The notes beneath the pieces are model-generated. The model was not told the origin of the DNA, searched no databases, and saw only the letters and a program-made list of their open reading frames with translations. Position numbers and translations under genes: made by a program. This document shows positions 1 to 64,000 of a stretch of 64,000 nt of DNA, in pieces (within the stretch, counting starts at the first letter, position 1; the number at the start of each line of letters is the position of its first letter). The stretch is taken from contig JAJYSP010000002.1 of NCBI GenBank assembly GCA_021793515.1, forward strand, positions 113,624-177,623, read 5' to 3'. This DNA is from Actinomycetes bacterium. GTDB lineage: Bacteria > Actinomycetota > Acidimicrobiia > Acidimicrobiales > RAAP-2.

Positions 1-519
1 ATACGAGACCTCTACCTCGACGCCTGGCACGACTACGTCGCGCACGTGCTCGCGGGCGTCGTTCCCTTCTCCCCCGTCGCGACGGCCTCGGAACGGGCGG
101 CCGCGCAGGCGCACTACGACGACGCGGTACGCGCCTCACGACCCGACGGCTTCGCCGAGACCCTCGACACCGTTCCGGCCATGCTCGTTGTCTGCGCCGA
201 TCTCTCGGTTCTCGCCGCCACCGACCGGGACCTCGACCGCTACCAGTTCATTGGTGGCGCATCGGTCTACCCGTTCGTGTGGAACATCCTGCTCGCGGCG
301 CGCGAACACGACCTCGGCGGAGTCATGACCACGGTGGCGGTGCGAAACGAACCAGACCTGCTAGCGGCTCTCAACATTCCAGCTGGCCACGCGGTGGCGG
401 CCGTCGTCGCCCTCGGGCACCCGAAGCATCGGGTGACGCGGTTGACACGTCGACACGTCTCGGCGTTCGCGACTGTCGACACCTTCGACGGAACCGCGCT
501 AGGCGAGGTCGCCGAGTAA
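1..519 (+). CDS. Nitroreductase-like family protein, 5'-truncated by window edge
   Basis: Open frame runs from base 1 through the ORF at 46..519; the FIGGASVYPFVWNILLAAREHDLGG...LLAALNIPAGHAVAAVVALGHP pattern resembles nitroreductase C-termini. Confidence 0.5.
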   Translation: MRDLYLDAWHDYVAHVLAGVVPFSPVATASERAAAQAHYDDAVRASRPDGFAETLDTVPAMLVVCADLSVLAATDRDLDRYQFIGGASVYPFVWNILLAAREHDLGGVMTTVAVRNEPDLLAALNIPAGHAVAAVVALGHPKHRVTRLTRRHVSAFATVDTFDGTALGEVAE

Positions 520-1662
520 TTCGACCGTGTCTTCACCCAGACGACGCGGACCTCGCCGGATGGGTGGACGTTGGCCGTCGATGAGCAACGGCGACCGCAT
601 GACGTTCGTCGGACCCGCTGGCGTCTCCATGACCCCCACGAAATCGCCGTTGGCGATCTGCGGCTGGGCGAAGGCCCCCGCCACGTCGAAGATCGGACCG
701 TGCGGCACGCCCGACGTGGCGAGCCGCTCGAGCCAGTAGTCCGTTGGTCGCGTTGCGAAGATCGCGTCGAGGGCCGTTCGCAGGGCCGCGAGGTCAGCGA
801 CTCGTGCGGCGTTGGTCGCCCACTCGGTTCGCGAACGGAGCATCTGGTCGTCGAGCATTGCGACCAGGCGCTCGTACTGTCCGTCAGTACCGACCGCGAG
901 AAGCACATAGCCATCTGCGGTCGTCACTGGACCGTAGGGGGCGATGCTCGGGTGATCGTTGCCTAGGCGTTTCGGGTTGACACCCGTCGAGAGGTAACCC
1001 TGCGCCTGGTTGATCAGCGCTGACATCGTCGACTCGAGCAACGGCGCTTCGAAGCGTCGAGCGTCGCGACCGACGGCCCTGGCGTACAGGCCCGTCAGGA
1101 GCCCGATCGTCGCGTACAGGCCGGTCACCACATCAGCCAGTGGTGAACCAACCTTGGTCGGCTCGCCGTCGCCGCGACCGGTCACACCCATCAGCCCCGA
1201 CCTCGCCTGCGCCAAGAGGTCAAAGGATGGCTGGGCGGCGACCGGACCGCCCGAGGTCGCCGGGGTGACGCTGACCCAGACGCAGTCGGGGTTCGCGTCG
1301 TGGAGTCGATCGATGTCGAGCGCGGCGAGTTGATTGGGAAGGTAGTTCTCAACGACCGCATCCGCTTGGCGCACCAGATCAATGATTGCCGCGACGTGCG
1401 CCGGATCGCGCAGGTCGGCCACGACGTTGCGACGGTGACGGTTCACGGCCAGGTAGTAGGTCGCGTCGTCGCCGATTCGCGGTGGCGCCAGCGCACGGAC
1501 GGGGTCACCGTCGGGGCCCTCCACCTTCACGACGTCCGCTCCGAGGTCGCCGGCGATCATCGCGCACAACGGACCCGCGAGCACCCGTGAGAAGTCGAGC
1601 ACACGCAGACCTTCCAGGGGAAGACCCGTGCCACGGTTCGACTCGTGTAGCTCCCAGCGCAC
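499..1662 (-). CDS. CaiB/BaiF (class III) CoA-transferase
   Basis: LPLEGLRVLDFSRVLAGPLCAMIAGDLGADVVKVEGPDGDPVR N-terminal signature. Confidence 0.92.
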   Translation of the reverse strand: MRWELHESNRGTGLPLEGLRVLDFSRVLAGPLCAMIAGDLGADVVKVEGPDGDPVRALAPPRIGDDATYYLAVNRHRRNVVADLRDPAHVAAIIDLVRQADAVVENYLPNQLAALDIDRLHDANPDCVWVSVTPATSGGPVAAQPSFDLLAQARSGLMGVTGRGDGEPTKVGSPLADVVTGLYATIGLLTGLYARAVGRDARRFEAPLLESTMSALINQAQGYLSTGVNPKRLGNDHPSIAPYGPVTTADGYVLLAVGTDGQYERLVAMLDDQMLRSRTEWATNAARVADLAALRTALDAIFATRPTDYWLERLATSGVPHGPIFDVAGAFAQPQIANGDFVGVMETPAGPTNVMRSPLLIDGQRPPIRRGPRRLGEDTVELLGDLA

Positions 1663-2435
1663 TAGAGCACTTTCGACAGAAAACTCTTCAAGCGCTCCGA
1701 GGACGGTGCCGTGAGGACCTGGCGCGGATCCCCCGACTCCTCGATGATCCCGCGATCGAGGAAGTACACCGTGTCGGCCACTTCGCGAGCGAATCCCATC
1801 TCGTGGGTGACCACGATCATGGTCATCCCACTGCGAGCCAGATCCTTCATGACGTCGAGCACTTCACCCACCAGTTCGGGGTCGAGTGCCGAGGTCGGCT
1901 CGTCGAAGAGCATCAACTTGGGCTCCATGGCCAGCGCCCGCGCGATGGCTACGCGTTGCTGCTGACCGCCGGAGAGTTGGCTCGGGTAGTTCTTCTCTTT
2001 CGCGTCGAGTCCCACTCGCGCCAGTAACTCACGCGCCCGCGTCGCCGCCGCGTCCGGTGCGACGTTCTTCACCTTCACCTGACCGATGGTGACGTTGTCG
2101 AGCACGGTGAGATGTTGAAAGAGGTTGAAACGCTGAAAGACCATTCCGATGCGTGAGCGCTCAACACAGATCTGCTTGTCACTGCGTTCGTAGAGCTTGC
2201 CGTCGCGCGCCTCGTAGCCCACCAGTTGACCATCGACGAGCAACTCGCCCGCGTCGTGCTTCTCCAGGTGATTGATGCAACGAAGCAGAGTGCTCTTGCC
2301 CGACCCGGAGGGTCCGATGAGGCACGTGACCTCGCCGCGGTTCACCGTGAGGTCAACGCCCTTCAATACCTCGATGCCGGAGTAGTGCTTGCACACCGCC
2401 CGAGCTTCGACCATGGGCACGACGTCCACGCTCAC
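1662..2435 (-). CDS. Polar amino-acid ABC transporter ATP-binding protein (GlnQ-like)
   Basis: Walker [39 protein letters not shown] start overlaps the permease stop (GTGA), so the longer 575-aa ORF is over-extended. Confidence 0.93.
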
Positions 2436-3445
2436 GCTGAGGCCTCCCTCGTCATCGCCGGCCGGGGTGTACGGAACTTCGCCAGGATGCCCCTCGCGTC
2501 CTGGCGAAGGCGCGCGATCGGGGTCGGCGGTGGCGTCCGCTGCGCGCCACGCGCGAAGTGGCGCTCCAAGTAGAACTGGCCAATGGACAGCACGGTTGTG
2601 ATGATGAGGTACCAGACGCTCGCCGTGATCAACAGCGGCATGACCTCGTAGTTCGCGGCGTAGATGTTCTGGGCGGCACCGAGCACCTCGACCACGGAGA
2701 TGGCACTGGCGAGCGAGGTGGTCTTCAGCATCGAGATCACCTCGTTGCCCGTCGGCGGGATGATGACTCGCATGGCCTGAGGCAGCACCACCAGACGAAG
2801 GGTCTGGCCCCGAGTCATACCCAGTGAACTGGCCGCTTCGATCTGGCCCTCGTCTACGGCGATCAGCCCGGAGCGAGCGATCTCGGACATGTAGGCACCC
2901 TCGTTCAGTCCGAGACCGATCAACGCGGCGCGGAACGGGTTGAAGAGTGAAACAGCGTTGATGTGCAGGAACGCCACGTGCGTGAACGGAATACCGATCG
3001 ACAAGGACTGGTAGATCGCTGAGATGTTGAACCAGAAGAGCAACTGCACGTACACCGGGGTTCCCCGGAAGAACCAGGTGTAGCTCCAGGCCGTCGAGGA
3101 GAGCAACCGGTTCGGTGAGAGTCGCATCACGGCGATGGTGATGCCGAGCACGATCCCCATCACCATCGCGAGGATCGTCAACTCGATCGTCAAGAGCAGT
3201 CCGTGAAGGATCTCCGACGAGGTGAAGTAGTGGAACACGATGTTCCAACTGAAGCGCCAGTTGGTCACCGGGTGGCACGTCCGCAGCCCGTTCACCGTGT
3301 GGCACGACGTCTGCCCGGTGGAGACCTTGGAGAAGAGCGTGTGGACCAGCATGGCCACGACCACGATCATCACCGCACCGGCGATCCACCGTCCGACATG
3401 ACGGACGGGGACGACCTTTACCGCGTCGCCCCCGTCCGAAGTCAT
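2432..3445 (-). CDS. Amino-acid ABC transporter permease
   Basis: Hydrophobic; [33 protein letters not shown] permease motif; adjacent ATPase and binding protein. Confidence 0.92.
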
Positions 3446-3484
3446 GATTACGTTTCTAACACAACCGACAACGCAGATACGTTC

Positions 3485-4402
3485 CTACGAGGTCGCTCCG
3501 TTGAGTTGAATTCGAGCCACCGGCAGCGCACCCGCCTGGACGCCGTAGTGGGCCAGAATCGCGTGGTAGGTCCCGTTGGCGATCAGCACTTTCAGTGCCG
3601 CCTGGATCGCCTTGGCGAGCTGGTGGCCGGCCGCGGTCTTAGGCGTGGCGATGCCGTACGGTGCGACGTTGACGGCCTTACCGACGAGCTTGAATGCGCC
3701 CTTGGAGGTCGCCACGATGTAGCCGGCGATCTGGCTGTCCGCGAAACCGAACTGTGCGTGGCCCGACGAGACCGCGACGTTCGCCTCGGTCTGGGTCGAG
3801 AACGTCAGCACATTGAGCTTCTTGTTGGACGGGCAGCTCTTGGCGGCCGTCTGAGCATCTGTCTGCTCGACGGTACCGGTCTCGACTGCGACACTGTGGC
3901 CACAGAAGCTCTTCAAACCGGAGAAGCCGAACTTCGACGAGGACTTCGCGTACACGCCTTCACCGGCCTGGAAGTAGTCGACGAAGTTGACCTGGGCCTG
4001 GCGGGCCTTGGTGTCGGTGAACGACGAGTTGCCAATGACGTAGTGGCCCGACTTGATGCCGGCGATGATGTTGTCGAACGTGACGTTGTTCTCGACCACT
4101 TTCAGGCCGAGCGTCGTGGCGATCGCGTTGATCATGTCAACGTCGAAGCCGACCATCTTGGTCCCGTTCATGTACTCGTCGGGCGCGTACGTGGCGTCCG
4201 TCGCGACCTGTAACACCTTGCCCTTGTACGCCGCTGGCACCAACTTGGCCGCCGCGGCGTTGTAGTGCCCTGACGTGGACGCTCCCGCGACCGCGCTGGA
4301 GGCCAGAACGAGCGTTGCGACGCCCACCGTGGCCAGTGCTTGACGCACGCGTGAAATCCGCTGCATGAAATCTCCCTCACTGTTTACGCCGTTGTGACGC
4401 AA
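3485..4402 (-). CDS. Amino-acid ABC transporter substrate-binding protein
   Basis: Signal peptide, YAPDEYMNGTKMVGFDVDMINAIATTLGLKV family pattern. Confidence 0.9.
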   Translation of the reverse strand: MRHNGVNSEGDFMQRISRVRQALATVGVATLVLASSAVAGASTSGHYNAAAAKLVPAAYKGKVLQVATDATYAPDEYMNGTKMVGFDVDMINAIATTLGLKVVENNVTFDNIIAGIKSGHYVIGNSSFTDTKARQAQVNFVDYFQAGEGVYAKSSSKFGFSGLKSFCGHSVAVETGTVEQTDAQTAAKSCPSNKKLNVLTFSTQTEANVAVSSGHAQFGFADSQIAGYIVATSKGAFKLVGKAVNVAPYGIATPKTAAGHQLAKAIQAALKVLIANGTYHAILAHYGVQAGALPVARIQLNGATS

Positions 4403-4563
4403 CCGTTATTGTTATCAGATTGACCCGGTCAACGGGGGTCGGGCGACTGCGGGGTGTCGCGTTGCCTTCGCGCGAGATCGCCGAACACGAAGCCGCGCGA
4501 CAACTTCATCGATTTCTCCGACGTTTCCCCTCGTCGTACGGGTCGACCAGCAAGGTACCCGCC

Positions 4564-6003
4564 TCAAGTGACCCGCTGGGGCCACCGTCCGCGGCGATCG
4601 GGCCCAAGGACCATGTCGGTCAGGTCTCGACCAAGGTGCTCCTGACGCCAGACGAGCTGCTCCTGGGCGGCGGCGAGTACCCGGTCACCGTCGCGACACG
4701 GTGTGCGCCACGTCGGATCGGCGAGGAGGTCGTAGCACCGGTAGCTGCCGTCGCTGAATTGGACGTAGGCCACGTCCGTGCTCACTGAAACAGCCAGGTT
4801 TCGTCGGCTGAGCGAGCGGTCGTAAGGCCACGGCTCGCGCCTATCTCCCATGAACAAGTACCGATAGTCCCACTCATAGTGCGCGGCGTCTCGCCAGGGA
4901 ACATCGAGCCCGTCGAGCAGCGGGTTCAGGGACCGACCGTCGCACTGAGCTGGGGCGTCGACCCCGAGCGCGTCGGCGAGTGTCACCAGGATGTCCACGT
5001 TCTCGGTGAGGCGCTCGATCGTGGTGCCCACAGTGTCACGACGTGGATCGCGCCAGAGTCCGATCACGTGATAGCTCTGGGGAAAGAAGCCCAGCTTCTG
5101 GATGAGCCCATGATCGCCCAACTGGTCACCGTGGTCAGAGGTGACGACCACCAGGGTGTCGGACCACTCCCCCCGGTCCTCGATGGCCTGCAAGACGCGA
5201 CCCAGCTGCGCGTCGACTTCACTGATCATGCCGTAGTACTGAGCCCGAAGATGGCGCATCGCTCGGATCGACGTCGGCGCCGCGCTCTCCTCGTTCGACA
5301 GTGCGGCCTCGTGAAGTGGGTGTCGATCGACGTCGGTGGGCGGGATTGGTAGGTCGACGTCGTCAGGGTCGTACATGGTCGAGTAGCGACCAGCGGCGCC
5401 GTAGGGCGGATGGGGTCGCAGATAGCTCAGGTGCGCGAACCATCCCGCATCCTGGTGGCCGAGCCACTCAAGGAATCGCGAAGTGAGAAATCCGCTCAAC
5501 GAGTCGTCTTCGTGACGCTCCGGCTCACCTCGCAACGCGAGCGCCCAGCCACTCGGGACGTCATAACCCTTGCTGCGAAGATACTGGACCCACCCAGCCT
5601 GGCTCTCGGGCAGGTAGAGACCCACGGACATTCCGGGCAGGACACCGTCGTAGTCGTCGAGCCGTGGATCGTCGGCACCGATCGCGCCACGGGGATCGAG
5701 TCCCTGGTCGGTGTAGCCGAAGAGAGTCGGGTCATACCCCGCTTGACGAGCGACAGTCGCAACACTGGACACGCCGCTCGAAAGAGGCGTGCCGTTGGCC
5801 ACGACACGGTTGTTCATCTGGTACGTGCCGGTGTAGAGCGCCGCACGCCCGGGCGCGCACGGAGCAGCCTGGGAGTAGTGACGGGCGAGGCGTACTCCCT
5901 CGTGCGCGATTCGATCGAGGTTCGGTGTGGTTACGAGCTGGTGGCCCGCCGCGGCGAAGGCGTCACCCCGAAACTGATCGAGGGTGACGAACAAGACGTT
6001 CAC
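4564..6003 (-). CDS. Sulfatase family protein
   Basis: MNVLFVTLDQFRGDAF...CAPGRAALYTG (C-x-P-x-R formylglycine motif), VVVTSDHGDQLGDHG. Confidence 0.92.
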   Translation of the reverse strand: MNVLFVTLDQFRGDAFAAAGHQLVTTPNLDRIAHEGVRLARHYSQAAPCAPGRAALYTGTYQMNNRVVANGTPLSSGVSSVATVARQAGYDPTLFGYTDQGLDPRGAIGADDPRLDDYDGVLPGMSVGLYLPESQAGWVQYLRSKGYDVPSGWALALRGEPERHEDDSLSGFLTSRFLEWLGHQDAGWFAHLSYLRPHPPYGAAGRYSTMYDPDDVDLPIPPTDVDRHPLHEAALSNEESAAPTSIRAMRHLRAQYYGMISEVDAQLGRVLQAIEDRGEWSDTLVVVTSDHGDQLGDHGLIQKLGFFPQSYHVIGLWRDPRRDTVGTTIERLTENVDILVTLADALGVDAPAQCDGRSLNPLLDGLDVPWRDAAHYEWDYRYLFMGDRREPWPYDRSLSRRNLAVSVSTDVAYVQFSDGSYRCYDLLADPTWRTPCRDGDRVLAAAQEQLVWRQEHLGRDLTDMVLGPDRRGRWPQRVT

Positions 6004-6929
6004 GGTCGTTCGACGAGCCGATGCATATGTGTGGCGAGGTCGTCGACGATCGCCAGCGCCTCAGGGAACATCCCACCGAGGCGGATGAAGCCGTGGACCA
6101 TGCCCTCAGCCTCCAAGAGTTCCACGCGTACCCCGTAGTGCTCGAGCAGGCCCGCGTAGGCGACCGCCTCATCGCGCAACGGGTCACAAGAAGCCACGAC
6201 CACGATCGCCGGCGGCGAGGCCGCGAGATCGGTGTTGAGCAATGGCGAGACCCTCGGGTCCGTCGGATCTGCGCCGGCGAGGTACTGGGCGTAGTCGTAG
6301 CGCAGATGGTCGAGCTCGAGCCAGTAACCGGTGCCGTACGCGTGTGCCGAGTCGGTCAACATCTCAGGTCCGAGCGTCGGGTAGAGCAGTACCTGGGCAC
6401 CGATCCCGAGCCCCTCGTGACGCGTGATCGTCGCGGCCACGGTGGCCAGGGTCGCCCCGGCCGAGTCACCCATGACGAACATCGTCGCCGCGGAGTCGCC
6501 GTACTCATCGCGGTGTGCGGACACGTGGCGCAGCACGTCGACGACGTCATCGAGGCCAGCTGGAAACGGGTGTTCGGGCGCGAGCCGGTAGTCGACCGCG
6601 AGTAATCGCATACCCGTGTCGACCGCGAGGCGGCGACAGACTCCGTCGTGGGTCTCGAGGTCACCGACGACGAACGATCCCCCGTGGAAGTAGACCACGA
6701 AACCTCGGGCCTCGTCACCGGCGGGAACGTACAGGCGCCCGGCAATAGTACGACCGGACAGGTCGAACCGGCACTCGCGGACCTCGGCGAGCGGTTCGGG
6801 CGTCGGCCACAAGGCGGTCGCCCCCTCGCGATAGGCGACCCGGCGCCGTTCGATGTCTATGGACGAGGGGTGCGGCGCGGGATTCGCGCGAATGTCGTCC
6901 ACGTAACGTTGCAGTGCCGGATGAATCAT
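6000..6929 (-). CDS. Alpha/beta hydrolase, HSL-type esterase
   Basis: FHGGSF oxyanion motif, GDSAGA nucleophile elbow, EGMVHGF His region. Confidence 0.92.
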   Translation of the reverse strand: MIHPALQRYVDDIRANPAPHPSSIDIERRRVAYREGATALWPTPEPLAEVRECRFDLSGRTIAGRLYVPAGDEARGFVVYFHGGSFVVGDLETHDGVCRRLAVDTGMRLLAVDYRLAPEHPFPAGLDDVVDVLRHVSAHRDEYGDSAATMFVMGDSAGATLATVAATITRHEGLGIGAQVLLYPTLGPEMLTDSAHAYGTGYWLELDHLRYDYAQYLAGADPTDPRVSPLLNTDLAASPPAIVVVASCDPLRDEAVAYAGLLEHYGVRVELLEAEGMVHGFIRLGGMFPEALAIVDDLATHMHRLVERP

Positions 6930-6949
6930 GGAACCTCCTGGCGTGCAGC

Positions 6950-8203
6950 CTAGGCACCACCCTCACGGTGCTGCGACAGAATTCCCATCGCCGTGGCCGA
7001 CTCGGTCAACGAACCTCGGGCCCGCGGATTGGCCGCGTGCTCGATGATCGCGGTCGCCTGATCGCCCTGGCTGTGCCCGAAGATCGACGCGATGCCCTGC
7101 TCGGTGATGATGGCGCTGTGCTGAAACGAGCACACCGGATTGGACAACAGCGGCACGATCGTGGACTGGTCGGACTTGTCGTGCCAGGACCGCAGCGCGA
7201 GTACCGCCTGCCCGCCACGAGAGTGCAGGGCACCGCTCACGAAGTCGGGCTGCCCCCCGAAGCCCGAGTAGACGTTCCCGTGGACGTAGCTGGCGTTGGC
7301 TTGGGCGAAGAGGTCGACTTCGAGTGCAGTGTTGATCGACAGCATCGACGTCTGTTCGGCGATGCGGGCCGGGTTGTTCGCAACCTCGGTTCGACGCATG
7401 ACGACCCGGGGATTGCGATGGACCCACCGGTAGAGATCCGGGGTCCCGTAGAGGAAGGTCGACGTGATCACACGATCGGGGTCAATGCTGCCCGAGCGGT
7501 CCAATCCCATGACGCCGTCACTGATCATCTCGGACCACACGCCGAGGTGCCGGTACCCGTGCATGAAGGTGAGCGCCGCGTCGGGCAACAGGCCGATGCC
7601 CATCTGCAGCGTCGAACCATCACCAGCCAGCGACGCGATGTGCTCACCGATGCTCGCCGCAGCCGGGTCAACCTCGCGTTCAGGCGGCGACGGGAGTGGC
7701 TCGTCGACCTCAAGGGCGAGGTCGACGAGCTCGACGTCGATCTCGCCGTCACCGACCGTGTAGGGCATCTGGGGGTTGACCTGGGCGATGACGAGGCCCC
7801 CACGTCGTCTCACCTCGTGTATGGCGGCCGGCATGATGTTCACCTCAATGCCCAAGGAGATCCGGCCCCGGTGCGGCGTCGACGACTGCACGAGGACGAC
7901 GTCTGGCGGTCGGGATGTCGCAAAGAGCCGCGGCACGAGAGACAGTCGCATCGGCAGGAACTCGACGTTCGGGGACCGTCGCACACCCTCACCGAGGAAC
8001 GGGGACTCCGTGATGAGGCCCACGCGTTCGGGCCACCCACGCTGTGGATTCAATACGAAAGCCCGATACCGCTCGAGCGTCCGGTCGATGATACCGAGCA
8101 AGGTCCAGGGCGTCGCGAAGTTCCCGGACACGACGACGCGAGGCTCGCGGACGGTCACTGCGGCAACGCGACGTTCGATCTCCCCTGCGCCAACGCTCAG
8201 CAT
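6950..8203 (-). CDS. Acetyl-CoA hydrolase/transferase family (4-hydroxybutyrate CoA-transferase-like)
   Basis: GIGLLPDAALTFM, VYSGFGGQPDFVSGALHSRGGQAVLAL, ITEQGIASI motifs. Confidence 0.85.
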   Translation of the reverse strand: MLSVGAGEIERRVAAVTVREPRVVVSGNFATPWTLLGIIDRTLERYRAFVLNPQRGWPERVGLITESPFLGEGVRRSPNVEFLPMRLSLVPRLFATSRPPDVVLVQSSTPHRGRISLGIEVNIMPAAIHEVRRRGGLVIAQVNPQMPYTVGDGEIDVELVDLALEVDEPLPSPPEREVDPAAASIGEHIASLAGDGSTLQMGIGLLPDAALTFMHGYRHLGVWSEMISDGVMGLDRSGSIDPDRVITSTFLYGTPDLYRWVHRNPRVVMRRTEVANNPARIAEQTSMLSINTALEVDLFAQANASYVHGNVYSGFGGQPDFVSGALHSRGGQAVLALRSWHDKSDQSTIVPLLSNPVCSFQHSAIITEQGIASIFGHSQGDQATAIIEHAANPRARGSLTESATAMGILSQHREGGA

Positions 8204-8351
8204 GCCGCTCCTCGGTCATCCCCAGTGTGGCAGGTGAATCCGAGGTCACCCCATCGATTTGGTGGATAATTCCTATCGACAGATACCAACAGCACAGCAG
8301 GCATCGCGAACGACTTCGGGTCGTCGGCCGACTGGGCCGACACTTCTCTGG

Positions 8352-8424
8352 AGCGGACGACCGGGCTCGAACCGGCGACCTCGACCTTGGCAAGGTCGCG
8401 CTCTACCAACTGAGCTACGTCCGC
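8352..8424 (-). tRNA. tRNA-Gly (GCC)
   Basis: Cloverleaf: GCGGACG/CGTCCGC acceptor, GGTTCGAGCCC T-arm, anticodon loop TTGCCAA. Confidence 0.93.
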
Positions 8425-8488
8425 GTCGAGGTCCAGTGTAGCCGACGCGCGCGGCACCTGGCCAGCTCAACGAGCCAGTCGCCGCCCG

Positions 8489-8923
8489 TCACCGACCTGA
8501 GCTGCCAAAGCCCCCGGCGCCGCGCTCGGAGTCCGGCAACTCGTCCACCGCACGGAGTGTCACCGCGGGTACCGCGGTGATGACGAGCTGTGCGACCCGG
8601 TCGCCCACGTGCACCTGGTACTCGCGCTGTGGGTCGTGGTTCACGAGTGCCACGCGGATCTCGCCGCGATAGCCCGAGTCAATCAGCCCCGGCGCGTTCG
8701 CGCACGTCACACCGTGGTTGATGGCCAATCCACTTCGTGGCAACACCAGTCCGGCGAAACCCTCGGGGATCGCAATCGCGAGACCCGTACCGACCAAGGC
8801 ACGACCGCCGCCCGGAGCGAGCCGGTGCTCCTCCACCGCAACTAGATCAAAGCCGGCGTCGCCGTTATTGGCCCGGTGTGGCGCAACGGCGTCTTCTCGT
8901 AACGTCGTGTACGCGATCTCCAT
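8489..8923 (-). CDS. dut: dUTP diphosphatase
   Basis: NNGDAGFDLVA, LVLPRSGLAINHGVTCANAPGLIDSGYRGEIRV, GAGGFGSSGR motif 5. Confidence 0.95.
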   Translation of the reverse strand: MEIAYTTLREDAVAPHRANNGDAGFDLVAVEEHRLAPGGGRALVGTGLAIAIPEGFAGLVLPRSGLAINHGVTCANAPGLIDSGYRGEIRVALVNHDPQREYQVHVGDRVAQLVITAVPAVTLRAVDELPDSERGAGGFGSSGR

Positions 8924-8970
8924 CCGTCCGAGACTACCGTCGCTTCGCCACGCGTAGGTAGTGTCAAGGG

Positions 8971-9516
8971 ATGCTTGCCTGGATGGATCTTGAGATGACC
9001 GGACTCGAGCCGGACCGCCACGTGATCGTCGAGATCGCCACGATCATCACTGACGATCACCTTGCGGTGATCGCTGAAGGTCCTGATCTGGTGCTCGGCG
9101 CCACCGAGGAACAGTTGAGTCACATGGGCGACTTCGTCACCCAGATGCACACCAAGTCCGGGCTTCTCGAAGCCATCCGTACCTCGACGACAACCATGGT
9201 CGACGCCGAGCGCGCCACACTCGCCTTCTTGCGCCAACACATCAGCGAACCCGCCACGGTGCCGTTGTGCGGCAACTCCATCGGAACCGATCGACGCTTC
9301 CTTCAGCACTACATGCCCGAACTCGAGTCGTTCTTCCACTATCGCAACGTCGACGTCTCGACAATCAAAGAGCTCGCCCGTCGGTGGCACCCCGACGTGT
9401 TGGCCTCGATGCCCGAGAAGGAGACGAACCACCGGGCGTTGGACGACATCCGTGAATCGATCGCCGAGCTCGCGCACTACCGGGACCAGTTGTTCGCCCG
9501 TCCGCCGTCCGAGTAG
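8971..9516 (+). CDS. orn: Oligoribonuclease (DEDDh)
   Basis: WMDLEMTGLEPDRHVIVEIATIITD, LCGNSIGTDRRFL, NHRALDDIRESI. Confidence 0.95.
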   Translation: MLAWMDLEMTGLEPDRHVIVEIATIITDDHLAVIAEGPDLVLGATEEQLSHMGDFVTQMHTKSGLLEAIRTSTTTMVDAERATLAFLRQHISEPATVPLCGNSIGTDRRFLQHYMPELESFFHYRNVDVSTIKELARRWHPDVLASMPEKETNHRALDDIRESIAELAHYRDQLFARPPSE

Positions 9517-9526
9517 CCTCACGTCG

Positions 9527-11266
9527 ATGAGCGACGAGCCGCTTTCCCTGGCGGCGGCAACGGTCCGTTTGACGGCGCCGGGTCAGGTCTTCGAACTCGA
9601 GGACCGAGTGGTCGGTGACGTCGCAATGACCGTGTGGAAAAACGCTCCGTCAACACTGCGAGATGTCCTCGAGATGACCCGTCGCTATGGTGAGCGCGAG
9701 TTCCTGGTCTACGACGACGAACGCGTCACCTTCGAAGCGCACTATCGACGCGCCGCTACGTTGACCCACCGATTGCACGACCTCGGCGTCCGAGTCGGCG
9801 ATCGGGTCGCGATCGCGGCGCGCAATTTGCCGGACTGGGTTTGCGCGTACTGGGGAATCGTCACGATGGGGGCTATCGCGGTGCCGCTCAACGCCTGGTG
9901 GACCGCCGACGAGCTCCGCTACGGCCTCGCCGACTCCGGGGCACGGGTCTTGTTCGTCGATGAGGAACGCCTCGACCGTGTCCGAACGTTGTCCGACGAA
10001 CTGAGCGATGTGGAACACGTCATCGTGTTTCGATCGAGCGGGTCAGGCGAGCCCGTCGCCGTCGAGCACGATCGAGACCGTGTCGTGGACTTCGATGACC
10101 TGATCGGGACTGTGGAGCTCGACGCGGAACCCATCGATGCGCCACTCGAGCCCGACGATGACGCCACGATCTTCTACACGTCGGGTACGACGGGACGGCC
10201 CAAGGGCGCGGTGGCGACCCATCGAAACATCATCACCAACCTGATGAACCTCTTCTTCATCAGCCAACGCTCGTCGCTTCGCTTCGGCGATGGACCGACC
10301 GACGCTACGACGTATCCGATCGCCAACCTACTCAACATCCCGCTCTTCCACGCCACCGGTTGCCTAGCCGTCATGGTGGTGAACGCGGCCGCCGGCGGCC
10401 GATTGGTGATGATGCACCACTTCGATGCCGGCCAGGCACTGGCACTCATCGAACGTGAGCGAATCACTGCTTTCGGTGGTGTGCCGACCGTCGTCATGCA
10501 GATTCTCGATCACCCCGACTTCCAACGCTTCGACACGTCGAGCGTTCGCCTCGTCTCCTACGGCGGTGCGCCAGCCCCGCCCGAGCTGGTCAAGCGGATC
10601 GGTCAGGCGTTTCGACTCGCCCAACCCGGCAATGGCTACGGCCTGACCGAGACAGCCGCGGCCGTGGCCCTGAACAATGGCCCCGATTACGTACTGCGCC
10701 CATCGAGTTGCGGGACGGCGGTCCCGGTCTGTCGCGTGGCGGTCGTGCCCGAGGGCTTCCTCGGTGACGATCCACCCGAAATTAACGAGGCGGGCCAGGT
10801 CGGTGAACTCTGGATCAAGGGGCCCAATGTGGTGCGGGGCTACTGGAACAAACCCGAGGAGACGAAGCGCTCCTTCAGCCACGGATGGCTGCACACCGGC
10901 GATATCGGCCGGATCGATGATGACGGTTTCATCTACATCGTCGACCGCGCCAAGGACATGATCATCCGAGGCGGCGAGAACGTGTCATCCGTTGCGGTCG
11001 AAGCCGCGCTCTTCGAGCACCCCGACGTCGCCGACTGCGCCGTGATCGGGGTTCCCCACCCTGTCCTCGGCGAAGAGGTTGCCGCCGTCATCGTCGTGCG
11101 ACCAGGACGCGTCCTACGCGCCGAGGAGCTCAGTCGGCACGTGAGTCACCGACTCGCCCACTTCGAAGTTCCGACCCGGTACTACTTTCGTGGCGACCCG
11201 CTCCCACGTAACCCCCAGGGCAAGGTGCTCAAACGAGCACTACGCGAGTCGCTACTCGCCAACTGA
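9527..11266 (+). CDS. Class I adenylate-forming acyl-CoA synthetase
   Basis: [16 protein letters not shown]-binding motif, GYGLTE, HTGDIG, C-terminal [14 protein letters not shown] at 9527 preferred to the 9452 start inside orn. Confidence 0.93.
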
Positions 11267-12106
11267 CTCGACGGAGGATAGTCGGTCCATCTCAGCCAGG
11301 ATCTCGGAGTCGAGGTGAATTTCGGCCGCGGCGCAGTTCTCCTCGAGGTGCGCGACTGACGATGTACCCGGGATCGGGATCATGACTTCGGATCGCGCGA
11401 GCAACCACGCGATCGACAACTGGGCAACGGTGCACCCGGCGCGTGCGGCCAGCTGATCCAATTCCCCACCCGGGCGCGCCAGTTGACCCGCCGCCACAGG
11501 GAACCACGGAATGAACCCGATCCCGTTCTTCTCGCAGTACTCGAGGACCGGTTCACTGTCACGACGCGACACGTTGTAGAGGTTCTGAACGGTCGAGATC
11601 GGCACCACCGCTCGGGCGGCTTCGATGTCCGCGACACCCACCTCCGAGAGTCCGACCGCGCGAACCTTTCCCTCGGCGAGCAACTCGCCGAGCAGCCCGA
11701 ACTGTTCGTCGGCGGGGACCGTGGCGTCGATGCGGTGCAACTGGAAGAGGTCGAGCGAATCCTGGCCCAACCGACGCAGCGATAGTTCGCACTGCTGACG
11801 TAGATAGGCCGGTCGCCCGCACGGCGTCCACTGGTCGGGACCGGTGCGAAGTAACCCCGCCTTGGTCGCAACGTGAACGTGGCCGTAAGGGTGCAGCGCC
11901 TCGGCAATCAATTCCTCGGAGATGGCGGGACCGTAGGAGTCGGCCGTGTCGATGAAATCAACACCCAACTCGACGGCGCGACGCAGCACCGCGATGGCCT
12001 CCGAGTGGTCACGCGGCGGCCCCCAGATGCCGGGCCCCGTGATGCGCATCGCGCCGAAGCCGAGCCGTTTCACTGTCTGACCGGCGTACGTGAATGTAGA
12101 TGTCAT
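11252..12106 (-). CDS. Aldo/keto reductase
   Basis: [48 protein letters not shown]. Confidence 0.93.
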
Positions 12107-12159
12107 CGTAGTTTCTCAATTTCTCTTGATCGGTGGCCACTGCACCGAACGGCGGGTAC

Positions 12160-12795
12160 CTACTTGTTGGGCTGCGGCGTGAGACGCAGGTAGTCCTTCA
12201 GCTTGCGGAACCCCTTCGGGAATTTTGTCTTGGCCTCGTCGTCGGTGATCGAGTTCGCGATGATGACTTCATCACCGTCTTGCCAGTTCGCCGGCGTAGC
12301 CACGGAGTAGCCCGCGACGAGCTGCAGTGAGTCGAGGACGCGAATGATCTCGTCAATGTTGCGGCCGGTGGACGCGGGATACGTGAGGGTCAGTTTGACC
12401 TTCTTGTCCGGGCCGATGATGAACACGCTGCGTACGGTCAAGGTGTCATTCGCGTTGGGGTGGATCATGTCATAAAGCGTGGCGACCTTGCGCTCCTCGT
12501 CACCGATGATCGGAAAGTTGAGCGCAGTCCCTTGCGTTTCGGCAATGTCGCCCTTCCACTGCTGGTGGGACGCCACGTCGTCGACCGACACGCCGATAAT
12601 CTTGGTGTTTCGGCTGTCGAACTCGCTCTTGCGCGCAGCGAAGGCGCCCAATTCGGTCGTGCACACCGGGGTGAAGTCCTTGGGGTGTGAGAAGAGAATT
12701 CCCCAACTGTCCCCGAGCCACTCATGGAAATTGATTGGGCCATCCGTGGTGTCCGCCGAGAAATCGGGGGCCACATCACCGAGACGAATCGTCAT
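12160..12795 (-). CDS. Peroxiredoxin, Prx6/1-Cys-type
   Basis: SHPKDFTPVCTTELGA active site, length and C-terminal domain. Confidence 0.93.
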   Translation of the reverse strand: MTIRLGDVAPDFSADTTDGPINFHEWLGDSWGILFSHPKDFTPVCTTELGAFAARKSEFDSRNTKIIGVSVDDVASHQQWKGDIAETQGTALNFPIIGDEERKVATLYDMIHPNANDTLTVRSVFIIGPDKKVKLTLTYPASTGRNIDEIIRVLDSLQLVAGYSVATPANWQDGDEVIIANSITDDEAKTKFPKGFRKLKDYLRLTPQPNK

Positions 12796-13093
12796 GTTCG
12801 CTCCTTCATCGCTACATCAGTCGATCGACTGCGCGGCCAGCCTACCGGGACGATTTGCTCGTCCGGTCAGGCTCGAACCGAGCACATCGGACCCGAAGTG
12901 CGGGCACCTAGAAGTTTCTCAGGTCACGCCGGGAGCGGGCATGAGCGTCCGTCGTGACGTCACTGGAATTGCGCGCGAAGGACGGTGGGTCTCGACTCGA
13001 CTCGTTGAACGCCGTCGTTACCGCGAGCCACGAACTGCCCGTCGTTTCGCCCCGGTGTTCACGGGCGGTCCCAAAGCCTGGGAAACTAACTGG

Positions 13094-13786
13094 GTGCCAA
13101 ACTCCGACGAGAACCCCAAACCCGTAGTTGCCGCCTTCGACCTCGACGGTACCCTCACCGAAGGTGGCAGCGTCTTTCGCTGGTTGCGCTGGATCGCCGG
13201 CGCGAGGCGCACCTACTTCGCGGCGCTTCGCCTGGCCGTTCCACTCACCGTTGGTGCGATCCGCAGTGGACGCGCCGCGGACAACGCGAAAGAGCGTCTG
13301 TTCATGTCGCTTCTCGCCGGCCGGGCGGAGACGGACGTCGTCGAGCACTCGCGAGCCTTCATCCTCGAGCACCTCGGCGGACGGCTTCGCCCCAAGACGT
13401 TGGCGCGACTTCGGTGGCACCTCGAGGCCGGACACGACGTGGTGATCGTCTCGGCGTCACCCCAGATGTACGTCAACGTCGTGGCCGAACAGTTGGGCGC
13501 GCACGGTGCCCTGGGCACGCGGCTCGCAGCCGATCCACTCGGCCATCTGACCGGCGGCTACCTCGGACGCAACTGTCGAGGTGCTGAGAAGATGCGTCGA
13601 TTCAATGATTGGATCGAGCAGCGCCAGTACTCTGCGGAACCCATCGTCTACGCCTACGGCAACTCACGGGGCGACCGACGCCTCCTGCGACTTGCGACCT
13701 ACCCGTTCAACGCCGGCAAGATGGGTCGCCTGGGGTCGCTGCGACGCTACCCGAGGCTGACGAGCGAGCCACCTACCACTGCGTGA
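13094..13786 (+). CDS. HAD-IB family hydrolase (SerB-like)
   Basis: AFDLDGTLTEGG, VIVSASPQMYVNVVAEQLGA, GNSRGDRRLL; internal GTG start chosen, ORF 12479 is over-extended. Confidence 0.88.
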   Translation: MPNSDENPKPVVAAFDLDGTLTEGGSVFRWLRWIAGARRTYFAALRLAVPLTVGAIRSGRAADNAKERLFMSLLAGRAETDVVEHSRAFILEHLGGRLRPKTLARLRWHLEAGHDVVIVSASPQMYVNVVAEQLGAHGALGTRLAADPLGHLTGGYLGRNCRGAEKMRRFNDWIEQRQYSAEPIVYAYGNSRGDRRLLRLATYPFNAGKMGRLGSLRRYPRLTSEPPTTA

Positions 13787-14921
13787 CCGACAACTCGATG
13801 GCCACGACTCCGGACGACCGGCCGTCGTAGAGCACCTGCAGGGACGCGGCCTTCTCACGCCAGGCGAGCATCGTGGCACCCTGCGGCTCGACAAGACCGA
13901 CGTTGATGTCGTAGACGCCGTCGAGCAACGGCACGCCAGTGAGGTCGACGCCGACCTTGTTCGCTCCGGGCCGCAGAGAAACCGGTGCCGCCTCGGCGTC
14001 ATTACGACTGACCAGAAGTCCGGTTCGGGTGAAGACCTCGATAACCAAGTTCCCGCTCACCGCGTGGTCGCAGGTGAGCGTGGCGTCGAAATGCAGATTC
14101 CCGCCGTGACGGACCTCGAAGGAGCCCGACGGTGCCGTGAGTCCATCGATCGTCACCACGCCCGTGCCCCCGGGCCGGTGATCGACCACGTCTCCGAGCA
14201 AACGTCCCCGAAAGATCCGAAGTGCATCGGTGACCGGGCCGTCAGCGATCATGTTCCCATGGTCGAGGACGATCGCGCGATCACAGATCGCTCGGACCGT
14301 GTCGGCCTGGTGGGTCACCAGCAAGATCGTGCGGCCCTCGCGCTGGAAGTGCCGGATTCGATCGATGCACTTGGCCTGGAATCGCTCGTCGCCGACCGCG
14401 AGTACTTCGTCGACCACGAGAATGTCGGGGTTCACGTTCACCGCGACGGCGAATGCCAGACGAACGTACATCCCGCTCGAATAGAACTTGACCGGCGTGT
14501 CGATGAAATGCTCGAGTTCGCTGAATGCCACAACCTCGTCGAAGATGGCGTCAACCATCTTGCGCGTGAATCCCAGCATCGAGCCGTAGAGGTAGACGTT
14601 GTCGCGACCGGAGAGCTCGTGCTGGAAGCCAGCCCCGAGCTCCAATAATGCCGCCAGGTTGCCCCGGAGTCGGATCTGCCCGGTCGTGGGCTTGAGGACA
14701 CCACAGATGCACTTGAGCAACGTCGACTTGCCCGATCCGTTGTGCCCGACTATCCCTAAGGTCTCGCCCTGTTCGACGGTGAAATTGATGTCACTGAGTG
14801 CGTCAAAGATCTCCGAGGAACCTGACCGCGGGTGCAGGATCCGCTCTTTGAGCGTCTGGTTACGCTCGTGGTGGATCGTGAATCGCTTCGAGATGTCTTC
14901 GACTTCGATGACGTTGGTCAC
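13773..14921 (-). CDS. Polysaccharide ABC exporter ATP-binding protein (Wzt-like) with C-terminal extension domain
   Basis: [33 protein letters not shown], plus ~140-aa C-terminal beta-rich domain. Confidence 0.9.
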   Translation of the reverse strand: MTNVIEVEDISKRFTIHHERNQTLKERILHPRSGSSEIFDALSDINFTVEQGETLGIVGHNGSGKSTLLKCICGVLKPTTGQIRLRGNLAALLELGAGFQHELSGRDNVYLYGSMLGFTRKMVDAIFDEVVAFSELEHFIDTPVKFYSSGMYVRLAFAVAVNVNPDILVVDEVLAVGDERFQAKCIDRIRHFQREGRTILLVTHQADTVRAICDRAIVLDHGNMIADGPVTDALRIFRGRLLGDVVDHRPGGTGVVTIDGLTAPSGSFEVRHGGNLHFDATLTCDHAVSGNLVIEVFTRTGLLVSRNDAEAAPVSLRPGANKVGVDLTGVPLLDGVYDINVGLVEPQGATMLAWREKAASLQVLYDGRSSGVVAIELSVTQW

Positions 14922-15850
14922 TAGAGCTCCGACTCGAAGTTGCCCTCGAGGCGACCGAAGATCACCAACGCGACGAGGAAGAGTACGACGGCGAAGGCGA
15001 GCAGCCCGAGGTTGACAACCGCGAAGGTCGTCATCGACCAGGCCGGCAAGATGTGAAGGGGCAGCCCCGTCGTGGTCGAACGGACCGTCGTGTTCACGTA
15101 GAAGATGCGCTGGAACGTCAAGATGATCGGTGTCATCGGGTTGATGAAGTAGAGGGCCGTCAGTCCGCGGATCCGTAGCGCCGGTGCGATTGAATTCTCA
15201 TAGGAGTAGACCACCGGCGACACCCAGAACCACAGTTGCAGCACCACGTCCATCAGGTGTCGAACGTCACGCAGGTAGACGGTGATCGCTGACATCACCA
15301 CCGCAATCGAGGCCGTGAGCAGGTACAGGGCAAGGAACGAGATCGGCAGGAGCCAGAGGAAACTCCACGCGGGCGCGTGACCAATGATGCCGAGGAAGAT
15401 GGCGAGCACCACGACTTGGATCACGAAGTAGATGACCGAGGCGCCGACGTTGGATAGTGCCAGGATCTCTCGAGGGAATGACACCTTCTTGACCAATCCG
15501 GCTCGATCCACGATCACACCAGTGGCACTGCTCACCGCACTTTGGAACATGTTCCACACGATGAGTCCAGCGAAGAGATACACGACGAACAGCGGAATGC
15601 CATTCTTCAGGAACACCGAGAAGACCAGGTAGTAAGTCGCGAGCGTCAGCGCCGGTGAAAGCATTGACCAGAACAGCCCGAGCGCCGAACCCTTGTACTT
15701 GATTCGAATGTCCGAGGTGATCAGACTGAAGAGCAACTCTCGCCGCTCGATCAGGTTGGCGAGTCTCGTGCGCAGACTCGCCCGTGCACTGACGACGCGA
15801 ACCGGTGACGCAACGAGTGATCGTTGCTCCGCCGAAGATGGCTCGTCCAC
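14921..15850 (-). CDS. Polysaccharide ABC exporter permease (Wzm/TagG-like)
   Basis: ABC-2 permease; DIRIKYKGSALGLFWSMLSPALTLATYYLVFS; paired with Wzt. Confidence 0.9.
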   Translation of the reverse strand: MDEPSSAEQRSLVASPVRVVSARASLRTRLANLIERRELLFSLITSDIRIKYKGSALGLFWSMLSPALTLATYYLVFSVFLKNGIPLFVVYLFAGLIVWNMFQSAVSSATGVIVDRAGLVKKVSFPREILALSNVGASVIYFVIQVVVLAIFLGIIGHAPAWSFLWLLPISFLALYLLTASIAVVMSAITVYLRDVRHLMDVVLQLWFWVSPVVYSYENSIAPALRIRGLTALYFINPMTPIILTFQRIFYVNTTVRSTTTGLPLHILPAWSMTTFAVVNLGLLAFAVVLFLVALVIFGRLEGNFESEL

Positions 15851-16437
15851 TAGGCCCCTTGGCGAATGGCCGAACGGTCGATCACGGCGTCGATGAAACC
15901 GTATTCAACCGCCTCCTGGGCGGTGAACCAACGGTCGCGATCCGAGTCCGCCTCAATCCTCTCCACGGGCTGGCCCGTGTGGAAGGCGATGCGATCGGCA
16001 AGCATCTTCTTCATGTAAACAATTTGCTCGGCCTGGATGGCGATGTCCGACGCCTGCCCCTGCATGCCGCCGAGCGACGGCTGGTGCATGAGGATGCGGC
16101 TGTGCGGCAGGGAGAAGCGCTTGCCGGGTGTGCCCGCGCAGAGCAGGAACTGCCCCATCGACGCCGCCATGCCCACACAGATTGTCCTGATGTCGCAGTT
16201 CACGTACTGCATCGTGTCGTAGATGGCTAGGCCGTCGGTCACCGATCCACCGGGCGAGTTGATGTAGAGACTGATGTCCTTGTCGCGGTCTTCGGCCTCG
16301 AGCAACAGTAATTCAGCGCAGATCCGATTCGCCGTGTTCTGATCTACCTGAGATCCGAGGAACACGATCCGCTCACGCAGCAGTCGCTGATTGAGGTCGT
16401 TCGCACCCATTCCTTCGGCCATGGCGGAGTTGTTCAT
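15850..16437 (-). CDS. clpP: ATP-dependent Clp protease proteolytic subunit
   Basis: [31 protein letters not shown] (catalytic Ser), [10 protein letters not shown] (catalytic His). Confidence 0.95.
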
Positions 16438-16498
16438 GGGACCAATCTACTGGACGTGCACCCGCCCGCTTCGTTGGCGACCTAGTGTGGAACCACTC

Positions 16499-16581
16499 GC
16501 GGGCGTGGCGGAATTGGCAGACGCGCTGGTTTTAGGTACCAGTTCTTCGGAGTGTGGGTTCGAGTCCCTCCGCCCGCACCA
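16499..16581 (+). tRNA. tRNA-Leu (TAG), CCA encoded
   Basis: GCGGGCG/CGCCCGC acceptor, class II variable arm, anticodon loop TTTAGGT, 3' ACCA. Confidence 0.93.
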
Positions 16582-16756
16582 TCTCTCGACGCTGCTCCAG
16601 TGCTCATGGCCCACCTGGGCCAGACGTTGCCCAACCCAACGCTTGAGGTTTCGATTCATCTGCTAGCGTGTACGGGACGTTCGCCGCACATCGCGGTGGA
16701 GACCGATTCGACCGTGACATTTCGGGTTGGGCTCACCTCAACCCACAGGAGTCATT

Positions 16757-18412
16757 GTGTCCGTATCCTTCGCCGATCTCGGCGTGCCCACCAACCTCGT
16801 CGACCGCCTTCGCGCCCGCGGAATCACCGACTCCTTCCCCATCCAGGAAGCCGCCATCCCCGACGCGCTCGCAGGACGCGACGTCGTGGGCAAGGCGGCG
16901 ACGGGTTCGGGCAAGACTCTCGCTTTCGGACTGCCCCTACTCGCAAGGCTCGGCACAGCCCGCCCGCGCCAGCCACTCGGCTTGATCCTCGTCCCGACCC
17001 GGGAGCTCGCCTCCCAGGTCCAAAAGGAGTTGGCGCAACTGACCAATGACCGTGGACGTCGGATCATCACCATCTTCGGTGGTACCTCGTACAACACGAC
17101 GCGCAAAGCATTGAACGCGGGTGTTGACCTGGTAGTCGCTTGTCCCGGACGACTCGAGGACCTACTCGAGCAGCGTGCCCTCGACCTTTCCGCGGTAACA
17201 ACCGTCGTCGTCGACGAAGCCGACCGCATGGCGGACATGGGCTTCTTACCCGCGGTACGTCGTATCGTCGGCGCGACCCCGTCAGATCGCCACGTCATGC
17301 TCTTCTCGGCCACGATGGGCCCCGACGTCGCAACCCTCGTCAACACGTTCACCCACGACGCAATCATCCACGATGTGGTGGGCGACGAAGCGCCGAGCGA
17401 CGTCGACCACTTCTTCTGGCGCGTCGCTCGCGACCAGCGCCCCCAGGTGACCGCCGACATCGTTGAACAGTACGAGCGTGCCATCGTCTTCACCCGCACC
17501 AAGCATGGCGCTGACCGGCTCGCCCGCCAGCTCGGCGAACGCGGCGTATCGTCAGTCGCGTTGCATGGAGACCGGACACAGGCCCAGCGCGAGCGCGCCC
17601 TGCGCGCGATGAAGAACGGTGAGACGCGGGTTCTCGTGGCGACTGACGTTGCTGCCCGTGGTATTCACATCGATCTCCTCCCCGTCGTCGTGCACTACGA
17701 CCCACCGACCCAGGCGACCGACTACCTTCACCGTTCGGGACGCACCGGGCGCGCAGGCGCCACCGGTGCGGTCATCTCACTCGTGAGTGACGACGTCGCC
17801 GGGCACGTGAAGCGGATGCAGCGATCGCTCGGCATCCCCACCACGCTCGACGACCCGCAGAACGCGACCGCGATTCGCCTCGGTGCCGTGGACGACGCTG
17901 CGGCCGCCCAGTCCTTGGACGAACGTCCGCGTTCGCGCTCGAACCGTCCAGCCGAGTCCAATCGACGTGACAGCACCGACCGCCCTGCGGGCCGTTTCGG
18001 CGAGCGCACGCGGGAGCGTAGCGAAACTCGACGTAGTCGTACCGCACCGAGCGAAGCTCGCAACGAATCGCGTGCGCCGCGAAGTGAGTTCCGATCCGAC
18101 GCGCCGCGCGTCACCGATCGGTCGACTTCTCGCGCCCCACGTGAGCAGTACCGCGAATTGAAGACCTCTGGAGCGACGAAGCGGTCCGGCGCGGGACACG
18201 CCGTGGTCAGCTTCTTCAACGACTCCAAGGGGTTCGGCTTCGCGAGCGACGAGAAGGGTGATGACCTGTTCATCCACTTCTCCAACATCGTCGGAGACGG
18301 CTTCAAGACCTTGAGCCAAGGTCAGACCATCGCCTACGACGAAGCGACCGGCCCCAAGGGTCGCGAAGCACGAAACGTCCGCGTCGTCACAGGCGGCGCA
18401 CGTCACCGGTAG
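16757..18412 (+). CDS. DEAD-box RNA helicase with Arg/Ser-rich linker and C-terminal cold-shock domain
   Basis: ATGSGKTLAF, VDEADRMADMGF, HRSGRTGRAG; C-terminus GAGHAVVSFFNDSKGFGFASDEKGDDLFIHFSNI is a CSD. Confidence 0.93.
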   Translation: MSVSFADLGVPTNLVDRLRARGITDSFPIQEAAIPDALAGRDVVGKAATGSGKTLAFGLPLLARLGTARPRQPLGLILVPTRELASQVQKELAQLTNDRGRRIITIFGGTSYNTTRKALNAGVDLVVACPGRLEDLLEQRALDLSAVTTVVVDEADRMADMGFLPAVRRIVGATPSDRHVMLFSATMGPDVATLVNTFTHDAIIHDVVGDEAPSDVDHFFWRVARDQRPQVTADIVEQYERAIVFTRTKHGADRLARQLGERGVSSVALHGDRTQAQRERALRAMKNGETRVLVATDVAARGIHIDLLPVVVHYDPPTQATDYLHRSGRTGRAGATGAVISLVSDDVAGHVKRMQRSLGIPTTLDDPQNATAIRLGAVDDAAAAQSLDERPRSRSNRPAESNRRDSTDRPAGRFGERTRERSETRRSRTAPSEARNESRAPRSEFRSDAPRVTDRSTSRAPREQYRELKTSGATKRSGAGHAVVSFFNDSKGFGFASDEKGDDLFIHFSNIVGDGFKTLSQGQTIAYDEATGPKGREARNVRVVTGGARHR

Positions 18413-18414
18413 CA

Positions 18415-18795
18415 TTGCAAACCGTGACTGATAAGCCTCTCGTTGAACCACACCTCGGTGAACCGCCGACTGAACTGATCATTGAAGACATCGTCGTCGG
18501 TGACGGGGACGTCGCCGCGGCGGGACAGACCGTCGCCGTCCATTATGTCGGCGTGAGCGCATCGACTGGTCAACAGTTCGACGCATCCTGGGATCGCGAC
18601 GAACCGTTCGCCTTCCCACTCGGCCGCGGCTACGTCATCGCGGGCTGGGATCAGGGCGTGACTGGCATGCGGGTCGGCGGACGACGTCGCCTCGTTATCC
18701 CCTCACACCTGGGCTACGGCGAGCGTGGTGCCGGTGGTGTCATCGCACCGGGCGAGACGCTGATCTTCGTGGTCGACCTACTCGAGGTCAACTAG
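18415..18795 (+). CDS. FKBP-type peptidyl-prolyl isomerase
   Basis: VAVHYVGVSASTGQQFDASWDR, GYVIAGWDQGVTGMRVGGRRRLVIPSHLGYG. Confidence 0.95.
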   Translation: MQTVTDKPLVEPHLGEPPTELIIEDIVVGDGDVAAAGQTVAVHYVGVSASTGQQFDASWDRDEPFAFPLGRGYVIAGWDQGVTGMRVGGRRRLVIPSHLGYGERGAGGVIAPGETLIFVVDLLEVN

Positions 18796-19433
18796 CCGAG
18801 CAGATACGGTGACGAATCGCGTGCCAACAGGCGCTGATAATCGCCGTATCGTTCACAACAGATCTCAGCCACGAGCCGAAGGCGATCGTTGGGATTGCTC
18901 AGACTCAGGACTTTGAACTGATCGAGCGTCGACATCGGCGTCATCGCACAAAGCTGCCAACTCCGTACGGACGGATTCGGGTCCATCGCACAATCGTGGC
19001 GCAGTGACTCGTCGGTCACCACCTCACTTCGCAACGCCCGAAGGGCGCGCACGGCGGACTCGGTCGACTTGAGCAGGGCTGGTTCGATCTCGATCTCGTC
19101 ACAACACCGTTCGTGAACTATCGCGCGCGGGTACGGCGCGTCGGCGAGCCACGCTGAGACCTCGACGCACTGGGTCCCTTCAACCCTAAGCAGGGTCTGG
19201 CCGTTGGGCAGTTTCTGGGAACCCAGGATCTGAAGGACCGTACCGACGCGCGTACGGACCTCACCGCCGCCGACCTCGGCGCCCTTCTCGATCATGCAGG
19301 TACCGAACTCTTGGTCGTCAGGGAGCTCCTGCAGCATCGCCTGATAGCGGGGTTCGAACACACACAGTCCCACCACTTGATGTGGGAAGACCACCATCCC
19401 CAAGGGAAACATGGGAAGGACGCCGTTGTTCAC
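18792..19433 (-). CDS. LON peptidase substrate-binding domain protein
   Basis: LPMFPLGMVVFPHQVVGLCVFEPRYQAMLQE; no protease domain. Confidence 0.88.
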   Translation of the reverse strand: MNNGVLPMFPLGMVVFPHQVVGLCVFEPRYQAMLQELPDDQEFGTCMIEKGAEVGGGEVRTRVGTVLQILGSQKLPNGQTLLRVEGTQCVEVSAWLADAPYPRAIVHERCCDEIEIEPALLKSTESAVRALRALRSEVVTDESLRHDCAMDPNPSVRSWQLCAMTPMSTLDQFKVLSLSNPNDRLRLVAEICCERYGDYQRLLARDSSPYLLG

Positions 19434-19471
19434 GCTTCCAGCCTAAAGGTGAACATTCCGTGAAGCGCCGA

Positions 19472-20062
19472 TCACGACCGCAGTCGAGTAGCCAGCGCTG
19501 CCAAGGCCCGCGCCCGGTGCGATACGGAATTTTTCTCGTCGGCGGTCACTTCCGCCAGGGTCCGCCCACCCAGTTCCGCGCTCGCGAAAACGGGGTCGTA
19601 TCCAAAACCTCGTTCCCCGCGAGGCTCATCGACGATCCAACCGTCGAGGGAGCCCTCGACCGTCAACGCCGATCCGTCCGGGTACGCCACCGCGATCACG
19701 GTGCGAAACTGCGCACCGCGATCCGCGCGGTCGACCTCTGAGAGCTCGCTCAGTAATTTTCTCACGTTGTCGGCGTCAATTGCGGATGGTCCGGCGTATC
19801 GAGCGCTGTGAACACCGGGCTCACCACCGAGGGCTTCGACGAATAGTCCGGTGTCATCGGCTATCGCCGGCTGCCCGCTAGCGCCACAGATCGCGTGTGC
19901 CTTCAGTAACGCGTTCCCCTCAAGGGTGTCACTCGTCTCAGCGACGTCGGGCACGGTAACTGGCCGTGCGACCACGTCAATGCCGACCTCGGCGAGCACC
20001 GAGCGCATCTCGTCGGCTTTGTGCGCGTTGGCCGTGGCGAGAACGAACGTAAGTCCCATCAT
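19472..20062 (-). CDS. rdgB: RdgB/HAM1 non-canonical purine NTP pyrophosphatase
   Basis: [54 protein letters not shown]. Confidence 0.94.
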
Positions 20063-20802
20063 CGCGTCCGAGGAGTTGGCGGCGTCGCCAATACGAGTCG
20101 CTGGGCTTCGTGGATCGACTTGATCCCTTCTGAAGCGAGGTCCAGGAGCTGATCCAGTTCCGTACGGCTAAAGGCAGCACGTTCCGCGGTGCCCTGAACC
20201 TCGACGAAACCGCCCGAACCGGTCATCACGACGTTCATGTCGGTCTCGGCCGACGAATCCTCCTCGTAAGGCAGGTCGAGCATCGGCACGCCGTCGATGA
20301 TGCCCACCGAAACCGCGGCCACGAGATCGGTGAGCGCGTGGCTACGGATCGTGCCGTCATTGACGAGGCGCGTGATCGCATCGTGCAGCGCCAGATATCC
20401 CCCGCTGATCGAGGCCGTGCGCGTGCCACCGTCAGCCTGTAGGACATCGCAGTCAACGATGATCTGGACGTCCGCGAGCGCCGTGAGGTCGGTCACCGTG
20501 CGCAACGATCGCCCGATCAGTCGCTGGATCTCTTGGGTGCGCCCGGACTGCTTACCGCGCGCTGCCTCACGTGACGCACGCTCGGGTGTCGATCCCGGAA
20601 GCATCGAGTACTCGGCCGTCACCCAACCGCGCCCCGACCCGCGAAGCCATCGCGGCACGTCGGTCTCGACCGAAGCCGTGCAGAGTACCCTCGTCCTACC
20701 AACCTCGACGAGAACCGAGCCCGCCGCCATCTCGGTGAAGTCACGGGTGAAGCGCAGTGGACGGGCCTCGTCGTTGTTACGTCCGTCAGATCGCGTGGTC
20801 AT
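20059..20802 (-). CDS. rph: Ribonuclease PH
   Basis: [65 protein letters not shown]. Confidence 0.95.
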
Positions 20803-20850
20803 GGTCTCCCTCTCATCGGTGCGAACACCGTAGTTGACACCACGGACTCG

Positions 20851-21816
20851 TTAAAAGTAGATGATCCGCTTCGCTCGATCGACCACGTCGTCGATGTCGT
20901 CGCTCCAGGCGCCGGTCGAGAGGTACTTCCACCCATCGTCGCAAACGATCGTGACGATCGTTGCCGTCTGGTCCTCGGGAATCGTCTGGGCGCACTTGAC
21001 CGCTCCGGCCATGATGGCCCCGGATGAGATTCCAACAAAGAGTCCGACCTCGGTCATTGCCCGCGTCCATTCGATCGACTCGCGTGGGCGAACCACAACC
21101 TTGCGATCGAGCAGGTCGACGCCGTGGTTGTCGATGAAGATCGGCGGGATGAATCCGTCGTCCAAACTACGTAGACCATCCACCATCTCACCGCTGGGCG
21201 GTTCGACAGCCCAGATCTGAACGCCCGGCTTGTGCTCCTTCAGGTACCGTCCGACGCCCATGAGTGTGCCCGACGTGCCTAGTCCGGCGACGAAGTGGGT
21301 CACCTCGGGAACGTCGGCAAGGATCTCCGGTCCAGTCGACTCGTAGTGCGCCATCGGATTGGCCGGATTGGCGTACTGGTAGAGAAAGACCCAGTCGGGG
21401 TTCTCGGCCGCGATCGATTGCGCCATGCGTACCGCGCCGTTTGACCCCTCCGTCCCCGGCGAGTCAATAATCTCCGCTCCCCACGCCAGGAGCAATTGAC
21501 GCCGTTCCGGGGAGACGTTGGTAGGCATCACGACCTTGAGGTGGTACCCCCGCATCCGGCACACCATCGCCAGCGCGATCCCCGTGTTTCCCGACGATGG
21601 TTCAATCAAAATCTGGTCGTCTCGCCCGGGGATGAGTCGACCGTCACGCTCCGCCGCGCGAACGAGTGACAGCGCGACGCGGTCCTTCACCGAACCCGCC
21701 GGGTTTCGGCCCTCGAGCTTGGCCAAGATCGTGACGTTGGGCCTGGGTGAGAGTGCGCTCACATCCACGACGGGCGTTGAACCCACGAGGTCGAGCACCG
21801 ACTGAACGCGGGCCAC
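20851..21816 (-). CDS. cysM: PLP-dependent cysteine synthase, CysM type (CysO-dependent)
   Basis: LEGRNPAGSVKDR (PLP Lys), EPSSGNTGIALA; GTG start overlaps the cysO stop; operon with cysO and mec. Confidence 0.9.
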   Translation of the reverse strand: MARVQSVLDLVGSTPVVDVSALSPRPNVTILAKLEGRNPAGSVKDRVALSLVRAAERDGRLIPGRDDQILIEPSSGNTGIALAMVCRMRGYHLKVVMPTNVSPERRQLLLAWGAEIIDSPGTEGSNGAVRMAQSIAAENPDWVFLYQYANPANPMAHYESTGPEILADVPEVTHFVAGLGTSGTLMGVGRYLKEHKPGVQIWAVEPPSGEMVDGLRSLDDGFIPPIFIDNHGVDLLDRKVVVRPRESIEWTRAMTEVGLFVGISSGAIMAGAVKCAQTIPEDQTATIVTIVCDDGWKYLSTGAWSDDIDDVVDRAKRIIYF

Positions 21817-22112
21817 TAGGCGGCACCGCCAGCAACAGCGGGCAGCAACGTGATCTCGTCGTCGTCCCCGACCGGCGCGTTAACCCCACCGATATAACGA
21901 ACGTCATCGTCATTGACGTAGACGTTCAAGAACCGGTGCAGGGTGCCATCTTGGTTGAGCAGCTGCCCCTCGACGGCCGGATACGTGGTGGTCAACTCGG
22001 TGAGCACTGCACCAATCGTCGACCCCTCAACCGTTACCGTCGTCAATCCGCCCATCGCTGGACGGAGCACCGTGGGGATTCGCACCGTTGCCGCCATCAC
22101 ATTCTCCTTCAC
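21816..22112 (-). CDS. cysO: MoaD/ThiS-family sulfur carrier, CysO-like
   Basis: Ubiquitin-like fold pattern, LHRFLNVYVNDDDVRYIGG, C-terminus AVAGGAA. Confidence 0.92.
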   Translation of the reverse strand: MKENVMAATVRIPTVLRPAMGGLTTVTVEGSTIGAVLTELTTTYPAVEGQLLNQDGTLHRFLNVYVNDDDVRYIGGVNAPVGDDDEITLLPAVAGGAA

Positions 22113-22167
22113 CGGTCCAATTACGACCTTTTCGGTCGAATTTAGTGGTCACCTCGTAGGTCGTGAC

Positions 22168-22695
22168 CTACGCCGAGCGGGAGGGACGGTAGAAGGCTAG
22201 GAGTTGGGCCGCGGCGGCGCCCAGGCCAACGACCAGGGTCACACCGAGATGCACCGACGGCGTCCACGCGAAGATGTTCCACAGGTGATCGAGTGAATAC
22301 CGACCCGCTCCGAACGTCCCGGGTACCAAAGTCGTGACCGCGACGCCAAGGGTGTACTCGACTCCCTCGCCCTTGTTAAAGATGAAGAACCCGTTCTTTC
22401 GGTGGACCGTCGCGATAGCGACCACCATCAGCGACATAAGTCCCGCGGCCGCGAGCGTCGTCAAGAGTCCGAGCACGAGCAAGATCCCAACACCGACCTC
22501 CGTCGACGCCGCCATCAGCGCGTTCAGTGCGCCGTAGCGAACGCCGATCGACTCGAACCACTTCGCGGTCCCCGGCAGCCTGCCACCGCCGAAGAACTTC
22601 CGGTACCCGTGCGCGAAGATCATCGAGCCGAGGAACAGTCGTAACGCGAGCAGCACGAGATTGTAGGAAATTGAATTGGTTGCGATGCTCGTCAC
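22168..22695 (-). CDS. DoxX family membrane protein
   Basis: LRLFLGSMIFAHGYRKFFGGGRLPGTAKWFESIG, four hydrophobic segments. Confidence 0.88.
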   Translation of the reverse strand: MTSIATNSISYNLVLLALRLFLGSMIFAHGYRKFFGGGRLPGTAKWFESIGVRYGALNALMAASTEVGVGILLVLGLLTTLAAAGLMSLMVVAIATVHRKNGFFIFNKGEGVEYTLGVAVTTLVPGTFGAGRYSLDHLWNIFAWTPSVHLGVTLVVGLGAAAAQLLAFYRPSRSA

Positions 22696-22728
22696 TGGCA
22701 GAACCCCCTCGTGGCGACGGGAGACCCG

Positions 22729-23139
22729 TCACTCCTCAATGTAGATGTCCTCACTGGTCACCGTGTCATCCTTGATCCGAAAACTACGCACGACAGCTGG
22801 TACGTCGCGAAGCGAAACCAGGACGTAGTGCCAATCAGGATCGGGCGCCAGACGCACGTCGGTCGGGCTCGGGTAAGCCTCGGAGTGCGTGTGCGAGTGA
22901 AAGACCCCGAGCACGGCGAATCCCTCGTCGTCGACTCGGCGGAATGTCCGCAACAGCACGCGACTGTCAATTTCGTAAACCCGGGCCGACGCCGCAACAT
23001 TCGGGCTTGGAACGACTTCGGTAGCCGTGGCGTCATCGCCATCGACCCGACCGATGAGCAGTCCGCACCCCTCATTCGGCAACGCCCGAATGCACGTCGC
23101 GATCATCGCGTCGCGGATCGCCGGGGTCAGTGTGAGCAC
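22729..23139 (-). CDS. mec: JAB/MPN (M67) metallopeptidase, CysO-Cys peptidase-like
   Basis: ALPNEGCGLLIG, VFHSHTHSEAYPSPTD (JAMM zinc motif); next to cysO/cysM. Confidence 0.88.
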   Translation of the reverse strand: MLTLTPAIRDAMIATCIRALPNEGCGLLIGRVDGDDATATEVVPSPNVAASARVYEIDSRVLLRTFRRVDDEGFAVLGVFHSHTHSEAYPSPTDVRLAPDPDWHYVLVSLRDVPAVVRSFRIKDDTVTSEDIYIEE

Positions 23140-23193
23140 GGGCCCACCCTACCGACCAGAAATTGGGGACACGCTGGTCACTACGCTGGACAC

Positions 23194-23712
23194 GTGGCAC
23201 GAGCCAAACAGATCCAAGAACGTCGCGCCAACGCAAGGGCGAACGTAAACGGCGACCGTGTGGTCGCCACGAATCGGCGCGCCCGGCATGACTATGAGAT
23301 CGTCGATACCCTCGAATGCGGCCTGGTGCTCACCGGCAGTGAAGTGAAGTCGCTGCGAGAAGGCAAGGCGCAGATCACCGAGAGCTACGCCCGGATCGAC
23401 GACGGTGAGCTCTGGTTGTTCGCCTCCCACATCCCACCGTGGAGCTACGCCGTTGGATTCGGGAGTCACGACCCAGATCGGAAACGGAAGCTCCTCGTCC
23501 ATCGCCACCAGATCAACCAGTGGTGGATCAAGACCCAGACACAACCACTGACCATCGTGCCGCTCAAGGTGTATTTCAAAGATGGCCGCGCCAAAGTCGA
23601 GATCGCCCTCGCCCGCGGTCGCAAGCAGCACGACCGTCGTCAGGCACTCGCCAAGCGTGACGCGGAGCGCGAGATCGCCGTGTCCGTGCGGAACTTCGAG
23701 AAGTACGGCTGA
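23194..23712 (+). CDS. smpB: SsrA-binding protein
   Basis: VATNRRARHDYEIVDTLECGLVLTGSEVKSLREGKAQITESYARI...HDRRQALAKRDAEREI; GTG start within the longer ORF 22711. Confidence 0.95.
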   Translation: MARAKQIQERRANARANVNGDRVVATNRRARHDYEIVDTLECGLVLTGSEVKSLREGKAQITESYARIDDGELWLFASHIPPWSYAVGFGSHDPDRKRKLLVHRHQINQWWIKTQTQPLTIVPLKVYFKDGRAKVEIALARGRKQHDRRQALAKRDAEREIAVSVRNFEKYG

Positions 23713-23808
23713 GCGTCGATCCGAAGGCACTATCCCCTCGTGGCTGAACGTCCGACGAGTCACTGCGGTACGCTAAGTGTGCGGTCAAGTTGACCGTGAA
23801 GCATCCAT

Positions 23809-24161
23809 GGGGGTGATTGGTCTCGACGTTGGTCGACATGGTGAGAGAAGCGAGCCGTGGTCTCCGGAACCACGCTAAAGAGCCGGAAACAAAAATAAAC
23901 GCCACAACTAATGCTGCGTTTGCTGTTGCCGCTTAGGTAACCCGTCCGTCTATACCCGGCCTCGCGGTGTAGGTCACGGGCGTCATGAAGCGAGGCTTAC
24001 CAGCGGGATTCGTCAATGAGACCGTCGGGACAATTCAGTTGACTAAGGGGTCACACCGGTGCTGATGACGGTGTTGCCCCCGACAATCTCCATCAGCTGC
24101 GCTCGGAGAAGACTCACTTAGAAGCCGACGGACCTGGGTTCGATTCCCAGCACCTCCACCA
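23809..24161 (+). ncRNA. ssrA: tmRNA
   Basis: 5' GGGGGTG pairs with 3' CACCTCC-ACCA; GGTTCGATTCCC T-loop; tag reading frame ...NATTNAAFAVAA-TAG at 23898..23936; directly after smpB. Confidence 0.92.
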
Positions 24162-25905
24162 TTTGTGACCCTGTACGAACTGGGGTCCACGTCAGCGGCG
24201 AATCCAGGCGTACCAAGGTGTCGCCTGGATCGCCGTAGCCCTCCTCCGAGGACTCCGCGTCGGATTGTCTACGTTTGGAGTGCGTCGCCACCCGCCGCGA
24301 CCGCCCGCCAGGCAGCACCTGTCCGGGCCCCCGTGAATCGACCGTCGGCACTCGCAGGACGACGTCAATGTTGCGCCCCCGGCTCACCGTTACCGAGTCC
24401 ACGAGAGCCCCGAGGATGCGCTTCTTCTCGTAGTATCCGTCCTTCGCGGACAGAGCCTGCGTCACTTCGGAGAGCGCAGCGGAGAGGTCCACGAGGCTAC
24501 CCCCACCCATACTCAGCTCCGCGGACTCCTCGAGCAATCGCGTGAGCTCTGCCCGCTGTGCTGCGAGACGGGCTTCCAGGGACTCGACTCGCTTCTTCAT
24601 CCCTGCGACGTCGAGTGTTCCCTCTTCGAACGCCTCGAAGTAGCGCTCTATGGCGGTTTCGGACTTGGCGATAGCCAAGCGCATACTGCTCGCCTGCTCA
24701 TCCAGGTCCGCCGTCTGATGCGGCGCGTCGGCGGCCGCCATCGACACGGCCATCTCGAAGAGCTCAGAGTCCTGGTACGCGTTCAAGACCGCCTGGGTAA
24801 CCATCGCTTCGAGCTCGTCCGCAGCCACCCGCTCGTTGCGACAACGCTCCGACTCGGCCCGCTTGGTCTGGAGGCTGCACGTGTAGTACCGATAAGAGCC
24901 TCCTTGTCCGTGCGCTCCACTTCCGACCATGCTCCCGCCGCACTCCCCGCACTTCGTGACTCCGGTGAGGATGTAGTCGGTTAGACCCATCGCTGGTCGC
25001 GTGGCCCGTTCGCGGCTGTTGCGTGTCGCCCGAATCGCCGCTACCGCGGCGAAATCCCCGGGACTCACGATGGCCTCGTGCAGACCCTGATGCCGGTCTT
25101 CACCGTGCGCGATGTAGCCGGCGTATACGGCCCCCTCTAAGAGGCGCAAGACGGCTTCCGGGTACCACTTCTTCCCACCGCGATGTGTGATGCCGGCGCC
25201 GTTCAGTTCTTCGGCGATGGTCTTGGCCCCCTTACCCGTCTGGTAGGCGGAGAACACTCGACGAACGACCACCGCCTCATCGGCCAGAACGACCAGCGAC
25301 TTGTTCACCTTGTCGTTCGCGTATCCGTACGGAGCGCGGCCCCCTAGCCATTCCCCCTTCATTGCCTTGGTTTCGTAGGCCTCGAGGATGCGGTCGATGA
25401 GGATGCTGTGCTCGAACTCCGCGAAGGACGCGAGCATTTGCGCCATCAGCTTGCCCGCGGGCGTCATCGTCTCGAAGGGCTCGGTCGCCGAGCGCACCGC
25501 CACGTTCGCCTGCTCCAGACGATTCGTGATGTCCATGAACCCGTAGACCGACCGCGCCAATCGGTCGAGTCGATAGAAGAGCACGACGTCGAACTTGCCG
25601 GTGGTGGCGTCGTTGAGCATCGCCTCGAGACCCGGACGGTGATTGTTGGTCCCCGTCTGCTGGTCCGCGTAGTCACAGGCGAACACCAGTTCCTGGTGCA
25701 CCGCGATGTAGTCTTTCAGGCTCCGCTCCTGGGACTCGAGGGAGTGTGGTTGGTTGACCTCGTTGGTCGAGATGCGCCGGTACGTCGCGACGCGAAGTAC
25801 TCTGCCGTCGTCTCGTGCGAGTCGCCGCCTACTGCTTGTGGACATCGACACCCCTTTCGCCAGCGTTGCTGAACCTTGGAACTGTTTAACCAATTCCTCT
25901 GACAT
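24118..25905 (-). CDS. Large serine recombinase (site-specific integrase)
   Basis: VATYRRISTNEVNQPHSLESQERSL, FYRLDRLARSV, recombinase domain GGRAPYGY, zinc ribbon CGECGGSM...CRNERV, coiled coil; C-terminus overlaps tmRNA 3' end. Confidence 0.92.
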   Translation of the reverse strand: MSEELVKQFQGSATLAKGVSMSTSSRRRLARDDGRVLRVATYRRISTNEVNQPHSLESQERSLKDYIAVHQELVFACDYADQQTGTNNHRPGLEAMLNDATTGKFDVVLFYRLDRLARSVYGFMDITNRLEQANVAVRSATEPFETMTPAGKLMAQMLASFAEFEHSILIDRILEAYETKAMKGEWLGGRAPYGYANDKVNKSLVVLADEAVVVRRVFSAYQTGKGAKTIAEELNGAGITHRGGKKWYPEAVLRLLEGAVYAGYIAHGEDRHQGLHEAIVSPGDFAAVAAIRATRNSRERATRPAMGLTDYILTGVTKCGECGGSMVGSGAHGQGGSYRYYTCSLQTKRAESERCRNERVAADELEAMVTQAVLNAYQDSELFEMAVSMAAADAPHQTADLDEQASSMRLAIAKSETAIERYFEAFEEGTLDVAGMKKRVESLEARLAAQRAELTRLLEESAELSMGGGSLVDLSAALSEVTQALSAKDGYYEKKRILGALVDSVTVSRGRNIDVVLRVPTVDSRGPGQVLPGGRSRRVATHSKRRQSDAESSEEGYGDPGDTLVRLDSPLTWTPVRTGSQMVEVLGIEPRSVGF

Positions 25906-26191
25906 CGTCGCACCCGACGCCCCGATGGGCTGTGGCGAGTGCTCGAACGAGAAGTTCCCCTAGGGCGCGAGCGGCCTCGTTGAGGTTCGAGGCGTCGACC
26001 GTCACGAAAGTGGTCGAGCGGAGATGCGGGCCAGATGACGAGCGCCTCGTCACCTTCTTCGAAGCAGTACTGACGTGGTCTTTCACCGGATTGGCCCTCG
26101 TGAGGGCTGACCGGCCGGGCAGCTCCACCAGGGAGCCACCACTCTGGGGGATAACCCCCGAGCGTTGGGTCATGGCGCGCACCGTGCCCAC
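25886..26191 (-). CDS. Hypothetical small protein upstream of recombinase
   Basis: ORF with TTFVTVDASNLNEAARALGELLVRALATAHR helix; no firm homology. Confidence 0.3.
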   Translation of the reverse strand: MGTVRAMTQRSGVIPQSGGSLVELPGRSALTRANPVKDHVSTASKKVTRRSSSGPHLRSTTFVTVDASNLNEAARALGELLVRALATAHRGVGCDDVRGIG

Positions 26192-26692
26192 CTAGCCCGA
26201 TCTGCGCACTCGCCACCACCGCTTTCCCCCGGTTTTCTGAGAATATGACGTCGCTAACAGGAGCGTCCGCTACGTAGTCCTGAGCACACCGCTGTCGAGC
26301 AGTACTGCGCGTCTGTACGGCGCGGTTGGCGTACGTCTGACTTACGCGCGAGATATCGCTGGGAACTACCTCTATGAAGCGTCACCGGCGCACCGCTGAG
26401 CATCGTCTGGATCCGTTGGTCCGTGAGTAGTCCCGTGAGATTGGTGGCCGCACCCGGTAAGTCTCGATCCCCCGGGCGGTCCTCGCGTCCAAGATCAAGT
26501 TAGGGGTAGCACCGTGCGGACACGTTCAGGATGTCACCTTCTGGTCAAACGCTCCTAAGCAGAACCGTTGGTCAGTGCGTAGTGGATGTGATCCCAACCG
26601 TCAACCGACAGTCGAGAGATGAAGACCTGAGTTCCGATGATGAAGCGTCGGGTAGGTACGAAGTCACACCCGGCCGCTAAACAATGTAATCA

Positions 26693-28747
26693 TTGAGCAA
26701 ACCCCGGGTGGTTCATCTTGTGAATCCGAATCAAATCGAACACGATATTCTGCAGCCGGCCGTGAGTCGCGTACACCTCATCGGGCAGTTGGACCTCGTC
26801 AGTGAGAACCGAGACGGTAAGTCCCTTGGTGAGTGGGCCAGCGAGGTGATTGAGCGAGTCGGGGAGAATGCGCAGAAAGCGAAGACCTTCAGGTACTTCC
26901 CAGCGGCCCTCGCGATTTGGCTGACACAGCACGCACAGCAGCCAGAAGCACACGCCTTTTGGACCGGACTACCGGACTGGGTGCAACAGGGCAAGCTCGG
27001 TCCCGAGTACGTCACGGCGCTCCAATGTCTGCGGCTAAACGACTTTCAGGCCGCCCTCATCAACAGCAACCGATACGTGCAGGCCGCAAGAATTCATGCG
27101 CTGCTTCCGCCGTTCGCCATACCCGATCTCTTCAAGAAGGTTCGGATGGCCGCCCGAAACGGCTGGGACGCTGGCGACCTGCGTAATCACCTACTCGAGT
27201 CGACCAGTACCTCAGCGGTGTCAGTCAGGTACCTGCTTGAGTACGCGCCCGAGGAGGCCGATGACCTCCTGGACCGAATGATGAAGGCGTTGAGGATCCC
27301 CAGTACGGCCAGTGAACTGTTGCCCTCCCACATCGCGACCGTTACTGATAGCACCGATTCGATTTCCGTGGGATTGAAGGGGTCACCCGCATCGAGTCCA
27401 CGAATTCATCTCGACGCTCTCGACTACCCGACGCTCGAAGTGTTTCTTCCCCCAGTACCCGATGCTCAGTGGTCGCTCAAGGGGACAACCGTTTCGGAGG
27501 TTGGACAGGGTTGCGAACAGCCCGCTCCAATTCCGCCGGTCGTTGTACAGCTCGGCGGGGGCGATCCGATTACTCTGCTCCCCACGGGTTTACCCGTACT
27601 CGTCTTTTCTAATTTGGGCCGCTACATCAAGTCTGGAGTTCTACCCAAAATGGGCGGCATGTTGGTGGTTAATCACGGTCTTCATCTGAAACCGGATCCG
27701 TACGCTGACCTGGGACGCCTGAGGGGAGATTGGGGCACGCATACGGCGTACGTGGTGGCCGGCATCGATTACGAGGTGTGCAGCAGCGACGGAGCGCGCG
27801 TAGCGCTCGTCCCGTCACGATCCGACATCAGCGTCGAAGAGGTGTTCGTACCGCGTTTGCGTTTCGCGGGCTCGCAGCCGGTCTATTCCGAGGTACCGAG
27901 ATTGTTAGCCGATCGCGCCCTGATCATCGATAACGCTGCCGGCATCGCCTCGCAACGGCTGTCCGGGGATTCCGTCGTTGACAAGGATCATGGACCGATC
28001 GTGTCGCTCTCGATCAAGGGAGAACGACTTGGGGACTCCTACGAAATTGAAGGACTCGTGATGCGGGGCGCACGATTGACGACGACGTCCACCACACTCC
28101 TACCAGGTCGTCCGACACACGCCGAGCTCACTCTTCCGATCGGTTGGAGCGGCCCCGAGACCATTGAACTCGTTCACAACGGTGATCACGCCCTCGTGGT
28201 ATCGGACTCTACGGGTCAAACGTACGACCTAACGATTGAAGTGCCCTCGTTGAGCTGGGCGGTGCATCGTCGACAAATCGAATCCCCAGAATGGACCACA
28301 CTGCTACGAGAGCACGCTGACTTACCAAAGATCGAAGGCCTGCGCGTCTATCACGGTGAAGCCACGTCACCAAACGTGACCGTGATGGCGGGTGGTCGTC
28401 CAGTGCAGAGCTTGGTCCCTGCGAATCAGGGACTCAGTGGCACGTCATCATCGCACTACTACGACCTACGAAGTGTCCACGGATTGGCCCGAACCAACGT
28501 TCACGAAACAGTCGAAATTCGAGCGCGCCTGTGTGGCGTTGACATAGTACTCATGCGTTTCGCGGCGATGGCGAAGAAGGTCCAGTGGAAGTCAGTGTCA
28601 CTGCGGGATGTCGCGAGTGAAGCCGGCTACACGGAAGACGAGATGCGAGCAGCTCGAAACGCGAACCGTGAAGCCGAGTCCAGCGAATGCAGGGAGCGTG
28701 ACCGACTCTTGACGGAGAGTCTGAGAAGAAGGAGTCGAGGTCTGTGA
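26693..28747 (+). CDS. 684-aa protein of unknown function, coupled to helicase
   Basis: Long ORF; helical N-terminal region and beta-rich C-terminal part by eye; stop overlaps the helicase GTG (GTGA). Confidence 0.85.
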   Translation: MSKPRVVHLVNPNQIEHDILQPAVSRVHLIGQLDLVSENRDGKSLGEWASEVIERVGENAQKAKTFRYFPAALAIWLTQHAQQPEAHAFWTGLPDWVQQGKLGPEYVTALQCLRLNDFQAALINSNRYVQAARIHALLPPFAIPDLFKKVRMAARNGWDAGDLRNHLLESTSTSAVSVRYLLEYAPEEADDLLDRMMKALRIPSTASELLPSHIATVTDSTDSISVGLKGSPASSPRIHLDALDYPTLEVFLPPVPDAQWSLKGTTVSEVGQGCEQPAPIPPVVVQLGGGDPITLLPTGLPVLVFSNLGRYIKSGVLPKMGGMLVVNHGLHLKPDPYADLGRLRGDWGTHTAYVVAGIDYEVCSSDGARVALVPSRSDISVEEVFVPRLRFAGSQPVYSEVPRLLADRALIIDNAAGIASQRLSGDSVVDKDHGPIVSLSIKGERLGDSYEIEGLVMRGARLTTTSTTLLPGRPTHAELTLPIGWSGPETIELVHNGDHALVVSDSTGQTYDLTIEVPSLSWAVHRRQIESPEWTTLLREHADLPKIEGLRVYHGEATSPNVTVMAGGRPVQSLVPANQGLSGTSSSHYYDLRSVHGLARTNVHETVEIRARLCGVDIVLMRFAAMAKKVQWKSVSLRDVASEAGYTEDEMRAARNANREAESSECRERDRLLTESLRRRSRGL

Positions 28748-31700
28748 GCGAATTCAATCCAGTGAGAGCGGCTGATGCAGTCACCGCGGCGTACAGCAAT
28801 TTCCTCGGGTCTTCGTTTTCGCCCCGTCGAAACGAAGTGGCTACGGCCTACGCCGCAGCATTGCGCAATGCGAATGCGACCCAAGCCACTTCGAGCTTGC
28901 TCCTTGAACCCCGCCGCACGTACACGCAAGGGGCCCGCATCAACGACCTAGTAACGGAGGGAACGCTCGCGTCCCCGTTCCGTGATCTCGTCAACGCGGG
29001 CGAAGTCCATCCGTCGCTCTACGACCACCAAGAACGGGCGGTACGCACGGCCATCAATGACGTGCGCAATGTCGTCATTGCCACCGGAACAGGCTCAGGT
29101 AAGACCGAGGCCTTTCTGCTTCCGATCGTTAACGGTCTGCTCAAGGAACACGACGCTGGACGATTGACGACCAACGTCAGAGCCATTCTCCTGTATCCAA
29201 TGAACGCGTTGGCGAACGATCAGATGAAGCGGATCCGTGAGATGTTTCGCCATCTCCCACCGGAGATCACGTTCGGCAGGTACATCGGTGCCACGGAGCA
29301 CCGGCAGGCTGACGCCGAGAAGGACTGGCTCGAACGCAACGGGCGAAACACCGTTCGTCCGGCTAACGAATTGATCAGTCGCGACGTCATGGACGAGACA
29401 CCACCTCACCTCCTTCTCACCAACTACGCGATGCTCGAGCGACTCCTCCTACTCCCAAAATCAAGTCGTCTCTTCTCGGAGGAACTGCAGTGGATCGTCC
29501 TCGACGAGGTCCACAGCTACGACGGCGCTCGTGGTACCGAAATGGCCTTCCTTCTGCGGCGCCTGCGCCAGCGAACGGTAGGCGTGCGCGGGCGACTTCA
29601 GTGCTTCGCTGCGTCGGCGACCCTCGGCGACGGGCCAGCGAGCGCCCCCGCCGTCGCCAAGTACGCGACCGAGCTCTTTGACGAACCCTTCGACGCCGCA
29701 GGTGTCATCACGCCGACCCACGTCCCCATGGTTATCGACCCCGGTAGCTCAACTCTCCAGACGGCGGCACTGACCCAGTTGGGTCAGAACTTGGCGCTGA
29801 ACCTTGACGATCCTGCGTGGGCGGGCCTCAGGGAGCAACTCCGCCAGGATCCAGCCTCCCTACCAGTGCGCTACCACCAGATCGTCCGAAGCCCCGCCGG
29901 CGCCTTCGTGTGTCTCAGTCCATCGCACCCAGACGGGATCGACAAACCGCGGATCACGTTACAGCCAGGCAGAAGCTGTGTGGAATGCCGCAAAATCGGA
30001 GTAGAGAGTCGTCTGATGGAGCTAGCGGCGTGCCGCAGTTGTGGCGCTGAGTACCTACGTGGAAGGGAGCGAGGCGGACGACTCGAGCTGGTCGGTCCGT
30101 ACGACGAGTCGCCGACACTGTTGCTCCTCGGAATGACGCGAACGCCACTCGATCCGCCGGGGATCGCTTCCTGGTCTCCCGGGGAAGACAGCGCCGAACG
30201 CGACGACTCCTACGGCGAAGCCGAGGTTGAGCACAGCCCTAAGTCGGTATGTACCCAGTGCCTGAAGGTGTCGGGCCCAACTGCCATCTGTGAGTGCGGA
30301 AGTTCTTCACTCGTCGATGTCTTTGTTCGCAAGGTCTCGAACGGTTCTACCAACGGTCACTGTCTGCACTGCGGGTACGCGGGGACAGGGTTTGGCCCCA
30401 TCGCCCGGGCGGTACCGGGTGTCGACTCGTTGAGCGCGGTGCTGGCGTCGAGCCTCTACGCGTCAATTCCTCCGGCTCCCGGCAGTAGCGCACCCGGCGG
30501 GGAAAGAAAGCTCCTGGCGTTCTCCGACAGCAGACAGGACGCCGCCTACTTCGCGCCGTTCCTGCAAGTCGAGAACGGGAAGTACCTTCGCCGCAGCGTC
30601 ATCTACGAGGCGCTGACTGGGCTAGCCGACGATCGGGCGTACTCGGCCCCGTACGAGTCGGAAGTCGTGAGCGCACAACTAGCCCCCCTGCTGGACGATC
30701 TGGGGCTTGCTCGCGGTAATCCATCCATTCAGATGGCTCGCACGTGGCTCCGCGCCGAGTTGATCCCGCGGGACACCAGACAGTCCCTGGAAGGAGTGGG
30801 CCTGCTTCGGTGCAGCCTGAACGGCGCCAGTCTCTCGACCTCCGCTCAGGTCCTCTCGTCGTACGGCGTTGAGAAACCTGAACTCGTTGTTCGGATGCTG
30901 CTGGACACGATGAGACTTGACGGCGCCGTCGGTACGCAGGGGGCAGTCAACGCCAAGGACCCGGTCTTCGCCCCGATTCTGGCGGAGCACCAGTACGTCC
31001 TCAACGGCAAGACGCCGCCAAATCTACCCGTCCACCGATGGGTCGGCTCGGATCGCGACACGAAGAATCGCCGCACTCGAATCGTCCGCAAGGCCCTCGA
31101 CCGTGCAGGTTCATCAGTGCATGCGGTTGATGTCCTAGAAGAGATCTGGACCGCCCTTCTTGACGCTGGGGTTCTGCTCGGTCGAGATTCCAGGTTCAAC
31201 GTCCCGCTCGACTCCTGGTACTTCGACCTTCCCCGCAACGGGCGGTACTTCTGCGGGACCTGTCGACGCTGGACCTGGCTCGGAGGTTCGATTTGTCCCA
31301 CTCCCTCCTGTGGCGGAACCCCGGTCGAGACCGAGCAGGCACTCGACTACTGGGGATCGCTGTACAGCACGCGAGATCGAATTCAGCCACTGCGGGTCGA
31401 AGAACACACCGCACAGTGGACGAGCGACGAAGCCCAACGTATCCAGGAAGAATTCGTCAAGGGCCACGTCAACGTCCTGTCATGCTCGACCACCTTTGAA
31501 ATGGGCGTCGACGTGGGTGCGGTCCAAGCGGTGCTGTGCCGAAACGTACCGCCAACTCCGGCCAACTACATCCAACGCGCCGGGCGCGCCGGTCGCCGCG
31601 AGGGAGATGCGTCACTGGTCGTGACCCTCGCTCGGACGCGGAGTCACGATGCGTACTACTCATCCCAGCCCGAGCGCCTCGTATCGGGCGTCGTTCCGGT

Positions 31701-33315
31701 GCCTTCGATCGACATCGACAATGCGAACCTCGCCCGTCGGCATCTGTACGCAACGGCCCTGTCGCGTTTCTTGAGCGAGACGTTTCCGGATCAGCCCGGC
31801 GGATTGAAATCAGGAGACTTCTTCGAAGCCGACGGCGGCCGTACAGACGAGCCATCGCCCGCCGAGCGATTCGCCAAGTGGGTCGCCGGACCCGGGCTTG
31901 TGTCGGTCCCCGCCGCCGACATCGGGTTCACTGTTTCGGTCAATCTAGAGCTCGGGATTCCAACGCCGGGTACATGGACCGGCGTCCTGACCTCAACTGA
32001 CGCTGATCACCCGGGACCTTTGACTGTCGCCCGTGAGGCGTTCGTGGACGACATCAAAATTGTTCGTGATCGTCGAGAGCAGGTATCAGCACGAATCGAT
32101 GACCCCGAGACCGACCCGAGTAGTCGGGGGAAACTGAACAGCTTTCGGACTGTACTGTTCCGCACGGAAGACACGCTTCGTGCCAAGGACGCAATCGGCG
32201 AATTGGCCAACAACGGCGTCCTGCCCAAGTATGGATTCCCGGTTGATGTCGTTGGCCTGCACCCCGTGACCGCCGACCGGGCCACCGTTACGGGGCTCGA
32301 CAAGCTGAACCTGACTCGCGACCTTCGAATCGCGCTGAGGGAGTACGCCCCTGGTAACGAGGTGATGGCCGCCGGCAACATCGTCAAGTCAGTCGGGTTA
32401 AAGACACTTTCGGGCTACAACCTCCTGCTGTCCGAATTCGTGACGTGCGACGAGTGCGACTGGTTCACTCATACGTTGATTGCCGACGTGGGCAGTGAGG
32501 TTGATCTTCCAACCGTCTGTGGTTCGTGTGGCGGACCCGTGGAGAAGCGGCGCTTCATCGAGCCCCGGTACGGATTCATTGGTGAAGTCCAGAAGGACGT
32601 CGGTGGCTCACGTCGGCCCATCAGTCGATTGGGCACCAAGACCTACCTGTCGTACGAGGCCGAGAGCGCCGCCGGCGACGAGATCGAGTGGACGGAGCTG
32701 TCATCCACGCTCAGTTATCGCGGCGGGCGAATCGCGAAGAGGCTGACACTCACCACGATGCCGCAGATGACGTGTCTGTACTGCGGCTACGTCGAGCTCG
32801 GCGCGAAGAAGAAGGCGCAGCAACAAGGTCATCGCAACTACCGCAGTGCGGACCCCGATGCCCTCTGTACCAAGACCCTGTACACGTTGAAGTTGGGTCA
32901 CCCGCACCGCACCGAACTACTGGAGATACGTCTGTCGTCAGCGACCCCCGCCTGCGTCTGTGGTGACCCGGTGTGTGCCGGTGCGTGGCGATCCCTCGCG
33001 GCTTCACTCGCTGTGGGAGCGGCGCGATTACTCAAGGTGAGCACGCTCGACATCGACGCCGACATCACCGGTGGTCGCGAGCCACGTGTCGTCATCTTCG
33101 ACACGGCCGCCGGCGGCGCCGGGTACACGAAAACCATCAGCGAGAAGATTCCCGAACTCCTACGAAGCGCGCTGGGGGTCGTGCAGAACTGCGGCTGTAC
33201 GCCAGACGGTTCGTGTTACCAGTGTCTTCGTAATTACCAGAATCAGACGCACCACGAGCATCTATCTCGCGCGACCGCTCAGTTGCTGCTGGGTCAAGCG
33301 CTCGCCTCGTTCTGA
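28744..33315 (+). CDS. 1523-aa DEAD/DEAH-type helicase with multiple Cys clusters and DUF1998-like C-terminus
   Basis: GTGSGKTEAFLLPI, WIVLDEVHSYDGARGTE, FAASATLG, FEMGVDVG, YIQRAGRAGRR; C-terminal TAAGGAGYTKTI...CGCTPDGSCYQCLRNYQNQTHHEHLSR. Confidence 0.92.
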   Translation: MSEFNPVRAADAVTAAYSNFLGSSFSPRRNEVATAYAAALRNANATQATSSLLLEPRRTYTQGARINDLVTEGTLASPFRDLVNAGEVHPSLYDHQERAVRTAINDVRNVVIATGTGSGKTEAFLLPIVNGLLKEHDAGRLTTNVRAILLYPMNALANDQMKRIREMFRHLPPEITFGRYIGATEHRQADAEKDWLERNGRNTVRPANELISRDVMDETPPHLLLTNYAMLERLLLLPKSSRLFSEELQWIVLDEVHSYDGARGTEMAFLLRRLRQRTVGVRGRLQCFAASATLGDGPASAPAVAKYATELFDEPFDAAGVITPTHVPMVIDPGSSTLQTAALTQLGQNLALNLDDPAWAGLREQLRQDPASLPVRYHQIVRSPAGAFVCLSPSHPDGIDKPRITLQPGRSCVECRKIGVESRLMELAACRSCGAEYLRGRERGGRLELVGPYDESPTLLLLGMTRTPLDPPGIASWSPGEDSAERDDSYGEAEVEHSPKSVCTQCLKVSGPTAICECGSSSLVDVFVRKVSNGSTNGHCLHCGYAGTGFGPIARAVPGVDSLSAVLASSLYASIPPAPGSSAPGGERKLLAFSDSRQDAAYFAPFLQVENGKYLRRSVIYEALTGLADDRAYSAPYESEVVSAQLAPLLDDLGLARGNPSIQMARTWLRAELIPRDTRQSLEGVGLLRCSLNGASLSTSAQVLSSYGVEKPELVVRMLLDTMRLDGAVGTQGAVNAKDPVFAPILAEHQYVLNGKTPPNLPVHRWVGSDRDTKNRRTRIVRKALDRAGSSVHAVDVLEEIWTALLDAGVLLGRDSRFNVPLDSWYFDLPRNGRYFCGTCRRWTWLGGSICPTPSCGGTPVETEQALDYWGSLYSTRDRIQPLRVEEHTAQWTSDEAQRIQEEFVKGHVNVLSCSTTFEMGVDVGAVQAVLCRNVPPTPANYIQRAGRAGRREGDASLVVTLARTRSHDAYYSSQPERLVSGVVPVPSIDIDNANLARRHLYATALSRFLSETFPDQPGGLKSGDFFEADGGRTDEPSPAERFAKWVAGPGLVSVPAADIGFTVSVNLELGIPTPGTWTGVLTSTDADHPGPLTVAREAFVDDIKIVRDRREQVSARIDDPETDPSSRGKLNSFRTVLFRTEDTLRAKDAIGELANNGVLPKYGFPVDVVGLHPVTADRATVTGLDKLNLTRDLRIALREYAPGNEVMAAGNIVKSVGLKTLSGYNLLLSEFVTCDECDWFTHTLIADVGSEVDLPTVCGSCGGPVEKRRFIEPRYGFIGEVQKDVGGSRRPISRLGTKTYLSYEAESAAGDEIEWTELSSTLSYRGGRIAKRLTLTTMPQMTCLYCGYVELGAKKKAQQQGHRNYRSADPDALCTKTLYTLKLGHPHRTELLEIRLSSATPACVCGDPVCAGAWRSLAASLAVGAARLLKVSTLDIDADITGGREPRVVIFDTAAGGAGYTKTISEKIPELLRSALGVVQNCGCTPDGSCYQCLRNYQNQTHHEHLSRATAQLLLGQALASF

Positions 33316-33544
33316 CGCGCCGCCAGATCCAGTAGCCAGGGAGTGGTTCAATCTCATCAATGTCGGTAGTTGGCATTCAGCCACTTGAGAGCATGCAATC
33401 TCTTAGCGACGTTCAGAAACATGGCGCGGGAATCGAAGCTTAGAGTTGGAATTCTGCTGCCCGATGTGGTCATTCGGTTATCCGACTGAGTAGGGCAGAC
33501 TGGTCAGGGCGGAATCGATTGCGCCCTCGGACAAACCAGGAACG

Positions 33545-35092
33545 GTGACAGGGGTGAGCGAGATGGGGAGTTCAATCGGGGACGCGGAGGCGCCGCTCAG
33601 TGCCGCCCCGATTTCTCTAAGCGATCTCGAGTCGTATCTAGGGCGCGCCTCCGATCTCCTTCGTGGCGCCATTGACCAGGCCGACTTCAAGGCCTACATA
33701 TTCCCCCTCATGTTCTTTAAACGCATCAGTGACGTCTATCTCGAGGAGTATCAGCAAGCCCTCGCCGAATCTGACGGCGACCACGAATTCGCGAAATTCA
33801 CCGAGAATCACCGATTCCAGATCCCCGACGGATGCCTTTGGGACGATGTCCGCCGCCGGACCGAGAACGTAGGTCAGGCTCTCGTATCCGCCATGCGTGG
33901 CATCGAGCGAGCCAATCCCGACACCCTCTTCGGCATCTTCGGCGGGGCATCGTGGACGAACAAGACTAAGTTGCCCGATCGGACCCTCGTCGACCTCATC
34001 GAACACTTCTCTTCGAAGTCCCTGACCAACTCAAACGTGGCGCCGGATGTCTTCGGTCAGGCCTACGAGTACCTCATCAAACGTTTCGCTGATCAGTCAA
34101 ACAAGAAGGCAGGCGAGTACTACACGCCTCGTTCTGTCGTACGTCTTCTGGTGAACATTCTCGATCCTCGAGAGGGCGAAACGGTTTACGACCCCGCCTG
34201 CGGGACGGGCGGCATGCTTATCGAAGTGATCGAACACGTGAAGGCGGCTGGTGGCAAACCTCAACTGCTCTGGGGCAAACTCTTCGGCCAGGAGAAAGTT
34301 CTGACCACCTCATCCATCGCCCGGATGAACCTCCTCATCCACGGCGTCGTTGACTTCAAGATCGTCAAAGACGATACCCTGCGATCACCCGCCTTCACTC
34401 ACAACGACCGCCTAGCCCGCTTCGACTGCGTCATCGCCAATCCCCCCTTCTCCCTCGAGTCGTGGGGCGAGGACCAGTGGCCGGCCGACAAGTGGGGTCG
34501 TAGCCAATTCGGTGGAACCCCACCAAGGAAGTACGGTGACTGGGCTTGGGTCCAACACATGGTTGCATCGATGACGCCACTGAACGGCCGCATCGCCGTC
34601 GTGGTGCCCCAAGGAGCCCTCTTTCGCAAGGCGAAGGAGGAGCCCGTGCGCCAGGCGATGATCGACGCCGACCTCATTGAAGCAGTCATCGGCCTCGCGC
34701 CCAACCTCTTCTACGGCACCGGTCTCGCGGCCGCAGTGATGATCCTGCGCACCCGCAAGCCAGAGGAGCACGCCGGTAAGGTGCTCTTCATCAACGCGGA
34801 ATCGCTGTATCAGCGTGGCCGCAATCAGAACTCCCTCGAGGCTGACCAGGCCGCCCGGATTCTTGACCTCTATCGAAACTTCGCCGACGTACCCGGTTTA
34901 AGTCACGTCGCAACAAAGGAAGATATCAAGACCAACGATTTCAGCCTCAATGTCCCCCTCTACGTTGCACCAGTTGCGAATGGCCCGGCCGTGACCTTGG
35001 AAGAGAGCCTCCAGCGCCTCCGTGTCGCGTACGACCAGGTCCGGTCCTCTCGTGCGGATCTCGAGGCCCAACTCACCAAGTGGGGACTCTGA
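33545..35092 (+). CDS. hsdM: Type I restriction-modification methyltransferase subunit (HsdM), copy 1
   Basis: DPACGTGGML SAM motif and NPPF catalytic motif; HsdM N-terminal domain. Confidence 0.94.
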   Translation: MTGVSEMGSSIGDAEAPLSAAPISLSDLESYLGRASDLLRGAIDQADFKAYIFPLMFFKRISDVYLEEYQQALAESDGDHEFAKFTENHRFQIPDGCLWDDVRRRTENVGQALVSAMRGIERANPDTLFGIFGGASWTNKTKLPDRTLVDLIEHFSSKSLTNSNVAPDVFGQAYEYLIKRFADQSNKKAGEYYTPRSVVRLLVNILDPREGETVYDPACGTGGMLIEVIEHVKAAGGKPQLLWGKLFGQEKVLTTSSIARMNLLIHGVVDFKIVKDDTLRSPAFTHNDRLARFDCVIANPPFSLESWGEDQWPADKWGRSQFGGTPPRKYGDWAWVQHMVASMTPLNGRIAVVVPQGALFRKAKEEPVRQAMIDADLIEAVIGLAPNLFYGTGLAAAVMILRTRKPEEHAGKVLFINAESLYQRGRNQNSLEADQAARILDLYRNFADVPGLSHVATKEDIKTNDFSLNVPLYVAPVANGPAVTLEESLQRLRVAYDQVRSSRADLEAQLTKWGL

Positions 35093-36582
35093 TGCCCGAA
35101 GGCCGCATCACACAGAGCGAGCTCGAGAGTTATCTGTGGGGAGCCGCCGTCATTCTTCGTGGTCTCATCGACGCCGGGGACTACAAGGGCTACATCTTCC
35201 CGATCGTGTTCTTGAAACGCGTGAGTGACGTCTGGGATGAGGAGCACGTCACTGCCCTCGCCGCCTACGACGATGAGGAACTGGCCGACCTACCTGAGAA
35301 CCACCGCTTCACGATTCCCCCGGGCTGTCACTGGGAGGACGTCCGCTCGACGGCGACCAACGTGGGGGCTCGCCTGCGCTCGGCCATGATCCAGATTGAA
35401 TCCGCTAACCCCGCCTCGCTGGAGGGCGTCTTCGGTGACGCCGAGTGGACCAACAAGGATCTTCTCCCTGACGCGACCCTGACGGCACTGGTCGAACATT
35501 TCTCCACACGAACCCTTTCCATCGCGAACCTGCCCGAGGACGAGCTAGGGAACGGCTACGAGTACCTCATCAAGCGCTTCGCCGACGACTCCGGACACAC
35601 GGCTCAGGAGTTCTATACCAACCGCACGCTCGTTCACCTCATGGCCGAGATGCTGAAACCCCAACCTGGCGAGAGTATCTACGATCCCACCTGCGGCACG
35701 GGAGGCATGCTCATCTCCTGTGCCGCCGAGGTGAAGAACCGGGGGCAAGAACACCGGGCTCTGCATCTCTACGGCCAGGAACGCAACTTCACCACCGCCT
35801 CGATTGCGAAGATGAACCTCTTTCTCCACGGCATCGAGGACGGTCAGATCGCCCAGGACGACACGCTGGTCAATCCGCGATTCCTAGATGACGCCGGGAG
35901 ACTCCGTCGCTTCGACCTCGTCCTGGCCAACCCTCCATACTCCATCAGCAACTGGGACCGCGTGGCTTTCACTGCGGATCGCTTCGGGCGAAACGTCTGG
36001 GGCGTCCCACCGCAGGGGCGTGCGGACTACGCCTTCTTCCAGCACATCGCGTGCTCGATGGATGAAAAGACCGGTCGTGCAGCCATCCTGTTCCCACACG
36101 GCGTTCTCTTTCGACAGGAGGAATCGGAGTTGCGCGAGAACCTCGTAAAATCTGGTCTCCTCGAAGCGGTGATTGGTCTCGGACCAGGTCTCTTCTACAA
36201 CTCGCCGATGGAGGCCGTCGTCGTGGTGCTTCGCTCCAAACGTCCTCCCGAGCAGTGCGACTCAGTCCTCTTCATTAACGCTGTCAATCAAGTGGCTCGC
36301 GAAAGGGCGCAGTCCTTCCTCTATCCCGAGCACCGCGCCACCATCCTCGGTGCGTACGAGGCCTTCAAGGGCAAACCGGGCCTCGCCGCGGTCGCCACCA
36401 CCGACGACATCGCGAGCAACGCGTACTCCCTCGCCATCCCTCTCTACGTCGCCGCGGTCGAGAGTCCTGCCACGACTCGGACAATCGAGTCCCTCGTCAG
36501 TCAGTGGCGAGTTGCAGCCGCTGCTGCCGACGCTGCCGTGATCACCGTCCTTGGAACCTTCGATACGGAGCGCAACCAATGA
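35092..36582 (+). CDS. hsdM: Type I restriction-modification methyltransferase subunit (HsdM), copy 2
   Basis: DPTCGTGGML and NPPY motifs; ATG overlaps the previous TGA (TGATG). Confidence 0.94.
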   Translation: MPEGRITQSELESYLWGAAVILRGLIDAGDYKGYIFPIVFLKRVSDVWDEEHVTALAAYDDEELADLPENHRFTIPPGCHWEDVRSTATNVGARLRSAMIQIESANPASLEGVFGDAEWTNKDLLPDATLTALVEHFSTRTLSIANLPEDELGNGYEYLIKRFADDSGHTAQEFYTNRTLVHLMAEMLKPQPGESIYDPTCGTGGMLISCAAEVKNRGQEHRALHLYGQERNFTTASIAKMNLFLHGIEDGQIAQDDTLVNPRFLDDAGRLRRFDLVLANPPYSISNWDRVAFTADRFGRNVWGVPPQGRADYAFFQHIACSMDEKTGRAAILFPHGVLFRQEESELRENLVKSGLLEAVIGLGPGLFYNSPMEAVVVVLRSKRPPEQCDSVLFINAVNQVARERAQSFLYPEHRATILGAYEAFKGKPGLAAVATTDDIASNAYSLAIPLYVAAVESPATTRTIESLVSQWRVAAAAADAAVITVLGTFDTERNQ

Positions 36583-37691
36583 CTTTCTCCATTGACAAGA
36601 GCAATTGGCGCAAGGTCCGCTTCGGAGATTTCGCACAGAGCGTCACGGATCGTGTCGATGATCCGTCAGACGCAGGTGTCGATCGATATGTTGGACTCGA
36701 GCACCTCGACCCAGGCAGTTTGTCGATCACACGCTGGGGCCACCCAAGCGACGTCGAGGCTCAGAAGCTCCGCTTCGCGCCGGGGGACGTCATCTTTGGT
36801 AGACGGAGGGCATATCAACGCAAGGTGGCTCAGGCAGACTTCGAAGGAATCTGTTCCGCTCACGCACTAGTCCTGCGCGCGAAGCCAGAATTCGTCTTGC
36901 ACAAGTTTCTCCCCGTCTTCTTGAGTAGTGATTACTTTCTCGATCGAGCGATCAAGATCTCCGTAGGTTCACTCTCACCCACTGTCAACTGGAGGGACCT
37001 CGCTCCACAGGAATTCCTCCTCCCGCCTCTCTCCGAGCAACAGCGAATTGCGGACTTACTTTGGGGGCTGCATGACCACGGGCAGGCATTAACTAAATTG
37101 AGGGCGCAGACCGAGTTAGTGAGGAGAGAATCCATTCGCACCTTGTGTCGACCAACTGGGGCACCTTCCGTCTCAATTGCAGATGTCGCCGATGTACTTG
37201 ATAATCGTCGCGTGCCCGTATCCGAAGCCGAACGTGCGAAGAGAATTGGCAGTGTCCCCTACTACGGGGCAACTGGTCAAGTCGGCTGGATCGATGAGTC
37301 TATTTTCAATGAGCGGCTTGTTTTAATTGGGGAAGACGGGGCGCCGTTTAACGAATGGCGAGAAAGGCCAATCGCTTATGAAATAGACGGACCGTCGTGG
37401 GTGAATAACCACGCTCATGTACTTCGTGCGCGATCTGTATCGCACCAGTGGCTCCTATATTCGCTGATGCACTTTGAGATAGTGCCTTTCGTAACTGGAA
37501 CCACGCGGGGAAAGCTGAATCTGTCCAGCCTCAGGAGGATTCCGATCCTTTTGCCCGAAGATATGGAGCACCGAGCGGCAAAAATAGCCGCGGTGACTTC
37601 ACGTATCTCGAAAATTGATGACGAACTCGGTTCGGTGAGGGATCTTCTCAGTCGGGCTCTCGATTTTCTCATTGGTGAGGACACGATATGA
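36579..37691 (+). CDS. hsdS: Type I restriction-modification specificity subunit
   Basis: Two TRD-like halves, first ending PPLSEQQRIADLL; ATGA overlap with hsdM2. Confidence 0.9.
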   Translation: MTFSIDKSNWRKVRFGDFAQSVTDRVDDPSDAGVDRYVGLEHLDPGSLSITRWGHPSDVEAQKLRFAPGDVIFGRRRAYQRKVAQADFEGICSAHALVLRAKPEFVLHKFLPVFLSSDYFLDRAIKISVGSLSPTVNWRDLAPQEFLLPPLSEQQRIADLLWGLHDHGQALTKLRAQTELVRRESIRTLCRPTGAPSVSIADVADVLDNRRVPVSEAERAKRIGSVPYYGATGQVGWIDESIFNERLVLIGEDGAPFNEWRERPIAYEIDGPSWVNNHAHVLRARSVSHQWLLYSLMHFEIVPFVTGTTRGKLNLSSLRRIPILLPEDMEHRAAKIAAVTSRISKIDDELGSVRDLLSRALDFLIGEDTI

Positions 37692-40588
37692 ACTTCAACG
37701 AAGCCAACTCCGTTCGAGACCTTGTTAGGGACCGAGCCGCCGCCGGTTCGTGGGATTTCATTGCTGGCAGCGCGCTTCAGCGCGAATACTCTGACGTCTT
37801 CATCGAGTCTGACCTTCGTGACGCGCTAGTTCGGCTAAATCCGGCTATCGCGGCTGACCCCTCTCGTGCAGACGACGTCATTTACCGACTCCGTAGCTTG
37901 GTCCTGTCCGCCAGGGCCGGAGCGCTGGCCACGTCAAACGAGGAGTTCGTAGCGTGGCTCACCGGAGACCGCTCGATGCCCTTCGGACCTGACGGTGAGC
38001 ACGTCACGATCTACTTGCTCGACTTCGATGACCCGTCGAGCGATCGGCGGGTCGTGTCTACCGAAGTCACCCACACCCGAGGTCGCGTCGAGCGCCGCTT
38101 CGACCTCGTCTTCTGGGTCAACGGAATGCCCCTCGTGGTGGGAGAAGCGAAGTCGCCGGTGAGGCCGGCCTACTCGTGGGTCGACGCAGCCGCTCAGATT
38201 CACGACGACTATGAGATGAACGTGCCCGCGTTCTTCGTGCCTAACGTCTTGACCTTCGCAACCGAAGGTAAGGAGTTCCACTACGCATCCGTCGGGACGC
38301 CCGTCGACAAATGGGGTCCGTGGCGCGAAGATCGACCAGGCTTCCACCCGCTAGGAATGGAAGCCGTGACGTCCGCTGTGGGGGCCCTCCTAACCCCCGC
38401 CGCGATCCAGGACTTCGCTCGTTACTTCTCGGTTTTCGCGACCGACAGCAGCCACCGCAAGATCAAAGTTGTGGCGCGCTACCAGCAGTTCCAGACCGGC
38501 AACGCCATCGTTGAGCGTGTTCGTGACGGTCAGGTCAAGAAGGGCCTGGTCTGGCACTTCCAGGGATCCGGCAAATCGCTCCTCATGGTATTCGCCGCGA
38601 AGAAATTGCGCGGCGACCCGAGTCTTGGTGCGCCGACCGTCATCATTGTCGTCGACCGACTGGATCTTGACACCCAGATCACCGACACCTTCACGCTTCA
38701 CGACATCCCGAATGTCGTTTCCACGGACAGTCGCGGTGAACTTCAAGAACTCCTACTAACTGGGACTCGCAAGATCATCATCACGACGGTCCACAAGTTC
38801 GGTGAGGCCCCCGGGGTGCTCAATGCGCGGTCCAACATCATCGCGATGGTCGACGAGGCCCACCGCTCCCAGGAGGGTGACTTCGGACGTGCAATGCGCG
38901 AAGCACTGCCGAACGCCTTCCTCTTCGGACTCACGGGAACACCCATCAATCGGAGCGACCGCAACACCTTTACCGCCTTCGGTGCACCCGCCGACCCGGG
39001 CGGCTACATGTCGAAGTACACCTTCACGGACTCGATTCGAGACGGCGCGACTCTTCCGCTGCACTTCGAGCCACGACTCGTCGACGTGCACATCAACCGT
39101 ACGGCGATCGATACGGCGTTCGCCGCGCTAACCGAGGAACTCACTGACAAGGAGCGCAGCGCCCTCTCGAAACAAGCGGCCAGTGTCGCTCACTTGCTCA
39201 AAGCCCGTGACCGAATCGCTACTGTCGCTCGCGACGTCGCCGAGCACTTCACTGAGCGTGTCGCCCCTGAGGGCCTTAAAGCCCAGGTAGTCGTCTACGA
39301 CAAGGAGGCTTGCGTCTTGATGAAGACCGAGCTCGACCGGATCTTAGGTGCAGAGGCGGCAACCATTGTCATGTCAATGAACGCCCGTGACCCTCAGCAG
39401 TGGCGTGACGCCTGGGGCCGCGACCGGGACGAGGAAAAGAAGATTCTCGATCGCTTTCGCGATCCCGCTGACCCTCTGCAGATACTCGTCGTGACCGCGA
39501 AACTCCTAACGGGCTTCGACGCCCCAATCCTGGGTGTCCAGTACCTAGACAAGCCCCTGCGTGACCACACTCTGCTCCAGGCCATCTGTCGCACGAATCG
39601 CCCCTATCACGGCAAGAGCCATGGACTCATCGTCGACTACATCGGAATCTTCGACGACGTGGCCCAGTCTCTCCTCTTCGACGATCCCACGATGATCTCG
39701 GTCATCACAAACCTTGAGGCCCTTAAGCAGCAGCTTCCAACGGCTCTCACGACCGCGCTCGCCTTCTTCACGGGGGTCGATCGTTCGGTAGCAGGCTGGG
39801 AAGGTCTCCAGGCCGCCCAGGATCGCCTGCCCGACGACGAGGCCCGCGACGCCTTCGCACGGGCATACTCCAAACTCTCGCAGCTTTGGGAAGCCATTAG
39901 CCCAGATCCAATGCTCTCCCCCCTCCGAACCGACTACCGGTGGCTGACCGATGTCTATGAGTCTGTGCGACCAGCGGACCACACAGGCAAACTCGTCTGG
40001 CACGCTCTTGGTGCGAAGACCCTCGAGTTGATCAACGAGAACGTAACCGTTGACGTTCCCCGCAATGACCTCGCGACCGTTGTGATCGACGCTGAATTGC
40101 TAGAGGAGTTAGCTGTGGGCAAGGCCGATCCGGAAGTGGCAATGCGGGTGATCTCAGGACGCATCGCGCGACATGGCAACGACCCCAAGTTCGTGGCACT
40201 CGGTGAGCGTCTGGAGAAGTTGAAGGAGCGCTACGACCAAGGGCAGCAGGCCAGCCTCGATTTCCTACGAGAGCTGCTCGAAATCGCCCGTGACACGGTC
40301 GCCGCCGAGAAGGACGCCGACGAGGTTCCTCGTGAGGAGCGCGGCAAGGCTGCGCTCACCGAACTCTTCGACTCCGTCAAGAGCGAGAACACACCAGTAA
40401 TGGTCGAGCGCGTCGTCAACGACATCGACGAGGTCGTGCGGGCGGTGCGATTCGAGGGCTGGCAGGAGACCGCCCAAGGCGACCGTGAAGTTCAGCAGGC
40501 TCTGCGCAAGACCCTCTACGTCCGCTACCAACTACGCGATCCCGTGCTCTTCGAGCGAGCTCACGAATACGTGCGTCAGTACTACTAG
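37688..40588 (+). CDS. hsdR: Type I restriction endonuclease subunit R
   Basis: VNGMPLVVGEAKSP nuclease region, HFQGSGKSLLM, MVDEAHRSQEG, GLTGTPI; ATGA overlap with hsdS. Confidence 0.95.
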   Translation: MNFNEANSVRDLVRDRAAAGSWDFIAGSALQREYSDVFIESDLRDALVRLNPAIAADPSRADDVIYRLRSLVLSARAGALATSNEEFVAWLTGDRSMPFGPDGEHVTIYLLDFDDPSSDRRVVSTEVTHTRGRVERRFDLVFWVNGMPLVVGEAKSPVRPAYSWVDAAAQIHDDYEMNVPAFFVPNVLTFATEGKEFHYASVGTPVDKWGPWREDRPGFHPLGMEAVTSAVGALLTPAAIQDFARYFSVFATDSSHRKIKVVARYQQFQTGNAIVERVRDGQVKKGLVWHFQGSGKSLLMVFAAKKLRGDPSLGAPTVIIVVDRLDLDTQITDTFTLHDIPNVVSTDSRGELQELLLTGTRKIIITTVHKFGEAPGVLNARSNIIAMVDEAHRSQEGDFGRAMREALPNAFLFGLTGTPINRSDRNTFTAFGAPADPGGYMSKYTFTDSIRDGATLPLHFEPRLVDVHINRTAIDTAFAALTEELTDKERSALSKQAASVAHLLKARDRIATVARDVAEHFTERVAPEGLKAQVVVYDKEACVLMKTELDRILGAEAATIVMSMNARDPQQWRDAWGRDRDEEKKILDRFRDPADPLQILVVTAKLLTGFDAPILGVQYLDKPLRDHTLLQAICRTNRPYHGKSHGLIVDYIGIFDDVAQSLLFDDPTMISVITNLEALKQQLPTALTTALAFFTGVDRSVAGWEGLQAAQDRLPDDEARDAFARAYSKLSQLWEAISPDPMLSPLRTDYRWLTDVYESVRPADHTGKLVWHALGAKTLELINENVTVDVPRNDLATVVIDAELLEELAVGKADPEVAMRVISGRIARHGNDPKFVALGERLEKLKERYDQGQQASLDFLRELLEIARDTVAAEKDADEVPREERGKAALTELFDSVKSENTPVMVERVVNDIDEVVRAVRFEGWQETAQGDREVQQALRKTLYVRYQLRDPVLFERAHEYVRQYY

Positions 40589-40643
40589 AGACGATTTCTG
40601 AAGAATCCCTGACCGGGACCCGTCGAGGTTCCATGATGGACAT

Positions 40644-41066
40644 GTGAACGATGCCCTGTTCGGCGCACTCGTCGGCGGTGGAGCCACCTGTCTAGCCGCG
40701 TGGATCACCATTCGGGAACAAGGGCGACATGTCACCGAAGAGCTAACCCAAGGACGCTTCACCGACGCGTACGTCACATTGCAGATCTACGTCAGTTCCT
40801 GGGCCGACCACGCCACATGGAACCTGAATCTCGTCAAATTGATAGGTGAAACCGAACCGGTACTACCCCAGGTCAGTGACGTGCAGGGAGCACAAGTATC
40901 GCTATTCGCATCAGATGAAGTTGCGTTTGAGATGGACGAATTCTCTAAGTCGGTAATGAATTACCGAATGGCGGTTGGCCGCCTACAAGAGGTGCGCCGC
41001 GCCTCGTCCATGACCCCTAACCGTCAGCCCCGGGTGAGACACCCGCTGAGAATTTCCATTTCATAA
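40644..41066 (+). CDS. Small putative membrane-anchored protein, possibly 3'-truncated
   Basis: N-terminal hydrophobic helix MNDALFGALVGGGATCLAAWITIREQ, then soluble helical domain; IS remnant starts right after. Confidence 0.45.
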   Translation: MNDALFGALVGGGATCLAAWITIREQGRHVTEELTQGRFTDAYVTLQIYVSSWADHATWNLNLVKLIGETEPVLPQVSDVQGAQVSLFASDEVAFEMDEFSKSVMNYRMAVGRLQEVRRASSMTPNRQPRVRHPLRISIS

Positions 41067-41093
41067 GGGCGAGACAAGTGATTCCAACGACCA

Positions 41094-41420
41094 ATGACAA
41101 CAACCAACGCCGCCGAGGCGGTTTCGCGTGACCAAGATGGTGACGTGCAAGACAACACCGACCCCGCGGCTCGACCAACGAGACGAACATTCAGCACCGA
41201 AGAGAAGTTGGCCCTTCTCGCCGCCTACGAGGCGTGCGACCCCGGCAAGAAGGGCGAGTTCGCCCGTCGTGAGGGGATCTACTCGAGTCAGCTGACCGAG
41301 TGGCGCCGCGCTCGAGACGCCGGCACGCTCGCGGCGCGCGACTCGAACTCGTCGCGTCGCGATCGGCGCGAGTTCGACAAACTCGAACAGAGGAACAAGC
41401 GGCTAGAGGCCTCGTCAGTG
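41094..41420 (+). pseudogene. IS3-type transposase OrfA fragment
   Basis: RRTFSTEEKLALLAAYEACDPGKKGEFARREGIYSSQLTEWRRARDAG HTH; homology stops where antisense recombinase sequence begins. Confidence 0.7.
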
Positions 41421-41578
41421 CGGTCGAGGGCCTGTTCCTTGAGGGCGAGATCCGCGTGGACGTAGATCCGAGTCGTTTCAACTGATTCGTGTTCGAGCCA
41501 GAGTGCGATCGAAGCAATGTTGTCCGCGTACTCGCAAATATGTAGCACGAAGTACATGCGAACGTGTAGGTCCGCCAA
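41405..41578 (-). pseudogene. Tyrosine recombinase C-terminal fragment
   Basis: NIASIALWLEHESVETTRIYVHADLALKEQALDRT. Confidence 0.7.
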
Positions 41579-41607
41579 ACTGCAGATTAGCGGTTCTGGT
41601 CACCTCC

Positions 41608-41697
41608 CTTCGGGTTGACGTGGTCCTTTAAGCGGTAGCTCGGGCGGTTGATCGAGATGACTTCGCAGTGGTGCAAGAGCCGGTCGAGGATGGCCGA
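41608..41697 (-). pseudogene. istB (IS21 helper ATPase) C-terminal fragment
   Basis: SAILDRLLHHCEVISINRPSYRLKDHVNPKGGDQNR-stop on minus strand. Confidence 0.75.
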
Positions 41698-41813
41698 CGT
41701 TATCTTTCTTTACGCGAAGAAAAGTGGCCCTGAACTGGGGGGATCTATCGTGGACATGTGTCTAAGACAGGTCCTTGCCGGAGGACGACTGCGCCTTTGC
41801 TCTGCGCGGGACT

Positions 41814-42194
41814 TCATCTTCGAATGGCGTCTTCGCGCAGTTGCCCGTGGAGGCGGGCGACGGTGTCGCGCAGATCCCTGTTCTCTTTCGTCAGTTCGGT
41901 GATGTGCTTGTGAGCGATCTCAAGGCGGCGGCGATTGGACTCTGCGCTTGCCCGGCTGTCCCTAGCTTCCGGCACAGGACTGGCCTTCGATGCGTTGAGC
42001 GTTTTGATCTCGTCCAAGAGATCGTGCTGAGCGTAGAGCCACGACCGGGAGACCCGTGCTCTGACGGCGAGTCGAGCCACCGTGATCACCTCGCCTTGTG
42101 GCATCGATGCCAACCCGGTGGTCGCTCGCTTCAACGTCTCGTCATGACGAGCCCGAGCGAGTTGGGCCAATCGCTCCGAGTTGTCAGGCAGCAT
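41814..42194 (-). CDS. tnpC: TnpC-like (Tn554 family) accessory protein
   Basis: Short basic HTH/coiled-coil protein VARLAVRARVSRSWLYAQHDLLDEI...ELTKENRDLRDTVARLHGQL downstream of two recombinases. Confidence 0.7.
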   Translation of the reverse strand: MLPDNSERLAQLARARHDETLKRATTGLASMPQGEVITVARLAVRARVSRSWLYAQHDLLDEIKTLNASKASPVPEARDSRASAESNRRRLEIAHKHITELTKENRDLRDTVARLHGQLREDAIRR

Positions 42195-44433
42195 CGGAAC
42201 CGGTCACGGCCGACTGGGTTGATCCGGGCGGTTCTGCGCTCGATTCGTCGTGGCTGAGCGTAGCGATGATCGACTGCAAGTTCCGTTCAACAGTGTGGTT
42301 CATCTCGGCCATCCGCTGATGGCCGTCATGTTCGGCACGTCCTATCAATGCTCGAGTGGACTCGAGTTGGCGGTGATGCTGCGGAAGGAATTCGACCGTG
42401 GTGACAAACACCGGGCAGGTCAAACACGCATTGGCGTATTCGCAACTCTTCTGGAGAGGGAACGTGCAATATCCATTCGGCAGGGCCATCTTGGCGCGAG
42501 CGAGGTTGTTCTTCATCCAGACTGCTTCAGCAAGCGGCCCGCTTTCGATCGCCAGTTCCTCGCCGGCGACATTTACCTTGCGGGCCCGCTCCCACTGCTC
42601 ACGGATTGTCTGGTCCGATAGACGGGCGTAGTGAGATGTCATTTCGTGAGAGTCGTGGTCGAGGAGACGACGGACCGTCTCTTGCGGAACGTCGTTGTTA
42701 ATCAGCCGCGTTCCGTAGGTGTGGCGCCACTGGTGGGGCGTCACATGGACGGGACGACCGAGCTGATCACGCACGTCGCAAATGAGCAGCCACGTGACGA
42801 GCTCCCCGCGGAAGGTCGCTGCACTGAACGGCACTTGTCCATCGGGGTTGCGAGTCTGGCGTGGCAGCAGGCAGTGCCCGTCGGGGAACTTGCTCAATAC
42901 GACATCCTGGTGCACCTGGATGGCTTCGGCCAGGTCGGCTCCAATGGGAACAACCGCGTCGCGTCGCATCTTGTGATTCCGGTAACGCAGGTATGGCGCG
43001 TCTTGGCCGTCACGAACGATGCAGTCGAGTGCCAGCTTGCATCCGTCGCCGACCCGAAGGCCCGTGGCCATGAGAATCTTTATGAGTAGGCGGCCACCGA
43101 GGTCTGCGAATCGTTCCAGATTCTCCTCTCGTTCCAGCTGGCTCATGACGATCTCTGGCAATGCTCTCGGGAGTGCGACGTCGCGACGAGGGTAGTCCTC
43201 GCTGTAGATCGCTGCTCTCGGGCTAAGCCGAGGTTCCCACCCGTGTTGTCGAGATGTCAGGAGCAGCCCCGCCAAGCTCCCGATCTGTCCTATCCGAGTC
43301 TTGGCATTCGGGTAGAGCGTGGCCAGGTTCGAGAGATGCACTTCGATCAACTGGCGGGTGAGCGCCTCAGGGCCGCGCTGGAGCGACGGGCACGACTCCG
43401 AGAATCTGGTGATGGCGTGAACGTCGGCCACTACGGTCGACATCCCGATCCCGGTCGAGAGGCGCCAGCGAGCCCAACGCTTGGTCACCGAGCGAAGCCA
43501 CGGCGCTGCGATCCCGTCGAAACGTAGCGCCTTGTCCCGGCCTGGGTAACCGATCCGGCGTAGCAGCCAGATATCTCTCGGGAACTCGGCGTCCCAGCCA
43601 ACGCCTTCGACGAGGTCGGTGAGATAGCCGATGGCGTCGAGGAGGAACCGGTGACTGACGCTGCCGTGATCGGTCGAGTAACCGAGGTCGATAGTCCACG
43701 TCTCAGGAGTGCGGTCCAACAGCGATGATGCACCACTCGCTGAAAGCTGATTGAGCAGGCGTCGCAGCAAGTCCGGCCGAGTCTTGGTGCGGCGCTCGTC
43801 GACCCGACACTGGATCGCGTAAGCGATCTCGAGGCGCATCGGCATCGGCAAGGCACGCAGGTCGAATCGGTCCCTCCCGAAACTTTCGCAGCTGAGAACG
43901 TACTCGGCCAGAGGCGGTCTGCCGTGGTTGGCCCAACGGGTGCGATGGGATCGGCACAATCCCGAAGGGCCTTCGCCGTCGAGCAGACAGTGCGTGAGGG
44001 CACACTTCGCCTCTCGATGGAAGGACGGCCCGCTGTGTTCGGTCGCCCACGTTGCCCGATCAGGGAAGTGGGCACGCTGCCAGCGCAGATAGTGGGCATG
44101 GCAGAACGTGGCCATGTAATGACCGCGGCGACACGACGGAGCCGTGCAGCCCGGAGGCTGGCCGAGCCACCTGGAACTGGCCGGTGCCGACGCTGCCCAG
44201 TTCTCCAGATCCGGGCGACCGGCGGTAATCCAGCTTTGGTGGTGGGCAACGCACATCCCGATGAGCACGCCGGTGCGCGTGCAGCTGGCGGCCCTGCACG
44301 TCGGGCCTCCCATCACGGCGTCGGAAGCATCGACGAAGATCACGTCCTCGTCGAACTCGGGGCGCAACTGAGTGGCGAGACGCTCGACCAAACTCACGCT
44401 TCCGACCTGAAGCGGCCTTGCCAGAGCACTCAT
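42184..44433 (-). CDS. tnpB: TnpB-like tyrosine recombinase (Tn554 family)
   Basis: LMATGLRVGDGCKLALDCI, HVTPHQWRHTYGTRLINNDVP, LLDHDSHEMTSHYA; ATGA overlap with tnpA; start chosen inside the 841-aa ORF. Confidence 0.85.
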   Translation of the reverse strand: MSALARPLQVGSVSLVERLATQLRPEFDEDVIFVDASDAVMGGPTCRAASCTRTGVLIGMCVAHHQSWITAGRPDLENWAASAPASSRWLGQPPGCTAPSCRRGHYMATFCHAHYLRWQRAHFPDRATWATEHSGPSFHREAKCALTHCLLDGEGPSGLCRSHRTRWANHGRPPLAEYVLSCESFGRDRFDLRALPMPMRLEIAYAIQCRVDERRTKTRPDLLRRLLNQLSASGASSLLDRTPETWTIDLGYSTDHGSVSHRFLLDAIGYLTDLVEGVGWDAEFPRDIWLLRRIGYPGRDKALRFDGIAAPWLRSVTKRWARWRLSTGIGMSTVVADVHAITRFSESCPSLQRGPEALTRQLIEVHLSNLATLYPNAKTRIGQIGSLAGLLLTSRQHGWEPRLSPRAAIYSEDYPRRDVALPRALPEIVMSQLEREENLERFADLGGRLLIKILMATGLRVGDGCKLALDCIVRDGQDAPYLRYRNHKMRRDAVVPIGADLAEAIQVHQDVVLSKFPDGHCLLPRQTRNPDGQVPFSAATFRGELVTWLLICDVRDQLGRPVHVTPHQWRHTYGTRLINNDVPQETVRRLLDHDSHEMTSHYARLSDQTIREQWERARKVNVAGEELAIESGPLAEAVWMKNNLARAKMALPNGYCTFPLQKSCEYANACLTCPVFVTTVEFLPQHHRQLESTRALIGRAEHDGHQRMAEMNHTVERNLQSIIATLSHDESSAEPPGSTQSAVTGSDAA

Positions 44434-45566
44434 GGCGCGGGCATCGCTGCCAACACGCCAGCAGCGACGAGCGCCCTTCTCGCGTCCTCGACGCCGAGAT
44501 GAGCGTAGGTGTCGATCGTGGTCGAGATCGAAGCGTGACCCATGAGCTTTTGGACGACCTCGGGTGCCACACCTCGCCGGAGGAGATTTGTGGCAAAGGA
44601 GTGGCGAAATAAGTGGGGGCTGAACTCGATGCCGGTCCGGGCGCGCAACCGACGAACCAAGCGGTAGACGCTGGCGTAGGTCATCGGCTGGCCGAGCGGT
44701 TCTCCCCACAGGTTCACGAACACGTAGTCACAGTCCAACGCCCCGTACTCGTCGTGCAGGTAGTCACTGTAGAGCCGAATAAGTCCTGGGTCGACTGGCA
44801 CCTCACGAGACCAGGACTTGGCGCGAGCGCCATTGATGTTCAACCGCTGGCGGACGGCGATCTCGCAACGCCGCGCATCGATGTCTTCGTGACGGAGACC
44901 GAGCGCCTCGCCGACGCGCAAGCCCGTGCCGGCCAGCAGGCTCAGTAGGAACCGGTCCCTCAGCCGGTCGCACCCCTCGATCAGACTGCTCATCTCCGCG
45001 AGTGTGAGTTCCCGCGGAGTTCGGCGTTCTCGGCGCAGCCCGACGACTTGGTGCCGTTCGGGCCTCGCGCCCAGGTGGGCAAGGAAGGGCTTCCACGATC
45101 CGCCCCGTCCGCCGGGCCGCCATCTCGTCAACAGCTCGGCCACGTCGACACCGTGACGAGCGTGGAACTCGTAAAAGGAGGCCACCGCAGAGAGTTTGCG
45201 GTTCACCGTCGAAGTAGACAACGCGCCCTCCACCCATGGCAATGCAGCCACCCGGCCGGTTCGTGCGGTAGGAGGAAGCCGGAGCCACGCAACGAATCGA
45301 CCGAGGTCCTCCAGGCACACTGCGGCCCAGTCGAGTTCGCGGATGGTCAAATACGAAAAGAAGTCCTTCAGATCGTGGGCGTAGGCCCTCACCGTATTCG
45401 GCGAGCGCTCGATCGCGCTCAGATGCGCCAGAAACTTCTCCACCGGTTCGACAAATTGACCGTCCGCCAAAATCGTCGACGACTCTACCCCCGAAGGCAT
45501 GACTACTCGTTGAACACGCAACTGGTCTCCTGTCGTGGGAACCGCAAGATAACCCGCCCAAGACAC
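44430..45566 (-). CDS. tnpA: TnpA-like tyrosine recombinase (Tn554 family)
   Basis: LLAGTGLRVGEALGLRHEDID, FSPHLFRHSFATNLLRRGV, LMGHASISTTIDTYAHL. Confidence 0.88.
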   Translation of the reverse strand: MSWAGYLAVPTTGDQLRVQRVVMPSGVESSTILADGQFVEPVEKFLAHLSAIERSPNTVRAYAHDLKDFFSYLTIRELDWAAVCLEDLGRFVAWLRLPPTARTGRVAALPWVEGALSTSTVNRKLSAVASFYEFHARHGVDVAELLTRWRPGGRGGSWKPFLAHLGARPERHQVVGLRRERRTPRELTLAEMSSLIEGCDRLRDRFLLSLLAGTGLRVGEALGLRHEDIDARRCEIAVRQRLNINGARAKSWSREVPVDPGLIRLYSDYLHDEYGALDCDYVFVNLWGEPLGQPMTYASVYRLVRRLRARTGIEFSPHLFRHSFATNLLRRGVAPEVVQKLMGHASISTTIDTYAHLGVEDARRALVAAGVLAAMPAP

Positions 45567-45632
45567 AAAGCCGGGGATGGTCGAGGTCTCGTCATAGACG
45601 TTAAAGACAACACCGACAGATGGTCAGATAAC

Positions 45633-45785
45633 CGAGGCGAGGACGTCGTCGCCGAAGACCTGACCCCATTCGCCAAAGCTTTTGTTCGAGGTCACGATGA
45701 TCGACCCCTTCTCATAGCGGCGCGAGACCATCTGGAAGACCATGTTGGCGTCGGCGCGGTGAAGGGAGGTATCCCACTTCGTCAA
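45633..45785 (-). pseudogene. istB internal fragment
   Basis: WDTSLHRADANMVFQMVSRRYEKGSIIVTSNKSFGEWGQVFGDDVLAS on minus strand. Confidence 0.75.
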
Positions 45786-45810
45786 CCTATGCCGATGTCG
45801 GCATAGGTTG
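45783..45810. repeat. 28-bp palindrome with 13-bp perfect arms
   Basis: CAACCTATGCCGA-TG-TCGGCATAGGTTG. Confidence 0.9.
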
Positions 45811-45907
45811 GATTATGTTGACCGCGTGATTATGTCGATTCCAGACCAGAACACGCGCGTTCCATCTGTTCGGCCCTGGTGGGTGGTGTTGGGCGAGTCG
45901 GCATAAT

Positions 45908-46297
45908 CACAGTGCCTCCAGGAAGGCAAGCAGTTGGTCGGGTGGCCGGAAACGGGTCCACGTCGTGGCGGGACCCGCTGCCTTGGACAGCGCGCGTTCC
46001 TTCAGCGCAAGGTCAGCGTGCTGGTAGATGTCGGTGGTGCGAATTGACTCGTGTCCCAGCCACAAGGCGATGACGGCCACGTCCACGCCCGCGTCGAAAG
46101 AGGCGCATAGCCGCCGTGTGGCGAAGTACGTGCGGCGTCACGTCCTTTTGTCCGAGCGAGGCGCAACACTCGGCCGCCGTCCGTGCGTGTCGAGCGACCA
46201 TCTTGCTGACGGCGCTGCGACTGAGCGGGCCCGAGCCGTGGGTGTTGGCAAAGAGTGGCGAGTCGGGGGTGCCGCCGTGTTCTGCCATTAGTCGCAT
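45908..46297 (-). pseudogene. Frameshifted, 5'-truncated tyrosine recombinase
   Basis: VTPHVLRHTAAMRLF (frame 1) then DAGVDVAVIALWLGHESIRTTDIYQHADLALKERALSKA...LLAFLEAL-stop (frame 2); 5' end abuts the IS4 left end. Confidence 0.75.
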
Positions 46298-47737
46298 TAC
46301 CGTTTACTTAAGGACTGAAGTGGAAATCTGAGGACATGCCGCGCGCGGGGTGGGTGAAGCCGGAGACTGATCAGCGCCTTTCCGATCACATCTCCATTGG
46401 CGTGTTGACCCGAGTATTCCCACCGGAGCTGGTCGATCGCGTGATCGAAGAATCGGGTCGGACCGAGAAACGCCACCGACTGCTGCCCGCCCGGGTCGTC
46501 GTCTACTACGTGCTCGGTCTGGCCCTCTTCAGCCAGTCCTCTTACGAAGAGGTGATGCGGATGCTCGTCGAGGGGCTCAGCTGGGCCGGCGACTGGGCCC
46601 ACGCCTGGAACGTGCCCACCAAGGCGGCGCTGTTCAAGGCGCGCATGCGCCTGGGCTCAACACCACTCGAGGCGCTGTTCAAAGAGACCGCGGCGCCGAT
46701 GGCGACCAAGCGCACCAGAGGCGCGTGGTTCAAGGGACGTCGGCTCATGGCGATTGATGGCACGTGCCTCGACGTCGCGGACACCGTGGCCAACGACGCG
46801 TTCTTTGGACGTCCCGGCTCGAAGGGTCCAGGGGGCGTCGGGGCCTTTCCCCAGATCCGCGTGGTGGCCCTCGCCGAGTGCGCGACCCACGCGATCGTCG
46901 ATGTCGCAGTCGGTCGCTACCGCGACAGCGAACATCGCCTCGTGGGGAACCTCGTTGACTCGATGGGGCCGGACATGTTGGTCCTCGCGGATCGGGGGTT
47001 CTTCAGCTTTTCCTTGTGGACCAAGGCTTCGGCGAGCGGGGCGGACCTGTTGTGGCGCACGAAGTCGAGCCACGTGCTGCCAATCAAGGCGCGCCTCGCC
47101 GACGGTTCGTTTCTCTCGGTGATCTATCCGAGCTTGAAGGATCGCCGCCACGACACCAACGCCGTCACGCTGCGCGTGGTCGAGTACGCACTCGGTGGCG
47201 AAGGCGCCGACGACACCACCTATCGCCTGCTCACCACGATCCTCGATCCCACGGTCGCTTCCGCGGCGCAGCTCGCTCGCCTTTACGCCGAGCGCTGGGA
47301 GATCGAATCCGCGTTCGATGAGTTAAAGACCCACCAGCGCAGTGCGCGTGTCGTGTTGCGCTCGAAGATGCCCGAGGGCGTGCTCCAGGAGGTCTACGGC
47401 TACTTCTGCGTGCACTACGCCATCCGCTGGCTGATGCACTCGGTGGCGCTCGGCGCGGACGCCGACCCCGATCGGATCAGTTTCACTCGCACCCTCCGGG
47501 TGGCACGCCGCACAACGGCGTCCCACCCGGGTTTTCCCCCTCAGGTACTTGACGACGCACACCACCAGGCGACCTCGGAGATGTTGTTCGAACTTCTCGA
47601 CCCGAGGCGTCACCGCACCAACGCCCGGGTCGTCAAACGCAAGATGTCGAACTACGGCGTTACGCGCCCCGAACATCGCCGCCCGGGGCCGCCTCCGGAC
47701 CGGACGCCAATGATCCTATCGGCTTAAGTAAACGGTA
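46298..47737 (+). mobile_element. IS4-family insertion sequence
   Basis: Perfect 15-bp terminal inverted repeats TACCGTTTACTTAAG / CTTAAGTAAACGGTA flank an intact transposase. Confidence 0.88.
46336..47727 (+). CDS. IS4-family transposase
   Basis: MAIDGTCLDVADT, VLADRGFFSF, LYAERWEIESAFDELK (Y-2-R-3-E-6-K). Confidence 0.92.
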   Translation: MPRAGWVKPETDQRLSDHISIGVLTRVFPPELVDRVIEESGRTEKRHRLLPARVVVYYVLGLALFSQSSYEEVMRMLVEGLSWAGDWAHAWNVPTKAALFKARMRLGSTPLEALFKETAAPMATKRTRGAWFKGRRLMAIDGTCLDVADTVANDAFFGRPGSKGPGGVGAFPQIRVVALAECATHAIVDVAVGRYRDSEHRLVGNLVDSMGPDMLVLADRGFFSFSLWTKASASGADLLWRTKSSHVLPIKARLADGSFLSVIYPSLKDRRHDTNAVTLRVVEYALGGEGADDTTYRLLTTILDPTVASAAQLARLYAERWEIESAFDELKTHQRSARVVLRSKMPEGVLQEVYGYFCVHYAIRWLMHSVALGADADPDRISFTRTLRVARRTTASHPGFPPQVLDDAHHQATSEMLFELLDPRRHRTNARVVKRKMSNYGVTRPEHRRPGPPPDRTPMILSA

Positions 47738-47908
47738 TTGGGGTTAGCGCTATCTAGTTCGAGATGCTCGAGATTCAACTACTCAGTTCTCCATAAGTAG
47801 CCCGTGCTCAGCACGAGCCCTTGCTCGCTTCAGTTATGCCTCGGCTGGCGCCTCACGATCGCGGTATTTCAGGAGGACAACTCGCCCGCAGTCAACATAA
47901 CACCTGAC

Positions 47909-48733
47909 CTAACACGAGATGTCCTTCCTTATGAATACAAAATTCGAATAGTGATAAATATTCGTTTCGGGCTTCCTCAAGTCTCGCTTAAGAAGAGAAG
48001 TACCATAGGGGAGGATTTGAAATAGGGCGTATCCAGGTAACAATGCTCCTATACTAAATAGCGTATGACCCTCAAATAAATGATGCCAATTATACTCAAT
48101 CTGTATGAACTTTGGACGGAGGTATGTTATCGTATCTTGAGCACCTAGCAAGACGTCGTATTCATAGCCTTCAGTATCAATTTTGATAAGATCAATCTCA
48201 CTAAAGTTAGGAATATTTGTCTTGAAATAGTTATCCAAAGTATTTACGTGAACAGTCAGCGTTTCCTTATTTACTGCACCAACATATTCAATCTCGTTGA
48301 TGCTCTTACTTAGTGATGCAAACTCCGTATTTCGAGAACCAAAATGAATTTGAGCATCACCCGCGCTACTTCCAAGCGCCTCATTCACTATGGTCAATCT
48401 GTCCGGGAACTGATTTTGTAATTTCTTGAGTTCATCGAATTCTGATGGTAAGGGTTCAAAAGCAAACACATGAGCACTTGAGTACATTAGCAAGTTTCTC
48501 GAATAACTGCCACTATTCGCTCCCACATCAATGCAAATTTCAAGCTTTTGTTTAGCAATTCGTCTTATGAACTTTTGCTCTCCATTACGGGCCATGTTTG
48601 AATTCTTGTAACCGCTTCCTCGCAGGATGAAGTGAATGAGCACACTATTCAATTTGGCTGCAGAAGGTCTTCCTAGAGCAAACACTAGTGGACTGGCCAC
48701 TAGAGTCTCCAATTTTTCTTGGAATTTATTCAT
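47909..48733 (-). CDS. FkbM-family methyltransferase
   Basis: ICIDVGANSGSYSRNLL, VFAFEPLPSEF, IDLIKIDTEGYEYDVLLGA. Confidence 0.88.
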   Translation of the reverse strand: MNKFQEKLETLVASPLVFALGRPSAAKLNSVLIHFILRGSGYKNSNMARNGEQKFIRRIAKQKLEICIDVGANSGSYSRNLLMYSSAHVFAFEPLPSEFDELKKLQNQFPDRLTIVNEALGSSAGDAQIHFGSRNTEFASLSKSINEIEYVGAVNKETLTVHVNTLDNYFKTNIPNFSEIDLIKIDTEGYEYDVLLGAQDTITYLRPKFIQIEYNWHHLFEGHTLFSIGALLPGYALFQILPYGTSLLKRDLRKPETNIYHYSNFVFIRKDISC

Positions 48734-48937
48734 CTGAGAACCTTTCCAGATACTCTGTCAATGCGCAACCTAATCCGATGTTCATGTCAATATTTATATG
48801 ATAACCCATCCGAACGTAGTTTTGATCTTAGGCGATTAGTGCACACGAGAAGAGATAGCGTCACGATCAGTGGGCCAATGCCCTCGATAGTCGTCGTCTG
48901 TAGATGACGTCAAGTGGTCATTGATGACTGGGGGCAT

Positions 48938-49155
48938 TCAAGTAGATAGCGTAACTATTTCTGTGAACTTCTCCAATGGTGTCTTATAGCTGAGGATCTT
49001 GCGCGGACGTTCGTTCAGACTGAATTGAATGCGTTGCAGGTCTTCTTTCGGGTGCTCCAATAGTTTGGTCCTCTTGACCATGTATTGGCAAAGCAGACCG
49101 TTCGTATTCTCATTGGCTTCTCGCCACCACGGACCGTGCGGGTCGCAACAGTAGT
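48938..49155 (-). pseudogene. IS30-family transposase C-terminal fragment
   Basis: GPWWREANENTNGLLCQYMVK...IQFSLNERPRKILSYKTPLEKF on minus strand. Confidence 0.75.
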
Positions 49156-49230
49156 AGGGATTCCGAGGGTTTTCGCAAGTTCCGATTGATTCCGTACAGG
49201 CATCAGGCCTACTTCTCGAACGAGTGCGCT

Positions 49231-51342
49231 TCACACTGCACCTCCTTGTGATGTTCTGTCGTTCGTAGTCCGAATGTTGGCCGCGGATTCATTATCGCGC
49301 GAGACTGTGACATTGGTCGAGCGAGAGCGGCGCTGAGGCGGTCGAGTCTGTCCTGGGTGGTAGAGGAAAGCACCGCGCCCATCGGTGCGTCGTCCGGTGA
49401 GCAGACCTTGGCGTCGCCAGATCTTGATTGTCTGAGCGGTGGTGTCGAGTTCGACGGCGATCTCTCCCACCGTGAGCATGCCGGCGGAGCGGAGTCGCTG
49501 GCGGAGGTCCGCGATGCCCCGGTTGCGACAGAGTTGGGCCAGGGATGGCTTGGTGAATGGCTTGCCCCAGCCGCCGAGGAGTCCCCGTTCGTTGAGGATC
49601 GTGACGGCCTCATCGGTGGGATGCTCGGCGAGGAGTTCCTCGATCGCGTCGATAGTGGCCTGTGGGGTGGCGTGAGACTCCCCGGCCCTGAGTGGACGAG
49701 GGACTTCGATGCTGTGGGTGGCCCCACCGGAAAGTCGGACGTGCGCCGTGATGTGCTCGTCGCTCTTGAAGAGGGTGACGTCGGTGACGAGAAGTCGAAT
49801 GAGGCGCTTGCGCTCACGCATTGGCGTCCCCGGATCGTTCCACAGGGCGGGCAGGTCGGTGGTGAGGGCCCGGATGCGGGCCTGATGTTCCTCGTCGAGC
49901 GCTGCGCCGGCCACGTCGCGGGATCGTTCGTAGTTGTCCTGTTCGTCGGCGAGTTCACGAAGCTTGTGGTTCCAGTCCGCCTCCAACGTATCGGCCACCA
50001 GACGATTGGTGGGATCCACGGCCAGGTAACGGCGCCTCGCGGCCTCGGCCGCATAACGGGCCCGTTCGACGCCGGCTCGACGAATGCGATCGGCCTCGAT
50101 GGTGCGGTTGGCGAGTTCGGCCGCGACCTGAAAGGCGGCCTCGATGGCGAGCGGGGTGAGCTGTTCGAGCACGAGGGCTGCGACCGCGGCGTCGACACCC
50201 GCTCCGTACACCCTCTGGCACGACGGTGTGCCAGAGGCGATTCCTTTTCGCTGGCACGCATAGCTCGGCACCAGGGTCGTGGCATCGCGGCGGTGATAGC
50301 CGATGGTCATGCGCTCGCCGCACTTGGCACAGATAACAAGTCCCTGCAAGAGCGCCGGTCCCTCGCGGGCCGGACCGGCTCGGCGATTCTCGCCGTGAGC
50401 GACCGCGTTAGCGGCGAGAGTGGTCTGGTTCGCTTCGAAGGTGGCGAAGTTGATGTAGCCCTCGTGCGCCTCGGGGATGAGGACCGTCCATTCGTCGCGG
50501 GGCTTGTTCAGCGTGCGGTGTCGACCCTCGGCGTTCGTGACGTCGCGCTTGCGACCGTAAAAGTAGGCGCCGGCGTAGCGCGGGTTGTGCAGCGTGAACA
50601 GGACGTTGTCGTGGCGCAGCGCAATCCAGTACAGCTCGCCCGAGTGCGGGCCGCCGAGGTGGCGGTGAGGAAACGTGAGACCCTCTCTGGTAAAGGCCTT
50701 CACGACCGCAAGGGCCGAACCGGTCGCCGCAAAGGTGCCAAAGAGGTGCGCGATCGCTCCTCTCACGCCGGCGTCGGGATCGAGCGTGACCGCTCCGGTG
50801 GCGTCGTAGACGAAGCCGACCGGCAGACGCACGCGCAGTTCGCCCCGGGCGGCTTTGGCGAGGATCCCGCCTTGGAGTCGGGCGCGGATGAAGTACAGCT
50901 CGGCCTCGGACATGGTGCCCTTCAGCCCGAGCAGCAACCGGTCGTTGATCGTCGAGGGGTCATAGAGGCCGTCCTCGTCGCAGATGAGCGTGTTGGTAAA
51001 GGCGCACAGTTGCAAGAGGCGGTGCCAGTCGGCGTTATTGCGCGCGAGGCGCGAGCACTCCAGGCCCAGCACGATGCCCGCCTTGTTGAGCGAGACGTCG
51101 GCGACGAGACGCTGAAAGCCCTCGCGGTCGGCGGCTGACGCGCCGGACTGGCCCTGGTCGACGTCGATCACGACGATTCGTTCGCTGGGCCAGCCAAGCG
51201 CGATCGCCCGGCCGCGCAGGTCGTATTGGCGTCGGGTCGACTCGGTGTTGTGGGCGACCTGGTAGAGACTGGACTGGCGCACGTAGAGGTAGGCGGTTCG
51301 TGCCAGGTGATCGGCGTTGACCTTGGTCGAGGTATCGGTCAT
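49231..51342 (-). CDS. Large serine recombinase with C-terminal MerR-like HTH
   Basis: TAYLYVRQSSLYQVAHNTESTRRQYDL, DQGQSGASAADREGFQRL, zinc ribbon CAKCGERM, C-terminal VGEIAVELDTTAQTIKIWRRQGLLTGRR. Confidence 0.88.
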   Translation of the reverse strand: MTDTSTKVNADHLARTAYLYVRQSSLYQVAHNTESTRRQYDLRGRAIALGWPSERIVVIDVDQGQSGASAADREGFQRLVADVSLNKAGIVLGLECSRLARNNADWHRLLQLCAFTNTLICDEDGLYDPSTINDRLLLGLKGTMSEAELYFIRARLQGGILAKAARGELRVRLPVGFVYDATGAVTLDPDAGVRGAIAHLFGTFAATGSALAVVKAFTREGLTFPHRHLGGPHSGELYWIALRHDNVLFTLHNPRYAGAYFYGRKRDVTNAEGRHRTLNKPRDEWTVLIPEAHEGYINFATFEANQTTLAANAVAHGENRRAGPAREGPALLQGLVICAKCGERMTIGYHRRDATTLVPSYACQRKGIASGTPSCQRVYGAGVDAAVAALVLEQLTPLAIEAAFQVAAELANRTIEADRIRRAGVERARYAAEAARRRYLAVDPTNRLVADTLEADWNHKLRELADEQDNYERSRDVAGAALDEEHQARIRALTTDLPALWNDPGTPMRERKRLIRLLVTDVTLFKSDEHITAHVRLSGGATHSIEVPRPLRAGESHATPQATIDAIEELLAEHPTDEAVTILNERGLLGGWGKPFTKPSLAQLCRNRGIADLRQRLRSAGMLTVGEIAVELDTTAQTIKIWRRQGLLTGRRTDGRGAFLYHPGQTRPPQRRSRSTNVTVSRDNESAANIRTTNDRTSQGGAV

Positions 51343-51368
51343 GGGTGTCCTTTCGTGATGATGTGCTC

Positions 51369-51692
51369 TCAGGCGTGCGCGAGTGCCATCTGGGCGAGCA
51401 CGGCGACGACTTCTGGCGTGGGCCGCAACGACAGCGCGACGGATGGTTGGTGGATTGATGTTGGTAGAGGGATGGACGAGGGTCGCGCTGACGTTGCTCC
51501 GCTCGGCCTCGCGACGGCGGCCCGCGCGGCCATCCACGCCGCCACGCCTCGGCCGGTAAGTACCCCGTGGCCGAGACGCCACCCGCCGGGCTGCTCGGCG
51601 AGCACCGCCTCGCGCAACTCCTCGTAGGCGAGAACCAGTTGACCCGGATCGCGCTCGACCTCCGTGTCGCCGGTGTCGAGCGTGTCAGCCAC
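51369..51692 (-). CDS. Small protein of serine-recombinase module
   Basis: GTG start overlaps upstream stop; VERDPGQLVLAYEELREAVL...VVAVLAQMALAHA. Confidence 0.5.
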   Translation of the reverse strand: MADTLDTGDTEVERDPGQLVLAYEELREAVLAEQPGGWRLGHGVLTGRGVAAWMAARAAVARPSGATSARPSSIPLPTSIHQPSVALSLRPTPEVVAVLAQMALAHA

Positions 51693-52155
51693 TTTTGGGT
51701 TGGCCGTCCCGGCGCGCGAGGGCCCGTTCGATCGAACGCGGATGGACCCGCACACCGAAGCGATTGTTCACCGCGTCGGCGAGAGTTGCGGACCCTACGT
51801 GCGTATCGGCGGCCCGTAGCTCGGCGACGTAGTCGAGCACTTCGGCGGTCACCTTGTGCGCCCGACGAGGCCCCGGTTTGACCGGCACTAGTGCGGCCAG
51901 GCCACCACTGTCCAAGGCCGCGGCCGCACTGTAGAAGGACTGGCGCGAGAGTCCGAAGTCGCGCGCGGCGCTGCTCACCGAGGCGCCCCCGGTTTGGGCT
52001 CTTCGCACCATCTCGTATTTGACCTGCACGAGGTCGCGAGCGTCGAAGAAGCTCGAGGAGAGGAAGGTCTCGTCGTTCACAGTTTCGGGATGCGCGTTGA
52101 GGGTTCGTGAGCGGACTAGCTCGGCGGCCTTGGAATCGGGTGGACGTTTGGACAC
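51685..52155 (-). CDS. HTH protein of serine-recombinase module
   Basis: KYEMVRRAQTGGASVSSAARDFGLSRQSFYSAAAALDSGGLAALVPVKPGPR. Confidence 0.65.
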   Translation of the reverse strand: MSKRPPDSKAAELVRSRTLNAHPETVNDETFLSSSFFDARDLVQVKYEMVRRAQTGGASVSSAARDFGLSRQSFYSAAAALDSGGLAALVPVKPGPRRAHKVTAEVLDYVAELRAADTHVGSATLADAVNNRFGVRVHPRSIERALARRDGQPKSG

Positions 52156-52326
52156 GGTGTCTCCTCGGTAATAGTGTTAAGGCCATTATGCCGTCTCTCT
52201 TTTGGGGACTGGTGGATGGACGGACACTCATACCTCATTGACCCTTTGTATCTAGGCCATTCAGAGTGTTCAGGAACGACGGCGCTCGTTGGAACCGTCT
52301 GGTCCATGACATAATTCTCTGGACAT

Positions 52327-52650
52327 TCACGGCGTAATCTCCTTGACAATCAGCGAACGGTCACTGGTCAGGCCGCCAATCAATTCAGTCAGCGCAGCGA
52401 GGTTCGCAAGGTGGAAGGGTGAGCGGCCCGCTGATACCACCACGAACGGATCGAGTGCCACGGCGTCGGTCCACTCTGCCGGCAGTGACACCAGTTTGCC
52501 GCTGGCGTCATAGACATAGATTCGGTCAACCTGCCAACTCTTACGCCGCTTGACGAATTCGAAGTCTTGGCCTGCGAGAGGGTGAAACGGATGAGTGACC
52601 CGAATCCGTTGGGGACTTAGATCGTTGGGTTCAGGAGCATTCGACGGTTG
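52327..52650 (-). CDS. DUF5372-like small protein or remnant; 5' end unresolved
   Basis: Minus-strand frame RIRVTHPFHPLAGQDFEFVKRRKSWQVDRIYVYDASGKLVSLPAEWTDAVALDPF...ITP-stop, no clear start codon. Confidence 0.35.
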   Translation of the reverse strand, partial: QPSNAPEPNDLSPQRIRVTHPFHPLAGQDFEFVKRRKSWQVDRIYVYDASGKLVSLPAEWTDAVALDPFVVVSAGRSPFHLANLAALTELIGGLTSDRSLIVKEITP

Positions 52651-52689
52651 GGTCCAACGGGCCGACCGAGGCGAACAATCTCATAAAGC

Positions 52690-52866
52690 GGCTCTTCGGA
52701 TTCGCGCGGGGTCGAATGACGTCAGTGGGTTGACCGGCGAGGGGTAGTCACGAGAGCGAACGGGGGGCTCTGCAAATCTGCTTGGTGTCTAAGCCAACAG
52801 AGAGAGAACCCACCATGATCACTGACCCTATCGCTATGAACGTGTTCCTTGTCAACCTCGAGGGCG
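52690..52866 (+). repeat. Left arm of ~175-bp imperfect inverted repeat (ISL3 5' end copy A)
   Basis: CGGGGTCGAATGACGTCAGTGGGTTGA...GGGGTAGTCACGAGAGCGAACGGGGGGCTCTGCAAATCTG...TAAGCCAACAGAGAGAGAACCC..ATGATCACTGACCCTATCGC. Confidence 0.8.
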
Positions 52867-52869
52867 TCC

Positions 52870-53261
52870 GGGTGATCGGCGACGTCGACGACGGTGCGAC
52901 CGTTCTTGCCCACTTCGAAGGTCGCCCAGCGTCCCGCGAAGTCAGTCATCTTGAGGCGCGGGGCGGCGATGCGTTCGTCGACCTCGGTCCAGGTGCCCGT
53001 CGGGCAGTCGCTCTCTCGGCAGGCGAGGTGGCGCTTGTTCCACACCAGCACGAGCTTTCGACCGACCATCGTGAGATTGACAAGGGGCACCAAGCGTCGG
53101 TCCTACACGCTCCCCACCACTCCGCAAGTGGGACACCCCACGACCTCTCTCTCGAGCTCGATGTGCACCTTGGGCGCCACCTTCTCGTCATCGATCTGGA
53201 TCAGCCGCACCCTATCGAGGTTGACGAAGAACAGATTCATGGCGATAGGGTCGGTAATCAC
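52870..53261 (-). pseudogene. ISL3-family transposase N-terminal remnant (in-frame TAG)
   Basis: VITDPIAMNLFFVNLDRVRLIQIDDEK...GCPTCGVVGSV*DRRLVPLVNLTMVGRKLVLVWNKRHLACRESDCPTGTWTEVDERIAAPRLKMTDFAGRWAT. Confidence 0.75.
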
Positions 53262-53384
53262 GGAGGTTCTCTTTCTGTTGGCTTAGACACCAAACAGATT
53301 TGCAGAACCCCCGTTTGCTCTCGCGACTACCCCTTGAAGTTCAGCCCACTGGCGTCAACTCGACCCCGCTCGTTTGCGAAGTGC
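53208..53384 (-). repeat. Right arm of ~175-bp imperfect inverted repeat (ISL3 5' end copy B)
   Basis: Reverse complement reads CGGGGTCGAGTTGACGCCAGTGGGCTGA...GGGGTAGTCGCGAGAGCAAACGGGGGTTCTGCAAATCTG...TAAGCCAACAGAAAGAGAACC. Confidence 0.8.
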
Positions 53385-53521
53385 TGATTAACGAATGACG
53401 TAACTCGGTTCACACCCCTAATGTTACTTTTGAATCCAAAGCGCCGCTATTGTCCTGCGCTAAGGGGTCGTCAAGTGATGAGATCGACCCCGGTTGTGTC
53501 ACAAGAGCCATCTTGGAAAAT

Positions 53522-54685
53522 CTAGACCGTGCCAGAATCCGAAACGCCACATCCATTATAATTGGGACTAGACCCTGTTGCCGTTTCAAGAATCTTTGTT
53601 GCGACATCCTCCCAGGGAATAACACCGTTGGGCTGGACCTTAGATTGATATTCGTAATTCGTTTTAGTAATGATGTCGATAATTGCTTCGCTTAGTTTTC
53701 GTGGCGAAGATGGAGTAATCACCCCGTTAGATGCGGAGATCGAGTCAGATAAGCCCGGGACTTCGTATCCCGCAGTAACCGTCCCATACTGCGCCGCCTC
53801 TGTCACAACGAGCCCCCAACCTTCGCGAACAGATGTTGCGAGCAACACATGTGCTCTTGCCAAACGGTCACGTTTTTCACTTTCCGAAACCCGGCCCAGA
53901 AATTCAACTCCTGGCGGAGATAATCTGCGTATTTTCTGCTCCATTGGCCCGGTTCCAATTACCCACAAGCGAACTGACGGTACCACATGTCGAACTAAAC
54001 GGAACGCTTCAATAGCATCATCGGGCCGCTTGTTAGCTGCTAACCTCCCTACGAAAATGCATGTCGGGGAATCTTCACGTTTAACGTCACTTTGCTCTAT
54101 CACGAGGTCTATTCCCTCTGCCACAACAGTCACGTTACGCAAACCGTAATCTACTAACGAATTCGCACTCGATTGAGATACGGTGATAGTTGGAACATTG
54201 CGATAAGTCTTAAGCCACCATGGCTCAAGAATGAACCGCCCGACGAAAGCAACAGGTAGTCGGTACTCGTAAAACCACACCTCCTTACAGACTTGGTGGA
54301 TTAGAGCGATTACAGGCGTATCATCAATCCACTTTGGCGCGAGAAAGGGACGAGTGTTCACTTCGTCAATGACAAGGTCATATCGACCGTATCCTTCGCG
54401 CCGATAGAATCTCCTTGCTTCTCTGTAAACGGAGTGCTTCGAGCCTCGGCGAATCGTACGTACGCCATCGATCACCTCGTCCGAGGAACGTCCTGACACT
54501 GAAGCGCAAAACAACGTCACGGAGTGTCCCATCTTGATCCACTCCATAGCGACTCGTTGGGTGTACACTTCTGCGCCACCAGCGTTGGGATGAGCACCAT
54601 CACGCCAATTGAGAACCAGAATGCGGAGTGGTCGGTCGGTGCTCACTTCATTGTGCTCCCGGTTGATTGATAGATGACTCACCAC
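53522..54685 (-). CDS. Glycosyltransferase family 4
   Basis: GGAEVYTQRVAMEWIKMGHSVTLFCA, CIFVGRLAANKRPDDAIEAF, VREGWGLVVTEAAQYGT. Confidence 0.92.
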   Translation of the reverse strand: MVSHLSINREHNEVSTDRPLRILVLNWRDGAHPNAGGAEVYTQRVAMEWIKMGHSVTLFCASVSGRSSDEVIDGVRTIRRGSKHSVYREARRFYRREGYGRYDLVIDEVNTRPFLAPKWIDDTPVIALIHQVCKEVWFYEYRLPVAFVGRFILEPWWLKTYRNVPTITVSQSSANSLVDYGLRNVTVVAEGIDLVIEQSDVKREDSPTCIFVGRLAANKRPDDAIEAFRLVRHVVPSVRLWVIGTGPMEQKIRRLSPPGVEFLGRVSESEKRDRLARAHVLLATSVREGWGLVVTEAAQYGTVTAGYEVPGLSDSISASNGVITPSSPRKLSEAIIDIITKTNYEYQSKVQPNGVIPWEDVATKILETATGSSPNYNGCGVSDSGTV

Positions 54686-56768
54686 AAATATGGTCCGCGT
54701 CAGTTCTATCGGTTTCGTTTAATGAAATATCGCGGTCGTAGTAGTGCATCAGGCGTAATCTGTAGAAAATCGCGAGAGTATCTAACAGTGTTTGCTTTAC
54801 TGACCGGAGCGACACGGTACTGGTAAACCGTTCATTGATCTGCACCGGCATCTCCACAAACTTATCGAAGCCCTGGCGCTTGGCAACAACAAAAAGCTCC
54901 AAGTCGAAAGCGAATCGCTTCTCAACCATCCTCGGCAGAGCACTCGCCAACACGTCTCGGCGCATCGCTTTCACACCCGTCTGCGTATCGCGCACGGGTA
55001 AACGAAAAAGCCACCGATTTATCTGTTGGTAGAACCACGAATAGATACGGCGAAGCGGTGGGTAAACGACCTGTGAGTCACGGTGGCGCTTGCTTCCGTA
55101 GATGATGTCGGGGTCGTCCGCAACAATGCGCTCGAGATACCCGCGCAGAATATCGCCCGGGATGTCACCGTCACCATCGATGAACCCGAGGTATCTGCCC
55201 CGACCACGCGCAAGTCCCACTCGCAGTGCAGCCCCTTTGCCACTGTTCTCAGAAAGTTGGATTAAGTTGAGCACACCGGAATCCATTCCCTCGAGTTGCT
55301 TCTCGCTTCCGTCGGTCGACCCGTCAGAGACCGCGAGCACTTCGTACGTAATGCCCGACTCCGATAAGACGGCGAGCACGTTCTCAATATGCGCACCGAA
55401 CCGCTCACCGGGGTTGTAGAACGGGATGACCAGGGTGAAGTCGAGGTCAGCTGATGAGTACTCGCCAGTGGTGAACCAGGTAGCTGACGCTTGGGATCCC
55501 GACGCGATGACTGATCGGACTGCGGGCGCCGCCATTACGACGACAAGGGTGGTGACGACGAACAAGAGGATTGATGCCACGACGCTCGGCGAACGATGAT
55601 CGAACGTGACGAGTACGGCCGCGACGACGAGGCCGATCCACGTCCCGAGCGATGTCCACGAACGTCGCGCTAGATGGAAGTAAACGAGCACACTGAGGAC
55701 ACCGAGGGCGGCCGATTCAAAGGCGAGCGTGCCAAGGACCACCTTCGACCCTCCGTATGCCGAACCGAAAAGTATATGGACGGTGAACGATCCGAAGGTG
55801 GTGAGCGCAATCGCGACCAATACGCCAATAAGCGCGACGACCCCGAGAGTCTGAACGAAGGCGCGGCGACTCGCCGCGCTCGTGCCGTCACCAGCCACCA
55901 TGTGGGGAAAGGCAACCGTCGTTATAGCGCCCGGCACGAACAACGCAATACGTGCCGCCACCGCGCCGGCGGAGTACTGTCCAGCAACGAATGGCGTGAA
56001 GTAGTGCCGAGCCAGAACGGTATCGACGCCCATTAGGGCCGTCAAACCCGTCAGCGCCCCGATGGAGCGCAACGTGTCTCGACTCGTCGCCCGTAACGAC
56101 ACAAGTCCTTCGGCTCGCCCAAAGTACGACCGTGCGAGAACGGCGAGGATCCCGGTCGTTACGACCTGTGCGAAAATTGTTGCGCTGACCGCCCCCGCCA
56201 CGCCACCTCCAGTTTCAGCCAGTAGAACCCCAACCGCGAGACGCACGATGGCGCCACCCACAAACGTCGCAATGGCGACAGCGCGAAATCGGTATTCGCC
56301 GATCAACGCGCCCGTGAGCACCGCACCGACCGTTGCCACCGGGATCCACGTCGCGACGAGCAGGACCGGCACCCACGAACCTAAGTGAAGAAATCGATCG
56401 ACCAGGGGAGTGAATGCAATGACGATCCCCATCGCGAGCAAGCCGTACAATGCACCGAGGCCAACTGATCGACCGAGACCGATTGGCTCATCCGCGTCCA
56501 CTCGACGCGCAACTGCTTGGGTGACGGCTAACTGCACCGCACCGAGAGGAACTGCCAGCAGCGCGACGATGCTCAACAATGCGCCCAGGGCGCTGTAGTG
56601 CGTCGGGCCCAGAAGTCGGCTCACGACGACGTGGAACAGAAAGTTAAAGACGTTGACGCCCGCTGTCGCGAGGAGGAACGATACCGCCCCGCGACTGAAT
56701 ATGCCGTGCGAGACCGCCGCCCGAAAACCTGCCGTCCAGCGACTCGAACGCTCGGCCTTCATGGTCAT
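54648..56768 (-). CDS. Polysaccharide flippase (MATE/MOP-like) fused to C-terminal family 2 glycosyltransferase
   Basis: N-terminal ~12 hydrophobic segments; C-terminal LDFTLVIPFYNPGERFG..VSDGSTDGSEKQL..FIDGDGDIP..RDTQTGVKAMRRDVL. Confidence 0.9.
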   Translation of the reverse strand: MTMKAERSSRWTAGFRAAVSHGIFSRGAVSFLLATAGVNVFNFLFHVVVSRLLGPTHYSALGALLSIVALLAVPLGAVQLAVTQAVARRVDADEPIGLGRSVGLGALYGLLAMGIVIAFTPLVDRFLHLGSWVPVLLVATWIPVATVGAVLTGALIGEYRFRAVAIATFVGGAIVRLAVGVLLAETGGGVAGAVSATIFAQVVTTGILAVLARSYFGRAEGLVSLRATSRDTLRSIGALTGLTALMGVDTVLARHYFTPFVAGQYSAGAVAARIALFVPGAITTVAFPHMVAGDGTSAASRRAFVQTLGVVALIGVLVAIALTTFGSFTVHILFGSAYGGSKVVLGTLAFESAALGVLSVLVYFHLARRSWTSLGTWIGLVVAAVLVTFDHRSPSVVASILLFVVTTLVVVMAAPAVRSVIASGSQASATWFTTGEYSSADLDFTLVIPFYNPGERFGAHIENVLAVLSESGITYEVLAVSDGSTDGSEKQLEGMDSGVLNLIQLSENSGKGAALRVGLARGRGRYLGFIDGDGDIPGDILRGYLERIVADDPDIIYGSKRHRDSQVVYPPLRRIYSWFYQQINRWLFRLPVRDTQTGVKAMRRDVLASALPRMVEKRFAFDLELFVVAKRQGFDKFVEMPVQINERFTSTVSLRSVKQTLLDTLAIFYRLRLMHYYDRDISLNETDRTDADHICGESSINQPGAQ

Positions 56769-57194
56769 ATCGAGGGCTCATCGCACGTAGTGGCCACGAA
56801 AGACTCGAGGGCGAGTGAATCGCAAGCACACCGATGGCGAACGGTCAACTCGCGGTCAGCGTGCGGACGAAGCATTCGAAAGCCGCTGGAGCGTTTTTCG
56901 TCCGTCGGGAGAACGCCGATGTCGCACGAATACCTGTCGCCACGCGCGCCGACCCGTTTCGTCTCCATCACCACTCTCTAATCAACTGCTCGTTACACAA
57001 CGCCAGATGAACGTGGATCCTTCACCATACGGTGTCGCTCCAAGTTACCGGCAATGACGAGGCCCCCTTTGTTAAACCACGGTCTTTCTCTGCGAATGAT
57101 ATTTCTAAATGTCACTCCAGTAACGGCGCCCAATCACTCCCTGTACTCAAATTCTAAAGATTGGATGATTCTGACCCTAAGATGAGTAGTCATC

Positions 57195-59441
57195 GTGCCA
57201 TCGGACCATCACCACCGTAACGACAAGCACGCAACGCCGCCTTTGGCCCGCCCGCCCATCTGGTTCGCACGCGCTACCAGAAATCCCAATTCGTTGACAA
57301 CAATCGTCTCGATAATCGTAGCGATTACCGTTGCCGCTCCCCTGGTGAACGGCGGTCGCATCTATCTGCTCGACTGGTCCCTTGGCCCCATTGCCCCACT
57401 TGTCTCGGCGACAACACTCGGATTGAACGGTGGTCTCACTGCCGGCATCGGCGGTTCATTGCTCGCCGTCGCGCTGAATGCCCTCGTCGGCGCCGCGACA
57501 ACGTGGCTACTGATCGTCGCTTTCTTTCCCATCGCGATGCTCGGTGCCGCACGATTAGCCGGTGGGTCGAAGTGGTCGCGGCTAGCCGCCGCGACGCTCT
57601 ACGCGGTCAATCCTTTCGTCTTCACTCGTCTCTTCGTCGGTCACTTGCCGCTCCTCATCGGCTACGCCCTGCTTCCCTACGCGGTGAAATCGGCACTGCG
57701 TTCGCCAGCGGCTCCGAGACTGTCTTCGGTCGTTCCGGCTCTCTGGTGGGCAGTACTCACGTCGCTGAGTCCGCACTTCGCCTGGATCTACGGCGTCGTG
57801 ATCGTCGGCGTCGTCCTCGTCGCGAAGGGGATCGGCCCACGGGTACGGACGCTCTGGTTCGCCACCCAAGTCACCCTATTCGGTTTGATGAGCAGTTATC
57901 TCTGGCTCCCCCATAGCACCACGACCCTACCGACCCAGGTTGGCTCGGCGAGCTTGGACCTCTACCGGACACTCGGTGATCCGTCGCTGGGCCTCATTCC
58001 CAACGTCCTCGGTCTCTACGGCTTCTGGCGGATCGGTCCTGGCCCCGAACTCCCCAAGCAAGTGGTCACCGGATGGCCGTTTCTTATGGCCGTCATGCTG
58101 TTGATCGTGCTCGCCGGTGCTGTGCACGCCCTTCGGCGACATTCAAAACCACGTGCCGATCTGTCCACAACGACGTCCAGCGACGTCGCGGCCACCAGTG
58201 AGCTACCAGCACCAACGTCGCCAGCCGAAGAGCCTTCGCGCCGAACACTCGCGTGGTTGCTCCTCTTCGTCGGGGTCGTCGGGTTCTTCCTCGCCCTCGG
58301 TGACCAGGGCCCGATGGGACCACTCTTCCTCTGGGCCTACGACCACGTGCCATTCTTCCCGATCATGCGCGAACCTCAGAAGTTCCTCATGCTGCTCGCC
58401 CTCGCCTACGCCGTCTTCTTCGGCTGGGGTATCGACTGCCTCCGTAAATCACCCTCCTTCTCGTTCCGCGGTGGTCAGCTCACCGCGACGTGGCTGCTCG
58501 CCCTCGCGCTGCCCCTGGGGTACACCCCAACGATCTTCTTCGGGCTTGCCCATCAGATCGCCCCGAGTGCCGTGCCCGCGTCATACCAACAGGCTGATAC
58601 CCGAATGGGGACCGGGCCGGGACTGGTCCTCTCGCTACCCTGGCACCTCTACCTCGCCTACCCCTTCACCAACGATCGTGTCGTCGCCAACATCACCACG
58701 AGTGAGTTCCGACGCGGCGTGATCGCGGGTGACAACGTGCAAGCCGGCAACGTGAACAGCCAGTCGACCTCACCGCGCTCGGCCTACCTCCAGGACCTCT
58801 TCAACCTGGCCCCGACGACCCACGAGTTTGGTGCGCTGGTCGCCCCTCTCGGCGTCAAGTACGTCGTGCTCTCCAAGACCGTCGACTGGCCACTCTACGG
58901 TTGGCTCAACCAACAGCGAGACCTGCGTCTCGTGATGAACACCCCAGCACTCGAACTCTGGCGCAACCTCGACTACCGCGGCGTCGGCGTGCGCGCGACG
59001 GCCCTCAGCCCGGTCAACACACTCGCCCAACTCGTGACGCTCGCCAATGACGGGAAACTCCGCGGCCGAGTGCCCGTCTTCCGCTCAGGCGCCAGTCTGC
59101 CCGCGAGTGCACCAACGTCGCTCGCCCGCACCGTCCACCAGGTCTCGCCCATCACCTATCAGATCGAGCCGGGCCCCGCGGGGTGGGTCTCGGTCGACGC
59201 CCCCTACCAAGAGGGGTGGTCGTTTAATGGAACCCCCGCCATCGAGTCGGCGACGGGCACGGTGCTGGTGCACGTCGGAGCGGCCGGTGGCACCCTCACC
59301 TTCACGCCGTGGCGACTCGTTCGACTGGGTTACGCCATCTCCCTCGGACTCTTCGTGCTCTTGTGCGCCGTCGCCATTGTCGGCCGGCGACGGTCCAAGA
59401 GACTCGAGCGACTCGGTGGGTCGGATAACTCCGACGTCTGA
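57195..59441 (+). CDS. Large polytopic membrane protein (GT-C/YfhO-like)
   Basis: 748 aa, many hydrophobic segments, C-terminal extracytoplasmic domain ISYQIEPGPAGWVSVDAPYQEGWSFNG. Confidence 0.75.
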   Translation: MPSDHHHRNDKHATPPLARPPIWFARATRNPNSLTTIVSIIVAITVAAPLVNGGRIYLLDWSLGPIAPLVSATTLGLNGGLTAGIGGSLLAVALNALVGAATTWLLIVAFFPIAMLGAARLAGGSKWSRLAAATLYAVNPFVFTRLFVGHLPLLIGYALLPYAVKSALRSPAAPRLSSVVPALWWAVLTSLSPHFAWIYGVVIVGVVLVAKGIGPRVRTLWFATQVTLFGLMSSYLWLPHSTTTLPTQVGSASLDLYRTLGDPSLGLIPNVLGLYGFWRIGPGPELPKQVVTGWPFLMAVMLLIVLAGAVHALRRHSKPRADLSTTTSSDVAATSELPAPTSPAEEPSRRTLAWLLLFVGVVGFFLALGDQGPMGPLFLWAYDHVPFFPIMREPQKFLMLLALAYAVFFGWGIDCLRKSPSFSFRGGQLTATWLLALALPLGYTPTIFFGLAHQIAPSAVPASYQQADTRMGTGPGLVLSLPWHLYLAYPFTNDRVVANITTSEFRRGVIAGDNVQAGNVNSQSTSPRSAYLQDLFNLAPTTHEFGALVAPLGVKYVVLSKTVDWPLYGWLNQQRDLRLVMNTPALELWRNLDYRGVGVRATALSPVNTLAQLVTLANDGKLRGRVPVFRSGASLPASAPTSLARTVHQVSPITYQIEPGPAGWVSVDAPYQEGWSFNGTPAIESATGTVLVHVGAAGGTLTFTPWRLVRLGYAISLGLFVLLCAVAIVGRRRSKRLERLGGSDNSDV

Positions 59442-59670
59442 GATTGCTATCGGCGCCACGTCGTCGTGACCGACACCGTCGCGCCGAGCCTGATCACGTG
59501 ATGCGGATCACCACGATGTGGTAGTCATCGGACTCAGCGCGCCAGACCGAGACGCAACCCGTAGTCCCACCCGAAACCGATGGCGAACGGTCCTCGCCAC
59601 CACGTCGGCGTCAGTCACGTCCCGCTAGCGCCCACGACGTCGTGCGCCCCGGCCACCGACGGACCCGAAC

Positions 59671-60468
59671 TCACCGCGACTCGAGCGTCGTCGGACGCGC
59701 CAGCAGCGACTCGAGGCGACGACGTATCGCGTCGGGGATCACCGTGTCGGGATCGTGGAGGTCACCGAGCAGGTCGCGCACGCCCACCAACGACGCGTAG
59801 AGCGGCGGGCACGTCGCGCACGTCGCCAGATGCGCCTCGAGGTTCTTGCGTCCCTGTTCGTCGAGTTCGCCGTCGAGATAGTCCGACACCAACGAGCGCG
59901 CCTGCGCGCACCCCAACACCACGTCTCGATTCGCCATTCGTCGCTCCTCCGCGCTCGCGAGGCTGCTCACCAGCATCATGCGTCCCCGTCGTAGCCGCTG
60001 TTTCGTCGCCGCGATCGAGAGCCCGAGTTGGTCGGCGACCTCGGCGACCGTCCATCCCTCGGCGTCGTGCAGCACGACGACCGTTCGGTAGTGCACCGGC
60101 ACATGCACCAAGGCTTCAGTGAGGCCCGCTCGACTCTCGGCCCGCTCGAGGACGACCGTGGCGTCCACGCTGTAGCGCTCGTCGTCCCAATCACGCTCGA
60201 CGTCGTCGACGACGAGCTCGTGACTGCGGCGCCGAGACACGTCAACGGCGCGGTGATAGAGGATCCGGTGCAACCAGGTCCGCAGCGACGACTCGCCGCG
60301 GAACTGGTCGCGTCGCTCGAGGGCGCGAAGCATCGTGTCCCCGACGAGGTCCTCGGCCTCGGCGTCGTTGCCGACGAGCCAGTGCGCATACCGGTAGAGC
60401 CCGTCGATCTCCGCGGCGACGGCGGACGCGAACCCGTCGTCGATCCCGCTCGTCGCTTCGTCGATCAT
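59671..60468 (-). CDS. ECF sigma factor with C-terminal zinc-finger (zf-HC2-type) domain in one ORF
   Basis: Sigma2 YAHWLVGNDAEAEDLVGDTMLRAL, sigma4 VVLHDAEGWTVAEVADQLGLSIAATKQRLRRGR, then CAQARSLVSDYLDGELDEQGRKNLEAHLATCATCPPL. Confidence 0.85.
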   Translation of the reverse strand: MIDEATSGIDDGFASAVAAEIDGLYRYAHWLVGNDAEAEDLVGDTMLRALERRDQFRGESSLRTWLHRILYHRAVDVSRRRSHELVVDDVERDWDDERYSVDATVVLERAESRAGLTEALVHVPVHYRTVVVLHDAEGWTVAEVADQLGLSIAATKQRLRRGRMMLVSSLASAEERRMANRDVVLGCAQARSLVSDYLDGELDEQGRKNLEAHLATCATCPPLYASLVGVRDLLGDLHDPDTVIPDAIRRRLESLLARPTTLESR

Positions 60469-60483
60469 CGGCCGATCGTAACC

Positions 60484-60714
60484 TCAGTGCGCGCTCGCGT
60501 CGTGTCGGTGTTCGTGCTCACCGAGCGTGTTCAACCCCGTCGCGCTGTAGAACGGGCAGTAGCCGGTGGCGGCCGTGACGACGAGGACTGCGGCGACGAT
60601 CACGAGCACGATGCCCCAGGCACTCGAGAAACCGGCGAATCCCGCGATGACGAGCGCCACGATCGCGAACACGCCCCGCACGACCTTGTCTGATGACCCA
60701 ACTGTCTTCTTCAT
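60484..60714 (-). CDS. DUF2892-like small inner membrane protein
   Basis: SDKVVRGVFAIVALVIAGF..TAATGYCPFYSATGLNT. Confidence 0.82.
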   Translation of the reverse strand: MKKTVGSSDKVVRGVFAIVALVIAGFAGFSSAWGIVLVIVAAVLVVTAATGYCPFYSATGLNTLGEHEHRHDASAH

Positions 60715-60921
60715 GGTGATCCCTTTCTGCTTCGTACCTCATAGACGCACGAGAGGCCTCGATGGATACAGCTCGGCATCGCCACGCCAACGCTCGAAGC
60801 ACGGTCCTTGTTGCGTGAGATCTTCAACACGCATGGCCATACGAGCGCCCATCGGACGATCTCGGCCAACGATTGCGTGTCTCCTCGGCTTTGCGCTGAT
60901 GGACAGCCGTAGAATCGGTCC

Positions 60922-61605
60922 ATGTCCACGGAACCTCGCGACTCCGAGACCTCCACAACCGTCGACCGCTATTTGGAGACCATCTACTGCATCGCCGGCG
61001 AAGGCGAGATCGTGCGACCGAGTCGGTTGGCCCAGTGGCTCGAAGTGAGCGCCCCGACGGTCAGCGAGGCGATCCGACGGCTCGCGCGCGACGGGTGGGT
61101 TGTGATCGGCAGTGACCGTAGCGTCTCACTCACCGAGATGGGAGACACCAAGGCGTCCACCATCGTTCGCCGACACCGAATCCTCGAGCGCTGGCTGACC
61201 GACACCCTGGGCTTCGACTGGGTCGCCGCCGATGAGGAAGCGGACCGACTCAGTTCGGTGATTTCCAATGACGTCATCGATCGGCTTGACGAGACCCTTG
61301 GCTCTCCCCTCACGTGCCCCCACGGCAATCCGATCCCGGGACGGTCCCCCGGATACGGCACACTCGTAGCCCTCGCCGACCTCGAGCCGGGTTCGTCGGG
61401 TCGCGTACGTCGCATCTCCGAGGTGGCCGAGCACCAGGCGCGAACCCTCCTGACATCGCTCCACGAAGCGGGCATTACCGAAGGGAGCGAAGTGTTCGTC
61501 TCCCCTGATGGTGGGGATACCTCGACGATCGCCATCAGCGTCAAGGGACGCATCCTCGCCATGTCACTCGAGTCGGCTCGATGGATCTGGATGGAGACCA
61601 GCTAG
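60922..61605 (+). CDS. DtxR/IdeR-family metal-dependent transcriptional regulator
   Basis: Winged HTH VDRYLETIYCIAGEGEIVRPSRLAQWLEVSAPTVSEAIRRLARDGWV; CPHGNPIPG; C-terminal SH3-like domain. Confidence 0.92.
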   Translation: MSTEPRDSETSTTVDRYLETIYCIAGEGEIVRPSRLAQWLEVSAPTVSEAIRRLARDGWVVIGSDRSVSLTEMGDTKASTIVRRHRILERWLTDTLGFDWVAADEEADRLSSVISNDVIDRLDETLGSPLTCPHGNPIPGRSPGYGTLVALADLEPGSSGRVRRISEVAEHQARTLLTSLHEAGITEGSEVFVSPDGGDTSTIAISVKGRILAMSLESARWIWMETS

Positions 61606-61654
61606 TCGTTCGACGCAGGACATGACGTCCGGTCACGTTGCATCGAGCTAATAC

Positions 61655-61673
61655 TTCGCTTAGGCTAACCTAA
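61655..61673. promoter_or_regulatory. Putative DtxR/IdeR iron box
   Basis: TTCGCTTAGGCTAACCTAA matches 17 of 19 positions of TTAGGTTAGGCTAACCTAA. Confidence 0.85.
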
Positions 61674-61745
61674 TATGACACGGCTAACCCGACTGGAGAC
61701 GGCGTCGCGAGGTTCCGTGCCCGAACGTGACCGGCGAGGCACTTC

Positions 61746-62624
61746 GTGATCCCCTCCTTCGTCATTTACCTGCGTGAGGGCATCGAGGCCTCGATGATCA
61801 TCGCGATTCTGCTTTCGTATTTGAAGAGCATCGACCAGCGCCGACACTTCCGTGATGTGTTCGTGGGTGTCGGTGCCGCGATGGTGCTGTTGATCGCCGG
61901 CGGCATCGCCGCCTACGTGCTGGTACACCAGTACGACGGCTCGAACGTCCAGACGTACTTCGAGACCGCCACGTACGTGCTCGCGACGGTCGCACTCACG
62001 TACATGACCCTGTGGATGGCCAAGCACGCGCGCACCATCGCGAGCGAGCTGCGCGCGCGCAGTGAGCTCGCGCTCACCCGAGGAACCCGCTGGGGCCTCG
62101 GCATTCTCGCCTTCCAGGCCGTCGGACGTGAGGGACTCGAGACGATGGTGTTCACGCTCGCCATCGTCTTTTCGAACTCGCGTCAAGGGGCGACACCCGT
62201 GCACGGCAGTCTGGTACTGGTCGGGGCGGGTCTCGGACTCCTGACCTCCCTCGTGCTCGCGGTCGCGGTCTACCGACTCGGCACTCGGCTCAACTTGAAG
62301 CAGTTCTTCCGCGTGCTCGGAACGCTGCTGATTTTTTTCGCCGCTGGCTTGCTCGCCGACGCTATCGAGAACCTCCAGCAGCTGGGTTGGCTACCCATTG
62401 GCGCACACGTGCTGTGGAACTCCAGCGGGACCATCCTTGAGTCCTCAAACGTTGGCGACGTGCTGCACTCCTTGCTCGGCTACTCCGACCGCCCGACCGC
62501 ACTGCAGGCTGGCGCGTGGATCTTGTACGTGGCATTAAGCGTCACGGTGTTCGTACGGCTGGGTCGCGTGCGAGTTGGATTCACTGACCCGAGTCCCGCT
62601 CCGCCGTTCACTTCCGCGCGCTGA
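61746..62624 (+). CDS. FTR1/EfeU-family iron permease
   Basis: LREGIEASMI and GREGLETMVF (REGLE) motifs, seven hydrophobic segments. Confidence 0.93.
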   Translation: MIPSFVIYLREGIEASMIIAILLSYLKSIDQRRHFRDVFVGVGAAMVLLIAGGIAAYVLVHQYDGSNVQTYFETATYVLATVALTYMTLWMAKHARTIASELRARSELALTRGTRWGLGILAFQAVGREGLETMVFTLAIVFSNSRQGATPVHGSLVLVGAGLGLLTSLVLAVAVYRLGTRLNLKQFFRVLGTLLIFFAAGLLADAIENLQQLGWLPIGAHVLWNSSGTILESSNVGDVLHSLLGYSDRPTALQAGAWILYVALSVTVFVRLGRVRVGFTDPSPAPPFTSAR

Positions 62625-63182
62625 GCACTCGATGGTTTCTTCTCCGAGGTGCGATGACTCCCGTTCACAGTCGCCCGCGGCTCGACGTCGTCGTTCGTCA
62701 AGAAATCACCTCGACGCGCTTGACAACCTTCCAGTCCCATTTGATGAGGACTCCCTCTGCCTACGGTCTACGTGACCCACGCCACGGCACGGCACGGCAC
62801 GACGTCCCCTTCATCGTCCCCTGGTACGTCAGTCGCCGGGGCTGCGCGTAGATCCCTGTCAAATGGGGAGTTTTACCTTGAATTCGCAAGATCCGGCGTT
62901 TAATGGAGATCTTGGTTGATTCCGGGTGGATTGTCGCCGACAGTGGCGAATTAGATAGGGACTGTTGGACCAAAAACCAAGTCCCGTCTGGGCTATCACG
63001 TGTCTGCCACTTGGTCAATCGACGAGTTCGGGACCAGGTAGTGCACCGAAAGCGTGTCTCATCGAGCAACTGAGCAGGACGAGACCCTCACACCGAGAAG
63101 AGCGAGTACCCGTGACCTCGCTGAGGCAAGGGACGCAGAACCGCAGCACAGTGTTCGTGAGCCACCGGCGCCGCCCAGTTTA

Positions 63183-63245
63183 CACTATTCTGTAATCTTC
63201 ACAGTATTCTGTAATAACTGTACTATTCCGCAGTATTTGCATTAT
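63183..63245. promoter_or_regulatory. AT-rich operator-like direct repeats upstream of nucleotidyltransferase
   Basis: TATTCTGTAAT at 63186 and 63205, TATTCCGCAGT at 63224: exact 19-bp spacing. Confidence 0.55.
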
Positions 63246-63246
63246 A

Positions 63247-63858
63247 GTGTTGGGAAAAGGAGTACCTATCAACATCGCAAGCCCCATCAGCAGTGTGGTG
63301 CCCACGCTAGATGGACCCGTCCTTGAGGTACTTGCGGGAAGCGCAATACCCCTTTCGCTCTCCGAAGTCCAACGCCGAGCGTCACGCGGCACGCTTTCTG
63401 GTACGCGAAGGGTACTCCAGCGGCTGGTGACCGAGGGAGTGGTCCTAGACGTTCCCGGCGGGTACCTCTTGAACCGTGAACACGTCGCGGCGCAGGCCAT
63501 CGATGCGCTCGTCACCATTCGAGCCAGGTTCCTTTCTCGCCTGCACACCGAAGTGGCGTCGTGGCCGTACCAGGCTGATCTGGTTGGAATCTTCGGTTCC
63601 TTTGCGCGCCGCGACGGAGACTCGAGGAGTGACATCGACATCGTGATAGTCGGGGAGGAACGTTGCCCGGATGGTGTACAGGACGAACTCGCGCGCGCCG
63701 TCGTCACCTGGACTGGTAACCGAGCTCAAATCGTGGCCATCACTCCGTCAGAACTTCGAGCGATGCGGTCCGTCGACGAGCCGATTCTCGCCGAGTGGCG
63801 CAGAGACCTCGAAGTGGTGTACGGCAACACCGCCGTCTTCGAAGCAGCGCCAGCGTGA
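63247..63858 (+). CDS. Winged-HTH plus MNT-type nucleotidyltransferase
   Basis: LVGIFGSFARRDGDSRSDIDIVIV (GSxxR...SDxD motif) after an N-terminal wHTH-like region; start codon uncertain. Confidence 0.85.
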   Translation: MLGKGVPINIASPISSVVPTLDGPVLEVLAGSAIPLSLSEVQRRASRGTLSGTRRVLQRLVTEGVVLDVPGGYLLNREHVAAQAIDALVTIRARFLSRLHTEVASWPYQADLVGIFGSFARRDGDSRSDIDIVIVGEERCPDGVQDELARAVVTWTGNRAQIVAITPSELRAMRSVDEPILAEWRRDLEVVYGNTAVFEAAPA

Positions 63859-64000
63859 GCGCTCACAAAAGCGCGTCAACGAGCCCGTGCTCACGTCCCG
63901 AGGCTCTCGCCCGGCTCGCGCAAGCAAGAAAGTTCGCTGAAGTGGCGACGTTATGCGTTGGAGACCGGTCCGACGAAACCTTGCCGCACGTGGCAGCGGC
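63855..64000 (+). CDS. HEPN-domain-like protein, truncated by window end
   Basis: GTGA overlap with the nucleotidyltransferase; PEALARLAQARKFAEVATLCVGD resembles a HEPN N-terminal helix. Confidence 0.55.
   Translation, partial: MSAHKSASTSPCSRPEALARLAQARKFAEVATLCVGDRSDETLPHVAA

Follow-up and report, generated by a model that had tools for sequence, protein, structure and literature searches.

Does a very large helicase gene, overlapped by the gene for a 684-residue protein that resembles no familiar family, mark an undescribed two-gene defense operon, as was originally predicted for this locus, or does it belong to a system already described? The two genes lie in a 64,000-nucleotide stretch of DNA from an Actinomycetes bacterium, designated the window below, in the following setting.

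smpB, 22711-23712, upstream of ssrA
ssrA (tmRNA), 23809..24161, plus strand, the likely integration target of the island
Large serine recombinase, 24118..25905, minus strand, with Resolvase, Recombinase and Zn_ribbon_recom domains, divergent from druH
druH, short form, 26693..28747, plus strand, 684 aa from a TTG start, named from profile alignments colinear to DruH ~20-704 and an AlphaFold2 model
GTGA stop/start overlap of druH and druE, 28744..28747, plus strand, 4 bp common to both ORFs
druE, 28744..33315, plus strand, 1523 aa from a GTG start, a YprA-family SF2 helicase with Zn-binding modules and a DUF1998/MZB C-terminal domain
Type I restriction-modification (R-M) operon hsdM-hsdM-hsdS-hsdR, 33545..40588, plus strand, a neighbour of the pair and not part of it

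The setting fits a defense island at ssrA. The serine recombinase found at ssrA, beside the pair, bears out the prediction of a recombinase-borne island, and tyrosine integrases and transposases occur beyond the type I R-M operon; a search for direct or att repeats marking the island ends found none that were convincing.

Both open reading frames, their 4-bp overlap and the listed helicase motifs proved to be present at the positions originally given, and the GTGA overlap suggests that druH and druE are translationally coupled. Another species of the same genus (genome G714) carries both genes intact and adjacent, with 49-50% identity for druH and 66% for druE; its short DruH, paired with a DruE, is 682 aa long. 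A third species (G673) has fragments of both genes, 89% (druH) and 96% (druE) identical to those of the window, and comparison with these fragments gives dN/dS values of 0.10 for druH and 0.07 for druE. At a dN/dS of ~0.1, the short druH is evidently under purifying selection. Because the two genes are conserved together in the genus, and because their dN/dS is low, we do not regard the pair as a chance arrangement.

The 1523-aa helicase is, judging by its domains and profile scores, a DruE. Its motifs lie at residues 115 (GTGSGKT), 254 (DEVH), 291 (SAT), 944 (QRAGRAGR) and 1490 (SCYQCLRNYQNQTHH), and there are nine C-x2-C pairs, of which the C-terminal signature contains one. Pfam models identify DEAD, Helicase_C and MZB domains, the last being the MrfA Zn-binding domain that had been described as a DUF1998-type signature. 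The PADLOC models DruE1/DruE3 score 508 bits, versus 62 bits for the DISARM model DrmA; with these models, other DruEs from the actinobacterial branch reach comparable scores, and the E. coli DruE scores best with DruE3. When the window helicase was combined with its relatives in a profile, the best PDB match was the helicase of entries 9tu7-9tuc, which we take to be E. coli-type DruE because the companion entry 9tud is named DruH and because the fit is to the protein in PMC13192584. The window protein thus has the features by which Druantia DruE is defined, those of a very large DUF1998 SF2 helicase in the YprA defense branch, and with a DruH encoded upstream (below), the suggestion of a Druantia-III-like two-gene system holds.

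A minimal system resembling DISARM, also raised in the original prediction, could have the 684-aa protein as its equivalent of DrmB or DrmC. A YprA-family helicase and a DUF1998 domain are indeed common to DISARM, but DISARM combines DrmA with a separate DrmB (DUF1998) and DrmC (PLD), and neither drmB nor drmC was found among the neighboring genes examined. The DUF1998 module is here already fused to the helicase, the DrmA score falls far under that of DruE, and the profile alignments presented below, in which the partner is colinear with DruH, refute the DISARM-like reading, which we consider extremely improbable.

The window DruE terminates directly past DUF1998, with no PLD or Vsr nuclease tail, and is missing a ~90-residue extension present in two same-order DruEs. 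It shares only ~35% identity with its same-order relatives. In the helical insert that follows RecA1, the region in which Bell et al. placed a BrxA-like domain (PMC12458937), ~64 residues are absent (after residues 348 and 366). At 85 residues, the insert of the window lineage is the shortest of 85 DruEs measured, the rest ranging from 106 to 196.

The 684-aa protein is, by the profile alignments described here, a divergent DruH. Sequence searches with it produced no Pfam, PADLOC, NCBIfam or useful PDB match and a single PHROGs match at E=0.11, and queries against viral contigs, plasmids and GTDB genomes found no close relatives, only relatives within its own family and order. A search of 198 same-order genomes recovered three other relatives, weakly similar (E ~1e-7) over the first ~220 residues. 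All three are in frames of 1139-1245 aa (ORFs of 1136-1238 aa) located directly upstream of a DruE, and the same arrangement of a long ORF and then DruE occurs at three further same-order DruE loci. When the window protein and its G714 ortholog were aligned by hhalign to six long DruHs, query residues 4-615 were colinear with 20-703 of 1134 (E=4e-24, prob 99.6). When the template was built from 44 long DruHs of several phyla, the alignment of the window protein covered positions 33-704 of 1144 at E=2e-19, and that of the ortholog had E=3.8e-22; shuffled sequences in this alignment scored 14-20, versus 159 for the real one. In turn, an alignment of the long DruHs with eight DruHs of Proteobacteria, E. 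coli YjiT/DruH among them, spans 53-810/45-787 (E=7e-9; score 90, versus 17 at most for column-shuffled controls), and E. coli DruH matches PADLOC DruH3 over its full length.

Used without its relatives, the window protein did not match the profile of proteobacterial DruH directly, and for this reason the identification rests on a chain that leads from the window protein to III-B DruH and from there to III-A DruH, together with gene order. The PADLOC DruH3 models gave no score for any DruH of the III-B branch that was tested, long or short. It is because these models cover only the proteobacterial branch that the 684-aa protein looks like a member of no family; running PADLOC, as had been proposed, named the helicase and left its partner unscored. 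By profile alignment and position, the pair has the type III arrangement, with DruH encoded directly upstream of DruE. The claim of an undescribed operon with a partner of unfamiliar type gives way, through an identification with a named component that the prediction had itself foreseen as its refutation, to the prediction's other suggestion, a divergent version of a known partner.

The novelty here lies in a trimmed architecture of DruH; the system itself is a known one. Modelled with AlphaFold2 (pLDDT 82.9), the 684-aa protein has an N-terminal helical domain (~1-220), an Ig-like beta region (~237-624) and a C-terminal helix (~637-681). Foldseek, which had been recommended for this protein, matched the model among PDB and BFVD entries only to generic Ig-like or Ig-domain proteins, with low TM-scores and without the solved DruH 9tud among the matches; the link to DruH comes from profile alignment and gene order. 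The protein stops near DruH position ~704 of 1134-1144. Full-length DruHs in our sample are mostly 1050-1360 aa, and type III DruH as usually delimited is ~1100 aa long with a C-terminal module. Because ~430 C-terminal residues are absent, we file the window system as a variant and not as a standard member. A model of the missing module, from 449 aa of a same-order DruH (pLDDT 79), has a beta domain (~105 residues) and, after it, a domain that is helical throughout; a Foldseek search with the module yielded neither a match at E<0.001 nor a nuclease fold. Among 54 DruHs, the only invariant column is W90, while H135 and P139 are conserved in at least 90%. No description of a shortened DruH was found in the main texts of the papers searched.

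We surveyed DruE by scanning one genome per species, which yielded 80 DruE loci from other genomes. The tally of co-occurrence that had been called for supports the pairing: at ~70 of the 80, a DruH-like ORF lies immediately upstream (by HMM or profile alignment, counted from tables), and at four more, DruH is in the operon but not immediately next to DruE. Five other loci (L046, L105, L117, L063 and L113, from Acrocarpospora, Microtetraspora, Actinacidiphila, Parafrankia and an Actinomycetes MAG) encode a short DruH of 496-714 aa that ends at the same boundary, positions ~704-721 of 1144. The four complete cases have a DruE without a nuclease tail, and some copies in this group also lack internal DruH segments.

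In DruE trees, these five loci form one clade (Streptosporangiaceae/Streptomyces/Frankia) nested among long-DruH pairs. The window DruE groups within a III-B-like clade, separated from that of E. coli III-A (99/97), beside same-order DruEs with long DruHs (82/98), in a tree built without the published III-B representative GIH50614.1 and without Druantia I/II and ARMADA references. This placement is that of the III-B/III-like branch, a separate DruE clade usually without the nuclease domain. A first tree, rooted on E. coli, had put the window lineage in a basal position, possibly through long-branch attraction, and was dropped after better outgroups were added. Because the five-locus clade and the window lineage sit apart, the simplest reading is that DruH shortening arose at least twice independently. 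A general link between a short DruH and a short DruE insert was considered and rejected: the insert is 134-142 residues at four of the other short-DruH loci and 111 at L063, within the spread seen with long DruHs. Since those loci are not reduced to the same degree, we treat the short insert as a feature of the window lineage only.

The stem branch of the window lineage is long (1.31 changes per column), and copies in two more species of the genus (G700 and G686) are split near residue ~70, the two pieces in G700 being separated by a Mutator-family transposase. Both observations would be expected of a decaying Druantia III that has had the C-terminal part of DruH deleted and has lost its defense function. 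Such decay nevertheless appears very unlikely, as the coupled ORFs are intact in two species, the dN/dS values are low for both genes, the set of helicase motifs is complete, and the same DruH end point recurs, with intact ORFs, in an unrelated clade.

In the III-like branch of Druantia that Bell et al. set apart as III-B, a nuclease is most often absent from DruE (PMC12458937). This branch, together with the DruH-DruE system of M. smegmatis (PMC13316683), resembles the window pair in its overlapping DruH-DruE order, its DUF1998 DruE without a fused nuclease, its occurrence in Actinomycetota, and a DruH whose N-terminal and Ig-like region is colinear with that of the window. The window DruH differs in being 684 rather than 1132 aa long, with no C-terminal module, and the DruE insert is ~64 aa shorter. 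With III-A systems of E. coli and other Proteobacteria (PMC13192584), the window pair shares the DruE core and Zn modules, the gene order, a DruH homologous by profile, and its activation segment. It differs from them in that DruE (1523 versus ~2110 aa) lacks the two C-terminal PLD domains, and DruH lacks the C-terminal region that joins the III-A ATP-bound dimer interface. The five-locus clade is alike in the domain boundary at which DruH ends and in having no DruE nuclease tail (four complete cases), but differs in its separate origin in the DruE tree and its insert of 111-142 residues versus 85.

Published work allows the retained and missing parts of DruH to be compared with function. According to Wu et al., DruE loads onto 3'-tailed DNA, DruH, with three Ig-like domains, is the likely sensor, and substitutions across DruH residues ~63-137 abolish or enhance defense (PMC13192584). 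The same preprint places ATP at the interface of a DruH dimer, to which residues 1064/1067 belong, and reports nuclease activity that is enhanced in the dimer. It did not find DruH and DruE in a stable complex, and in this it differs from the M. smegmatis paper (PMC13316683), in which Li and He give residues 410 and 651 of DruH as contacts with DruE. In M. smegmatis, a block of phage replication and a block of circularisation are both reported. The activation segment 63-137 is part of a stretch whose counterpart in the window DruH is residues 31-145 (alignment E=4e-7). This stretch holds W90, H135 and P139, and the contact positions 410 and 651 fall, judged by position, within the retained region. 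The missing part would correspond by position to the C-terminal domain linked to the ATP dimer and to nuclease activity in one preprint's DruH. Because the published positions fall in this way, the short DruH would keep the parts for activation and DruE contact and be without the ATP-dimer part and possibly the cutting part.

The best explanation, which we hold to be probable, is a III-B-like Druantia III pair in which the N-terminal two thirds are all that remains of DruH, and this short DruH senses infection and licenses a nuclease-free DruE. What can be read from the sequences is the homology, the order of the genes, their conservation, the loss of the C-terminal module from DruH and the lack of a nuclease domain in DruE; the steps of action are proposals. 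The retained helical and Ig-like part of DruH may recognize a signal produced by the phage, so that the earlier idea of the partner as a sensor is plausible, and may contact and license DruE through the same face as in full-length DruH. DruE would load on 3' single-stranded DNA of phage replication intermediates. There, ATP-driven translocation and clamping would let it block replication or circularisation. Because the PLD tail of DruE and the C-terminal module of DruH are both absent, cutting, if any, would be done by another enzyme.

That enzyme, or the missing module itself, might be supplied in trans by a separate gene, making a system of three or more parts. Candidates are the type I R-M operon directly downstream in the window, a PLD-domain gene convergent with druE in G714 (L030:7368-8270, minus strand), and a DnaK-like/NYN-type gene that separates DruH from DruE in two related Streptosporangiaceae. 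However, the G714 gene is on the opposite strand and has no counterpart beside the window druE, and no third gene was seen to be common to the short-DruH pairs, whose neighbors vary (a kinase, DUF2397, DUF2398; one or other DUF in three), and we judge a part acting in trans to be unlikely. For the preferred two-gene reading, we put forward tentatively, as a possibility short of even odds, a stronger form: that a minimal Druantia III, with no nuclease and no DruH dimer/ATP module, is recurrent and functional through sensing and a helicase alone, the DruE insert having been trimmed in step with the DruH loss in the window lineage.

Actinobacterial and related DruHs, as far as they were tested, escape the PADLOC DruH models, and pairs of this type may therefore be under-called or labelled "helicase plus unknown protein". 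The function of DruH is only now emerging, its nuclease activity and ATP-bound dimer interface being reported in a single 2026 preprint. The two lineages without the DruH C-terminal module and the DruE nuclease are in this respect natural deletion mutants, and these deletions make predictions as to which part of DruH is essential as sensor or activator and whether Druantia needs a nuclease of its own.

The amino-terminal part of DruH varies among the DruE loci of other genomes. In four of these loci (L044:6426-10001, L058:7047-9995, L085:6844-9936 and L104:6818-9907), the DruH N-terminal helical domain cannot be aligned; the match is restricted to positions ~267-1130 in L058, L085 and L104, and to positions 325-1130 in L044. 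An unlike N-terminus of ~150-375 residues precedes the matching part in all four. The comparison suggests that N-terminal modules have been swapped in this protein.

Several druH frames are broken. In two other species of the window's genus, G700 (L029:6777-10110) and G686 (L032), druH is split near residue ~70, with a Mutator-family transposase separating the pieces in G700 and the same split found in G686; both contigs stop inside druH or directly past it. In Microbacterium sp. CSI-V (L118:6677-10002), the frame is divided into ORFs of ~300 and ~900 aa, and a close relative, L043, has an unbroken druH of 1102 aa.

None of the DruH3 models of PADLOC-DB 2.0.0 scores any III-B or III-like DruH scanned, long or short, while the scanned DruE proteins exceed 500 bits. 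PADLOC-DB 2.0.0 would call such pairs incomplete.

Downstream of druE, the window carries a type I restriction-modification operon and, past it, mobile genes:

33545-36582, two tandem full-length HsdM genes, followed by hsdS and hsdR
42184-45566 (-), two overlapping tyrosine integrase genes
46336-47727, IS4-type transposase

The two HsdM proteins are 49% identical to each other and both carry the NPP[FY] motif; the usual arrangement is a single HsdM. The tyrosine integrases and the transposase form a second mobile segment of the window.

Other druE copies have neighbors of their own. In another congeneric species, G714, a ~300-aa PLD-domain gene (L030:7368-8270, minus strand) converges on druE, the two genes overlapping at the end of druE, and no counterpart occurs at that position in the window. 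Genes for DUF2397 or DUF2398, which belong to Wadjet type III operons, adjoin or stand near DruE in three short-DruH pairs other than that of the window:

L105:14546-16177
L117:13732-15306
L063:15572-17758

Between DruH and DruE in Streptosporangium (L040:7880-9961) and Microbispora (L073:7912-9966), there is an intervening gene of ~680 aa, whose product looks, judging from its sequence, like an Hsp70/DnaK-type ATPase with a fused C-terminal NYN/PIN-like nuclease domain. In the sister clade of the short-DruH pairs, this gene is possibly an extra Druantia III-B component.
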